Positions 1-41,699 of a DNA stretch of 41,699 nucleotides are shown piece by piece. How positions within the stretch are numbered: position 1 is the stretch's first letter; each line of letters starts with the position of its first letter. The notes beneath the pieces were generated by a model. It did no database searches and was not told the origin of the DNA. It was given only the letters and a program-made list of their open reading frames with translations. The DNA is taken from the NCBI GenBank assembly GCA_903643075.1, contig CAHJWT010000001.1:1-41699 (forward strand), in the 5' to 3' direction. The DNA comes from Sphingomonadaceae bacterium. Its GTDB lineage: Bacteria; Pseudomonadota; Alphaproteobacteria; Sphingomonadales; Sphingomonadaceae. The translations under genes were made by a program, and so were the position numbers.

Positions 1-291
1 CAGGATCTCTACGGCGAGCATGTCTTCCCGCTCCAGGTGGCGGTGCTCCTCGACCCGCCCGGCGAGGCGTTCACCGGCGGCGAGTTCGTCCTCACCGAGC
101 AGCGGCCGCGAATGCAGTCACGCGTGTCGGTCGTGCCGCTGAGACAGGGTGACGCCGTCGTCTTCGCGGTCAATCACCGGCCGGTCGCGGGCAGCCGCGG
201 CGACTACCGCGTCGTCCATCGGCATGGCGTCAGCCCGGTCCGCTCGGGCCGGCGGCATACCCTCGGCATCATCTTTCACGACGCCGCTTGA
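1..291 (+). CDS. 2OG-Fe(II) oxygenase, C-terminal part
   Basis: The reading frame is open from the first base of the window to a TGA at 289-291, so the 5' end is missing. The 96 visible residues look like the end of a double-stranded beta-helix dioxygenase of the 2-oxoglutarate/Fe(II) type. There is a GGEFVL strand, a QGDAVVF strand typical of the core, then [20 protein letters not shown], where the His in HGV would be the distal iron ligand and the Arg in SGRRHTL the 2-oxoglutarate-binding residue. The first part of the HxD iron motif is outside the window. The substrate cannot be told from this fragment. Family assignment is by motif recognition only. Confidence 0.75.
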
Positions 292-389
292 GGTCGCTGG
301 GGCGGCAATGTGCATGGCGCGGCCTACCCGATCGGGCAGGTGCGCGCGGCTATCCGCCCACCCTATCTCCACGCCCCAGGAGATAGCCG

Positions 390-858
390 ATGACCACGTT
401 TGCCGACCTGTCGAATAGCCCAGCCGACCTCGTCGCTACCGACCACTGACGATTGCGCCTCGTCGCGAGGACGCCCACCTTGCCGAGCGCGTCACGGCGC
501 TGCTCGGCAAGGTTGGGGGCATCCTGCTCGTCGGCGACGGCGAGCCGGCCGACGTCGTTCTCGGCCCGGCCGACGTCGAGCAGGAAGCCGACATGGCTGA
601 GTCAGCCCCCGCTCGCCCGGGTGGAACAGGGCACCGGTCGTCGCCGACGATGACCTCGCCGCGATCGCGCCTTTCCCGGCCCCGACGACCATCCCCGCGC
701 CGGGGCGGGCGCGTCAACCATGCTGACGCCGCGCGAGTGCGTCGTCATCCTCGCCGAAGGTTTGTCGAACAAGGCGATTGCGCTCCGGGAGGATGATACC
801 GCCCGACACGCCTGCGCTGCCGGTGTGACGTCGAGGGTGGCAAACGCCAGATACGCGA
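390..858 (+). pseudogene. Decayed LuxR-type response regulator
   Basis: An ATG at 390 with GGAG eight bases upstream opens a frame that stops after 18 codons (MTTFADLSNSPADLVATDH). Similarity then jumps frame. From 446 one frame reads AERVTALLGKVGGILLVGDG and continues EPADVVLGPADV, like the start of a receiver-type domain. From about 631 another frame carries the linker. From 720 a third frame reads LTPRECVVILAEGLSNKAIALRE, a clear match to the LuxR helix-turn-helix signature LTPREREVL..AEGLSNKAIA. The following helix is already degraded. At least three frameshifts are needed to join the pieces, so this is a pseudogene. Its 3' edge is uncertain because a hairpin at 860-887 follows. The reading is inference from residue patterns. 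Confidence 0.6.
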
Positions 859-859
859 A

Positions 860-887
860 GTCGGAGCAGACCTTCGTCTGCCCCGAC
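860..887 (-). terminator. Hairpin downstream of the first UrcA gene
   Basis: The inverted repeat GTCGGAGCAGAC / GTCTGCCCCGAC encloses a CTTC loop, with one mismatch in the stem. It lies about 20 bases beyond the stop codon of the minus-strand UrcA gene at 909, where a transcription terminator is expected. No U-tract follows, so it may only protect the transcript end. Confidence 0.5.
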
Positions 888-908
888 AACGGTGGTCGAA
901 CGGGCGCG

Positions 909-1199
909 TCAGCGCGAGGCGAACTGCGCGGGCGGGGCGGGGACATGCGCCATGGCACCGGAGACGGCGTCACGGAAGCAGCGGATAGCGTCGGCGCGCG
1001 ACCCTAGGTCCTGACGCTCGCTGCTGTTGCACAGACGGCGGGCGGTGGTGACGATCCGGTTCTTCAGCGTCGCCTGGCCGGCGGCGGTGTTCAGGCTGAG
1101 ATCGCCGTAGAAGACCTTGGCGGTCGGGGCGGTCTGTGCCTGCGCCGACGTCGCGGCGATGGCGGTCAGAGCGAAAGCGGTGGCGAGGAGGATCTTCAT
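909..1199 (-). CDS. UrcA-family periplasmic protein (copy 1)
   Basis: This is a 96-residue secreted protein. It begins MKILLATAFALTAIAATSAQAQ, a signal peptide with a likely cut after AQA. The mature part carries the UrcA-family pattern VFYGDLSLNTAAGQATLKNR, then two Cys (LCNSS and IRCFRDAV) that probably form a disulfide, and ends AQFASR. UrcA was named for a uranium-responsive gene of Caulobacter; the molecular function of the family is unknown. The ATG at 1199 has AGGGA upstream. A second copy at 8859-9143 shares the signal peptide style, the YxDL strand, the two Cys and the same last residues QFASR. The gene is divergent from the cyclase at 1440 and has a CRP-type palindrome 80 bp upstream. 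Confidence 0.88.
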   Translation of the reverse strand: MKILLATAFALTAIAATSAQAQTAPTAKVFYGDLSLNTAAGQATLKNRIVTTARRLCNSSERQDLGSRADAIRCFRDAVSGAMAHVPAPPAQFASR

Positions 1200-1252
1200 G
1201 GCGGTGCTTCCCTGGTTGGTCGGTGCCGGACCATCCGGTGCGCCGATGACCC

Positions 1253-1295
1253 TATCTAGAAGCAGCCCCGATCGACGGCTGTGACGTCCGTCACA
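1253..1295 (-). promoter_or_regulatory. CRP-type operator and candidate promoter of UrcA copy 1
   Basis: TGTGACGTCCGTCACA at 1280-1295 is a perfect TGTGA-N6-TCACA palindrome, the consensus bound by E. coli CRP. On the minus strand a TAGATA -10-like hexamer lies at 1258-1253. With a start about six bases further on, the palindrome would be centred near -41, the class II activator position. The same arrangement occurs before UrcA copy 2. The site also lies in the divergent region in front of the cyclase gene and could act on both. The palindrome is directly visible; the promoter position is inference. Confidence 0.65.
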
Positions 1296-1421
1296 CGATT
1301 TAAGGATGACGAGCGACGGGAAGTGCGTTCGCTCCGGTAGGTCTGCACCGGCGATGTTTCAGCAAAGGCAAGCGTGCCCGCAGTGGCGAGAGTGCGCTTA
1401 TGCTGGAAGTCAACCCCGTCG

Positions 1422-1427
1422 TATAGT
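1422..1427 (+). promoter_or_regulatory. TATAGT -10-like element close to the cyclase start
   Basis: TATAGT sits 12 bases before the ATG at 1440. If used as a -10 box the transcript would have a leader of only about six bases. This fits the lack of a recognisable ribosome-binding site before that ATG. No convincing -35 box was seen. It could equally serve no promoter. Confidence 0.25.
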
Positions 1428-1439
1428 AAACGCCGCGGC

Positions 1440-4400
1440 ATGTATCAGCAACTCGCCTCTGCGATCGCGGCGCCGGCATTAGCCAGCGATCGGCGCCAGG
1501 TGTCGGTGCTGTTCGCGGACATGGTCGGTTTCACCGAGGCGGTCGAGCAGATCGGCGAAGAACAGGCGCTGAAGCTGGTGCGCATGATCTATGATCGGCT
1601 GAGCGCCGCCGTCGAGGCCCATGGCGGCTCGCCGCGCGGCTTCGCCGGCGACGGCATCATCGCTCTTTTCGGCGTCCCCGATGCGCAGGAGGACGCCGCC
1701 TTGCGCGCCTGTCGCGCCGCGGAGTTGATTCGGGCAACCTTCGCGGCGGCCGGCGACGCCTTCGTTGCGGCGTTCGGCATCCGCCCGACGATGCGGGTGG
1801 GCATCTGCTCCGGCATCGTCGTCATGGCCGCGGTGGAGGGCGACGGCTCGGCACCGACGGCGGTGGGCGACACCGTCAATGTCGCCTCGCGGCTGCAGGC
1901 CCTGGCGCCACCGGGCGGCTGCCTGATCTGCGACCGCACGCGGCGGCTGGTCGAATGGCTCGTCGAGACGAGCTTCGACGGCGAGCACGCGATCAAGGGC
2001 AAGGCCAGGCCGCAGAAGCTGTGGCGGCTGCAGGCCGTTCGCGAGGGCGCGCGTCGTTTCGATGCGTCGCGGCAGCGCGGGCTGACGCCTTATGTCGGAC
2101 GCGAGGCGGAGCTGACGGCGCTCCGCGAGGCCGTCGACCGCGCCCACGGCGACCTCCAGGTGATCGATGTCGTCGCTGAAGCCGGGCTGGGCAAGACGCG
2201 CCTGATCTTCGAGTTCCTCGAGGGCCTGAAAGGCGGCGGTGCCGTCGTTCTCATCGGCAACTGCGCCGCCGACGGGCGCAAGACACCCTATCTGCCGTTC
2301 ATCGAGGTCATCCGCGCCGCCTTCCGCCTCGACGCCGACCTCGAGGCGGACGTGGTCAAGCGGCGGATCGAGGTCGGACTGGCCGGCTTCGACCTGCTGA
2401 CGGACGAGAATGTCGGGTTGCTGCTCAACCTGCTCGGCATGGCACCGCCACGCGGATCGTTGACCGGACTCGACAGCGTGCTCATCGGTCTGCGCACCCG
2501 CGATCTTCTGCCGGCACTGTTACAGGCGCGGTCGAGGCGCGGGCTGGTCGTTCTACTGATCGAGGATGGCCACTGGATCGATCCGGCTTCGGAGGGTCTG
2601 CTCAAGGCACTGGTCAAGACGATCATTCCGCCGAACCTGCTCATTCTCCACACCCGCCGACCGGAATATGCCCCGCCGTGGCTCGACAGCGGTCCTTGCC
2701 GCACGCTGGCGTTGAAGCCGCTCGACCCCGCCGAGGTGAAGCAACTTGCGGAAACGCGGCTCGGCAGCCAACTCCCCGATGCTCTGCTTCGCCAGGTCAC
2801 CGAGCGCGCGGGGGGCAACCCGCTGTTCGGCGAGGAGATCCTGCGCTTTCTGATCGAACAGGGGAGATTGCGAGTGGGTACGGACCAGGTCGAGTTCAAC
2901 GCCGGGTCGGGTGACGACGATCTTCCCGATAGCATTCAGCTGCTTCTGGCCGCCCGTATGGACGGTCTGGCAAGCGAGGACCGCCGCGTGCTGCAGGCGG
3001 CGGCAGCGATCGGCCGCCGTTTCGACCTCGCGCTGCTGGAGTTGCTCGGCGGGTGGGAGAGCGACCTCGACAACATGCTCCACCGGCTGGAAGCGCAGGA
3101 CTTCATCGCCCGCGAGGGCGAGTCGACCAATTACGTCTTCAAGCACATCCTGGTCCGCGACGTTGTGTACCAGAGCCTGCTGACCGAGCAGCGCGCCGCG
3201 CTCCACCTGCGCATCGCCGAAACGCTTGAGGCCCGCAATGCCGGGCGGGTCGCCGAGGTCGTCGAGTCGCTCGCCTATCACTACGGATTGTCCGACCGGC
3301 GCGACCGCGCCTTCACCTACCTGACCATGGCCGGCGCGCGCAGCGTCAGCGTCTTCTCGCTCGATGCCGCCGACCGCTACTTCGCCGCCGCGCTCAAGCT
3401 CTACGAAAGCGATCCGCACTGTGCGAGCGACGATGGCTTCGGCACGCTCGCCGCCCGCTATGCCCAGTGCTGCAACATCGGTCTGCGCCTGAAGACGTTC
3501 GCCCATCTTTCCACCTCGGCGCTGCGGGTGTTCGCGCGCCTTGGCGACAGTGCCGACCACGTTTCCTTCCTGCATCATTATGTCTTCAGCCTGATCTGGG
3601 GCGGCCGTTACCGCGACGCGCTTCGCGTGCAGCAGGATCTGACGGCGATGGCGCGCCGGCGCGGCGATCCCTGCTCGATCGCCTTCGCTGCCGTCAGCGA
3701 GCTCGCGGTCTCGACCTACTGCGCGGCAAAGCCCGTGGCCGAGTTCCAGGCACGGCAGCGCGAGGCGGAGGCGGCGCTGGCGAGCATCGACGACGCCAAC
3801 CTGACCAACCTCTATTATTCGATCTCGGCCTACGACGAACTGTGTCGGGGCCGGATCGCCGAGGCCCGCGCGTCGGTCGAGCGGCTTGTCGCCTTCGCCA
3901 CTTCGATCAACGATCCGCGCGGCCTCGGCTACGGACTTGCCATGGAGGCGCTGATCGCGATGCAGGCCGACGAGTTCGGCCAGGCGCTGACGCTGGCGGA
4001 GCGCGCTCGCGACATCGCGCGGGCGGAGTTCGAGAAGGTCCTCGCCACGACCGCGAGGATTTCCGTGCTCGTGCCGCTGGGCCGCCTAGAAGCGGAGCGG
4101 GACGTGCGGTCATGGATCGGCCTGTGCAACGACAACGACTGGAAGCTGTTCACCGTCGGTCCCGAGTGCTGGCTGGGCGTCGCGCAGGCAATGAACGGCC
4201 GGGTGGGCGACGGGCTGCGCACGCTCGAGGCCGCGATCGCCAGCCGTGACCGCGAAGGCTTCCTGCCGGCGGCGGACTGGTCGCGCCTGTACCTGTGCGA
4301 GGTCTACCTCGCCGTCCTGTCGGCGCGCGCGAGCGGCTCGCCCCGGCCGCCCCTCCGCGACCTGCCGCTGCTGATCGGCATCCGGCTGTTCGGTGCCCGC

Positions 4401-4622
4401 CGGATCAAGGCGCTGGTGGCGCGGGTGCGTGCCAACCCGCAGTTCGCCGTCGATGGACAATATTTCGGCCGGACCGCCCTGATCCTGGGATCGCTCTACA
4501 AGCTGCGGAAGCGGCGACGGCTCGCCGCCCGTCACCTCGACGAGGCGCGCCGCGTCTTCCAGGCGACCGGTCCCTCGGCGCTGCTGACGCGGATCGAGAC
4601 CGCCCTCGCCGAAGTCAGCTGA
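1440..4622 (+). CDS. Class III adenylate/guanylate cyclase fused to AAA-type ATPase
   Basis: The protein is about 1060 residues. Residues 19-195 form a class III nucleotide cyclase domain. The metal-binding Asp are D27 in LFADMVGFTE and D71 in GFAGDGIIALFG, and the GDTVNVASRL segment supplies the transition-state Asn and Arg. A P-loop ATPase follows, with Walker A EAGLGKTR near residue 250 and Walker B VVLLIEDGHW near 375. The rest is an alpha-helical, TPR-like region that ends in helical pairs rich in Ala, Leu and Arg. This cyclase/STAND-like layout is common in alphaproteobacteria and suggests a cytoplasmic sensor that makes cAMP or cGMP. The ATG at 1440 (MYQQLAS) is preferred because the domain starts soon after; an ATG at 1374 in the same frame would add 22 residues. 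The gene is divergent from UrcA copy 1 and near a Crp-type regulator gene. Confidence 0.88.
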   Translation: MYQQLASAIAAPALASDRRQVSVLFADMVGFTEAVEQIGEEQALKLVRMIYDRLSAAVEAHGGSPRGFAGDGIIALFGVPDAQEDAALRACRAAELIRATFAAAGDAFVAAFGIRPTMRVGICSGIVVMAAVEGDGSAPTAVGDTVNVASRLQALAPPGGCLICDRTRRLVEWLVETSFDGEHAIKGKARPQKLWRLQAVREGARRFDASRQRGLTPYVGREAELTALREAVDRAHGDLQVIDVVAEAGLGKTRLIFEFLEGLKGGGAVVLIGNCAADGRKTPYLPFIEVIRAAFRLDADLEADVVKRRIEVGLAGFDLLTDENVGLLLNLLGMAPPRGSLTGLDSVLIGLRTRDLLPALLQARSRRGLVVLLIEDGHWIDPASEGLLKALVKTIIPPNLLILHTRRPEYAPPWLDSGPCRTLALKPLDPAEVKQLAETRLGSQLPDALLRQVTERAGGNPLFGEEILRFLIEQGRLRVGTDQVEFNAGSGDDDLPDSIQLLLAARMDGLASEDRRVLQAAAAIGRRFDLALLELLGGWESDLDNMLHRLEAQDFIAREGESTNYVFKHILVRDVVYQSLLTEQRAALHLRIAETLEARNAGRVAEVVESLAYHYGLSDRRDRAFTYLTMAGARSVSVFSLDAADRYFAAALKLYESDPHCASDDGFGTLAARYAQCCNIGLRLKTFAHLSTSALRVFARLGDSADHVSFLHHYVFSLIWGGRYRDALRVQQDLTAMARRRGDPCSIAFAAVSELAVSTYCAAKPVAEFQARQREAEAALASIDDANLTNLYYSISAYDELCRGRIAEARASVERLVAFATSINDPRGLGYGLAMEALIAMQADEFGQALTLAERARDIARAEFEKVLATTARISVLVPLGRLEAERDVRSWIGLCNDNDWKLFTVGPECWLGVAQAMNGRVGDGLRTLEAAIASRDREGFLPAADWSRLYLCEVYLAVLSARASGSPRPPLRDLPLLIGIRLFGARRIKALVARVRANPQFAVDGQYFGRTALILGSLYKLRKRRRLAARHLDEARRVFQATGPSALLTRIETALAEVS

Positions 4623-4651
4623 CGGGCGGCAGCTTCAGCACCGGTGCGCTC

Positions 4652-6106
4652 TTAGCCCGGCAGCGCCGCGAGATAGTCGATCGCCGCGAGGCTCGGCAGG
4701 AAGGTGTACGAACCGCCTCGCGTCGTCACGAAGCGGGGAAACCCACGCAGGTGATGGTACAAGCCATCGGCCAGACGCAGGTCGAATACGCTCATTTCCG
4801 GTGTATTCGTGCCGATCAGGGGATCGTTGATCCCGGTCACGTCGGGATTGCTCAGCCCGAGGTTGAGCCAATCGGACATCACCGCCTCGTATTGCGCGCC
4901 GAGGCTGGCGCAAAGGAAGTTGCCGAGCAGCCCGCGTTCCCGGTCGTCGGGCTGCGCGGCGTCGAAATCGGGGCCGTAGGGCGTGCCGCGACGAACCAGC
5001 TGCCGCGCATAGTTGGCGTTACGCTGGACGATCATGCCATCGCGCGGGTTGACGCGCCGGATATGGGCCCCCGCCGGACACGTCGTCGCGCCGCGATAGT
5101 CGAAGTCGTTGAACGCCTTCCGCGATCCCGCCGGCAGCGGATGGAACGGCGATACGGCGACCGGGGTGCCGTTCCGCCACCGCCCGCACATCTGTGCCGC
5201 CACGGCTTCGCGCAGGGCACCGAGCCGGTCGATCGGCCGGTCGAACGAAGCCTCGGCGTCGACCGGGAGCAGCGGCGGCCCTCCCGCCTGTTCGAGCCGC
5301 AGCAACGCCTCGCCGGCATCGTCGAGGTAGGCCTCGAACGCGGACACGTCCTGCGCCATGACGCGGAAGGCGTTGAACGCCCCGTCGCGGCCCAGCTCGT
5401 CGCTCAGCGGCACCCGGAAGAAGACGCCCTCGAGCTGCGTCGGGTAGCCGAGCAGGACGGTTCCGAGCGGCTGGAGCGGCCGGGTCGAACTGCTCCCAGC
5501 GTGGCCGTCGACGGCGAAGCGCGGCTGAGCGATGCTGTCGGCATAGCCGAAGAACACGCGCCTGGCCGGGAGGTTATCCCCGTCGCGGTCGCTGCCCAGC
5601 ACGTCGCGTTCGGTGCGGGCGCGGCCGTCGCGGACGCCGAGCACATCGAAGGCGCGGCTCGCCGCCGCTTGCATCGCGTCGAGTGTCCCGGGGCTGTTCG
5701 CATAGCCGGTGGCGACGAGATGGATGCGGTCCGGCCGGTCGAACGGGGCCGGCCAATTCGCCGGTGCGCTGTCGCCGATGTCGCCGAGCTTGACCGCGCG
5801 CTCGGCCATGCCCTCGACGAACTCGCGCGGGAAGGTCGCCAGCATCGCCTCCGCTACCCCCAGCGCGCGCAGCCCCGCGTGCGTGAGCCCGATGTTGAAG
5901 CAGGCCGGAGGGTCCGCTGCGCCCCAGTGCGGGGCGCGCGTGATGGCCGGCACGTCGACCGAACCCCCCCTGCTCGCCGCGGCGAGGAAACGTCGGGCGG
6001 CGGCGGGGTCGGCCACCGCGAGCATCATATGGCGGACATGGCGCAGACCGCCGCGGTAGCCGCGCAGGATGTTGCCCTGCACGTTGTCGAGGCGGACCTC
6101 GCTCAC
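4652..6106 (-). CDS. DyP-type heme peroxidase
   Basis: This 484-residue protein starts VRLDNVQGNILRGY, typical of the large, non-secreted class of dye-decolorizing peroxidases. The proximal heme histidine is in CPAGAHIRRVNPRD near residue 347. The catalytic GxxDG motif appears as GYADS near residue 187, with the Asp kept but the last Gly replaced by Ser. No Tat or Sec signal is present, so the enzyme is probably cytoplasmic or exported with a partner. It is the last gene of a three-gene minus-strand group with a catalase-like protein and an unknown protein; its start overlaps the stop of the upstream gene by four bases (ATGA). The likely reaction is H2O2-dependent oxidation of an unknown substrate. 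It converges with the cyclase gene. Confidence 0.85.
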   Translation of the reverse strand: MSEVRLDNVQGNILRGYRGGLRHVRHMMLAVADPAAARRFLAAASRGGSVDVPAITRAPHWGAADPPACFNIGLTHAGLRALGVAEAMLATFPREFVEGMAERAVKLGDIGDSAPANWPAPFDRPDRIHLVATGYANSPGTLDAMQAAASRAFDVLGVRDGRARTERDVLGSDRDGDNLPARRVFFGYADSIAQPRFAVDGHAGSSSTRPLQPLGTVLLGYPTQLEGVFFRVPLSDELGRDGAFNAFRVMAQDVSAFEAYLDDAGEALLRLEQAGGPPLLPVDAEASFDRPIDRLGALREAVAAQMCGRWRNGTPVAVSPFHPLPAGSRKAFNDFDYRGATTCPAGAHIRRVNPRDGMIVQRNANYARQLVRRGTPYGPDFDAAQPDDRERGLLGNFLCASLGAQYEAVMSDWLNLGLSNPDVTGINDPLIGTNTPEMSVFDLRLADGLYHHLRGFPRFVTTRGGSYTFLPSLAAIDYLAALPG

Positions 6107-6816
6107 CAGCCGATCCCCAGCCGCTGGCGGATCTGCGCCGCCGAGAACCCCGCATAGCCGCGAAAGCCGCTGCCGAGGGAGACGTTGCGGTTGGCCCGCA
6201 GCTGCAGGATCACGGCACGCGGCAGGGCCGTCAGCGGCCGCGGGGAGCCATCGGCCGACGGTCGCCTCGCCGCGGCCTGCAGCGCGAACAGGTCGGTGGC
6301 GAAGTCGGGCAGCTGGAAGACGTCACGCGCATGGACCCAGGCGACGAACTTCTCGACGTTGCGCCGCGTCGGCACGACGTCGTCCGCATCCTCGATGAAC
6401 TGCAGCACCGCGTCGAAGACATTGCCGATCGAGACGATGAAATCGCGCACGTAACTGTCGAAGTCGCCGTCGTAGACCGACATCATGCACAGATTGTTGT
6501 CGACGATGACGAAACGCGCGAAGTGGATCGTCCCGACATTGTCGAGCCCGGTATAGAGCGCGTCGAGATTCTGGCCGATGGCCACCGCGACCCGCGCCCG
6601 CCCGATCGGCGTCTTCTCCTTCAACGGCATGATGAGGTTCATCATGCGTTGCAGTCCGTCGCCGGGCGCGGTGGCCGGCCGCGGACCGCCAGGCAGCCGG
6701 GGCGTCGGCTCGCGCCACGCCCATAAGGGCACCACGAGATGATTGCTGATAAACTTGAACCAGCCCCGGGTCGGCAGGCTGTCGACGAAGCGGTCGAGCC
6801 ATCCGCCGTCGGCCAT
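6103..6816 (-). CDS. Conserved protein of unknown function linked to DyP/catalase genes
   Basis: I do not recognise a named family. The ATG at 6816 (MADGGWLDRF) is chosen because it lies four bases after the stop of the catalase-like gene; an in-frame ATG 22 codons upstream would overlap that gene deeply. The 237-residue product has no signal peptide and no clear membrane span. Its centre reads GTIHFARFVIVDNNLCMMSV followed by YDGDFDSYVRDF, a beta-strand/helix pattern like a ferredoxin-fold domain that I associate with peroxidase neighbourhoods, although that link is from memory. The C-terminal part has basic segments and ends RLGIGW. Because it is tightly coupled on both sides, it probably works with the two heme enzymes, perhaps as substrate-binding partner or assembly factor. 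Confidence 0.65.
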   Translation of the reverse strand: MADGGWLDRFVDSLPTRGWFKFISNHLVVPLWAWREPTPRLPGGPRPATAPGDGLQRMMNLIMPLKEKTPIGRARVAVAIGQNLDALYTGLDNVGTIHFARFVIVDNNLCMMSVYDGDFDSYVRDFIVSIGNVFDAVLQFIEDADDVVPTRRNVEKFVAWVHARDVFQLPDFATDLFALQAAARRPSADGSPRPLTALPRAVILQLRANRNVSLGSGFRGYAGFSAAQIRQRLGIGW

Positions 6817-6820
6817 CGGC

Positions 6821-7861
6821 TCAGCCCCCGGCAAACGGACAGGGCGCGACACCGCGCCGCTGCTGGGAAAGATCGTATACATCGCCGCGGGCCCGGAGGA
6901 TCGGGTCGTCCGACAGCTCGATGCCCGGCGCGACGCGACACGGATTGAAGCTCAGCCGTTCGCACCCCGTCAGCTGGTCCTCGGCGACCCGGTCGACGGT
7001 CAGCGTGCCCATGAACACCCGGCGCCGCTGTACCGGCGACGCCTTGGTGGCATCCTCCAGCCTGTCGCCCACCTCGCCGAGGGTGAGCATCAGCGTGAAG
7101 CTCGCCGGACCGGCCGTCAGCCGCGTCCGTAGCTCATCGGCCAAGAACAGATTCTCCGGGGGGAGAGCCGGGTCCGTGTTGAGGACACCGAGCGTCGGCT
7201 GCCAGACGAAGCAACCGCAGCGGCGAACGCCGTCGGCGGAGGTGAGGATAAACGTATGGACCGCGTGATAGGCCGCCCGAACGAAGCTGACCGGTGTGCC
7301 GATCGTGGCGTCCTGGAAGACGGCCAGCTGGGCGAAATCATGGGCGTTGGCGAAGGCCTGGGCACCGGGGTCGGGGCTGACCGTCTCGCCGGGATAGGGG
7401 TCGCGCCGCGGCGGCTCGAGGTTCAACAGCGTGACGAACTTGCGCCACGGTGACTGGCGGACATAGGGCTGCGGGCGCGCCGCCACGGCGAAGTCGAGAA
7501 AGGTCTCGACCGACGGGGCGAAGAACTCCGGGAGCGTCATGGCCAGCAGATCGGATGCCGCCTCCTCGCCGTTGTCGCCGGTGCCGAGATGGAAGCGGAC
7601 GGCCAGGCCGCGCAGGTCCGACCAACCGTCGTGCTGCACGCCGCACCCCGAGCCGTTCGAGAAGCGCAGGGTGACCGGGACCGTGCCGCCGGTCCGGAAC
7701 TGCGCGGCGGCGCAATAATTGGCAGCGATATCGGAAGCCGCGAAGGTGCCCGACGCGCCGACGCCGAACGTGTGCACGGGACGGAGGCGCGCATCGGCGG
7801 GCGGACCGTCGGAACGACCCAGCGAGTCCAACAGTCGCCTTGCCGTCGACCAACCGTCCAC
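6821..7861 (-). CDS. Catalase-family heme protein (short catalase-related peroxidase type)
   Basis: At 346 residues it is shorter than a full catalase and close to the minimal catalase core. The distal histidine is H30 in RPVHTFGVGASGTF. The heme-pocket segment VTLRFSNGSG and the DLRGLAVRF strand follow. The proximal tyrosine is Y329, four residues after R325 in RARGDVYDLSQQRRG, the same Arg-to-Tyr spacing as in catalases. There is no signal peptide. The start is a GTG at 7861 with a strong AAGGGGG ribosome-binding site. It is the first gene of a three-gene group ending in a DyP peroxidase, so a role with peroxides or lipid hydroperoxides is likely. A TATACT hexamer on the minus strand at 7951-7946 could be the -10 box. 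Confidence 0.82.
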   Translation of the reverse strand: MDGWSTARRLLDSLGRSDGPPADARLRPVHTFGVGASGTFAASDIAANYCAAAQFRTGGTVPVTLRFSNGSGCGVQHDGWSDLRGLAVRFHLGTGDNGEEAASDLLAMTLPEFFAPSVETFLDFAVAARPQPYVRQSPWRKFVTLLNLEPPRRDPYPGETVSPDPGAQAFANAHDFAQLAVFQDATIGTPVSFVRAAYHAVHTFILTSADGVRRCGCFVWQPTLGVLNTDPALPPENLFLADELRTRLTAGPASFTLMLTLGEVGDRLEDATKASPVQRRRVFMGTLTVDRVAEDQLTGCERLSFNPCRVAPGIELSDDPILRARGDVYDLSQQRRGVAPCPFAGG

Positions 7862-8066
7862 GCCACCCCCTTGTGCTCGCGCCGCCGACGGCGACCCCGG
7901 CCGCCGTCCCGCATGGGCCTGTCTTTATCATTGAAGACCCGACCGAGTATACCAAGATGTTAACTTGCGGGTATCTGTCGCCGAGAGCCGCATGACTTCG
8001 CGACGTGCTTGCTCGATCGGGGTGTCCCGAGTCGCCCCGACCGGTGATCGCGGCGATGGGTCGAGC

Positions 8067-8729
8067 TCAATCGGCCAGCTGTGCCTCCCGCCGCAATGCC
8101 TCCGCATCGCAAATCTCGACACCGCGTGACCCGATGCCGACCCATCCCGCAGCCCGCCACGTCGACAGCCTGCGGTTGACGCTTTCGCGCGTCGTGCCGA
8201 TGATCCGGGCCAGGTCGGACTGGCTGCGCGTCTCGCGCCGGCCGCCGGCGAGAAGCAGGCGCGCGAGGCGCACCCCCGTGTCCGCGGCCGATGTTTCAAG
8301 CAGCCCGTTGGTCGACCGCAGGCGCTGGGCGAGCTGCGTCAGCAGGCCGAGCGCCGCCTCCGGCTCGGCGACCAGCGCGGCCCGCACCGCCTCACCGCCC
8401 AGGCGCAGCAGCACGCTCGTCCGCGTCGCCGTCACGTCGGCGCTGCGGCTGCCGCGGTCGAGAACGGCCATATCGCCGATGATCGCGCCGGGCTGGAGCC
8501 GGGCCAGCCACGTCTCGCCTCCGTCGGCGCGGCTCAGCCCGATCTCGAGCTCGCCGCTCAGCAGCAGATAGGCGGCGTCGCCGGCATCGCCGGCCGAAAA
8601 CAGCCGCGTACCGTGCGGCCGGCTCACCATGGTTCCCGTCGCCGCAAGGGTGCCACGTGCTCCCGCCGACAGGGCGCCGAAAACCGGGCTGCGGCCAAGC
8701 TGCTCCGTCCAGGTTTCGATGGTGCTCAC
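8067..8729 (-). CDS. Crp/Fnr-family transcription regulator, CRP-like
   Basis: The GTG at 8729 gives a 220-residue protein with GAGG upstream; a longer in-frame start at 8804 adds only a Pro/Arg-rich stretch. Residues 15-120 form a cyclic-nucleotide-binding domain with the phosphate cassette IGDMAVLDRGSRSADV. R95-S96-A97 match the cAMP-contacting Arg-Ser-Ala of E. coli CRP, and D86 replaces the usual Glu. No Fnr-type Cys cluster is seen. The C-terminal helix-turn-helix has recognition helix TTRESVNRR, in which R181, E182 and R186 occupy the places of CRP R180, E181 and R185 that read the TGTGA half-site. Perfect TGTGA-N6-TCACA sites occur before both UrcA genes in this window. It lies between the catalase group and UrcA copy 2, on the same strand. 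Confidence 0.85.
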   Translation of the reverse strand: MSTIETWTEQLGRSPVFGALSAGARGTLAATGTMVSRPHGTRLFSAGDAGDAAYLLLSGELEIGLSRADGGETWLARLQPGAIIGDMAVLDRGSRSADVTATRTSVLLRLGGEAVRAALVAEPEAALGLLTQLAQRLRSTNGLLETSAADTGVRLARLLLAGGRRETRSQSDLARIIGTTRESVNRRLSTWRAAGWVGIGSRGVEICDAEALRREAQLAD

Positions 8730-8807
8730 GGCTCGTTGCGCCTCGCCCGGCTTACCGCGGCGATCATGCCATAGCGGCGGTGGCGGCGACAACCGCAGGC
8801 GCACCGA

Positions 8808-8837
8808 CAGCGGGGTGGACGATGATCCACCCCGCTG
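8808..8837 (-). terminator. Hairpin downstream of the second UrcA gene
   Basis: CAGCGGGGTGGA and TCCACCCCGCTG form a perfect 12-bp stem around a six-base loop, about 21 bases past the stop of UrcA copy 2. A U-tract is missing. It separates that gene from the Crp-family gene downstream. Confidence 0.6.
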
Positions 8838-8858
8838 CCGTTCGTCGTGCGACGTGGT

Positions 8859-9143
8859 TCAGCGCGAGGCAAACTGCGGCGCCCGCTCGGGAACCCGGGT
8901 CATCGCGTCGGCGACCGCGCCGAGGACGCACTGGGCATAAGCGACGCGCATCTCGAGGTCCGTGCCGCCGGTGCCGCAGACGATCTTGGCGGCGCGCTCG
9001 ATGCGGCTCTTCAGCGTCTGCTGGCCGGCCGCGCCACCGAGGTTGAGGTCGGCGTACCGCACCGTCATCGTCGGCGAGGTTTGAGCCTGAACCGCGGGAG
9101 CGACGAGCGCGGCGGCGACGGCGGCGAGGATGAAAGTCTTCAT
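8859..9143 (-). CDS. UrcA-family periplasmic protein (copy 2)
   Basis: This 94-residue secreted protein starts MKTFILAAVAAALVAPAVQA, a signal peptide with a cut after QA. The mature part has VRYADLNLGGAAGQQTLKSR, two Cys (IVCGTG and AQCVLGAV) suited to a disulfide, and ends PQFASR. The ATG at 9143 is chosen because AGGGA lies upstream and the signal peptide follows directly; a longer frame back to 9347 has no such signal. It is a paralogue of the protein at 909-1199, with the same control region and a hairpin after each copy. The function of the UrcA family is not known; the name comes from uranium-induced expression in Caulobacter. Confidence 0.87.
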   Translation of the reverse strand: MKTFILAAVAAALVAPAVQAQTSPTMTVRYADLNLGGAAGQQTLKSRIERAAKIVCGTGGTDLEMRVAYAQCVLGAVADAMTRVPERAPQFASR

Positions 9144-9198
9144 GGCGGCTGTTCCCTTGGTGTCGACGGCCGGACAATTCCGCGCCGCGATATCCGTC

Positions 9199-9240
9199 TG
9201 ATAAGGGCAGGCCGCCGCGGCGGCTGTGACGCACGTCACA
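9199..9240 (-). promoter_or_regulatory. CRP-type operator and candidate promoter of UrcA copy 2
   Basis: TGTGACGCACGTCACA at 9225-9240 is a perfect TGTGA-N6-TCACA palindrome 81 bp before the ATG. A TTATCA -10-like hexamer on the minus strand at 9204-9199 would put the palindrome near -41. The flanks GGC before and GAT after are shared with the site at 1280-1295, which supports common control of both UrcA genes. Confidence 0.65.
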
Positions 9241-9552
9241 TGATCGTAGGTGTAAAAACGTAAGGCCGCCGACCACCCGCTGCCGCATTTCTTCCCACGA
9301 TCTGCTGCACCTCTGTCGATAAATCTCATGACTTCGCCTGCGATCAAGACAGTTGGCCAAACTGCTGTCCGTATCGCTGGACACGGTCGAACCGCACGAG
9401 CAATTCGAGGTCACCGGCCTCAGCCGGGCATTGCACGACGTTGTCGAACGATTGCCTCTCATCAATAACACTGCGGCTCGATTGCGAACGACGGGCTCTT
9501 GATAGGCAACCGTCGCGACGCTTAGACGTTTAGTGGTGAGGGGAGCACCTTC
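9241..9552. other. Intergenic stretch without a convincing gene
   Basis: Nothing certain is encoded here. One + strand frame, 9353-9502, reads LAKLLSVSLDTVEPHEQFEV then TGLSRALHDVVERLPLI and stops. It resembles the start of a polyketide-synthase acyl-carrier domain but lacks the GxDS phosphopantetheine site and has no start codon, so it is at best a remnant. The promoter of the gene at 9553 must lie near the right end. Confidence 0.3.
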
Positions 9553-10248
9553 ATGAGCGGAGCGGACAGCTGGCGGAGCGAACGTTCGGCGCAACTGGCG
9601 GGGACGCCGTTCGCCCGGCCAACGGCGATCGATCCGCTCGCGGTAACAGTGCCGATGATGGCGGCGTCAAAAGCCGCGCCGATGCCGGCCCGGCCCGGAG
9701 GTCGTCAGAATCGCCTGACTTGGTGGATCGTCGGGATCGTGGCCGCCGGTACGGTGATCGTCGCGCTGCTGGCTCGCGCCGGGCACCGGCCACCGACTTC
9801 TCAACCAGTCGTCGTCACCGCCCCGGCCAAAGTCGCAACGCCGCCTTTGGCCATGGTCGCGCCGCCGGTGGTTGCCGCCCCGCCGGCGATTGCCGCCCCG
9901 CGGGCAGACCCGGTCGCGACGCCATCGGTCGTTGCCGCTCCGCCGCACACACCGCCGACGACGCGCGCCATTGTGGCACCGCGGATACATCAATCGTCCG
10001 CGCGGACGGTTCGGCACCGTAACACCGTGACGACCCGGCATGCCGGACCTTCGTCGCGGGCTGTCGGCGGCAAGAGCCGAACAGCCCCAGCCAAGGTGGA
10101 AGAACGGATTGGCGCAATCTTGACAGCACCGGTGACTGCGACGCGACGGCCGTTACCGGTCTGCCAGCCACAGGTCTATGCCCGCGCACCGCGCCCATGC
10201 CGGCCATCGCACACGCGCATCGTCCGCAAGCCGTTTTTCTCGAAGTGA
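9553..10248 (+). CDS. Pro/Ala-rich single-pass membrane protein, function unknown
   Basis: I do not recognise a family. The ATG at 9553 is preceded by GAGGGGAGC, a strong ribosome-binding site, which supports a real gene. The 231-residue product has a cytoplasmic N-terminus of about 53 residues, one membrane helix near residues 55-75 (WWIVGIVAAGTVIVALLARA), then a low-complexity region rich in Pro, Ala and Val with several APP repeats, and a basic C-terminus with two Cys (PVCQPQ and RPCRPS). The layout suggests a periplasmic tether or spacer. It converges on pppA, the last gene of the T6SS cluster, with 56 bases between them. A link to secretion is possible but not shown by the sequence. Confidence 0.6.
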   Translation: MSGADSWRSERSAQLAGTPFARPTAIDPLAVTVPMMAASKAAPMPARPGGRQNRLTWWIVGIVAAGTVIVALLARAGHRPPTSQPVVVTAPAKVATPPLAMVAPPVVAAPPAIAAPRADPVATPSVVAAPPHTPPTTRAIVAPRIHQSSARTVRHRNTVTTRHAGPSSRAVGGKSRTAPAKVEERIGAILTAPVTATRRPLPVCQPQVYARAPRPCRPSHTRIVRKPFFSK

Positions 10249-10304
10249 GCCGCTAGCGGCTGGCGGGACGGCGAAAGTTCCTGTCACAATCCGCCGCCGG
10301 GTGG

Positions 10305-11075
10305 CTAACGCGATTGCAGGGCAGGATCGACGGTAATGTCGGCGTCGGCCGTGGCGTGGACGATGACCGCGGTGACATTGTCCTTCGCCCCGCGTGCGAG
10401 CGACAGCGCGATCAGGGCGTCGGCCGCCGCTCGCGGTGGGCGGCTGCGGACGAGATCGGCGATCTCGTCGTCGGCGACGGTATTGGTCAGGCCGTCCGAG
10501 CAGAGCAGGAAGATGTCGCCCGGCGCGATCGGTCCCTGATGCAGGTCGAGCGCGAGGCGGTCGTTGACGCCGACGGCACGAGTGATGATGTTCGACTTGC
10601 CGAACGCGGGCGCGTCGCGCCGCGACAAGGCACCCGAATCGAGCATTTCCTGGACCATCGAATGGTCGCGCGTGATCTGCTCGAAGGCTGCGGCACGGAG
10701 GAGATAGAGGCGGCTGTCGCCGGCCCAGAGGCAGGCGTAATGACCGGCATAGGCGATCAGCACGACGATGGTCGAGCCGATCACCGTGCCGGGACTGGCG
10801 ATCGCGGCATGGGCGACGAGCGTCCGGTTGACCCGCTCGACCGCGCCATGGACATCGTCGAGAAAGGCGTAGCCCGAATCGGGCGGTCCGATCGCGCCGA
10901 GCGCGTCGGCGAGCATGCCCGAGGCCACTTCGCCGGCCTGATGCCCGCCCATGCCGTCGGCGACGGCCCATAGGCCGATCTCGGGACGGTCGACGAAGCG
11001 GTCCTCGTTGAGCGCGCGCACCTTGCCGACGTCGGTCAGCGCCGCGCTGTCGAAGCGGACTGACCGCCCGGTCAT
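10305..11075 (-). CDS. pppA: PP2C-family Ser/Thr phosphatase of the T6SS (PppA)
   Basis: The 256-residue protein has the PP2C metal-binding motifs in order: LNEDRF near residue 23, WAVADGMGGHQAGEVAS near 36-52, GSTIVV, WAGDSRLYLLR, ITRDHSMVQEML, LLCSDGLTNTV and AKDNVTAVIV. These supply the Asp that hold the Mn/Mg ions. In T6SS clusters PppA removes phosphate from threonines modified by the PpkA-type kinase and so switches secretion off. Here a transmembrane kinase lies at the other end of the cluster and an FHA protein inside it. The ATG at 11075 overlaps the TGA of tagF by four bases (ATGA). This is the last gene of the T6SS run. Confidence 0.93.
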   Translation of the reverse strand: MTGRSVRFDSAALTDVGKVRALNEDRFVDRPEIGLWAVADGMGGHQAGEVASGMLADALGAIGPPDSGYAFLDDVHGAVERVNRTLVAHAAIASPGTVIGSTIVVLIAYAGHYACLWAGDSRLYLLRAAAFEQITRDHSMVQEMLDSGALSRRDAPAFGKSNIITRAVGVNDRLALDLHQGPIAPGDIFLLCSDGLTNTVADDEIADLVRSRPPRAAADALIALSLARGAKDNVTAVIVHATADADITVDPALQSR

Positions 11076-11665
11076 CGCGCCGTCTCGTCGGCCGACACCA
11101 GTCGATCGAACGCGTCGCCGGCAACAAGGCCGGCACTGCGCACCGCGGTCCGCTCGCCGCCGTGCAGCGACGGCCGCCACGTCGCCGTCGCCGGCTCGGG
11201 CATGGGCCGGACGGCGAAGGGTACGGCCGGGGTCAGGGTGGCGGCGCTGGCGCGGTCGGCGGCCTCGAGGGCCGCCTGGGTGGCATCGGCGGTCCAATAC
11301 CTGGCCCGTGCCGCCGTCAGCAGGGCTTCGGCCCGCGCACACCAATCGTCCCACGCGTCGGGCAACGGCTCGGGCAAGTCGATCGCCGCGTGCGGCGACA
11401 GCCGGACCGCGACGGCGACGTAGTCGCGGCCGACGCTGTCGCCGCTCGGTATCATCGCACCGAGCGCAAGCTGGCCATCGGCCAGCGCCGTCGACGCGAA
11501 GCGTAGCGGGGGTAGCGCGCGCATTGCCGCCGCCGGATCGGATGCCCGGCCGAACTCGCGCTGCAACCACGCGTCGAGCGTCGCCGCCACTGCCGGCGCC
11601 AACCCGCGGCGGACGAAATCGCCGTGCGCCGGAAGCTTGCCGACGAAGCCGACCGCTGTGCTCAC
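11072..11665 (-). CDS. tagF: T6SS-associated protein TagF
   Basis: The 197-residue product begins STAVGFVGKLPAHGDFVRRG, the hallmark N-terminus of the TagF/ImpM family (GxxGKLPxxGDFv.RgL). A GDSVGRDY segment near residue 70 and WDDWCARAEALL near 110 also fit. TagF acts as a post-translational repressor of T6SS in other bacteria, partly by holding the FHA protein. The GTG start at 11665 overlaps the stop of tssM as GTGA, and the gene's own stop overlaps the pppA start. In Pseudomonas aeruginosa and Agrobacterium TagF works beside the kinase/phosphatase pathway, all parts of which are encoded here. Confidence 0.9.
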   Translation of the reverse strand: MSTAVGFVGKLPAHGDFVRRGLAPAVAATLDAWLQREFGRASDPAAAMRALPPLRFASTALADGQLALGAMIPSGDSVGRDYVAVAVRLSPHAAIDLPEPLPDAWDDWCARAEALLTAARARYWTADATQAALEAADRASAATLTPAVPFAVRPMPEPATATWRPSLHGGERTAVRSAGLVAGDAFDRLVSADETAR

Positions 11666-14600
11666 AGCTTCACCGGACACTGAAACTTGGCCATGTCGAC
11701 GATGAACGGATTGTGGTCGATCGCCAGCTTGAGCTTGGCGTGGAGCGTGCCGTCGTCGATCGCCAGCGTCACGCCGTTCGGTGTGGCACTGCGCCCGCCG
11801 ATATCGTGCATCATGGCGACCAAGCCCCAGTCGCCGGGCCACGTCCGTGGTGGCGCCGGGGTCGGTGGCGCGGGAATCCGCTGGAAGCCGATTGATGCGG
11901 CCGGCGCGTTGCCGGGCCAGTGCAGTTCGACCGCGCGCGCGTCGCCTGCCCCGAACGTCGCCGGCAGGCCACCGACGGTCAAGGTGACCGACTGCGCACC
12001 CGTCAGTTGGGTCAGGTTGGCGGTGATGCGGATGTTGGGCTTGAGGTCGCCGGGGCGGAAGTAGGCGGCGGTGATTTTCGCGGCGTCCTGCAGCCGGTCG
12101 ACCGCCTTGGCATCGAGACCGATCGCCTTCCCCGCCGGGCTCGGCACCCAGTGCGCGCTGCTGGTATCGATCTGTCCCGCGAGCGTCGTCTTCTGGAAGG
12201 TGTCGATCAGCCCCGAAGGGCGGAACAGACGGCTGAAGTCGTCGATCGACACCTGCCTGAGCGGGCTGTTCGCGAACGGGTAGCCGCCCTTCACGATGGT
12301 CTGGCATTCGGGCAGCAACTCGGCTCCATACTGGCTCCGGACGGCTTCGCCCGCGGCATGATTTAGCTGCGTCGCCGAGGCCTTGACGAAGCCGGAGAAC
12401 AGCGCGCCGGCCTGCGGCGGCAGCGTCGACGTGACCGTGCCGAGCTTGGCCGTCGCCCCCATCGCCGCCGCCGCGCTCTGCTGCTGGAGCACCGGGCTAC
12501 CCATGTCGTGAGCCGCCGCCGCTGCGCCGCCGGTCGACCCGACATCGCCGAGCGCGGTGAGCGCCTGATCGAGCGGACCGGCCCCGCCGGCCGGGATCAT
12601 CTCGCGCAACCACGCGAAATGAGCGATGACCTCGTCAAGCGGACCCGGCGGGCCGGCTGGCTGCTGACCCATCTGGCTCTGCACCGACGTGGCCAGCGAC
12701 GCGCCGCGATAGATGCTTCGCGAGAACAGCCCGGCGACATTGAGATAGCCGCGCGTCGCCGACCCCTGCTTGAACGACGGCGGGGTCAGGTCGGTCTCGC
12801 TCGCCAGCGTATTGAACAGCGCGCGCACCGGCGATGGTGGCCGCGTCGCCAGTTCGATCCGGTCGCGGATCGGGCGTTCCCCGCTGACCGTGATGTCGTC
12901 GATCAGATTGTCCCAGCGGTTGGTGTAATCGGCGAGGTAGGCGGTCAGTAACGCATCCTTGATCCGGCCGACCCCGGCGGAGCCCGAGGGTCGCTCGCCG
13001 GTGACCCAGCCCTCGTCGGCCGACTGTGCGGCATAGCGGCCGACCGTCGGCACGACCACGGGGATGAAGTTGGCATGGCGATACATGCCCGGCACGCCCG
13101 ACGACAGTGGGGTACCCGACCGGCGGACGAACAGCCGCGAGTTGGCCAGACCGGGCACGTCGGTCAGGGCGAAAGGCGCGAGGTCGCGAAGCCGCTGGTC
13201 GGCGAGCATGCGGATATAAACGCGCTCGCCCGGTCCGAGGGTGCCGATCCGCGAACGCGCATCGGCGATCAATGTCGCGTTGAGCGGCGGCGGTGCCATC
13301 GGATTGGTCAGCAGCGTGGTGAGGTGCGCGCGCAACGCTGTCTTCACGTCGTCCTGCGCCGCTGCCGGATAGGCGTCGGCCCAACGGTCGACGAAGTAGG
13401 AATCGATCGCCGACCGCTCGAGCGGGGCGCCTGGCGCGCGGCCGAGCATGAGGTAGACGCGTAGTAGATTGTAGATCGCGGGGCGGGTATCGGCGGCGCG
13501 GCTGCCCGATCCCGCCGGGGGGTCGGCGGCAGCATCGAGCTTGGTCAGCTGCGCTTCGAGAGTGAGGAGCAGCCGCGGGAGGAACTGACGGTTGAGCAGG
13601 TTGACGTACGTCCCGTCGACTTCGGTGCGCAGCGCCGTCTCGCGCCCGATGCCCCAGCCAAATCCCGGCGAACGATCGTCCGGCGCGGCGGTCGACGCGA
13701 ACGGCAGGGCGCGGGCCTGGTTGAGCACCGCGAGCGGCTTCTGTGGATCGTCGTCGTCGACCGGCCCGCGGCCAAGACTGTCGGCGTCGCGGCGCAGTGT
13801 TTCGGCGCGCTGCTCGAGCCGGGTGATCAGCGCAGTGTTGCGCAGGTAGGCCAGCGTCCACAACGCGGTCAGCGCGACCGCTGCCGTCGCCGCGGTGCCG
13901 AGGACGGCGAGGCGGATGGACCGTCGGCGACGCTCGGCCTTGACGTCGCGGCCGGCGATCGCCGCCTCGGGAAACACGACGCGAGCGAGGAGGTCGTGGA
14001 GGAAATAGCTGCGCCCGCGCGTTTCGCCGCCGGGTGTCGTGGCCAGTGTGACCCCGATCCTCGCCGATAGGGCGGCAAGCAGCCGGTCGATCGGCCGGCC
14101 AAGTTGTGTCGCCGAAGACAGGTAGAAGCCGCGAACCAGCGGCGTGGGCTCGAACTTCGTTTCGCGAGCGATGATACGGAGCATCGCCACAAGCGGTTCG
14201 CGCAGTGTCGCGACCTGTTGTGGAAAGCCGAAGACCAGCCCGCGCCGCGCCATGTCGGGCTCGCCTTGGATCCGCAACAGCAGCCGCTCGTCGAGCCGGG
14301 CGATCAGCCCGTCGAACAGCCGGCCGGCGGCGGTATCGTCGACGGGGCTCTGGTTGCGGCCGGTGGCGAGATCGAAGGGGAAGGTTCCACCCCACACCTG
14401 CTCACGCTCCGATTGCGGCAGGTCGTCGAAGAACTCGTTGAACCCGGCCAGCAGATCGAGTTTGGTCAGGACGACATAGACCGGCACCTGGGTAGCAAAG
14501 CGGCTCTGCACCTCGTTGAGGCGTTGGCGGATCGCCCGGCCATGGGCCAACGCTGCCGCCTCGTCGGCCCCGATCAGCTCGGTCGTCGAAATGGCGACGA

Positions 14601-15270
14601 GGATGCCGGTGACCGGTTGGCGCGGCCGGTGCCGCTTGAGCAGGTCGAGCAGCGCCTCCCACGCCTTGGCATCGACCGCCGCATCGCTGTCCTGCGTCGT
14701 GTAGCGGCCGGCGGTATCGATCAGCACCGCCTTGTCGGTGAACCACCACTCGATCGTCCGCGTGCCGCCGATGCCGCGTACCGGCCCATCGCCGAGCGAC
14801 TGCGCAACCGGAAAATCGAGCCCGGCGTGTTGAAGCGCCGTGGTCTTGCCCGCACCCGGCGGGCCAATGATCAGATACCACGGCAGTTCGTAGATGAACG
14901 CTTTGGACTTGCCGATGCGCGTGGTCCTCATCAGCGCCAGCGCCTGCGCCGCGCGCTCGTTCATCGCGGCGGCGTCCTCGTCCGCGTCGCGGGCGGGCGG
15001 AGCCGCCGGAACGCCGGCCAAGTCATCGACCATCGCCCGGTTGCGCCGCGCCGTCCGCCAGCGACGGAAGCCCCATGCGCCGCCGGCGACGGCAATCAGC
15101 ACGAGGATGACGATCGCCCGCGTCAGCGGCCGGCCGAGGGGAACATGGCCGGCGATCGCCACCAGCGGCCCGACGAACCAGATCAGCAGCGCGACGGCGA
15201 CGAGGCCGAGCGCGATCAGCAGCCAGCGCGGCGGCCGCCGGGCGACGGCGTGGCGGATGCGGTACCACAT
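11662..15270 (-). CDS. tssM: T6SS membrane core protein TssM (IcmF family)
   Basis: This 1202-residue inner-membrane protein has two N-terminal helices (about residues 18-36 and 48-68), a cytoplasmic NTPase domain with Walker A GPPGAGKTT near 136 and Walker B AVLIDTAGRY near 180, and a third helix near 440-460. A long periplasmic region follows, including the IcmF-related domain and an all-beta C-terminus ending KFQCPVKL. TssM joins TssL in the membrane complex that anchors the baseplate. The P-loop is intact, so ATP binding or hydrolysis is likely kept. Its ATG shares one base with the tssL stop (TGATG), and its stop overlaps the tagF start. Confidence 0.96.
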   Translation of the reverse strand: MWYRIRHAVARRPPRWLLIALGLVAVALLIWFVGPLVAIAGHVPLGRPLTRAIVILVLIAVAGGAWGFRRWRTARRNRAMVDDLAGVPAAPPARDADEDAAAMNERAAQALALMRTTRIGKSKAFIYELPWYLIIGPPGAGKTTALQHAGLDFPVAQSLGDGPVRGIGGTRTIEWWFTDKAVLIDTAGRYTTQDSDAAVDAKAWEALLDLLKRHRPRQPVTGILVAISTTELIGADEAAALAHGRAIRQRLNEVQSRFATQVPVYVVLTKLDLLAGFNEFFDDLPQSEREQVWGGTFPFDLATGRNQSPVDDTAAGRLFDGLIARLDERLLLRIQGEPDMARRGLVFGFPQQVATLREPLVAMLRIIARETKFEPTPLVRGFYLSSATQLGRPIDRLLAALSARIGVTLATTPGGETRGRSYFLHDLLARVVFPEAAIAGRDVKAERRRRSIRLAVLGTAATAAVALTALWTLAYLRNTALITRLEQRAETLRRDADSLGRGPVDDDDPQKPLAVLNQARALPFASTAAPDDRSPGFGWGIGRETALRTEVDGTYVNLLNRQFLPRLLLTLEAQLTKLDAAADPPAGSGSRAADTRPAIYNLLRVYLMLGRAPGAPLERSAIDSYFVDRWADAYPAAAQDDVKTALRAHLTTLLTNPMAPPPLNATLIADARSRIGTLGPGERVYIRMLADQRLRDLAPFALTDVPGLANSRLFVRRSGTPLSSGVPGMYRHANFIPVVVPTVGRYAAQSADEGWVTGERPSGSAGVGRIKDALLTAYLADYTNRWDNLIDDITVSGERPIRDRIELATRPPSPVRALFNTLASETDLTPPSFKQGSATRGYLNVAGLFSRSIYRGASLATSVQSQMGQQPAGPPGPLDEVIAHFAWLREMIPAGGAGPLDQALTALGDVGSTGGAAAAAHDMGSPVLQQQSAAAAMGATAKLGTVTSTLPPQAGALFSGFVKASATQLNHAAGEAVRSQYGAELLPECQTIVKGGYPFANSPLRQVSIDDFSRLFRPSGLIDTFQKTTLAGQIDTSSAHWVPSPAGKAIGLDAKAVDRLQDAAKITAAYFRPGDLKPNIRITANLTQLTGAQSVTLTVGGLPATFGAGDARAVELHWPGNAPAASIGFQRIPAPPTPAPPRTWPGDWGLVAMMHDIGGRSATPNGVTLAIDDGTLHAKLKLAIDHNPFIVDMAKFQCPVKL

Positions 15271-16706
15271 CAGCGCGGCGTCTCGGCGTAGGTCTTGGGA
15301 ATGGTCACTTCGACGCGGCGATTGAGCCGGCGCGTCGCTTCGGTCGCGTTGTTCGCGATCGGCTGGGTCTCGCCGTAGCCGGTCGGTTTGAGGCGGTCCG
15401 GCGGCACCCCGGCACCGGTCAGGGCCGCGACTACGGTCGCCGCGCGCGCCTCCGACAACGTCTGGTTATTGGGAAAACGAAGCGATCGGACCGGCTGGCT
15501 GTCGGTGTGTCCGGCGACCGCGATGCCGCCGGTGACGAGACCGATCGCTTGTGCCACGCGTCCCATCGTCGGGCCGTAGGCCGCATCGAGATCGGCCGAG
15601 CCGCTGGCGAACAGGCCGCGGTCGAGCAGGCGGACACCGACCGCTCCGGGGTCGTCGCTGACGCCGACCCGGCCGGCGAGGATATCAGGGCGGAGGATAT
15701 CGAGGATGGTCAGGTAGAGCTTGCTGTTCCCCGACGGGGCCGGTGCCGCGCGCGCCAGCTTGGCCGGGCCGGCGGCGTAGATCGCGCCCAGCGGCCGCGC
15801 GGTCTTGTCGACCAGGCCGAGGGTGAACACGAATCCCGCGTAGATCAGAAGCAACAGCCCGCCGAGGCTGGCCAGCAGGACCCACAACGGAATGTCGGCG
15901 GCGATCGGGCGGTAGCTGGCCTCGACCCCCTTCCACTGCGGCGACAGTCCCCGCTCCACCGGGCCGCGGAGGTTGCGGATCGCCGTGTACAACCGCTCAC
16001 GCAGCTGAAGCAGCTTAGACGCGCCACCGCGTTCCAGCCGCAGCCGCCCTTCGAAACCGAACGAGAAGCAGACGTAAAGCAACTCGAGCAGCGCCGGCGA
16101 GCGGCCGGGCCGCGCCTCGAGCGCATCGGCCACCTCGAACATGCGGTCGCCCGAGACGACCTCGTTGTGGAAGGTCGCGACCAGAGTCTGCTTGCCCCAG
16201 CCGGAGACGACCCCCCACGGGGTCGACAGGATGACCTCGTCGAGCAACGCGCACAGCGCGTAGTGGCCGTAGCGGATCTCCTCCTCGCCGATCGCCGACT
16301 CGCGCGTCCGCGCCTGGAAACGGCGCAGCTCCTCGATGATGATCCGGCGAAGCCGCCCGGTCTCCTCCTGCGCGAGCACGGTGCGCAGGCCGCCGGCCAG
16401 TGCGATCAGCGGCGTACCGGCGGCGATGAGCGGGTTGCCGCCGATGCTCGGTAGCTGGTCGAGCGACAGCTTGGCCGGCCGGAACGGGCCGCCAGCCGGC
16501 CGATTGCCGCCCGTGGGTGCACCGATCATCGTCCGGTCGGCTCCGACGGTTCCCGGCTCGATCATCGTCCGGTCGCCGCTGTCGGCCATGGTCTCGCCGG
16601 GACGGCTGAACGGGCTTGCCGGATCGATCGGCGCGCGGCCGCTTTCGCCAGGCATCGGCCCGATCTGAGTCCGGTCGCCATCGGGCGTGAACGGACTGCC
16701 GCTCAC
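15270..16706 (-). CDS. tssL: T6SS membrane protein TssL with OmpA-like domain
   Basis: The GTG at 16706 is chosen because it overlaps the tssK stop as GTGA, like neighbouring junctions; a GTG eight codons upstream is possible. The 478-residue protein has a disordered N-terminus (1-75), the TssL/DotU cytoplasmic bundle (about 80-260, with EEEIRYGHYALCALLDEVIL), one membrane helix near 271-296, and a C-terminal OmpA-like peptidoglycan-binding domain with GHTDSQPV, LSEARA and a NRRVEV end. The N-terminus holds three repeats: GDRTQIGP (Thr13), GDRTMIEP (Thr47) and ADRTMIGAP (Thr59). In Agrobacterium the kinase phosphorylates Thr14 of TssL and the FHA protein binds it, so these are likely phosphothreonine sites. 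Confidence 0.95.
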   Translation of the reverse strand: MSGSPFTPDGDRTQIGPMPGESGRAPIDPASPFSRPGETMADSGDRTMIEPGTVGADRTMIGAPTGGNRPAGGPFRPAKLSLDQLPSIGGNPLIAAGTPLIALAGGLRTVLAQEETGRLRRIIIEELRRFQARTRESAIGEEEIRYGHYALCALLDEVILSTPWGVVSGWGKQTLVATFHNEVVSGDRMFEVADALEARPGRSPALLELLYVCFSFGFEGRLRLERGGASKLLQLRERLYTAIRNLRGPVERGLSPQWKGVEASYRPIAADIPLWVLLASLGGLLLLIYAGFVFTLGLVDKTARPLGAIYAAGPAKLARAAPAPSGNSKLYLTILDILRPDILAGRVGVSDDPGAVGVRLLDRGLFASGSADLDAAYGPTMGRVAQAIGLVTGGIAVAGHTDSQPVRSLRFPNNQTLSEARAATVVAALTGAGVPPDRLKPTGYGETQPIANNATEATRRLNRRVEVTIPKTYAETPR

Positions 16707-18055
16707 CGAATGCGACCGCGGATCGCCCACAGCTCGACGACGAGATCGGGGACGTCGCCCGAGACGTGGATGGCGACGCCGCCCGACTGCTCGATCAGCC
16801 GCCAGTCCTCCGACTGGGTGTTGACCTCGAAGTAGATCATGTTCGACCGGTAGGGAATCTGCCGCGGTTCGGCCGGAAGTGGCCGGATCGGGGCGCCGCC
16901 AAGCTGGAGATTGACGAGGTCACGAATACGCTCGACCGCGCCGATGGTCGTTCGTTTCGGCAGATTGGCGCGCAAGGTCTCGGCCTCGATCGACGACTTG
17001 GCGGCGAGGACGAAGACGCAGTCGGTGAACAGCGAACGGTCAGTGATCTTGGCGACCCGGATGCCGAAGGCACGCTCTTCGAGCGCGATTGGGATCGCGG
17101 TCTGTTCGAACACCGCCGAAAGTGCCTCGCGGAGAAAATCGATCAGCGGCTTGAACGTACCGGCAAGGTCCGCATGATTGTACGGCGGCAGCTGTGGCGG
17201 CCGATTGGTCGCGGTCTCGGTAAACGTCGCGAGCTCGCCGGCAAGCTCGGCCAGTGCGCGGTACAGCGCTTCGGGATGGACATCGTTGAGCGACCCGAGA
17301 TGGCGCAACAGCATGTCGTTGCGGTTGACGAGCATCAGCACCAGGAAGTCGCTGATCTCGGTCGTGCTTTTGCCACCCTGGATGTTCAGGCGGCTGGCGA
17401 TCGCCGCGCCGCGGTGCTGCAGCAGCCCCCGCATCTCGGCGATCAGACCGGTCAGCCGCTCGGAAGCGGCGCAGCTCAGTGCGGTCGGGATGAAGTTCGG
17501 ATCGAGCTGAACCGAGCCGTCGAGCCTTTTCTCGATCAATCGCGCGACGGGTAAAGTGACATAGCCGGCGCTATCCTGGTGCTCGTGCATCAGCCGAAGT
17601 TCCAGCTTGCCGACGATCAATGTCGCCCGCCCCTCGGAACCGATCACGGTGTCGCCGACCTCGACCTCCTGGCCGGCCCAGCGCACCGCAGTATCGCCGG
17701 CGCGGGGTGCCGCGAGACGGGCGTTGGCCCCGCCCTCGCGGCTGATCGGCAGAGCGAGCCGGATGACGGCGTTCTTGAGGTCGCTCGGGATGTCGAGCGG
17801 AATCGGATGATCGTCGGTGCCGGGCAACTCGAACAGCGTCCCGTCGGGCAGGATGCCGCTCGCCCGGGCCAGCGCCACCGTGCCGGCCTTGAGCAGCGCT
17901 TCGTCGATCTCGACCCGGCTGAAACCCCAGGCAAGCGGCTGCAGCCAGCGTGTCGTCGACTGCGCCGTGCGCTCGACATAGCGCTCGAGCTGCTGGAAAT
18001 GCTGAGTGCGCAGGAACATGCCCTCAGCCCACAGAACCTTGTTCTGCCAGTACAT
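16703..18055 (-). CDS. tssK: T6SS baseplate protein TssK
   Basis: The 450-residue product begins MYWQNKVLWAEGMFLRTQHF, the diagnostic N-terminus of TssK/ImpJ (VLWxEGMFLxPQHFQ). TssK forms trimers that connect the TssEFG baseplate wedge to the cytoplasmic part of TssL and TssM. Its C-terminal head ends with LVVELWAIRGRIR. The length matches the family. The start shares a base with the stop of the upstream FHA gene (TGATG). Confidence 0.96.
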   Translation of the reverse strand: MYWQNKVLWAEGMFLRTQHFQQLERYVERTAQSTTRWLQPLAWGFSRVEIDEALLKAGTVALARASGILPDGTLFELPGTDDHPIPLDIPSDLKNAVIRLALPISREGGANARLAAPRAGDTAVRWAGQEVEVGDTVIGSEGRATLIVGKLELRLMHEHQDSAGYVTLPVARLIEKRLDGSVQLDPNFIPTALSCAASERLTGLIAEMRGLLQHRGAAIASRLNIQGGKSTTEISDFLVLMLVNRNDMLLRHLGSLNDVHPEALYRALAELAGELATFTETATNRPPQLPPYNHADLAGTFKPLIDFLREALSAVFEQTAIPIALEERAFGIRVAKITDRSLFTDCVFVLAAKSSIEAETLRANLPKRTTIGAVERIRDLVNLQLGGAPIRPLPAEPRQIPYRSNMIYFEVNTQSEDWRLIEQSGGVAIHVSGDVPDLVVELWAIRGRIR

Positions 18056-19653
18056 CAGCGGGGCTCGCGCGATGATGCGGCGTCGCCACCCGCCGATGCG
18101 GCCAGATCGGCCATCTGCCGCTCGTAGGCGAGACGGAAGGCGCGATTGACGGCACTATCTGCATCCTCGCCGTCGGCTTGGAACCGGTCGAAGCGCGCGA
18201 CATAATCGGTCCACAGCGCGGCATCGCGTTGCGCCTTGATAAGGTAGCTGCGCCCCTCCGCGGCATTCTCGATGATCGCCGGCGACAACGCCGTTGCCGT
18301 CGCTGCGATCGCCGCGCGCATGCCGGCAAGCACGCACACGAGGTGAGCCTTGAGGTCACCGAAGCTGTCGATCACCGCCTCGGCCCCGCTGGTGAAGCCA
18401 TCGCCGCCACGAATGACCTCGACCGCCAGCCGCTGCGGTGGCACCCATTTGAAGGGATTGTTGTGCTCGGGCTGGACCAGGGTCCGCGACATCCGGTACT
18501 CATTCTTGAGCGCGTTGCGCTCGCCGATTACTTCGGCGAGGCCGACGATCATCGCGCGATAGACTTCGCCAAGGCGCGCCATCATCGGCGCGCGATCGTC
18601 GGAACCGAACGCCGTCGGCGATAGCCGCGCCCCCGCGCAAAAGGCCGCGAACAGGTCGTCCGCTGCCGAGCCGATGGCGGGCGCGGTCGGCGGACTTAGT
18701 GCCGGCGGCGGAGCCGGCACTGGCGCATCCGGCGGCGGCGCGACCGTGCCGGCCGCCGGCACCTCGCTGGGAACCGCTTTGTTCCTAATCCGCGCCGGCT
18801 TCGCCGACTTGGACACCGGCGGCTCGGGCGGTATCGGCGGCTCGTCGCTTCGCGTCTCGACGACTGGCGGTGAAGCAACCGCCGGCGGAAGTTCGTCAGG
18901 CAGCGATAGCTCCGGTTCCGCCGCTTGGACCGGATCGGCCCAGTCGGCGGGGATGGCGTCGCCCTGTGCCGGAGCCGTCGGAGCGACGATCGGACGCTCG
19001 AACGGCGCGTCGAAGCCGAAACCGGCGTCGCTCTCGGCACGCTTCGGTTCGCTCCAGTTGCGCGGCGTGCCGATCAACTGGTCGTGATCGGGCTTTTGGC
19101 GCGGCAGATCCCAATCGCCGGCGCGTGTCGACGGACGAAACTCCCATGCGTCGCCGTCGCCGAGCGCGACACGATCGGTCGGCCGATGCTCGGCGAGCAG
19201 CGGGTCGGGTGCCAGCTGGCTCGCGAAGGGATCGCGCCGGGCCGGCGTCGACGGCCCGGCCGCCGGCTTAAGCCCCGGCGGGGGAGCGAACAGCAACGGG
19301 TCGACCGCCGGCGGCGACGGCGGCGGCGTAGCGAGATCGGCCACGACCTCGACGGTCAGCACGAAGGTACCGAGCCGGATCGACCCCCCCGGCTGGACGA
19401 CCTCTTCGCGATCCGCGCCGATGGCCTGTGCCTCGTCGCCGATGAAGGTGCCGTTGGCACTGGTGTCGCGGACCCCGATGCCTCCGCCCGACGCGCGAAC
19501 CGTGCAGTGGCGCCGCGATAGTGCACGATTGGGATCGGCTACTACCCAATCAGCGCTGGCGTCGCGCCCGATCGTCACCGCATCCTCGCCGATCATCCGC
19601 TGATCGATCTGCTGCGAACTATTGGTCGAGCTGAAAAGGCGCAGCCTGATCAT
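18055..19653 (-). CDS. tagH: FHA-domain T6SS regulator (TagH/Fha/ImpI type)
   Basis: The ATG at 19653 (MIRLRLFSS) has GGGGGAC upstream and is preferred to an in-frame ATG 11 codons earlier. The 532-residue protein has an N-terminal FHA domain with the phosphothreonine-binding residues G29-R30, S46-x2-H49 and N67-G68 (SANGTFIGDE). A Pro-rich linker of some 220 residues follows, then a C-terminal domain of the ImpI/VasC type (about residues 340-525). FHA proteins of T6SS bind phosphothreonine on the kinase or on TssL and trigger assembly. The matching kinase, phosphatase and candidate phosphorylated TssL are all in this window. It lies downstream of vgrG with a 64-base gap. Confidence 0.92.
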   Translation of the reverse strand: MIRLRLFSSTNSSQQIDQRMIGEDAVTIGRDASADWVVADPNRALSRRHCTVRASGGGIGVRDTSANGTFIGDEAQAIGADREEVVQPGGSIRLGTFVLTVEVVADLATPPPSPPAVDPLLFAPPPGLKPAAGPSTPARRDPFASQLAPDPLLAEHRPTDRVALGDGDAWEFRPSTRAGDWDLPRQKPDHDQLIGTPRNWSEPKRAESDAGFGFDAPFERPIVAPTAPAQGDAIPADWADPVQAAEPELSLPDELPPAVASPPVVETRSDEPPIPPEPPVSKSAKPARIRNKAVPSEVPAAGTVAPPPDAPVPAPPPALSPPTAPAIGSAADDLFAAFCAGARLSPTAFGSDDRAPMMARLGEVYRAMIVGLAEVIGERNALKNEYRMSRTLVQPEHNNPFKWVPPQRLAVEVIRGGDGFTSGAEAVIDSFGDLKAHLVCVLAGMRAAIAATATALSPAIIENAAEGRSYLIKAQRDAALWTDYVARFDRFQADGEDADSAVNRAFRLAYERQMADLAASAGGDAASSREPR

Positions 19654-19717
19654 CGTGTCCCCCACCCGCGTCCGGCCCGATCGCATCTATGCTGCACCCG
19701 CGGCCCGATCGGCAACT

Positions 19718-21361
19718 CTAATTGAGATTTATCATCTTGCCGTTGATGGTGACGCCGCTGGCGTCGACGACGATGGTATTGCCGCCGACCTCAAGCCTGA
19801 TGCTCGTCGTCGCGGTGATGGTCACGTCTTGCGCCGTAACCTTCTGCGACCGCGTGATCGTCGCCGTCTCGTCACGGCTGATTATTCTTCGGAAGTCCCG
19901 GCCGGACTGCATGAAGATTTCTTCGCCGCCACCCTTGTCTTCGAACAAGAGCTCATGGGCAAGGCCGCCGGGACCACCGGTCCGCCAGCCGGCCTGGGTC
20001 AGGTTGGCTGGTACGGCATAGGGATGAGGGTTTTTGCCGTTATACAGACAGCCGACCAACACCGGTCGGTCGGGATCGCCTTCGAGGAAGTCGATCATTA
20101 CCTCCATGCCCGGTCGCGGCACGAATTGCGCGCCGATCTTGTTGCCGGCCCATTGCTGCAGGATACGAACCCAGCAGGTCGAGGTGGCCGCCCGATCCCA
20201 ATGATACTGGATCTTTACCCGGCCGAAGCCTTCGGGATCGTTCTGATCGATAACGACCGCCGACTGCGGGCCGTCGGCGACCGCCTTCGGCGTCGTCCGC
20301 TTCGGCCGGAAGACATCGGCGCTCGGCTGCGCCGAAAACTTCTGGTCGTAGTAGGCATCGCCTTCCTGCAGACCCGATGGGTCGAAAATGGCATGGTCTA
20401 CCGAACGAATGACGATCCGACGTTCTTTGGGGTCGAGGCGGGTGTCGTCGATCTGAAACCGCTTGCCCGGTTCAAAAGCCAGATACGAGCCGCCGCCGTC
20501 CATTGTCATCGCGCCGCTTTCGGCCTCCTCGATGGCCAACTTGGCGCGCCGGCGACCGACCTCGGCATCGGCGTAGCCCGATTGCCAATCATAGATCACG
20601 CTCGACGAATTGCCGGAACCGAGTCGAGTCGGCACCTGCACCGGTGTCAGGGCACCAGGCTTCTTGAAATCATATTCGTGGACCACCGCCGCCCCCGGCG
20701 AGACGCGATGTGCGAGCGTAACGCCCTTGACCCCCCGCAGCAAATGATCGCGTCGAAACGACAACTCGAAGGGCTTTCCGTCGTCATAGCCGGCGACCGA
20801 GTCGGCCATATACATCCGATGCTTGTATGGCGCCGCGCCTGCATCATAGCGGAAGTAATAGAAAACGCCCTCGTCCTCCATCAGACGCGACACAAAGGCG
20901 AAGTCGGTTTCGTTTTGTTGGACGCACATCTCGCGACTGGGCTGGACCCCGACCTTGCTGTCATCAAAGATGATGTTATTCTGCCTCAGGACATCGGCAA
21001 CAATGAATTTTGCGGTCTTGTCGGTCCATAACCGCCGATGGCGCTGGGTTTTCATCGAATCGAATGCTGCAGCAATTTCGATCGCGAACTCTGTATAGCC
21101 AGCCTTCTGATAGAGGTGTTCAAACCGGACGCAGCGGCCATTGATCCGCCGTTCGACGTTGTCCGAAATACCGACGACAAACGTGATCGACGCATTGACC
21201 CATGCCGCGGCGTCCGGCACTTCGGTCTGCGATCTAATCTGCAGGCGATAGTGGAAGGGCGCCGACAACTTCTCCGAACCGTCTACCTTGAACAGGTAGT
21301 GGTCTTCGACCGCTCCCGGCGCCTCCAATAACCTGATAAACTTGTTCGAATCATGAGCCAT
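19718..21361 (-). CDS. vgrG: T6SS spike protein VgrG
   Basis: The 547-residue protein has the gp27-like part (1-370; e.g. REMCVQQNETDFAFVSRLME then DEGVFYYF) and the gp5-like OB fold and beta-helix (NDPEGFGRVKIQYHWD, WVRILQQWAG, FVPRPGMEVMIDFLEGDPDR, then LVGCLYNGKNPHPY). It ends shortly after the beta-helix (VTINGKMINLN), so it has no C-terminal effector extension. VgrG caps the Hcp tube and carries effectors, normally with a PAAR tip protein. No PAAR, DUF2169 or DUF4123 gene follows. The gene is 60 bases downstream of hcp, and the sequence of hcp and its surroundings is visibly less GC-rich than the rest of the cluster. Confidence 0.96.
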   Translation of the reverse strand: MAHDSNKFIRLLEAPGAVEDHYLFKVDGSEKLSAPFHYRLQIRSQTEVPDAAAWVNASITFVVGISDNVERRINGRCVRFEHLYQKAGYTEFAIEIAAAFDSMKTQRHRRLWTDKTAKFIVADVLRQNNIIFDDSKVGVQPSREMCVQQNETDFAFVSRLMEDEGVFYYFRYDAGAAPYKHRMYMADSVAGYDDGKPFELSFRRDHLLRGVKGVTLAHRVSPGAAVVHEYDFKKPGALTPVQVPTRLGSGNSSSVIYDWQSGYADAEVGRRRAKLAIEEAESGAMTMDGGGSYLAFEPGKRFQIDDTRLDPKERRIVIRSVDHAIFDPSGLQEGDAYYDQKFSAQPSADVFRPKRTTPKAVADGPQSAVVIDQNDPEGFGRVKIQYHWDRAATSTCWVRILQQWAGNKIGAQFVPRPGMEVMIDFLEGDPDRPVLVGCLYNGKNPHPYAVPANLTQAGWRTGGPGGLAHELLFEDKGGGEEIFMQSGRDFRRIISRDETATITRSQKVTAQDVTITATTSIRLEVGGNTIVVDASGVTINGKMINLN

Positions 21362-21421
21362 ACAACGTGGTCGTCAAACCTTAACTTGGCGCATGTCCGG
21401 TACGCAAAACATGTTCCAAGC

Positions 21422-21910
21422 TTAAATCTTGGTCGCCTTGCTAAAATCATATCCACCACGGACCGCACGCTCGGCGTTGGTGTCGTCGCGCAGATACTGG
21501 TTGAAGGTCACCTGACTGAAATTCAGCGCGATGTTTTCCATCGGCTGACCGGCGGAACTCTGTCCCGATGTCGTGAAGGACGTACAGATCACGTTCTTCA
21601 TGACGTATTCGATGTACTTTCCTTCGCCGCCATCCGATGCCTGGATAGTGACCGCGAGGGTCGCATCTGGATTGTTCTTGCCCTCCAGCGCCTGGAGCAT
21701 GAACGGTGTCGTCGTATCATCCTGTCGCTTAACCAGATGAACGTCGCCCGGAGTAACCTTGCCCGACGACTGCCTATTGCCAGCTGCGCCCGATGTCGTC
21801 TGAACTGCAACCGAGAAGCCCCAGCTGAACGAATCGATTTCGATCCAGTCCTTATATGGCCCCGCCGTAACCGCGCCTTTGAGCGAACCCAACTTCAGAT
21901 AAACCGGCAC
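21422..21910 (-). CDS. hcp: T6SS tube protein Hcp
   Basis: The start is a GTG at 21910 (MPVYLKLGSLKG), because AGAGGAGG lies five bases before it; a TTG six codons upstream would place that ribosome-binding site inside the gene. The 162-residue product has the Hcp1 pattern YLKLGSLKG..T..GPYKDWIEIDSFSWG and ends in RAVRGGYDFSKATKI. Hcp forms hexameric rings stacked into the expelled inner tube and is also a chaperone for small effectors. Its Shine-Dalgarno is the strongest in the cluster, which suits a protein needed in large amounts. It lies 36 bases after clpV. Confidence 0.97.
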   Translation of the reverse strand: MPVYLKLGSLKGAVTAGPYKDWIEIDSFSWGFSVAVQTTSGAAGNRQSSGKVTPGDVHLVKRQDDTTTPFMLQALEGKNNPDATLAVTIQASDGGEGKYIEYVMKNVICTSFTTSGQSSAGQPMENIALNFSQVTFNQYLRDDTNAERAVRGGYDFSKATKI

Positions 21911-21946
21911 TACCACCTCCTCTGACAATAAACGACAATTTCGATC

Positions 21947-24640
21947 TCAGCCAAATTCATAAATGATATTGGCCCCTTCGTCGACATCACAACGAATTTT
22001 CTCCGGGTTTGTTGCGGCTTGCAATCGATTTAAAATCAGCGCCGATAGCTGCGGTAGCAGCCCGCGGCCCAGTACCCCGTCGACGGCGCGGGCACCGCTC
22101 TGGGTCTCGGTTGTCCGGGCCGCGATCAGATCGACAACCGCCGGAGTCCAGGTGAAGGCGGCACCGTAGGCCGTACTGAGCCGTCGCGCGACCTTGTTCA
22201 ACGCTAGTCCGATGATTTCGCGCGTAACTTCGGGCGTCAGCGGCAGATAGGGGACGACGGTCACGCGTCCGAGGAATGCCGGACGAAAATGCTCGAGCAG
22301 CCTGGGTCGGAGCGCCTGTTCGAGCGCAGCGGCGGTCGGCGGAATATCGGGGTCGGCGCACAGTGGCTCGATCGCCTCCCAGCCGGCGTTCGAAGTCATG
22401 ATGATCAACGCATTGCGGAAATCGACGTCGCGCCCTTGGCCGTCCTTGACCCGACCCTTGTCGAAGAGCTGGTAGAAGACATCCTGCACGCCCGGATGCG
22501 CTTTTTCCATCTCGTCGAGCAGGATGACGCTGAACGGCCGCCGGCGAACCGCTTCGGTCAGCACACCGCCTTCGCCGTAGCCGACGTAGCCCGGCGGCGC
22601 GCCAAGCAGCATCGAAACCTTATGCTCCTCCTTGAATTCGCTCATGTTAATGACCGTCATGTTGTCCGCACCGCCGAAAAAGCGGTCGGCCAGTGCCACC
22701 GCCGTTTCGGTCTTGCCGACGCCCGACAGGCCGACCATGAGGAAGACGCCAACTGGCTTGTTTGGGTCGGTCAGGCCGGCGCGGTTGGCGCGCATGGCGT
22801 TGCCCAGCGCGGCGAGCGCCTGCGGCTGGCCGCGGATGCGTTCGCCGATGATCGCTTCGAAATCGATGATCCCGGCGATCTCGTCGGCTACCATCCGCCC
22901 GACCGGGATGCCGGTCCAGCTTGCGACGACGTCGGCGACGGCGATACGGTCGACCTGGTCGAGGACCATCGGCGTTTCACCCTGCAGCCGGGCGAGCTCG
23001 GCCCGCGCCGCACGCAAGCGTTCGAAGGCGGGCTCGATCGTCTGCGTTTCCGCTGGTGTCGGGGCACCGGGCGACGGCTCGTCGGATGCAGCCGGATCAA
23101 CCGCGTCGCTGGCGCCGGATACCGCACCGACTGCCGTCGGCTCCATTTCTACACGGATGGAACCGAGGTCGTCGACCAGGCGCCGCTCCATCTCCCACCG
23201 CGTGACGAGATCGTTGCGCCGCGCCGCGGTCGCGTCGCGGTCAACGTCGATCTCGGCCTGTCGCGCAGCATGATCGTGCCCGCCGACCGCCTCGCGCGCG
23301 AGAATGCCGGCCTCGACATCGAGCGCAGCAAGATCGCGATCGGCCGCCTCGATCGCCGCCGGCGTCGCCGCACGGCTCATCCCGACCCGGGCGCAGGCGG
23401 TATCGAGCAGGGCGATCGCCTTGTCGGGCAACTGGCGACCGAAGATGTAGCGATGCGACAAGCGGACAGCGGCGTCGACCCCCTCGTCGAGGATGCGCAC
23501 CCCGTGGTGCTGCTCCAGCGTCGCGACGAGGCCGCGGACCATCCGCATGGCGTCGGTTTCGCTTGGCTCCTCGACCTTGACGACTTGGAAACGACGGGTC
23601 AGCGCAGCGTCCTTTTCGAAGTACTTCTTATATTCGGCCCAGGTGGTCGCCGCGATCGTCCGCATTTCGCCGCGGGCGAGTGCCGGCTTGAGCAGGTTTG
23701 CTGCATCGCCTTGCCCCTCGGCCCCGCCGGCTCCGATCAGCGTATGCGCCTCGTCGATGAAGACGACGATTGGCGTCGCCGACGCCTTGACTTCGCTGAT
23801 CACCGATTTCAGCCGGTTCTCGAACTCGCCCTTGACCCCGGCCCCCGCCTGGAGGAGGCCAAGGTCGAGGCTGAGCAGGCGGACGTGCTTGAGCGCATCG
23901 GGCACCTCGCCGGCGGCGAGGCGAAGGGCGAAGCCCTCGACGACGGCGGTCTTGCCGACGCCGGCCTCACCGGTCAGGATCGGATTGTTCTGCCGGCGGC
24001 GGGTGAGGATGTCGCACAACTGGCGGATTTCGGCGTCGCGGCCGAGGACGGGATCGATCTGGCCGGCCTTGGCCTGCGCGGTCAGATCGATGCAGTATTT
24101 GTCGAGCGCGGCACCGCCCGAAGGCGCGCTGCCGGCCGACGCAGCCGGAGCATCGGGCGCGCCCGGCGCGGCGGTAGCCTTCGGTGCGGCGATTGATGCG
24201 AAGTTGTCGAGCAGGACCTGGGCGTTAATCCGCCGCAGTTGACCCGCGCTTTCGCGCGCCGCCCCGGCGAGCTGATCGTCGTTGACCAGCGCCGACAGGA
24301 GATGAGCTGGACCTACATCGCTCGCGCCCTCGCCGAGGCTGGTGAACAGCCACGCTTCGCGCATCCACCGTACCAACCGCGGCGACAGTGCTGGCGCGCG
24401 CGCGTTGCCGGTGCGGACGTGGTCGAGCGTCGCGTTGAGTTCGGCGGCGAGCCGCCCGCTGTCGACATCGAAGTGGGCGAGGACGCGGCCAAACGCCTGA
24501 TCGTTCGCCTCGACCAGCTTGAGTAACCAGTGTTCCACCTCGACGTCGTAGTGCGTGCGCGAAAGAGTCAGCCCCGACGCTGCCTCCAGCGCACCGCGGG
24601 CAGCAGGCGACAGGCGGTCGACCAGTGCCTTCAGATCCAT
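21947..24640 (-). CDS. clpV: T6SS sheath-recycling ATPase ClpV (TssH)
   Basis: The 897-residue AAA+ protein has an N-terminal ClpN domain (1-160), first Walker A GEAGVGKTA near 224 with Walker B VVFIDEAHTLIG, a coiled middle domain, and a second Walker A GLSGVGKTE near 636 with VILLDEMEKAHP. The GAPPGYVGYGEGGVL pore loop is intact. ClpV unfolds contracted TssBC sheath for reuse. The middle domain carries an Ala/Pro/Glu/Ser-rich insertion of about 40 residues near 500. The start at 24640 has AGGGGCGG upstream, and 78 bases separate it from tssG. Confidence 0.96.
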   Translation of the reverse strand: MDLKALVDRLSPAARGALEAASGLTLSRTHYDVEVEHWLLKLVEANDQAFGRVLAHFDVDSGRLAAELNATLDHVRTGNARAPALSPRLVRWMREAWLFTSLGEGASDVGPAHLLSALVNDDQLAGAARESAGQLRRINAQVLLDNFASIAAPKATAAPGAPDAPAASAGSAPSGGAALDKYCIDLTAQAKAGQIDPVLGRDAEIRQLCDILTRRRQNNPILTGEAGVGKTAVVEGFALRLAAGEVPDALKHVRLLSLDLGLLQAGAGVKGEFENRLKSVISEVKASATPIVVFIDEAHTLIGAGGAEGQGDAANLLKPALARGEMRTIAATTWAEYKKYFEKDAALTRRFQVVKVEEPSETDAMRMVRGLVATLEQHHGVRILDEGVDAAVRLSHRYIFGRQLPDKAIALLDTACARVGMSRAATPAAIEAADRDLAALDVEAGILAREAVGGHDHAARQAEIDVDRDATAARRNDLVTRWEMERRLVDDLGSIRVEMEPTAVGAVSGASDAVDPAASDEPSPGAPTPAETQTIEPAFERLRAARAELARLQGETPMVLDQVDRIAVADVVASWTGIPVGRMVADEIAGIIDFEAIIGERIRGQPQALAALGNAMRANRAGLTDPNKPVGVFLMVGLSGVGKTETAVALADRFFGGADNMTVINMSEFKEEHKVSMLLGAPPGYVGYGEGGVLTEAVRRRPFSVILLDEMEKAHPGVQDVFYQLFDKGRVKDGQGRDVDFRNALIIMTSNAGWEAIEPLCADPDIPPTAAALEQALRPRLLEHFRPAFLGRVTVVPYLPLTPEVTREIIGLALNKVARRLSTAYGAAFTWTPAVVDLIAARTTETQSGARAVDGVLGRGLLPQLSALILNRLQAATNPEKIRCDVDEGANIIYEFG

Positions 24641-24718
24641 TGCCGCCCCTGCATTTGCCGCCGCTTGCGAGTATAAGGTCGCCGTCCTGCGCGGGGAAAT
24701 GAATTTCGTGTGGCGCGG

Positions 24719-25714
24719 TCAGGCGGTGCTGGCGAAAATCGCTTCGTCGCGGTCGCTTAGCGCCCCGCCGGCGATGAGCCATGTCGACTGACCGAGTGCA
24801 GCGGGTATGGCGGGATCGTCGAGGCGAAGGCGCGGAACGGCGTCGCGCCGGAGCACAACTTGGATCGTGAAGTCGACATTGCCGCCGACGGTGCGCCGAA
24901 TAGTGTCGTTCATCGCTTGGCGGACACCATCGTCCTCGAAAAACCGCCGGAAGCCGTCGAAGTCAAGTGGTCCGATGCGGACGCGGAAGCGGCTGCCGAC
25001 ATCCCATACCGCCACGCCGGCGACCGCGTCCTGCCCCAGCGTGGCAAAGGCTCCGCCATGATCGTCGCTCGCGCTCAACCGCGTCCGATCCTCGGCACCG
25101 AGATCGACCCAACGCCCGTCGAGTTCGATTACCGCGGCCGGCAGCCCGTAAATGCCGGTCAGGATGCGCCCGAGCGCGCCAGCCGAGCGAACGCGCCGCG
25201 CCATCGCTCCGCTCATAGCCAGCCATGCCTCGTCCCTTATCGGCTCACCGCCGACACCGAGTCCGGCGACGGCCTTCAGCACGGTGCTGAACGCATCGCC
25301 TAGCCGGCCCCCGTCACTACCGAACGCGACCGGCAGACGGTACTTCGCCCACGCCCGCCAAAAGTGGCTGATTGCGCGGTGGTTGAACAGGTCGAAGAAG
25401 GCCCCGAAGCCGGCATTGCGCTCGCGCCGTTCGTCGACGACGCGCTCGGTATAGTGCTCGGGCAAGACGGCGCTCGGCCCGGTCAGGCCCATGAAGGCGG
25501 CCGTGACCATCGCTGTCCCGTCGGCGGCCACGCGGACATCGCGGATTTCGTCGGCCTCGAAGCGCTGGCCGACGGCGGCATCGAAGCGGACGACCTCAAG
25601 CTGCGGAGCCTCGTCGCCGCCAATCGTCGCCGAACGGCCATCGCGTCGCCGCGCATCGAGCTGAGCGCGGACGAACTCAAAGAATTCGGCGATGTCGGTA
25701 TCGATCGCAACCAC
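24719..25714 (-). CDS. tssG: T6SS baseplate protein TssG
   Basis: The 331-residue product starts at a GTG one base after the tssF stop. It has the TssG/ImpH signatures FMGLTGPSAVLPEHYTERV near residue 93 and FFDLFNHRAISHFWRAWAKY near 126. TssG joins two TssF and one TssE to form the baseplate wedge. The C-terminus (LGQSTWLIAG) fits the family, in which it is the conserved GxxSWLG-like end. Length is normal. Confidence 0.95.
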   Translation of the reverse strand: MVAIDTDIAEFFEFVRAQLDARRRDGRSATIGGDEAPQLEVVRFDAAVGQRFEADEIRDVRVAADGTAMVTAAFMGLTGPSAVLPEHYTERVVDERRERNAGFGAFFDLFNHRAISHFWRAWAKYRLPVAFGSDGGRLGDAFSTVLKAVAGLGVGGEPIRDEAWLAMSGAMARRVRSAGALGRILTGIYGLPAAVIELDGRWVDLGAEDRTRLSASDDHGGAFATLGQDAVAGVAVWDVGSRFRVRIGPLDFDGFRRFFEDDGVRQAMNDTIRRTVGGNVDFTIQVVLRRDAVPRLRLDDPAIPAALGQSTWLIAGGALSDRDEAIFASTA

Positions 25715-25715
25715 G

Positions 25716-27533
25716 TCAGATGATCTCGCGCGAACCGGTCCGCGCTGGCCATTGATGCCACACCCGCCGCTCGCCCTTCAGCCGCAGAGCCGTGCGGCTG
25801 AACGTGTTGATCGCGGCCATGCCGCTGAACACCCGTGCCAGCAGCGCACCAAGCAGGAAGCTGCCCGAGCCGGACAGTCGTCGGTCGTCGAATTCGATCA
25901 CCAGGTCGGTCCCGTGGAGGAAGACGATTTGGCCGCCGGCCGGAGCGCGCGCGGTCGCTGGCCGCCCCTCGACCGCCGTCAGCCGCTCGATAAGGACGCC
26001 GCCGGCAGCCGAGTCGCTATGGTCGTGAAGGACCAGCAGTTCCTTGATCACGGCGAGCGCGACCGCGGGATCGGCGACGCTCATGTGGGCCAGCGACATG
26101 TGGCTGATCAGCCGCCACAACTCCCCCCGGCCGCGGCGGGACCGCAATGGGTCGGTCGGCGCGATCAGGAATGTCGCCGTGCCGAGCGAATCCGGCGCGC
26201 CGACAATGGTCAGTTTTGGCCGTCCTTCGCCGAAGGGCAGCGCGCGCGGGAGGTCGCGGTTGCTGCACGTCAGCTCGATCGACGCGACGAGATCGGCGTC
26301 GGCAACCGAATTGCCGCCGGTGTCGATCATGGTAATGAAGATATCGTCGCCACCACCGGCGCGCGGGCTCTGCCTCCGGTCGAGGTGCCAATAGCGCAGA
26401 TCGCTGCCCAGCCGCGGCCGACCTATGGCGAAAAAAGGATGATACGGCTGGACGGAACCCACCCGGTCGGTGACCGTCACCCGGTCGACCGAATGAACCT
26501 CGAGCGCGCTCTCACGCCGGGCATCCGGCACGACGCGGTGATCGAAGCGGCCCGGCAGCAGCCGGATCGGCTCGGCGCGCTCGCGGAACAGGTTGATCGC
26601 CGGCGCACAGAACAGGCGGAACCGGTCCTTGGTGACAAGGCGCTCCACGGCGGGATCAAACCGGTCGAAATAGAGGAACACCTCAACCGTCTCGCCACCA
26701 TCTCGCAGCGTCTTGGCCGATAGCCCCGTAAGGTCGAAGAACATGAACTTCTCGGGGAACGCGAAATATTCCCCGACCAGCGCCAGCGTCGTATCCGCCG
26801 CCGGCGGCATCGGCACCGACACCTGGTCATCGTCAAAACCGACGCTGCGGATCGCGCTTGCCGGCAAGATGACCGGATTGGGATCGACCGCGGTATCGGC
26901 GATTGCGATCGACACCGTGCCGCCGAAGATCAGTTCGTAGAGAATATTGGCGACCCGCGCCTCGGCGTGGAGGTAAAAGCGCAGCGTGTCGATGCCAAGC
27001 GCGGCAAAGGTTGCATCGGGCTCGGTGCAGGAAAGCGTCAGGCGCAGGACGCCGACCGCGCTTGCCGCGCGCGGGTTGCTCGGCGCGACCAAGGGCAGGC
27101 CCGACAGTCGCGCGCCGGCCAAAGTGATCGGCCAGACCGAAATTGGGTACGTAGTGCGATAACGGATCGGCTCGCCATTGACCAGTTCGGTGGCGAGTTC
27201 AGTCCCCACCGGCACAACCGTTTCACCGTCGATGCCCGGAGTCGGGGTAAGCTCGGCGATCGAAATCGACGGGAAGGCGGCGAGCGTATGCGGCTGGAGG
27301 ATGCCGAGCAGCGAGTTGGTCAGTTCGGGAAAGTCGTCGTCGAGCTTGAGCCGGGTCCGCGCGGCGAGAAAGGCGAAGGCCTCGATCATCCGGGCGACAT
27401 GAGGGTCTTCGACCGCGTTCGACGACAAGCGCAGGCGACCGGCTATCTTGGGATGGGCGCGAGCGAATTCACCGGCCATCTCACGCATGAAGCGCAGCTC
27501 GGCGTTGTAATATGGCAGTAGATCGTCGAACAC
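25716..27533 (-). CDS. tssF: T6SS baseplate protein TssF
   Basis: The 605-residue protein begins MFDDLLPYYNAELRFMREMA, followed by GEFARAHPKIAGRLRL, the typical TssF/ImpG start. The downstream DPHVARMIEAFAFLAAR and FPELTNSLLGILQPH segments are also diagnostic. TssF is the main scaffold of the baseplate wedge with TssE, TssG and TssK. The start is a GTG at 27533 with only a weak ribosome-binding site, so translation may rely on coupling to tssE 36 bases upstream. Confidence 0.96.
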   Translation of the reverse strand: MFDDLLPYYNAELRFMREMAGEFARAHPKIAGRLRLSSNAVEDPHVARMIEAFAFLAARTRLKLDDDFPELTNSLLGILQPHTLAAFPSISIAELTPTPGIDGETVVPVGTELATELVNGEPIRYRTTYPISVWPITLAGARLSGLPLVAPSNPRAASAVGVLRLTLSCTEPDATFAALGIDTLRFYLHAEARVANILYELIFGGTVSIAIADTAVDPNPVILPASAIRSVGFDDDQVSVPMPPAADTTLALVGEYFAFPEKFMFFDLTGLSAKTLRDGGETVEVFLYFDRFDPAVERLVTKDRFRLFCAPAINLFRERAEPIRLLPGRFDHRVVPDARRESALEVHSVDRVTVTDRVGSVQPYHPFFAIGRPRLGSDLRYWHLDRRQSPRAGGGDDIFITMIDTGGNSVADADLVASIELTCSNRDLPRALPFGEGRPKLTIVGAPDSLGTATFLIAPTDPLRSRRGRGELWRLISHMSLAHMSVADPAVALAVIKELLVLHDHSDSAAGGVLIERLTAVEGRPATARAPAGGQIVFLHGTDLVIEFDDRRLSGSGSFLLGALLARVFSGMAAINTFSRTALRLKGERRVWHQWPARTGSREII

Positions 27534-27569
27534 GGCGCGCCTACGACGCGGCCGGACGTGGCGGCGGCG

Positions 27570-28001
27570 TCACTGCTGGATCACGAATTGGCCGCGGACG
27601 GGGTCGACGTGGCTGTCGAACAGAATCTCCTGCGCCATTCCGCCGAGCGACACGATGCCGGTGATGCGAAACCGCAAGGTCCGGTCGAGCTGCTCGGCAT
27701 CGTGCTGAACGCTGACCCCAAAGCGGCCGATGCGCGGCTCGAACCGATGGATCAGGCGCTCGACGGCGTCGACGAAATCATCGCGGAATGTTTCGGAGTG
27801 ATGCGATTCCTGGCTGAAATCGTCGAGGCCGTAATCGAGAAGAGAACCTTCGAGCGCGTCGTACTCGCCGGGCGTCGACAGCAGCCTGCGACGCGCGTTG
27901 AGCAGTGCTTCGAGGTCGCGGCGGATGCCTTCGCGCAGCGCGGTGAGTTCGTTGCCGATGCGCGGCTCGGACAGCCGGTCGAGAAATGACAGACTGGTCA
28001 T
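27570..28001 (-). CDS. tssE: T6SS baseplate protein TssE
   Basis: The ATG at 28001 (MTSLSFLDRLSEP) overlaps the tagJ stop as ATGA and is preferred to an earlier in-frame ATG. The 143-residue product is of the gp25-like/ImpF type: LREGIRRDLEALLNARRRL, then SLLDYGLDDF and IHRFEPRIGRFGVSV. The EPR motif, which links the baseplate to the sheath in gp25 proteins, is present. Length is normal for the family. Confidence 0.94.
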   Translation of the reverse strand: MTSLSFLDRLSEPRIGNELTALREGIRRDLEALLNARRRLLSTPGEYDALEGSLLDYGLDDFSQESHHSETFRDDFVDAVERLIHRFEPRIGRFGVSVQHDAEQLDRTLRFRITGIVSLGGMAQEILFDSHVDPVRGQFVIQQ

Positions 28002-28774
28002 GCCGCGACCATCAACGTGCCAAAGTCGGCCGGTCCAACCGCGTCGTCGCCGATAAGCCATGTCCGAAGGCCAAGGCCGCGCGCCGGCGGCCCGTCAATC
28101 CAGTCGGTTACCCGACCCAGCCGGTGCGCGTCGGTCTGCTCGCCCGCGGCCGCGTGATAGATCGAGGGAAGGTAGACTACGCCGCTCGGCCCGTCGGCAA
28201 CGTCGAGTTCGGCTGGCCGCCAAACCGTGTCGCGCAGCCGTGCGAGCGGCTGCCAGCGCAGCAGACGGACGGCGTTCAGCGGTACCCATAGGTAACGACC
28301 GGTGGCGGTCATCACCTCGAGCACCCCGGCAGTGCGGTCGTCGCCGTCCCGCCAGCCGATGAACGGCCGATCGTCGATCGTCCCGGCAAGCTCGGCCTCC
28401 GGTGATTCGCTTATGTCGGTCGGCGGCGTGCCGGTGCCGCGCGCCGCGAGCACCGCCGCCAGTGCCCTCTCGATCGCCGGCGTGGTCGTCACGACGAGGT
28501 CGGGCGGGCGCCCGGCGGTGAAGGTTTCGTCGCGCCACTTCGCCGCACGGATCAGCTGTCGGCCGAGGGCGACGCTAAGGCCGAAACTGGTGTCGAGGTT
28601 CTGCGCCGCGTCCAGGTGCGTATCGGCCCGGTCGAGGTCGCCGAGGACGATCAGCACCTCGGCCAGCGCCAGTCGCGCCCGCGCGCTGCCGGGGTCGGCG
28701 CGGACCGCCGCGATCATCTCCGCGCGCGCGCCGTCGAGGTCGCCGCGTCGGATGAGGTCGTCACCGGTGGTCAT
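27998..28774 (-). CDS. tagJ: T6SS accessory protein TagJ (ImpE/SciE family)
   Basis: The 258-residue protein has an N-terminal TPR-like region (MTTGDDLIRRGDLDGARAEM, then RLALAEVLIVLGDLDRADTH) and a C-terminal domain with FIGWRDGDDRTAGVLEVMTA, TGRYLWVPLNAV and RDTVWRPAELDV, which is the ImpE pattern. TagJ binds the N-terminus of TssB in some systems and may help ClpV reach the sheath. It is four bases downstream of the second TssC-type gene and overlaps tssE. Confidence 0.9.
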   Translation of the reverse strand: MTTGDDLIRRGDLDGARAEMIAAVRADPGSARARLALAEVLIVLGDLDRADTHLDAAQNLDTSFGLSVALGRQLIRAAKWRDETFTAGRPPDLVVTTTPAIERALAAVLAARGTGTPPTDISESPEAELAGTIDDRPFIGWRDGDDRTAGVLEVMTATGRYLWVPLNAVRLLRWQPLARLRDTVWRPAELDVADGPSGVVYLPSIYHAAAGEQTDAHRLGRVTDWIDGPPARGLGLRTWLIGDDAVGPADFGTLMVAA

Positions 28775-28778
28775 CGGC

Positions 28779-30278
28779 TCAAGCTCCGCTCGGTGGCGAA
28801 ACGACGGTGACGAGATGGAACTCGCTTACCGCCTGATCGGTGTGGAAATGGGGCTTCAGCCAGACCGAACATTCGAGCGATCCTGGCCGCTCGGGTACAG
28901 CGACAACTTGGATACGCGCCTCCTCGAGCGGGTAGCGTGCCTGCATCTCGCTGCTCAACCGATCGCCGGTGGTGGTATAGGTGTTGAGCCAGCGCTGGAG
29001 ACGCGCTTCGACCTCGCTGGGCGCGCCCGTCGAGCCGATGAGATCACGGCCGATGATCTTGATGTAATGGGCGAAGCGCGCGACGCAGAGCATGTAGTTG
29101 AGCATCGCGCTGAGCCGCGCGTTGGCGGTTGCCACGCCGCTGTCGAATACGACGGTCGAGCGGTGAAGCGATGGGAGGCTGTGGATCGCCAGCCAGGGCG
29201 TATCGCGGACGCGGCGCAGGGTGATGACCCCGGCTTCGTTCAGTTCGCGGTCGATCGCGTCGGACAGGTTGAGATCGATTGGCGGCTGGATCGCGACCGC
29301 CGGACGGTCTGTCGCAAACGACATCTCGGGCAGTCCGGTGACGAGGCCGCCGCCTAGCACGTCGCGGACGGTTCCGGTGATCGCCGCCGGCCAGCGATCC
29401 TCGGCGAAGGCGCGGATGGCGACGTGCGCGACGGCAAGCGCGCCCCCGGCGGTCAGGGCCGCGTCATATCCGCTGTAGCGGAAGGCGAGATCGGCGAGGG
29501 GGCGTCGCGACCATGGCGCGCGAACGATGATCCGCGGCGCGACGAGACCTAGAAAGCGCGTGTCGGGGTGGCGTTGCAGCGCCTGGAAACGGCCATACTC
29601 CGCGCGTCGGAACTGTGCGGAGAGTGACCGCCGCAAGTCGAGATCACCGTGGGTATCCGCCGCGAAGAGCGCCGGGGAAGCATCGAGGACGATGGGCGTA
29701 AAGGCCGCGGCCGCGACCATCGCCAGCTGCCGCAACGTCGCAATGTCGTCGACCGGGTGGCCCGGGCCGGGGCGGTGCCGAACCTCGTGCAGGGCAATCA
29801 GCAACGAAAAGGGCACGCCGCCGGGAGTACCGAATTCCTCCTCGTAGATTTTGACAAACAGGGCGCTGCGATCGAACTCTGGAGCGCGCTCAAGATCGCG
29901 GGCGAGTTCGCTCCAACGCGTGTCGAGCAGGCGCAGGCGGACGGTTTCGTCGGCGGGCAAGCCGGCGGTCAACCATGCCACCCCCTGCCACGCCGCCTCG
30001 AGCGCTCGGAAGCGCGCATGTCCGATGATTGCGACGACCGCCGCGGACAGCGCCGCGTCTATCGCGGCAATGTCGCGGTCGAGGCCTAGTCGGATGGACT
30101 CGACCGTTGTCGGCACGTCTCCGAACCAGCGTGCCACGGCATCGACCGGACAGGCCGCGAGAAAGCGATCAATGGCGCCGGCATCGATCTCACCACGGCC
30201 GATGCGACAAGCGAAGCCTTCGCGCAACGGAAGTTCATCGACCTGCTCCTCGACCTCGAGTAGCTCCGCCGCCAGCAC
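28779..30278 (-). CDS. impD: Second TssC-type sheath protein (ImpD-like)
   Basis: The GTG at 30278 gives 499 residues and has GGAG eight bases upstream; the frame is open further, but only through the out-of-frame end of tssC. The protein belongs to the same EvpB/VipB family as the preceding TssC. Shared motifs are KIYEEEFGTPGG (TssC: KIYENEFGTPGG), VARFAHYIKIIGRDLIGS (TssC: TSRFAHYLKVMARDKIGS) and the region after LQRWLNTYT. It differs widely elsewhere and has a unique 50-residue N-terminus. Tandem TssC genes are known in imp-type clusters. It may cap the sheath or form a mixed sheath. It sits 14 bases after tssC. Confidence 0.9.
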   Translation of the reverse strand: MLAAELLEVEEQVDELPLREGFACRIGRGEIDAGAIDRFLAACPVDAVARWFGDVPTTVESIRLGLDRDIAAIDAALSAAVVAIIGHARFRALEAAWQGVAWLTAGLPADETVRLRLLDTRWSELARDLERAPEFDRSALFVKIYEEEFGTPGGVPFSLLIALHEVRHRPGPGHPVDDIATLRQLAMVAAAAFTPIVLDASPALFAADTHGDLDLRRSLSAQFRRAEYGRFQALQRHPDTRFLGLVAPRIIVRAPWSRRPLADLAFRYSGYDAALTAGGALAVAHVAIRAFAEDRWPAAITGTVRDVLGGGLVTGLPEMSFATDRPAVAIQPPIDLNLSDAIDRELNEAGVITLRRVRDTPWLAIHSLPSLHRSTVVFDSGVATANARLSAMLNYMLCVARFAHYIKIIGRDLIGSTGAPSEVEARLQRWLNTYTTTGDRLSSEMQARYPLEEARIQVVAVPERPGSLECSVWLKPHFHTDQAVSEFHLVTVVSPPSGA

Positions 30279-30292
30279 CCCCTCCGCTCCGG

Positions 30293-31780
30293 TCAGACTT
30301 TCTTCGGGATGCGCGCAACGAGCCGAAGCGATGCGGTCAATTCCTCCATCTGCAGCCAAGGACGAAGGTAGGCGACGGCGTTGTAGCTGCCCGGCGAGCC
30401 CGGCACCGCCGTCACCTCGACTCGCGCTTCGCGGAGCGGAAACTTGGCGCGAATCTCCTGGCCCCCACCTTCGGCGGCATTGACGTAATTGAGGATCCAG
30501 CGATTGAGCCAACTGGAAACGTCCTCGACCTCCATGAACGACCCGATCTTGTCGCGCGCCATGACCTTCAGATAATGCGCGAAGCGTGACGTCGCGAGGA
30601 TGTACGGCAGCCGCGCCGAGATGGCGGCGTTCTCGGTCGCCTCGGGCCGATCGTACTTCTTGGGGCGCTGGGTCGTCTGAGCACCGAAGAAAACCGCATA
30701 GTCGGTGTTCTTGTAGTGCGACAACGGCAGGAAGCCGAGATCGCTGAGTTCCTTTTCGCGCCGCGACGTGATCGCGATCTCGGTCGGGCACTGCTCCGAC
30801 ATGTCGCCGTCATCGGACATGAACAGATGCGTCGGCAGGTTCGACACCTTGCCGCCGCCCTCGGCCCCGCGGATCGCTGTCGTCCAACCCGATTCGGCAT
30901 GAGCGGTCGTCATCCGCTGCGCCAGCGCATAGGCCGCGTTCATCCAGCAATAGTCACCATGCCTCATCGGCTTCGGCGCGCCGTTGGCGTCCGCCGGTGC
31001 CTCCTCGTAGCCAAACTCGTCGACTGCCTTGGTCGCCGCGCCGTACGGCTGGCGGGCAAGGACGCGCGGCATGGTCAGGGTGATGAAGCGGCTGTCCTCG
31101 GTGTCCCGGAAATTGCGCCACTTGTTGAACTCGGTCGCCTGGAACTTGTCGGCGAGATCGCGAGGCTTCGACAGTTCCTCGAAGCTGTCGAAGCCGAACA
31201 TGCTTGGTGCCGCCGCTGCGATGAAAGGGGCGAATGCCCCCGCCGCAATCCCTGACAGGTTGCGCAGGAGCTCGATGTCTTCCTGGCCGTTGCCGAAATA
31301 ATAGTCGCCGACCAGCGCACTATACGGTTCACCGCCGGGCGTACCGAATTCGTTCTCGTAGATCTTCTTGAACAGCGTCGACTGGTCGAACTCGACCGCC
31401 TTCGACAGGTCGCGGGCAAGGTCGCGCTTCGACGCGTTCATCACCCTGATCTTCAGATCGCGGCCGGTCAGGCTGTTCATCACGAGGTAGTGCAGGCCGC
31501 GCCACGACCCCTCGAGCGCCTTGAACTTCTCGGCATGCATTACGGCCGCGAGCTGCTTCGACATCATCGCGTCGAGATTCTCGATCGCCTGCCGCATCGT
31601 CACGGTCAGGTTCTTCGAGAAGGTGACCGTACCTGCGGTCGCCTCGCTGGTCAGCACGCGCAGCAGTTCCGCTACTTCCGACGCGTCGGTCTGCTTGGTC
31701 GCGCCGATGACCTGATCGAGGACGCTCTGACCCTCCTGGACGGTATTGGTCCTCGGGTCGGCCTGAAACCTGCTCGCCAT
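30293..31780 (-). CDS. tssC: T6SS contractile sheath large subunit TssC
   Basis: The 495-residue protein is a full TssC/VipB: AEKFKALEGSWRGLHYLV, IYENEFGTPGGEPYSALVGD, then RFAHYLKVMARDKIGSFME. Its C-terminus ends RLVARIPKKV. TssC pairs with TssB to build the contractile sheath around the Hcp tube. The ATG at 31780 has GGAGGG just upstream, lying inside the end of tssB, with two bases between the genes. Confidence 0.97.
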   Translation of the reverse strand: MASRFQADPRTNTVQEGQSVLDQVIGATKQTDASEVAELLRVLTSEATAGTVTFSKNLTVTMRQAIENLDAMMSKQLAAVMHAEKFKALEGSWRGLHYLVMNSLTGRDLKIRVMNASKRDLARDLSKAVEFDQSTLFKKIYENEFGTPGGEPYSALVGDYYFGNGQEDIELLRNLSGIAAGAFAPFIAAAAPSMFGFDSFEELSKPRDLADKFQATEFNKWRNFRDTEDSRFITLTMPRVLARQPYGAATKAVDEFGYEEAPADANGAPKPMRHGDYCWMNAAYALAQRMTTAHAESGWTTAIRGAEGGGKVSNLPTHLFMSDDGDMSEQCPTEIAITSRREKELSDLGFLPLSHYKNTDYAVFFGAQTTQRPKKYDRPEATENAAISARLPYILATSRFAHYLKVMARDKIGSFMEVEDVSSWLNRWILNYVNAAEGGGQEIRAKFPLREARVEVTAVPGSPGSYNAVAYLRPWLQMEELTASLRLVARIPKKV

Positions 31781-31782
31781 AA

Positions 31783-32301
31783 TTAGCCCTCCGCGCCCGG
31801 CTGAGCCGCACCGGGTTCAAGTTCACTTTTCAATCGATCGAGGCTCGACTGATCCTTAAGAATAGATTCGAGCAGGTTTTCAAGTTGTTCCGAGCCATCT
31901 GCCTTCGTCATCAAGTCGCGGAGCTTGTTGCGTGTTTCGAGCAGCCGCTTGAGCGGCGGCACCTGCTCGATCACCCGACCGGGCTCGAAATCCTCGATCG
32001 ACTCGAATTCAAGGTTGACGACCATCTCCGACCCGTCGCCGGCCAGCGTATTCTCGACACGATATTGTAGCCCGGGCGACATCCTGCGAAGTACCTGATC
32101 AAAATTATCGCGATCGATCTGGATGAACTTGCGTTCTTTGAGCGGAGCCAGCGGCTCAGTCGGGTCGCCCGAAAAGTCGCCCATCACGCCGACGACGAAC
32201 GGCAGCTCCTTGACCTCGACCGCGCCTTCCGTCTCGACATCGTAGGTGATGTGCACGCGCGGCTTGCGCACCTTCTTCAACTTGTCATGCACGCTGTCCA
32301 T
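31783..32301 (-). CDS. tssB: T6SS contractile sheath small subunit TssB
   Basis: The 172-residue product has the TssB/VipA core [34 protein letters not shown] and [20 protein letters not shown]. The C-terminal helix ([20 protein letters not shown]) is where ClpV or TagJ normally acts. It heterodimerises with TssC. The gene lies 14 bases after tssA. Confidence 0.97.
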
Positions 32302-32315
32302 CGTTGCCCTCCGAT

Positions 32316-33446
32316 TTAGTCGTAGTCGTCAACGCCCAAGCTAGTCGATTTGATTCCCGCCCGCTGCAAAAATAACGTGCGGACATCGACGTCGGGCAAC
32401 AACTCGGCGAGTAGCGTTTCAAGCGGCAGCCGCGCTCGACGTACGACGTCGCGCAGCGCCGGCCCGACCGGTGCCTGAGGTTCGTGCGTCTCGAAATAGT
32501 CGGCGAGCAGGAGAACCTGACCTAGCGCTTGTTCGCGCGACCGCGGTGCGCCGACCGGTCCGGCTGTCCCGTTGCCGATCGCGGTCGGTGCCGCATCGCC
32601 GTCGTCGTCGATGGCGGCCTCGGCAGCAATATCGCTGAGGAAGACCGCGCCGGCGTTGTCTTCCAGCAGCTTGAGCGCGGCGGCGAGCGGTTCGCCGATC
32701 TGCGAGCCGAAGCGGCCGACCGTACTAACGCCGTCGATCGTCGACATCAGTTCGTTGAGCCCGGCGATCGCCCGGACCAGATCATGCCGCAGTGCGATCA
32801 GAAAATCGCGCGACGACCGGCCGATCCCGCCGGTGACCGCGTCGAGTGCCGCCGCCCGCCGCTCGTCGGCGAGCGCCTGCGCATCGTCGTCGGTGCTGCG
32901 CGGCGGGGGCGGAGCGAAAGCGACCTCGGCCGACCACAGCGTCACCGGCGCGTCGCCTCGATCCGCCAGCGGGATCAGCTTGAGCGGCTGGAGAAGCGTT
33001 CCGGTGCCGCCGCGGCCGAACAGGCCGAAGAGCGCGACGAGGCGGTCCTCGTCGCCCTCATCGTCGGCGCGCGGCCATAATCCTTCGTCCCAAAACGATC
33101 GGATCAGTCCGTCGAGCAACTTGAAGCCGTCGGCGAGGCCGGCGATACCGCCGGTGCGCAGCAGCGCCTCGGCGAGCCACGCGGCGACCTCGAGATCCTT
33201 GGCCTGCTCGCTCAGGATCGCCACGGCTCCGTCGGCAAGCTCGCTCCACCGGCCGAGCCCGGCCCGTAGCGGATCGCTGTCGCTCTCGGCATTGCTCGCT
33301 TCGCGCTCGGCTAGGCGCGCGGCGGCGCGGTCGTCCTTGATGGCGAGATAGGTATCCGATCCCGGCCCGCCTTCGCGCAAGTCGGTGCCGACGACGGTTT
33401 CGGGCAACGGGACGAGCAAGGCGTCGATCGCGATCCGCTCGATCAC
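32316..33446 (-). CDS. tssA: T6SS cap/baseplate protein TssA
   Basis: The 376-residue protein has the ImpA N-terminal domain ([20 protein letters not shown], then [31 protein letters not shown] and [19 protein letters not shown]) and a C-terminal domain ending in [23 protein letters not shown]. TssA primes tail assembly and coordinates tube and sheath growth. It starts with GTG at 33446, five bases after GGGGGAG, and is the first gene of the minus-strand cluster. The 83 bases between it and the divergent kinase gene must hold the main promoter, but no clear box was recognised. Confidence 0.93.
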
Positions 33447-33529
33447 CGATACTCCCCCGATCCGGTTGCGGCTTCTTCCTATTCCGTCCTAGAAGGCGGC
33501 GCAAGGCGAGCCGGGGACGGGAACAGATC
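33447..33529. promoter_or_regulatory. Divergent control region between tssA and the kinase gene
   Basis: These 83 bases separate two divergent genes and must carry the start signals of the 17-gene T6SS run and of the kinase. The GGGGGAG of tssA and the GGGACGGGA of the kinase lie at its two edges. No consensus sigma-70, sigma-54 or CRP-type site was recognised. Confidence 0.45.
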
Positions 33530-35572
33530 GTGCTGGAGACGGTTGGCCGCTACCATCTCGAAGGGCGGTTGGGCGACGGCGCGATGGCCGATGTCTATCG
33601 CGCCTTCGATCCGCAGATCTCACGGCCGCTGGCGGTCAAGCTGCTCAAGGCAGAATTCCTGCGCGACCGGCAGTATGCCGACCGCTTCCTGCGCGAGGCG
33701 AAGGCCGCGGGTGCGCTGAGCCATCCCAATATCGTCACCGTCTATGACGTCGGCGAAGCCAACTCGACGCCGTATATCGTGATGGAATTGCTCGAAGGGT
33801 GGCCGCTCGACAAGATCTTAGCCGAGGGTGCGCTCGATCCGATCACGACACTCAAGATCGGCATTCAGCTTGCCGACGCGCTGGCCTTCGCCCATGCCCA
33901 GCGTGTCATCCACCGCGACATCAAGCCGTCGAACATCATCGTCGCGCCCGACGGCCATTCGGTCAAGTTGCTCGACTTCGGCATTGCCCGGGTCGGCGAC
34001 GCCCTGTTCGATAGCGAAAGCGTCCGCACCCAGGTCGGCCAGGTGCTCGGCACGCCCCGCTACATGAGCCCGGAGCAGGCCGTCGGTGGCGAGATCGACG
34101 GTCGCAGCGATCTGTTCTCGGTCGGGACCGTCCTCTACGAGATGCTGTCGGGCCGCCGCGCCTTTCGGGGGACTACCTCGGCAACGCTCGCGATCGAGAT
34201 CATCCAGCGCGATCCCGAGCCGCTTTCGGCCGTCGCGCCGACCACGCCGGGAGGGCTGCAGTTCATCGTCTCGAAGCTGCTGGCAAAACAGCCGGCGCTG
34301 CGTTTCGCCGACGGCCGCCAGTTGGCCGACGCGATGCGCAAGGAACTCGCCGCCCTGACCGCGGTCGGGGCCGAGGCCACGTCACGGCCGTCGTACCTTC
34401 CCATCCAGGTCCGATTGCCGGTAACGCTCGGCGTCATCACCGCCGTGGTGCTCGGTGTCGCCATCTTCACCGTGCTGACCCGGCAGTATGCGGCCATGCA
34501 GAAGGTGGCGCTCGCTTCGGGTAACGCCATCTCGTCGTTCGTCGCCAGCAACGCGGCCCTGCGGGCGGTCGAGAATTCGACGCTGCCCACGGGTCAGCAG
34601 GACTGGGTTCCGGTCGAGGCCTTCGTCCGCAGCGCCAGCGCCGATCCGACCATCCGCCGCATCGTTGTCGTCGGTGCCGGTGGCACCGTCCACGCCGCGA
34701 CCGACCCGACGATGATCGGCCGGACTTACGCCGAGCCGAAAGGCGGCACGGTCGTCGTGCGTCGTGACGATGTCACCGTGTTCAAGGAAGACCGACCCGG
34801 CGCAACGGGAGCTTTCCGCTTCCTGCGGCCGATCGTCTATGCCGGCCAGAATTTTGGCGAGGTCGATGTCGAGATCAGCAATAGCCCGCTCGAGGAGGCA
34901 GCGCGTCTTGGCGAGATCCTATTGGCCGGCTTAGGCGTGATCACCGTCGGGGGTGTTGCCCTGACCAGTTACTTCGGCGCGCGCGCCCTTGCACGCCCGC
35001 TTAGACGAACGTCGGCCGCGCTACGCGAGGTGGCTGGAGGCAATCTCGACTTCCGGATCTCGCACAGCCGTCGCGACGAATTCGGCGAGTTGTTCGACAC
35101 CTTCAATCTTGCCGCTTCGGCGCTGCAGGACCGCATTCAGTCGACGGAGCATCTCGCGCTCGACACGCCGCTCAGCCCGTCGCCCGAGCAGGCGGAAGCC
35201 GTCTCAGCGCCGGCCAACTCCGTGATAGGATCCCAAAAGGTCTTTCCAGGAAGCGCCGATGCCGGCCCGGTCCAGTTGCCGGCGACGGTCGCGTCGGCAG
35301 GGGTCGTCGACCGGTCAGAACCGTCGGCCACACCCGCCGAACCGCCGCCGATGCCGGTCGCGGACTTCGCCGCTGATGCCGACACCCCTTCGCTATCGGA
35401 ACAGGCCGCGCTCGGTGCCGTGTCTCATCCCCGTCTCGCGGCTGCGTCGCACACCGACGACCATGATACGACAGCCGAATCGTTGGCCAGCGCCGCGCCC
35501 GTATCGCTTTCGACCGATTTCGACGAGGACGACGACGTCGAGGGGACCGTCATCGGCCCGGCCCACCGTTGA
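33530..35572 (+). CDS. Transmembrane Ser/Thr kinase with periplasmic sensor region and HAMP domain (PpkA-like)
   Basis: The GTG at 33530 gives 680 residues. Residues 8-270 form a complete Hanks-type kinase: glycine loop LGDGAMADVY, K37 in LAVK, catalytic D130 in HRDIKPSN, D149 in DFG, and RYMSPEQA. A membrane helix at about 296-316 follows, then a periplasmic region of some 145 residues that looks Cache-like (VEAFVRSASADPTIRRIVVV, then GGTVHAATDPTMIGRTYAE). A second helix at 461-482 and a HAMP domain (to about 540, GNLDFRISHSRRDEFGELFDTF) come next. The cytoplasmic tail is Pro/Ala/acid-rich and ends DVEGTVIGPAHR, with Thr673 in a motif like those of TssL. It probably phosphorylates TssL and itself, countered by PppA and read by the FHA protein. 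Confidence 0.88.
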   Translation: MLETVGRYHLEGRLGDGAMADVYRAFDPQISRPLAVKLLKAEFLRDRQYADRFLREAKAAGALSHPNIVTVYDVGEANSTPYIVMELLEGWPLDKILAEGALDPITTLKIGIQLADALAFAHAQRVIHRDIKPSNIIVAPDGHSVKLLDFGIARVGDALFDSESVRTQVGQVLGTPRYMSPEQAVGGEIDGRSDLFSVGTVLYEMLSGRRAFRGTTSATLAIEIIQRDPEPLSAVAPTTPGGLQFIVSKLLAKQPALRFADGRQLADAMRKELAALTAVGAEATSRPSYLPIQVRLPVTLGVITAVVLGVAIFTVLTRQYAAMQKVALASGNAISSFVASNAALRAVENSTLPTGQQDWVPVEAFVRSASADPTIRRIVVVGAGGTVHAATDPTMIGRTYAEPKGGTVVVRRDDVTVFKEDRPGATGAFRFLRPIVYAGQNFGEVDVEISNSPLEEAARLGEILLAGLGVITVGGVALTSYFGARALARPLRRTSAALREVAGGNLDFRISHSRRDEFGELFDTFNLAASALQDRIQSTEHLALDTPLSPSPEQAEAVSAPANSVIGSQKVFPGSADAGPVQLPATVASAGVVDRSEPSATPAEPPPMPVADFAADADTPSLSEQAALGAVSHPRLAAASHTDDHDTTAESLASAAPVSLSTDFDEDDDVEGTVIGPAHR

Positions 35573-35582
35573 CTACCTCGTC

Positions 35583-36362
35583 TCAGTGGCGACGCAATCG
35601 TTCCTGAACCTTCAGCGCACGCGCGAGGTCGGATTGGATCGTTGTGTCGCGAGGGTTGAGCGAAGCGGCGCGGCTGAGCAGCCCGACCGCGCGATCGATC
35701 GACCCCCCGACCAGCGCATTGAGCCCGGCCGCACGGAGTTCGTTGGCGGACGCGATCTGGGCCGGCGTTGGCGCGGGCGGCGGCGGAGGTAGGACACGCT
35801 CCACAACGGCGGGAGCCGGACCGGCTGCCGCCGCAGGACGCGGTGCGCGTACCTGCCGCGGCGTCGGGGCCTCGCCGGGAACACGAATTACCCGCCCGAC
35901 GCCCGCCTTCGCCGGCACCGCGATATTGTTGTATCGAGCGAGTGCCCAGAAGCGGTTGGCATTGCCGAGAAACCGCTGCGCAATGGTCGCAAGCGTCTCG
36001 CGCGAGCGGATCGTGTACAGAAAACTGCGATCGCCGAGTAATTCCTTGGGATCGGTATCGATCTGGCGCAGCAGGTCGGTCGCGACCGGATCGCCCGGCG
36101 TTTCGGCAAGCATCTCGACCAATCCGACTCGGGCGGTCCCAGCCTCACCGTCATTAAGTGCGCCCAGGGCGACGCCTATCCGTTGATCGCGGGTCAACGC
36201 GACCGGAACCGGTCCGGCCTGGCGCAATGGCACAGCTGCGACCGGCGTCGGGTTCGGGTTCGACGCGGGCCGCGGCGTCGAGGTGGAACAGCCGGCGATC
36301 ACCACGGCGACCGCCATCGGTAAGCAGCAAAGATTGCCCGACGTTCGATCCCACCTGTGCAT
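35583..36362 (-). CDS. Lipoprotein with LysM-like and TPR-like segments
   Basis: The ATG at 36362 has GAGGGGAC seven bases upstream; a longer frame to 36398 lacks this. The 259-residue product has a lipoprotein signal with lipobox VIAGC (Cys25). The mature part holds a Pro-rich linker, a helical segment (VALGALNDGEAGTARVGLVE), a LysM-like domain (FLYTIRSRETLATIAQRFLG, then WALARYNNI and VIRVPG), a Pro/Ala linker and a C-terminal TPR-like helix pair. LysM binds peptidoglycan. It converges with the kinase gene, ten bases apart. The T6SS cluster lacks a TssJ lipoprotein, so this outer-membrane, cell-wall-binding protein could play an anchoring role. That role is inference. Confidence 0.75.
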   Translation of the reverse strand: MHRWDRTSGNLCCLPMAVAVVIAGCSTSTPRPASNPNPTPVAAVPLRQAGPVPVALTRDQRIGVALGALNDGEAGTARVGLVEMLAETPGDPVATDLLRQIDTDPKELLGDRSFLYTIRSRETLATIAQRFLGNANRFWALARYNNIAVPAKAGVGRVIRVPGEAPTPRQVRAPRPAAAAGPAPAVVERVLPPPPPAPTPAQIASANELRAAGLNALVGGSIDRAVGLLSRAASLNPRDTTIQSDLARALKVQERLRRH

Positions 36363-36505
36363 TTGTCGTCCCCTCGTCACCCCCGCCGTGAACGCCATTC
36401 AGCGGTCGTCGAAAAACCATTATGACTGCAAAACGATCCGCCACGCGGTTGGCGATTTGCAACGACCACGGGTGTAACACGATCGTCGATAACGAACGGA
36501 ATTTT

Positions 36506-36849
36506 CTATCGCCCGTCTATCGTAAGCCCCTGTATCGAGGGCTTTGGTGGTACCGCCAGCCGAGTTCGTCCCGAGGCGATCGCCGCATGGGTGCGAGCGC
36601 GATATGCGTGAACAACCACCAGCCGTCCGCTTGTCGCGAACCGGACTTCGTAGCGGCCAAAGGCGGTCTCGATCGGACCGGCGGTACCGGACGGCTGCGC
36701 TGATCGTCGCCGACCGACACCTGCAGGCCGAGCTGCAGGATCGCCAATTCATGGCGACGATCATTCTTCACGTCTCGAAGGTTGTGCGCCCGTCTCGGGG
36801 GGGGGGCGCTGCTTTGTGCCTGCAGGCCGGTAGCGTAGGGCTCAGCCAC
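36506..36849 (-). pseudogene. Frameshifted small gene with a C10 tract, overlapping the gene before it
   Basis: On the minus strand a GTG at 36849 overlaps the stop of the 36842-37456 gene (GTGGCTGA). The frame passes a run of ten C (G at 36797-36806) and reads RRHELAILQLGLQVSVGDDQ. From about 36700 the protein-like pattern moves to another frame: GPIETAFGRYEVRFATSG, then RLVVVHAYRARTHAAIASGR and a TAG at 36506. Joining the two needs one frameshift. I do not recognise the family. Either the gene is broken, the sequence has an error, or the homopolymer makes expression variable. The region from here to 36363 holds nothing else I can support. Confidence 0.4.
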
Positions 36850-37456
36850 CTTCCAATGCGGCCGTAGCCCGGCTACCGTCCACGTTCAACATAATGCCAT
36901 TCGCCGGATACTGGGTACCTTCATACAGTGGCCGGCGGACGGCATAGAGACGCGGCTTGGCAATCCGCTCGACGCCAATCCGGTCGCCGGCGATCGCGCC
37001 GAGACGGTGATAGACGGCCGCATCCTCGCCGATATACAGCCCGACATCCGCCCCGGTCTCGCCGATCGTGCAGAGGATGTCGCCCAGTCGCGGCTGACCT
37101 GCGGCCGTGCCGTAGGTCGCCCACTCGAGGGCGCATTGCGGCGTATCGGGAACAAGCTTCCGCGCGCGCCGGGCGATGACGGCGAGCAGGATGCCGGCGA
37201 GCGGATTGGGATCGGGGGAAATGAGGGTGCTGCCGCGAAGCGACGCCTTGACCTCGCATTCGGCGATGGCTTCACCTACCGTGCCGCCGTCCGCCGCAAT
37301 CGCCTGCCATAACGACACCGCCTCGCCGACCATGCGCGGAGCGCGGACGGTGGTCAGCCACTGATAGGGGCCCAAGCACGAAACATCGCCTGCGGCGCGG
37401 TTGCGCGGAAAATAACGGACGAACCGGTAATCATAGGTTGCGGTGGTCGGCTGCAT
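36842..37456 (-). CDS. Hypothetical protein with degenerate NlpC/P60-like core
   Basis: The ATG at 37456 (MQPTTATYDY) has AAGGG upstream and gives 204 residues; there is no signal peptide. The second half, TPQCALEWATYGTAAGQPRL then GDILCTIGE..ADVGLYIGE and a YHRLGAIAGDRI..RIAKPRLYAVRRP end, resembles NlpC/P60- or CHAP-type cell-wall hydrolases of the TIGR02594 kind. C108 could be the catalytic Cys, but Asp137 stands where the family has the catalytic His (HVGxY). The protein may therefore be inactive or use H150. Its place beside a T6SS cluster without known effectors makes it a candidate effector or wall-active accessory. The assignment rests on pattern similarity only. Confidence 0.55.
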   Translation of the reverse strand: MQPTTATYDYRFVRYFPRNRAAGDVSCLGPYQWLTTVRAPRMVGEAVSLWQAIAADGGTVGEAIAECEVKASLRGSTLISPDPNPLAGILLAVIARRARKLVPDTPQCALEWATYGTAAGQPRLGDILCTIGETGADVGLYIGEDAAVYHRLGAIAGDRIGVERIAKPRLYAVRRPLYEGTQYPANGIMLNVDGSRATAALEGG

Positions 37457-38111
37457 GGTATCGTTTCCCTTGCTTGACCGTTCGGTACGCCGGGCTGACT
37501 GACGATCGACAGGTGATGCCTGGCGAGGCTGACGAGATTTTGGTGTGTATCGGCTAAAATCACGGAAGGCAGTCTCGCACTGGGCGCCGTTGGGACAACT
37601 TATCGGGTCGGTGCCCGGTATGGCAACGCACTTTCCGGTTATCCCGACGCAGATCGAGCCGCGTCGTGGCAAGCCAAGAAGCTTATCGTGGGCGTTGCCA
37701 TCGCCCGCTCTCGTCGTTTCCGGGGTTGACGGGAATGACCGTGCGGCCGTTTCCCGCGTCGCCGATGATCGCCTCGGGCAACGCCAGCCAGCCATTCATG
37801 TCCGGCTTCGGACCGATCCGCGCCGTCGCCCATCGTGCCGTCGAGACGCTGCGACACACCCCGGTCATGGCCGAGCGCGTCGCGCTTGCCGAGCATGTCG
37901 CCTGCCAGTACGTCCTTAGGCCGCGATGTCGAACGCGCGTTTGAAAATATCTTTGCCGCCGGCGACATGGTTCACCCGGCGATCATATCTGCTGCCAACG
38001 ACGAGAAAGAGCGCGCGGTCGCCCGCTGGCGATTGGCTGAGCTAACCCCAACCGCGGCGCGTAGGACAGCGATTTTCGCGTCCACTTTTCCACCCGCGTC
38101 GAACCCTTTCT
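37457..38111. other. Gene-poor stretch
   Basis: No reading frame here has both a good start signal and recognisable protein features. Short open frames on both strands (for example 37683-37868 minus and 37835-38137 plus) lack ribosome-binding sites and resemble no family I know. The left end must hold the promoter of the gene that starts at 37456. It may be a graveyard of decayed genes, but I cannot name any. Confidence 0.4.
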
Positions 38112-38197
38112 TTTCGCGGCTTCGCGGCTTCGTGTGAGTCATTCTTGCCTCGGCTCGCCCCCGCAATGAGTCACACAAAGCCACGAAGCCACGAAGG
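38112..38197. repeat. Long imperfect inverted repeat next to the 3' end of polA
   Basis: The left arm 38112-38143 (TTTCGCGGCTTCGCGGCTTC then GTGTGAGTCATT) matches the reverse complement of the right arm 38165-38197 with a few mismatches, around a 21-base loop. Within each arm a short GCGGCTTC or GTGGCTTC unit is repeated in tandem. It could fold into a long hairpin and end transcription from the right, or be a REP-type palindromic element. About 108 bases separate it from the polA stop. Confidence 0.7.
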
Positions 38198-38305
38198 TGG
38201 CATTGCCGGTAAGGATCCTTTCAGCGACGGAGTTTCGCGTCCCGCTGCACCTCCCCGCCGGGCGGGCTGTCGTCCACGCTGGTGGCCAACCCCGGTCCCC
38301 GCGGG

Positions 38306-41062
38306 TCAGTGCGCGTCCCCCCAGCTCGCTCCGGTGCCGATCTCGACGCCGAGCGGAACGTGGAGGTCGACCGCCGGGCGGTGGGCCTCGGCCATCGTCG
38401 TGCGGATGACCTCGCTCGCCGCCGCCACCTCGGCATCGGGCACCTCGAACACCAGTTCGTCGTGGACCTGGAGGAGCATCCGGGTGCCGGTCAGGCCGGC
38501 GGCCGCCAGCGCGCCCGGCATCCGCATCATCGCGCGCTTGATGATGTCGGCGGCCGTCCCCTGGACGCGGGCGTTCACGGCGGCGCGCTCGGCGAACTGG
38601 CGCTCGCCGACGACCTTCGAGAAGATCATCGGCACGTTCGCCTTGCGCCCGAACAGCGTCGTGACGAAGCCCTGCTCGCGCGCCGTCGCGATCGTCTCGG
38701 CCATGTAGTTGCGGATACCGGGGAAGCGGCTGAAGTAGAGGTCGATGTAGCGCCCCGCCTCGTTCCGCTCGATGCCGAGGCGCTGGGCGAGGCCGAAGGC
38801 GCTGATGCCGTAAATGATCGAGAAGTTGATTGTCTTGGCGCGCGCCCGCGTGTCGCGGGTGACCTCGCCGAACACTTCCTGCGCGGTCAGGTTGTGGACG
38901 TCGCGGCCTTCGGCATAGACCGCCTTCAGCTCGGGGACGTCGGCGATGTGGGCGACGAGGCGCAGCTCGATCTGGTTGTAGTCGGCGGCGAGGATAACGT
39001 GGCCTGGCTCGGCGACGAAGGCGTGGCGGATTCGCCGGCCGAGTTCGGTGCGGATCGGGATGTTCTGCAGGTTGGGGTCGGTCGACGACAGCCGCCCGGT
39101 CGAGGTCGTGGCGAGGCCGAAGCAGGTGTGGACGCGCCCCGTCGCCGGGTTGATCTGCGCCTGGAGGGCGTCGGTATAGGTGTTCTTGAGCTTCGTCAGC
39201 TGGCGCCAGTCGAGGACCCGCGCGGCGATGTCGACGCCCGCCGCCGCCAGCCGCTCGAGTTCGGTGACGTCGGTCGAATGGACCCCGGTCTTGCCGCTCT
39301 TCTTGCCGCTCGCGTGGCCGAGCTTCTGGAACAGCACCTCGCCGAGCTGCTTCGGACTGCCGATGGTGAACGGGTGCCCGGCGAGGTCGTGGACCTGCGT
39401 CTCGAGGCTGGCGATCTCGACCTCGTATGCCGCCGACAGCCGCGCGAGTTCGGGCCGGTCGACCTTGATCCCGTCCAGCTCCATCGCCGCGACGACCGGG
39501 ATCAGCGGCGCGTCGACGGTACGGTAGATCGTCGTCGCCCGCTCGCGCCACAACCGCGCGGCGAACTTCGCGTGGAGCCGCAGCGTCACGTCGGCGTCCT
39601 CGGCGGCGTACTCGGTCGCGCGGTCGAGGGGGACGAAGTCGAAGCTGATCCGGCTCTTCGCGGTCCCGGTCAGCTCCTTGAACGCGATCGGCTTGTGGTC
39701 GAGGTGGCGGATCGACAGCTCGTCCATGCCGTGGCTGTTCCACTTGCCGGCGTCGAGCGCGTAGCTCATCAGCATCGTGTCGTCGTACGGGGCCATGACC
39801 GGCGCACCGTGGCGACGGAAGACGATCAGGTCGTACTTGACGTTCTGGCCGATCTTGAGGACCGCCGGGTCGGCAAGGACGGGCGCGAGCCGCGCCATGA
39901 CGGTGGCGGGGTCGAGTTGGTCGACCGGCTCGGCGAGGAGCCCCTCGCCGGTCTTGTGCGCGACCGGGACGTAGCAGGCCTGCCCCGGTTCGAGCGCGAG
40001 GCTCAGCCCGACGAGGTCGGCCTTGACCGGATCGAGGTCGGTGGTCTCGCTGTCGACCGCGACGACGCCGCGCCGCGTCGCCTCGCCGAGCCACCAGTCG
40101 AGCCGGTCGAGGGTCGTCACGCACTCATACGCCTTGTGGTCGAACGGGATCGCCGGCTCGTCGTCGGCCGGCGGCGGGGCGTGCGCCGCCTCGGCCTCGC
40201 GGCCGAGCTTGGCGAGGAGCGAGCGGAAGCCGTGCTTGGCGAGGAAGGCGGCGAGCGGGGCCTGCGGCGGCTCGCGCAGGGTCAGTTCGGCGAGGGGCAC
40301 GGCAAGCGGCAGGTCGTCTTTCAGCCGAACGAGCTCGCGCGACAACCGCGCCATGTCGGCGTGGGCGGCCAGCGTCTCGCGCAGCTTGGGCTTCTTGACC
40401 TCGTCCAATCGCGCCAGCATCGCCTCGACGGTGCCGAACTGCTGGATCAACTCGGCCGCGCCCTTCGGCCCGACGCCGCGGACGCCGGGGATCGCGTCGA
40501 CGCTGTCGCCCATCAACGCGAGCACCTCGCCGAGCTGCTCGGGCGGCACGCCGAACTTCTCGATCACGTCGGGCGCGTTGATCCGGCAGTTCTTCATCGT
40601 GTCGTAGAGGTCGACGCACGGGCGGATCAGCTGCATCAGATCCTTGTCCGACGATACGATCGACACGTTCATGCCCGCGCGGCATGCCGCTTCGGCGTAG
40701 CTGGCGATGATGTCGTCGGCCTCGACGCCGTCCTGCTCGATGCACGGGACGGAGAAGGCGCGGACCGCGTCGCGGATCAGCGGGAACTGCGGCGTCAGGT
40801 CCTCGGGCGGCGGCGGCCGGTGCGCCTTGTATCCGGCGTACATCTCGTTCCGGAAGGTATGGCTGCCGGCGTCAAAAATGACCGCCAAATGGGTCGGAGC
40901 CTCGGCGCGATTGAGCTCCTCGATCAGCTTCCACAGCATCGTCGTCACGCCGTAGACGGCGTTGACCATGACGCCGCTCGGGTCGTTGAGCGGCGGGAGG
41001 CGGTGGTAGGCGCGGAAGATGAAGCCCGACCCGTCGACGAGGTAGAGATGCTGCTTGGCCAT
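38306..41062 (-). CDS. polA: DNA polymerase I
   Basis: The ATG at 41062 (MAKQHLYLVDGSGFIFRAYH) gives 918 residues. Residues 1-290 form the 5' nuclease (ADDIIASYAEAA, SSDKDLMQL, GDSVDAIPGVRGVGPKGA). A 3'-5' exonuclease domain follows with the metal-binding pair in VVAVDSETTDLD and YAAEDADVT, so proofreading is likely active. The polymerase domain has TSTGRLSSTDPNLQNIPIR, AADYNQIELRLVAHI, RARAKTINFSIIYGISAFGL and the catalytic LLQVHDELVFEVP. The protein fills Okazaki gaps and takes part in excision repair. Length and domain set are standard. It is a housekeeping gene and marks the right edge of the accessory region. Confidence 0.97.
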   Translation of the reverse strand: MAKQHLYLVDGSGFIFRAYHRLPPLNDPSGVMVNAVYGVTTMLWKLIEELNRAEAPTHLAVIFDAGSHTFRNEMYAGYKAHRPPPPEDLTPQFPLIRDAVRAFSVPCIEQDGVEADDIIASYAEAACRAGMNVSIVSSDKDLMQLIRPCVDLYDTMKNCRINAPDVIEKFGVPPEQLGEVLALMGDSVDAIPGVRGVGPKGAAELIQQFGTVEAMLARLDEVKKPKLRETLAAHADMARLSRELVRLKDDLPLAVPLAELTLREPPQAPLAAFLAKHGFRSLLAKLGREAEAAHAPPPADDEPAIPFDHKAYECVTTLDRLDWWLGEATRRGVVAVDSETTDLDPVKADLVGLSLALEPGQACYVPVAHKTGEGLLAEPVDQLDPATVMARLAPVLADPAVLKIGQNVKYDLIVFRRHGAPVMAPYDDTMLMSYALDAGKWNSHGMDELSIRHLDHKPIAFKELTGTAKSRISFDFVPLDRATEYAAEDADVTLRLHAKFAARLWRERATTIYRTVDAPLIPVVAAMELDGIKVDRPELARLSAAYEVEIASLETQVHDLAGHPFTIGSPKQLGEVLFQKLGHASGKKSGKTGVHSTDVTELERLAAAGVDIAARVLDWRQLTKLKNTYTDALQAQINPATGRVHTCFGLATTSTGRLSSTDPNLQNIPIRTELGRRIRHAFVAEPGHVILAADYNQIELRLVAHIADVPELKAVYAEGRDVHNLTAQEVFGEVTRDTRARAKTINFSIIYGISAFGLAQRLGIERNEAGRYIDLYFSRFPGIRNYMAETIATAREQGFVTTLFGRKANVPMIFSKVVGERQFAERAAVNARVQGTAADIIKRAMMRMPGALAAAGLTGTRMLLQVHDELVFEVPDAEVAAASEVIRTTMAEAHRPAVDLHVPLGVEIGTGASWGDAH

Positions 41063-41110
41063 GGGCCTATGTAGAGGCGCGGCGGCGCGGGGGCCAGCGG
41101 GTGGCCTTCC

Positions 41111-41231
41111 CTCCCCTTCAGGGGAGAGGCCGGGGTGGGGGAGTCCGGGTGGCGGCGGTCTCTCGCCCGCTCCCCCACCCCCGGGCCGGCGCTTCGCGTC
41201 GTCTCCCGCCCCTCCCCCAAAAGGGGAGGGG
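41111..41231. repeat. GC-rich hairpin repeats upstream of polA
   Basis: CTCCCC-TTCA-GGGGAG at 41111-41126 and CCCCTCCCC-CAAAA-GGGGAGGGG at 41209-41231 are perfect hairpins. Between them GGCCGGGGTGGGGGAG at 41128-41143 can pair with CTCCCCCACCCCCGGGCC at 41170-41187. The whole looks like a composite intergenic palindromic element of the kind often scattered in alphaproteobacterial genomes. The second hairpin could end transcription of polA-distal genes. Confidence 0.7.
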
Positions 41232-41240
41232 TTGCGGACA

Positions 41241-41645
41241 TTACCGGTTCGGCCGGCGCGTCCGGAACGGCGAATTATACTGGCTGTAATCGCCTGCGAC
41301 GCTGACCGTCGTGCCGTCGGCGAGCGTCGTCGTCTCGCTCGCGAACACGTCGCGATAACCGTTCGAGCCGAACGCCACGCCCGCCTCGCCGTGGACCTGC
41401 GGCTTTCGCTTCTCGCCGGGCAGCGCCAGCGCGGCGTCACCGCGGGTCGCGGCGAGCAGGTCGGCGGCGCGGTTGCGCTCAGCGCCGTCGGCCTGCGCCG
41501 CCGCGATCTCGTCGGGCATCAGCCGGTGCTCGACCGGGGCGGTCAGCATGACCGTATCGACGGTGGTCGGCGGCGACACCGGTGCGGTCGCCTGGGCGAG
41601 CGCGGCCGACGGAACGACGGCAAGCAGGAGCGCAAAACGGATCAT
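41241..41645 (-). CDS. Small secreted hypothetical protein
   Basis: The 134-residue product begins MIRFALLLAVVPSAALAQAT, a signal peptide with a cut after ALA. The mature part is polar, with EHRLMPDEIAAAQADGAERN, a helical middle with AADLLAATRGDAALALPGEK, and GSNGYRDVFASETTTLADGT near the end, a small beta-rich segment. It ends SQYNSPFRTRRPNR. I do not recognise a named family. The ATG at 41645 starts the signal peptide directly. It is on the same strand as polA, with the hairpin repeats between. Confidence 0.65.
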   Translation of the reverse strand: MIRFALLLAVVPSAALAQATAPVSPPTTVDTVMLTAPVEHRLMPDEIAAAQADGAERNRAADLLAATRGDAALALPGEKRKPQVHGEAGVAFGSNGYRDVFASETTTLADGTTVSVAGDYSQYNSPFRTRRPNR

Positions 41646-41699
41646 GCCGCCAGCCTAGCCGGGCGCCGCGCGGCCGCCAAGCCCGTCACGGCCGCCGCC

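What the first reader, a model, noticed from the sequence alone, without database searches (positions are those of the whole stretch)
1253..9240. A possible local cAMP/CRP circuit: cyclase, CRP-like regulator and two UrcA genes with perfect CRP sites
Seen: TGTGA-N6-TCACA palindromes at 1280-1295 and 9225-9240, 80 and 81 bp before two paralogous UrcA genes, with shared flanking bases and a -10-like hexamer at matching distance in each. Seen: the Crp-family protein at 8067-8729 keeps Arg-Glu and Arg of the CRP recognition helix and the Arg-Ser-Ala of the cAMP pocket. Known: those residues read TGTGA and bind cAMP in E. coli CRP. Inferred: the class III cyclase divergent from UrcA copy 1 feeds this regulator, which acts from near -41 on both UrcA genes. 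CRP control of UrcA genes is not something I know to be described.
Basis: partly seen in the sequence, partly recalled or inferred. Interest (0 to 1): 0.72.

Follow-up and report, generated by a model that had tools for sequence, protein, structure and literature searches.

The report
CRP–UrcA regulatory module with conserved sites
A small group of soil and water bacteria keep a cyclic-nucleotide-sensing switch protein next to genes for tiny exported UrcA proteins, and its perfect DNA landing site stands in front of those genes in five genomes from two bacterial orders, so UrcA appears to be under cyclic-nucleotide control, which I did not find described.

Summary
The two perfect TGTGA-N6-TCACA palindromes are the only two in the 2.47 Mb assembly, and both lie 80-81 bp before UrcA genes. 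I searched by homology to the CRP-like protein, not by site, and found four more genomes with urcA directly before an orthologous crp: a second Polymorphobacter, another sphingomonad, Phenylobacterium aquaticum and another Caulobacteraceae member. In all four a perfect site precedes urcA. Across the five genomes (about 18.6 Mb) there are nine perfect sites, and seven stand 67-81 bp before UrcA starts. The flanks and the six spacer bases have diverged. Fifty UrcA genes in relatives without the module have no perfect site. Seven close CRP homologues without a neighbouring urcA have no site either. A TA-starting hexamer 21-22 bp after six of the seven sites fits a site centre near -41.5. A class III cyclase lies next to or near crp in four of five genomes, but its substrate residues are non-canonical, so cAMP (rather than cGMP) and the 'cyclase feeds CRP' step remain inferred. 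Binding and activation are untested. Best reading: a dedicated, nearly single-target CRP controlling UrcA; a new variant of a known kind.

The parts
1280..1295 (.). CRP-type palindrome 1 (TGTGACGTCCGTCACA), upstream of urcA copy 1 and between it and the divergent cyclase
9225..9240 (.). CRP-type palindrome 2 (TGTGACGCACGTCACA), upstream of urcA copy 2 and crp
1253..1258 (-). -10-like hexamer TAGATA, 21 bp after palindrome 1
9198..9203 (-). -10-like hexamer TATCAG, 21 bp after palindrome 2 (same hexamer at the same spacing in G002)
909..1199 (-). urcA copy 1 (TIGR04433, 96 aa, signal peptide, two Cys)
8859..9143 (-). urcA copy 2 (TIGR04433, 94 aa, Cys56/Cys72; AlphaFold2 two-helix hairpin)
8805..8840 (-). 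16-bp stem hairpin between urcA copy 2 and crp (possible attenuator or 3' stabiliser)
8067..8729 (-). crp-like regulator (cNMP_binding + HTH_Crp_2), GTG start; recognition helix TRESVNRRL; pocket G85 D86 R95 S96 T140 N141
1440..4622 (+). class III nucleotidyl cyclase fused to AAA_16 ATPase and long C-terminal region (alternative GTG start 1374)

Best explanation
The CRP-like protein at 8067-8729 is a dedicated, nearly single-target regulator. When loaded with a cyclic nucleotide it binds the TGTGAC-N4-GTCACA-type palindromes centred near -41.5 of the two urcA promoters and activates them in class II fashion. Read-through past a hairpin lets the 9225 site also serve crp (autoregulation). The class III cyclase encoded beside urcA copy 1 supplies the nucleotide, probably cAMP, possibly cGMP. 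Output: tiny exported disulfide-type UrcA proteins are made when the cyclase is active. Shown: anatomy, genome-wide uniqueness of the sites, conservation of site, distance and urcA-crp pairing over two orders, and co-variation of site with the crp-linked urcA. Inferred: binding, activation rather than repression, identity of the nucleotide, cyclase as its source, autoregulation. Unknown: the signal and what UrcA does.
For: 1) The own genome has exactly two perfect sites, both before UrcA. 2) Orthologous crp genes found by protein similarity lie behind urcA in G002 (Polymorphobacter, L131), G632 (L267), G440 (L256) and P. aquaticum (L140), each with a perfect site before urcA. 3) Genome-wide there are 9 perfect sites in the five module genomes, 7 of them at UrcA; G632, G440 and P. 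aquaticum each have one site in the whole genome, and it is this one. 4) Site-to-start distances are 80, 81, 79, 80, 78, 67 and 72 bp. Half-sites are 100% identical while flanks average 27-31% and the six spacer bases 43%. 5) A TA-starting hexamer lies 21-22 bp after six of seven sites. 6) In a supported CRP clade of 12 (98/98), the five with adjacent urcA have sites and the seven without urcA do not. 7) 0 of 50 UrcA genes in relatives without the module has a perfect site; the 7 sites in 15 control Caulobacteraceae genomes are on contigs without a UrcA match. 8) In the CRP-less congener G005 the aligned spot is degraded to TGAGAAGCTTGTTCACG. 9) The RE..R recognition helix is present in all five, and no other Crp-HTH protein of the own assembly has it. 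10) A class III cyclase is beside or near crp in four of five genomes.
Against: No binding, expression or nucleotide data. The window cyclase has Gly where adenylate cyclases have the substrate-specifying Lys (Thr is kept at the second position), and the G440 cyclase has His for the catalytic Asn. The four cyclases are only about 30-36% alike in the catalytic domain and differ in layout. G632 has no cyclase within about 10 kb. CRP Glu72 is Asp in the window protein, and Thr127/Ser128 vary (TN, VN, VD, AD). The third UrcA of the own genome has no site. In P. aquaticum the linked urcA has one in-frame stop. The G002 second urcA site abuts a sigma-54-like element, so activation there could work differently.
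Confidence: 0.72

Rival explanations
1. The regulator binds the same sites but represses urcA (or is a repressor released by a nucleotide), or works without any nucleotide.
For: A site overlapping the -35 region can also block RNA polymerase. Nucleotide-independent CRP relatives exist (DdrI of Deinococcus radiodurans is reported to bind DNA in a cAMP-independent way, PMC11253593). The G002 second site lies 8 bp from a sigma-54-like -24 element.
Against: Spacing of about -41.5 with a weak -10 and no good -35 is typical of class II activation (established knowledge of E. coli CRP). Phosphate-contacting Arg-Ser is conserved in all five, and a cyclase is usually nearby.
Confidence: 0.17
2. Another regulator, not the neighbouring CRP, reads the palindromes.
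For: The own assembly is 89% complete, and three other Crp-HTH proteins exist.
Against: Their recognition helices lack RE..R. Sites occur exactly in the genomes with this crp beside urcA. Sister sphingomonad CRPs carry the same palindrome (0-1 mismatch) 70-130 bp before their own starts in 9 of 27 loci, consistent with this family reading it.
Confidence: 0.06
3. Chance palindromes or shared ancestry without function.
For: About 0.6 perfect sites are expected in the genome by chance. urcA copy 2 and its G002 counterpart are related promoters.
Against: Conservation in five genomes of two orders with diverged flanks, 7 of 9 sites at UrcA (nominal P about 1e-25), and a gain on a different UrcA lineage in G002 at the same 80-bp distance.
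Confidence: 0.02
4. The CRP-urcA pair is real but the neighbouring class III cyclase is unrelated to it.
For: No cyclase near G632's copy. Cyclase types differ, and substrate residues are non-canonical.
Against: It is the only class III cyclase of the own assembly and is 3.4 kb from crp (about 0.8% chance to be within 10 kb). It is directly downstream on the same strand in G440 and overlapping crp in P. aquaticum.
Confidence: 0.3

Closest known systems
E. coli CRP-cAMP at class II promoters
   Same: Same palindrome TGTGA-N6-TCACA, RE..R recognition helix, site centre about -41.5
   Different: Here one to four perfect sites per genome and essentially one target family (UrcA), not a global regulator; crp sits with its target
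Mycobacterial/corynebacterial CRP (Rv3676) and GlxR
   Same: Best solved-structure sequence match (3d0s, 4.3e-24); Thr-Asn in the nucleotide-facing helix
   Different: Those are global regulators in Actinobacteria; about 90 bits only, so a distant relative rather than a demonstrated orthologue
Sinorhizobium meliloti Clr (cAMP/cGMP) with its class III cyclases
   Same: Alphaproteobacterial CRP-type regulator with class III cyclases; pocket G85, E86, R95, S96 and 140TT align with window G85, D86, R95, S96, T140, N141 (PMC10127613)
   Different: Clr reads HGTYHCNNNNGRWACA and has hundreds of ChIP peaks; targets are not UrcA
Caulobacter crescentus urcA under UzcRS
   Same: UrcA family periplasmic protein; activator site reported 43 or 53 bp upstream of the transcript start (PMC8963506)
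   Different: Two-component control through CATTAC-N6-TTAA, responsive to U/Zn/Cu; no match to that motif (up to 3 mismatches) lies between either window urcA start and 150 bp upstream

Membership tests
CRP/FNR superfamily, CRP-type | N-terminal cyclic-nucleotide domain plus C-terminal Crp HTH | tested here: met
   PF00027 64.6 bits and PF13545 51.2 bits, both above cut-off
CRP/FNR superfamily, CRP-type | RE..R recognition helix reading TGTGA | tested here: met
   TRESVNRRL; Arg-Glu and the following Asn-Arg in all five module CRPs
CRP/FNR superfamily, CRP-type | cAMP pocket Gly-Glu, Arg-Ser, Thr-Ser | tested here: inconclusive
   Gly, Arg, Ser kept; Glu is Asp in window, G002 and G632, Glu in both Caulobacteraceae; Thr-Ser is TN/VN/VD/AD
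CRP/FNR superfamily, CRP-type | Nucleotide-dependent DNA binding | not testable with these tools
   needs gel shift or calorimetry
E. coli CRP orthologue (NF008732) | Curated score 266 bits | tested here: not met
   43 bits: a CRP-type protein, not CRP itself
UrcA family (TIGR04433) | Curated cut-off 25 bits, signal peptide, two Cys | tested here: met
   70.4 and 72.7 bits; C56/C72
Class III nucleotidyl cyclase | Guanylate_cyc domain, two metal Asp, catalytic Asn and Arg | tested here: met
   PF00211 49.5 bits; FADMVG, AGDG, TVNVASR
Adenylate cyclase (substrate type) | Lys plus Asp/Thr adenine-specifying pair | tested here: not met
   Lys position is Gly (SPRGFAGDG); second position Thr kept; product cAMP or cGMP left open
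Class II CRP-dependent promoter | Site centre about -41.5 from a mapped transcript start | tested here: inconclusive
   Spacing to TA-starting hexamers fits in six of seven; no mapped start
UzcR-controlled urcA | CATTAC-N6-TTAA upstream | tested here: not met
   no match with up to 3 mismatches at 1200-1350 or 9144-9290

The most novel reading that the evidence does not exclude
A dedicated cyclic-nucleotide circuit with its own cyclase, its own CRP and essentially a single output, the exported UrcA proteins. It is carried as a compact site-urcA-crp-cyclase unit in Caulobacterales and Sphingomonadales, and the CRP has captured different UrcA paralogues at the same 80-bp geometry. UrcA would then be an envelope response under second-messenger control in some lineages and two-component control in others.
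Probability: 0.5. Interest if true: 0.62.

Novelty: new variant of a known kind. Interest (0 to 1): 0.55.

Why it matters
UrcA is a widespread family of small exported proteins with no known function, known mainly because Caulobacter urcA is strongly induced by uranium through UzcRS. Here an unrelated regulator type appears to control UrcA in several genomes. That gives a simple handle (added cAMP or cGMP, a crp or cyclase deletion) to switch UrcA on and off and look for its phenotype. It is also a compact example of a CRP with nearly one target, useful for studying how global regulators arise from or shrink to local ones.

Tried and rejected
Chance origin of the sites was rejected by comparison. 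Another Crp-HTH protein of the own genome as reader was rejected on recognition helix. UzcR-type control was rejected for lack of the motif. The window-wide scan with 2 mismatches gives fewer hits than shuffles, so only the perfect matches carry information. The Clr core GTNNCNNNNGNNAC matches the two sites but is at chance frequency in the window. The UrcA tree has few columns and cannot say how many times the site arose; an early version counted two genes twice and was redone. G002's other two perfect sites lie at a PEP-CTERM-type gene and near a comM-like gene with no UrcA nearby and were left unexplained. The AlphaFold2 model of UrcA (two-helix hairpin, pLDDT 83) was not searched against structures because such a hairpin matches too much. 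No promoter of the sigma-70 consensus was found at either urcA by the simple scan.

Full report
WHAT WAS CHECKED. The two palindromes are exact and at the stated places: 1280-1295 TGTGACGTCCGTCACA and 9225-9240 TGTGACGCACGTCACA. They lie 80 and 81 bp before the start codons of two UrcA genes (TIGR04433, 70 and 73 bits; cut-off 25). They are the only perfect matches in the 2.47 Mb, 328-contig, 89%-complete assembly; the reversed pattern has none. At both urcA genes the same layout recurs: site, 21 bp, a -10-like hexamer (TAGATA; TATCAG), leader, ATG. The assembly has three UrcA genes (the third, on C112, has no site), four Crp-HTH proteins above the family cut-off (a fifth, weak match on C21 is MarR-like), and one class III cyclase, the one in the window.

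THE REGULATOR. The 8067-8729 protein has a cyclic-nucleotide domain and a Crp HTH, and is nearest among solved structures to the mycobacterial CRP Rv3676. Its recognition helix TRESVNRRL keeps the Arg-Glu...Arg that reads TGTGA in E. coli CRP (established knowledge). In the pocket, Gly85, Arg95 and Ser96 are kept, Glu is Asp86, and Thr140-Asn141 take the place of CRP Thr127-Ser128. S. meliloti Clr, which accepts both cAMP and cGMP, uses G85, E86, R95, S96 and 140TT (PMC10127613). So nucleotide binding is likely, while the choice of cAMP or cGMP is open. None of the other Crp-HTH proteins of the assembly has an Arg-Glu...Arg helix.

REPLICATION IN OTHER GENOMES. I searched by similarity to the CRP, not by the site. 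In the congener G002 (a Polymorphobacter MAG, NZ_JANYGL010000008.1), L131 holds site 12447-12462, urcA 12074-12367(-) and crp 11212-11946(-, 69-70% identical). A class III cyclase-ATPase lies convergent at 7354-10554(+). In the sphingomonad G632 (complete, 4.43 Mb), L267 holds site 960, urcA, then crp 1492-2154 (62%). In Phenylobacterium aquaticum KACC 18306 (L140), site 9479 is followed by urcA 9567-9881 (one in-frame TAG), crp to 10657, and a class III cyclase from 10654, all on one strand. In the Caulobacteraceae genome G440 (L256), site 7269 is followed by urcA 6854-7201, crp about 6050-6733, and a class III cyclase-ATPase 2809-5958, all on one strand. G002 also has a second, different-lineage UrcA (C147) with a perfect site.

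GENOME-WIDE COUNTS. Perfect sites number 2 in the own genome, 4 in G002, and 1 each in G632, G440 and P. aquaticum: nine in about 18.6 Mb, seven of them at UrcA. The reversed-pattern control finds two in these five genomes. If the nine fell at random, seven or more within 200 bp upstream of the 15 UrcA genes would have a probability near 1e-25. Phylogenetic dependence makes that number nominal, but the flanks are unrecognisable (27-31% identity) while the half-sites are identical. Among 50 UrcA genes in relatives without the module none has a perfect site; the best are one-mismatch sites in G016 and G021. In 15 control Caulobacteraceae genomes seven perfect sites exist, none on a contig with a UrcA match. 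In the CRP tree, a clade of 12 (98/98) holds the five module CRPs and seven Caulobacteraceae CRPs without urcA; urcA adjacency and a site go together, 5 of 5 against 0 of 7.

GEOMETRY. Site-to-start distances are 80, 81, 79, 80, 78, 67 and 72 bp. A TA-starting hexamer begins 21-22 bp after six of the seven sites, which puts the centre at about -41.5, the class II position. The extended consensus is TGTGAC-N4-GTCACA in five of seven. In the second UrcA of G002 the site instead lies 8 bp before a TGGCAC..GC (GG-N10-GC, sigma-54-like) element that all five congeners share. In the CRP-less G005 the same spot reads TGAGAAGCTTGTTCACG. Strong hairpins of unrelated sequence separate urcA and crp in four of five genomes, compatible with high urcA and low crp expression from one promoter (inference).

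THE CYCLASE. It is a class III catalytic domain fused to an AAA ATPase. Metal-binding Asp, catalytic Asn and Arg are present, but the adenine-specifying Lys is Gly. Other module cyclases deviate differently: G002 keeps Lys, P. aquaticum keeps the Asp, and G440 has His for the Asn. Proximity in four of five genomes supports a functional link. The variety of cyclases and the absence near G632 keep this step at roughly two to one in favour.

MECHANISM, WITH STATUS. Shown by sequence: site, spacing, gene pairing, uniqueness, co-variation. Inferred: (a) the CRP binds the sites; (b) it activates urcA at -41.5; (c) a cyclic nucleotide is required; (d) the local cyclase makes it; (e) crp is autoregulated by read-through from the urcA promoter. 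My confidence falls from about 0.9 for (a) to about 0.55 for (d).

COMPARISON WITH WHAT IS KNOWN. It works like CRP at a class II promoter, but the regulator is not the E. coli CRP orthologue (43 bits against 266 required), and it has almost no other perfect sites. Caulobacter urcA, the named member of the family, is reported to be controlled by the UzcRS two-component system through CATTAC-N6-TTAA (PMC8963506); that motif is not found before the window genes. Searches of the held library gave no report of CRP control of UrcA. The founding papers of the UrcA field were not among the papers found there, so absence of a report is only moderate evidence.

VERDICT. It is a real, conserved regulatory module and a new variant of a known kind. 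Its main value is a testable handle on the unknown function of UrcA.

Noticed in passing
L062, L063, L065, L068, L073 upstream of the second UrcA lineage (own genome: contig C112, 3240-3452): All five Polymorphobacter orthologues share a TGGCAY-N-TGCA element (GG-N10-GC, sigma-54-like -24/-12) before this urcA; only G002 adds the CRP palindrome next to it.
   Followed up: partly
window 8805-8840; L131 about 12010-12040; L256 6734-6853; L267 1348-1491: Strong hairpins of unrelated sequence sit between urcA and crp in four of five genomes, the G440 one followed by a T-rich stretch: possible attenuator or terminator giving unequal expression.
   Followed up: partly
L272, L273, L275, L278, L279, L281, L282, L290, L294: Sister CRPs in other Sphingomonadaceae carry a TGTGA-N6-TCACA site (0-1 mismatch) about 70-130 bp before their own start, suggesting autoregulation in a related group.
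   Followed up: partly
L140 9567-9881: The crp-linked urcA of Phenylobacterium aquaticum has one in-frame TAG after the signal peptide; broken gene or sequencing error not decided.
   Followed up: no
window 4652-7861: Between cyclase and crp lie three overlapping minus-strand genes: a DyP-peroxidase-like protein, an unknown protein and a catalase-fold protein; no counterpart was found by BLAST in the G002 module region.
   Followed up: partly
window 10305-33446: A type VI secretion cluster judged from reading the translations (PP2C-type phosphatase, TssM-like 11662-15270, TssK-like 16703-18055, FHA protein 18055-19686, VgrG-like 19718-21361, ClpV-like 21947-24640, TssC-like 30293-31780, TssA-like 32316-33446), followed by a Ser/Thr kinase at 33530.
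   Followed up: no
L236 930-1172: In the alphaproteobacterium G162 a weak UrcA match sits before a more distant CRP-like gene but without a palindrome.
   Followed up: partly
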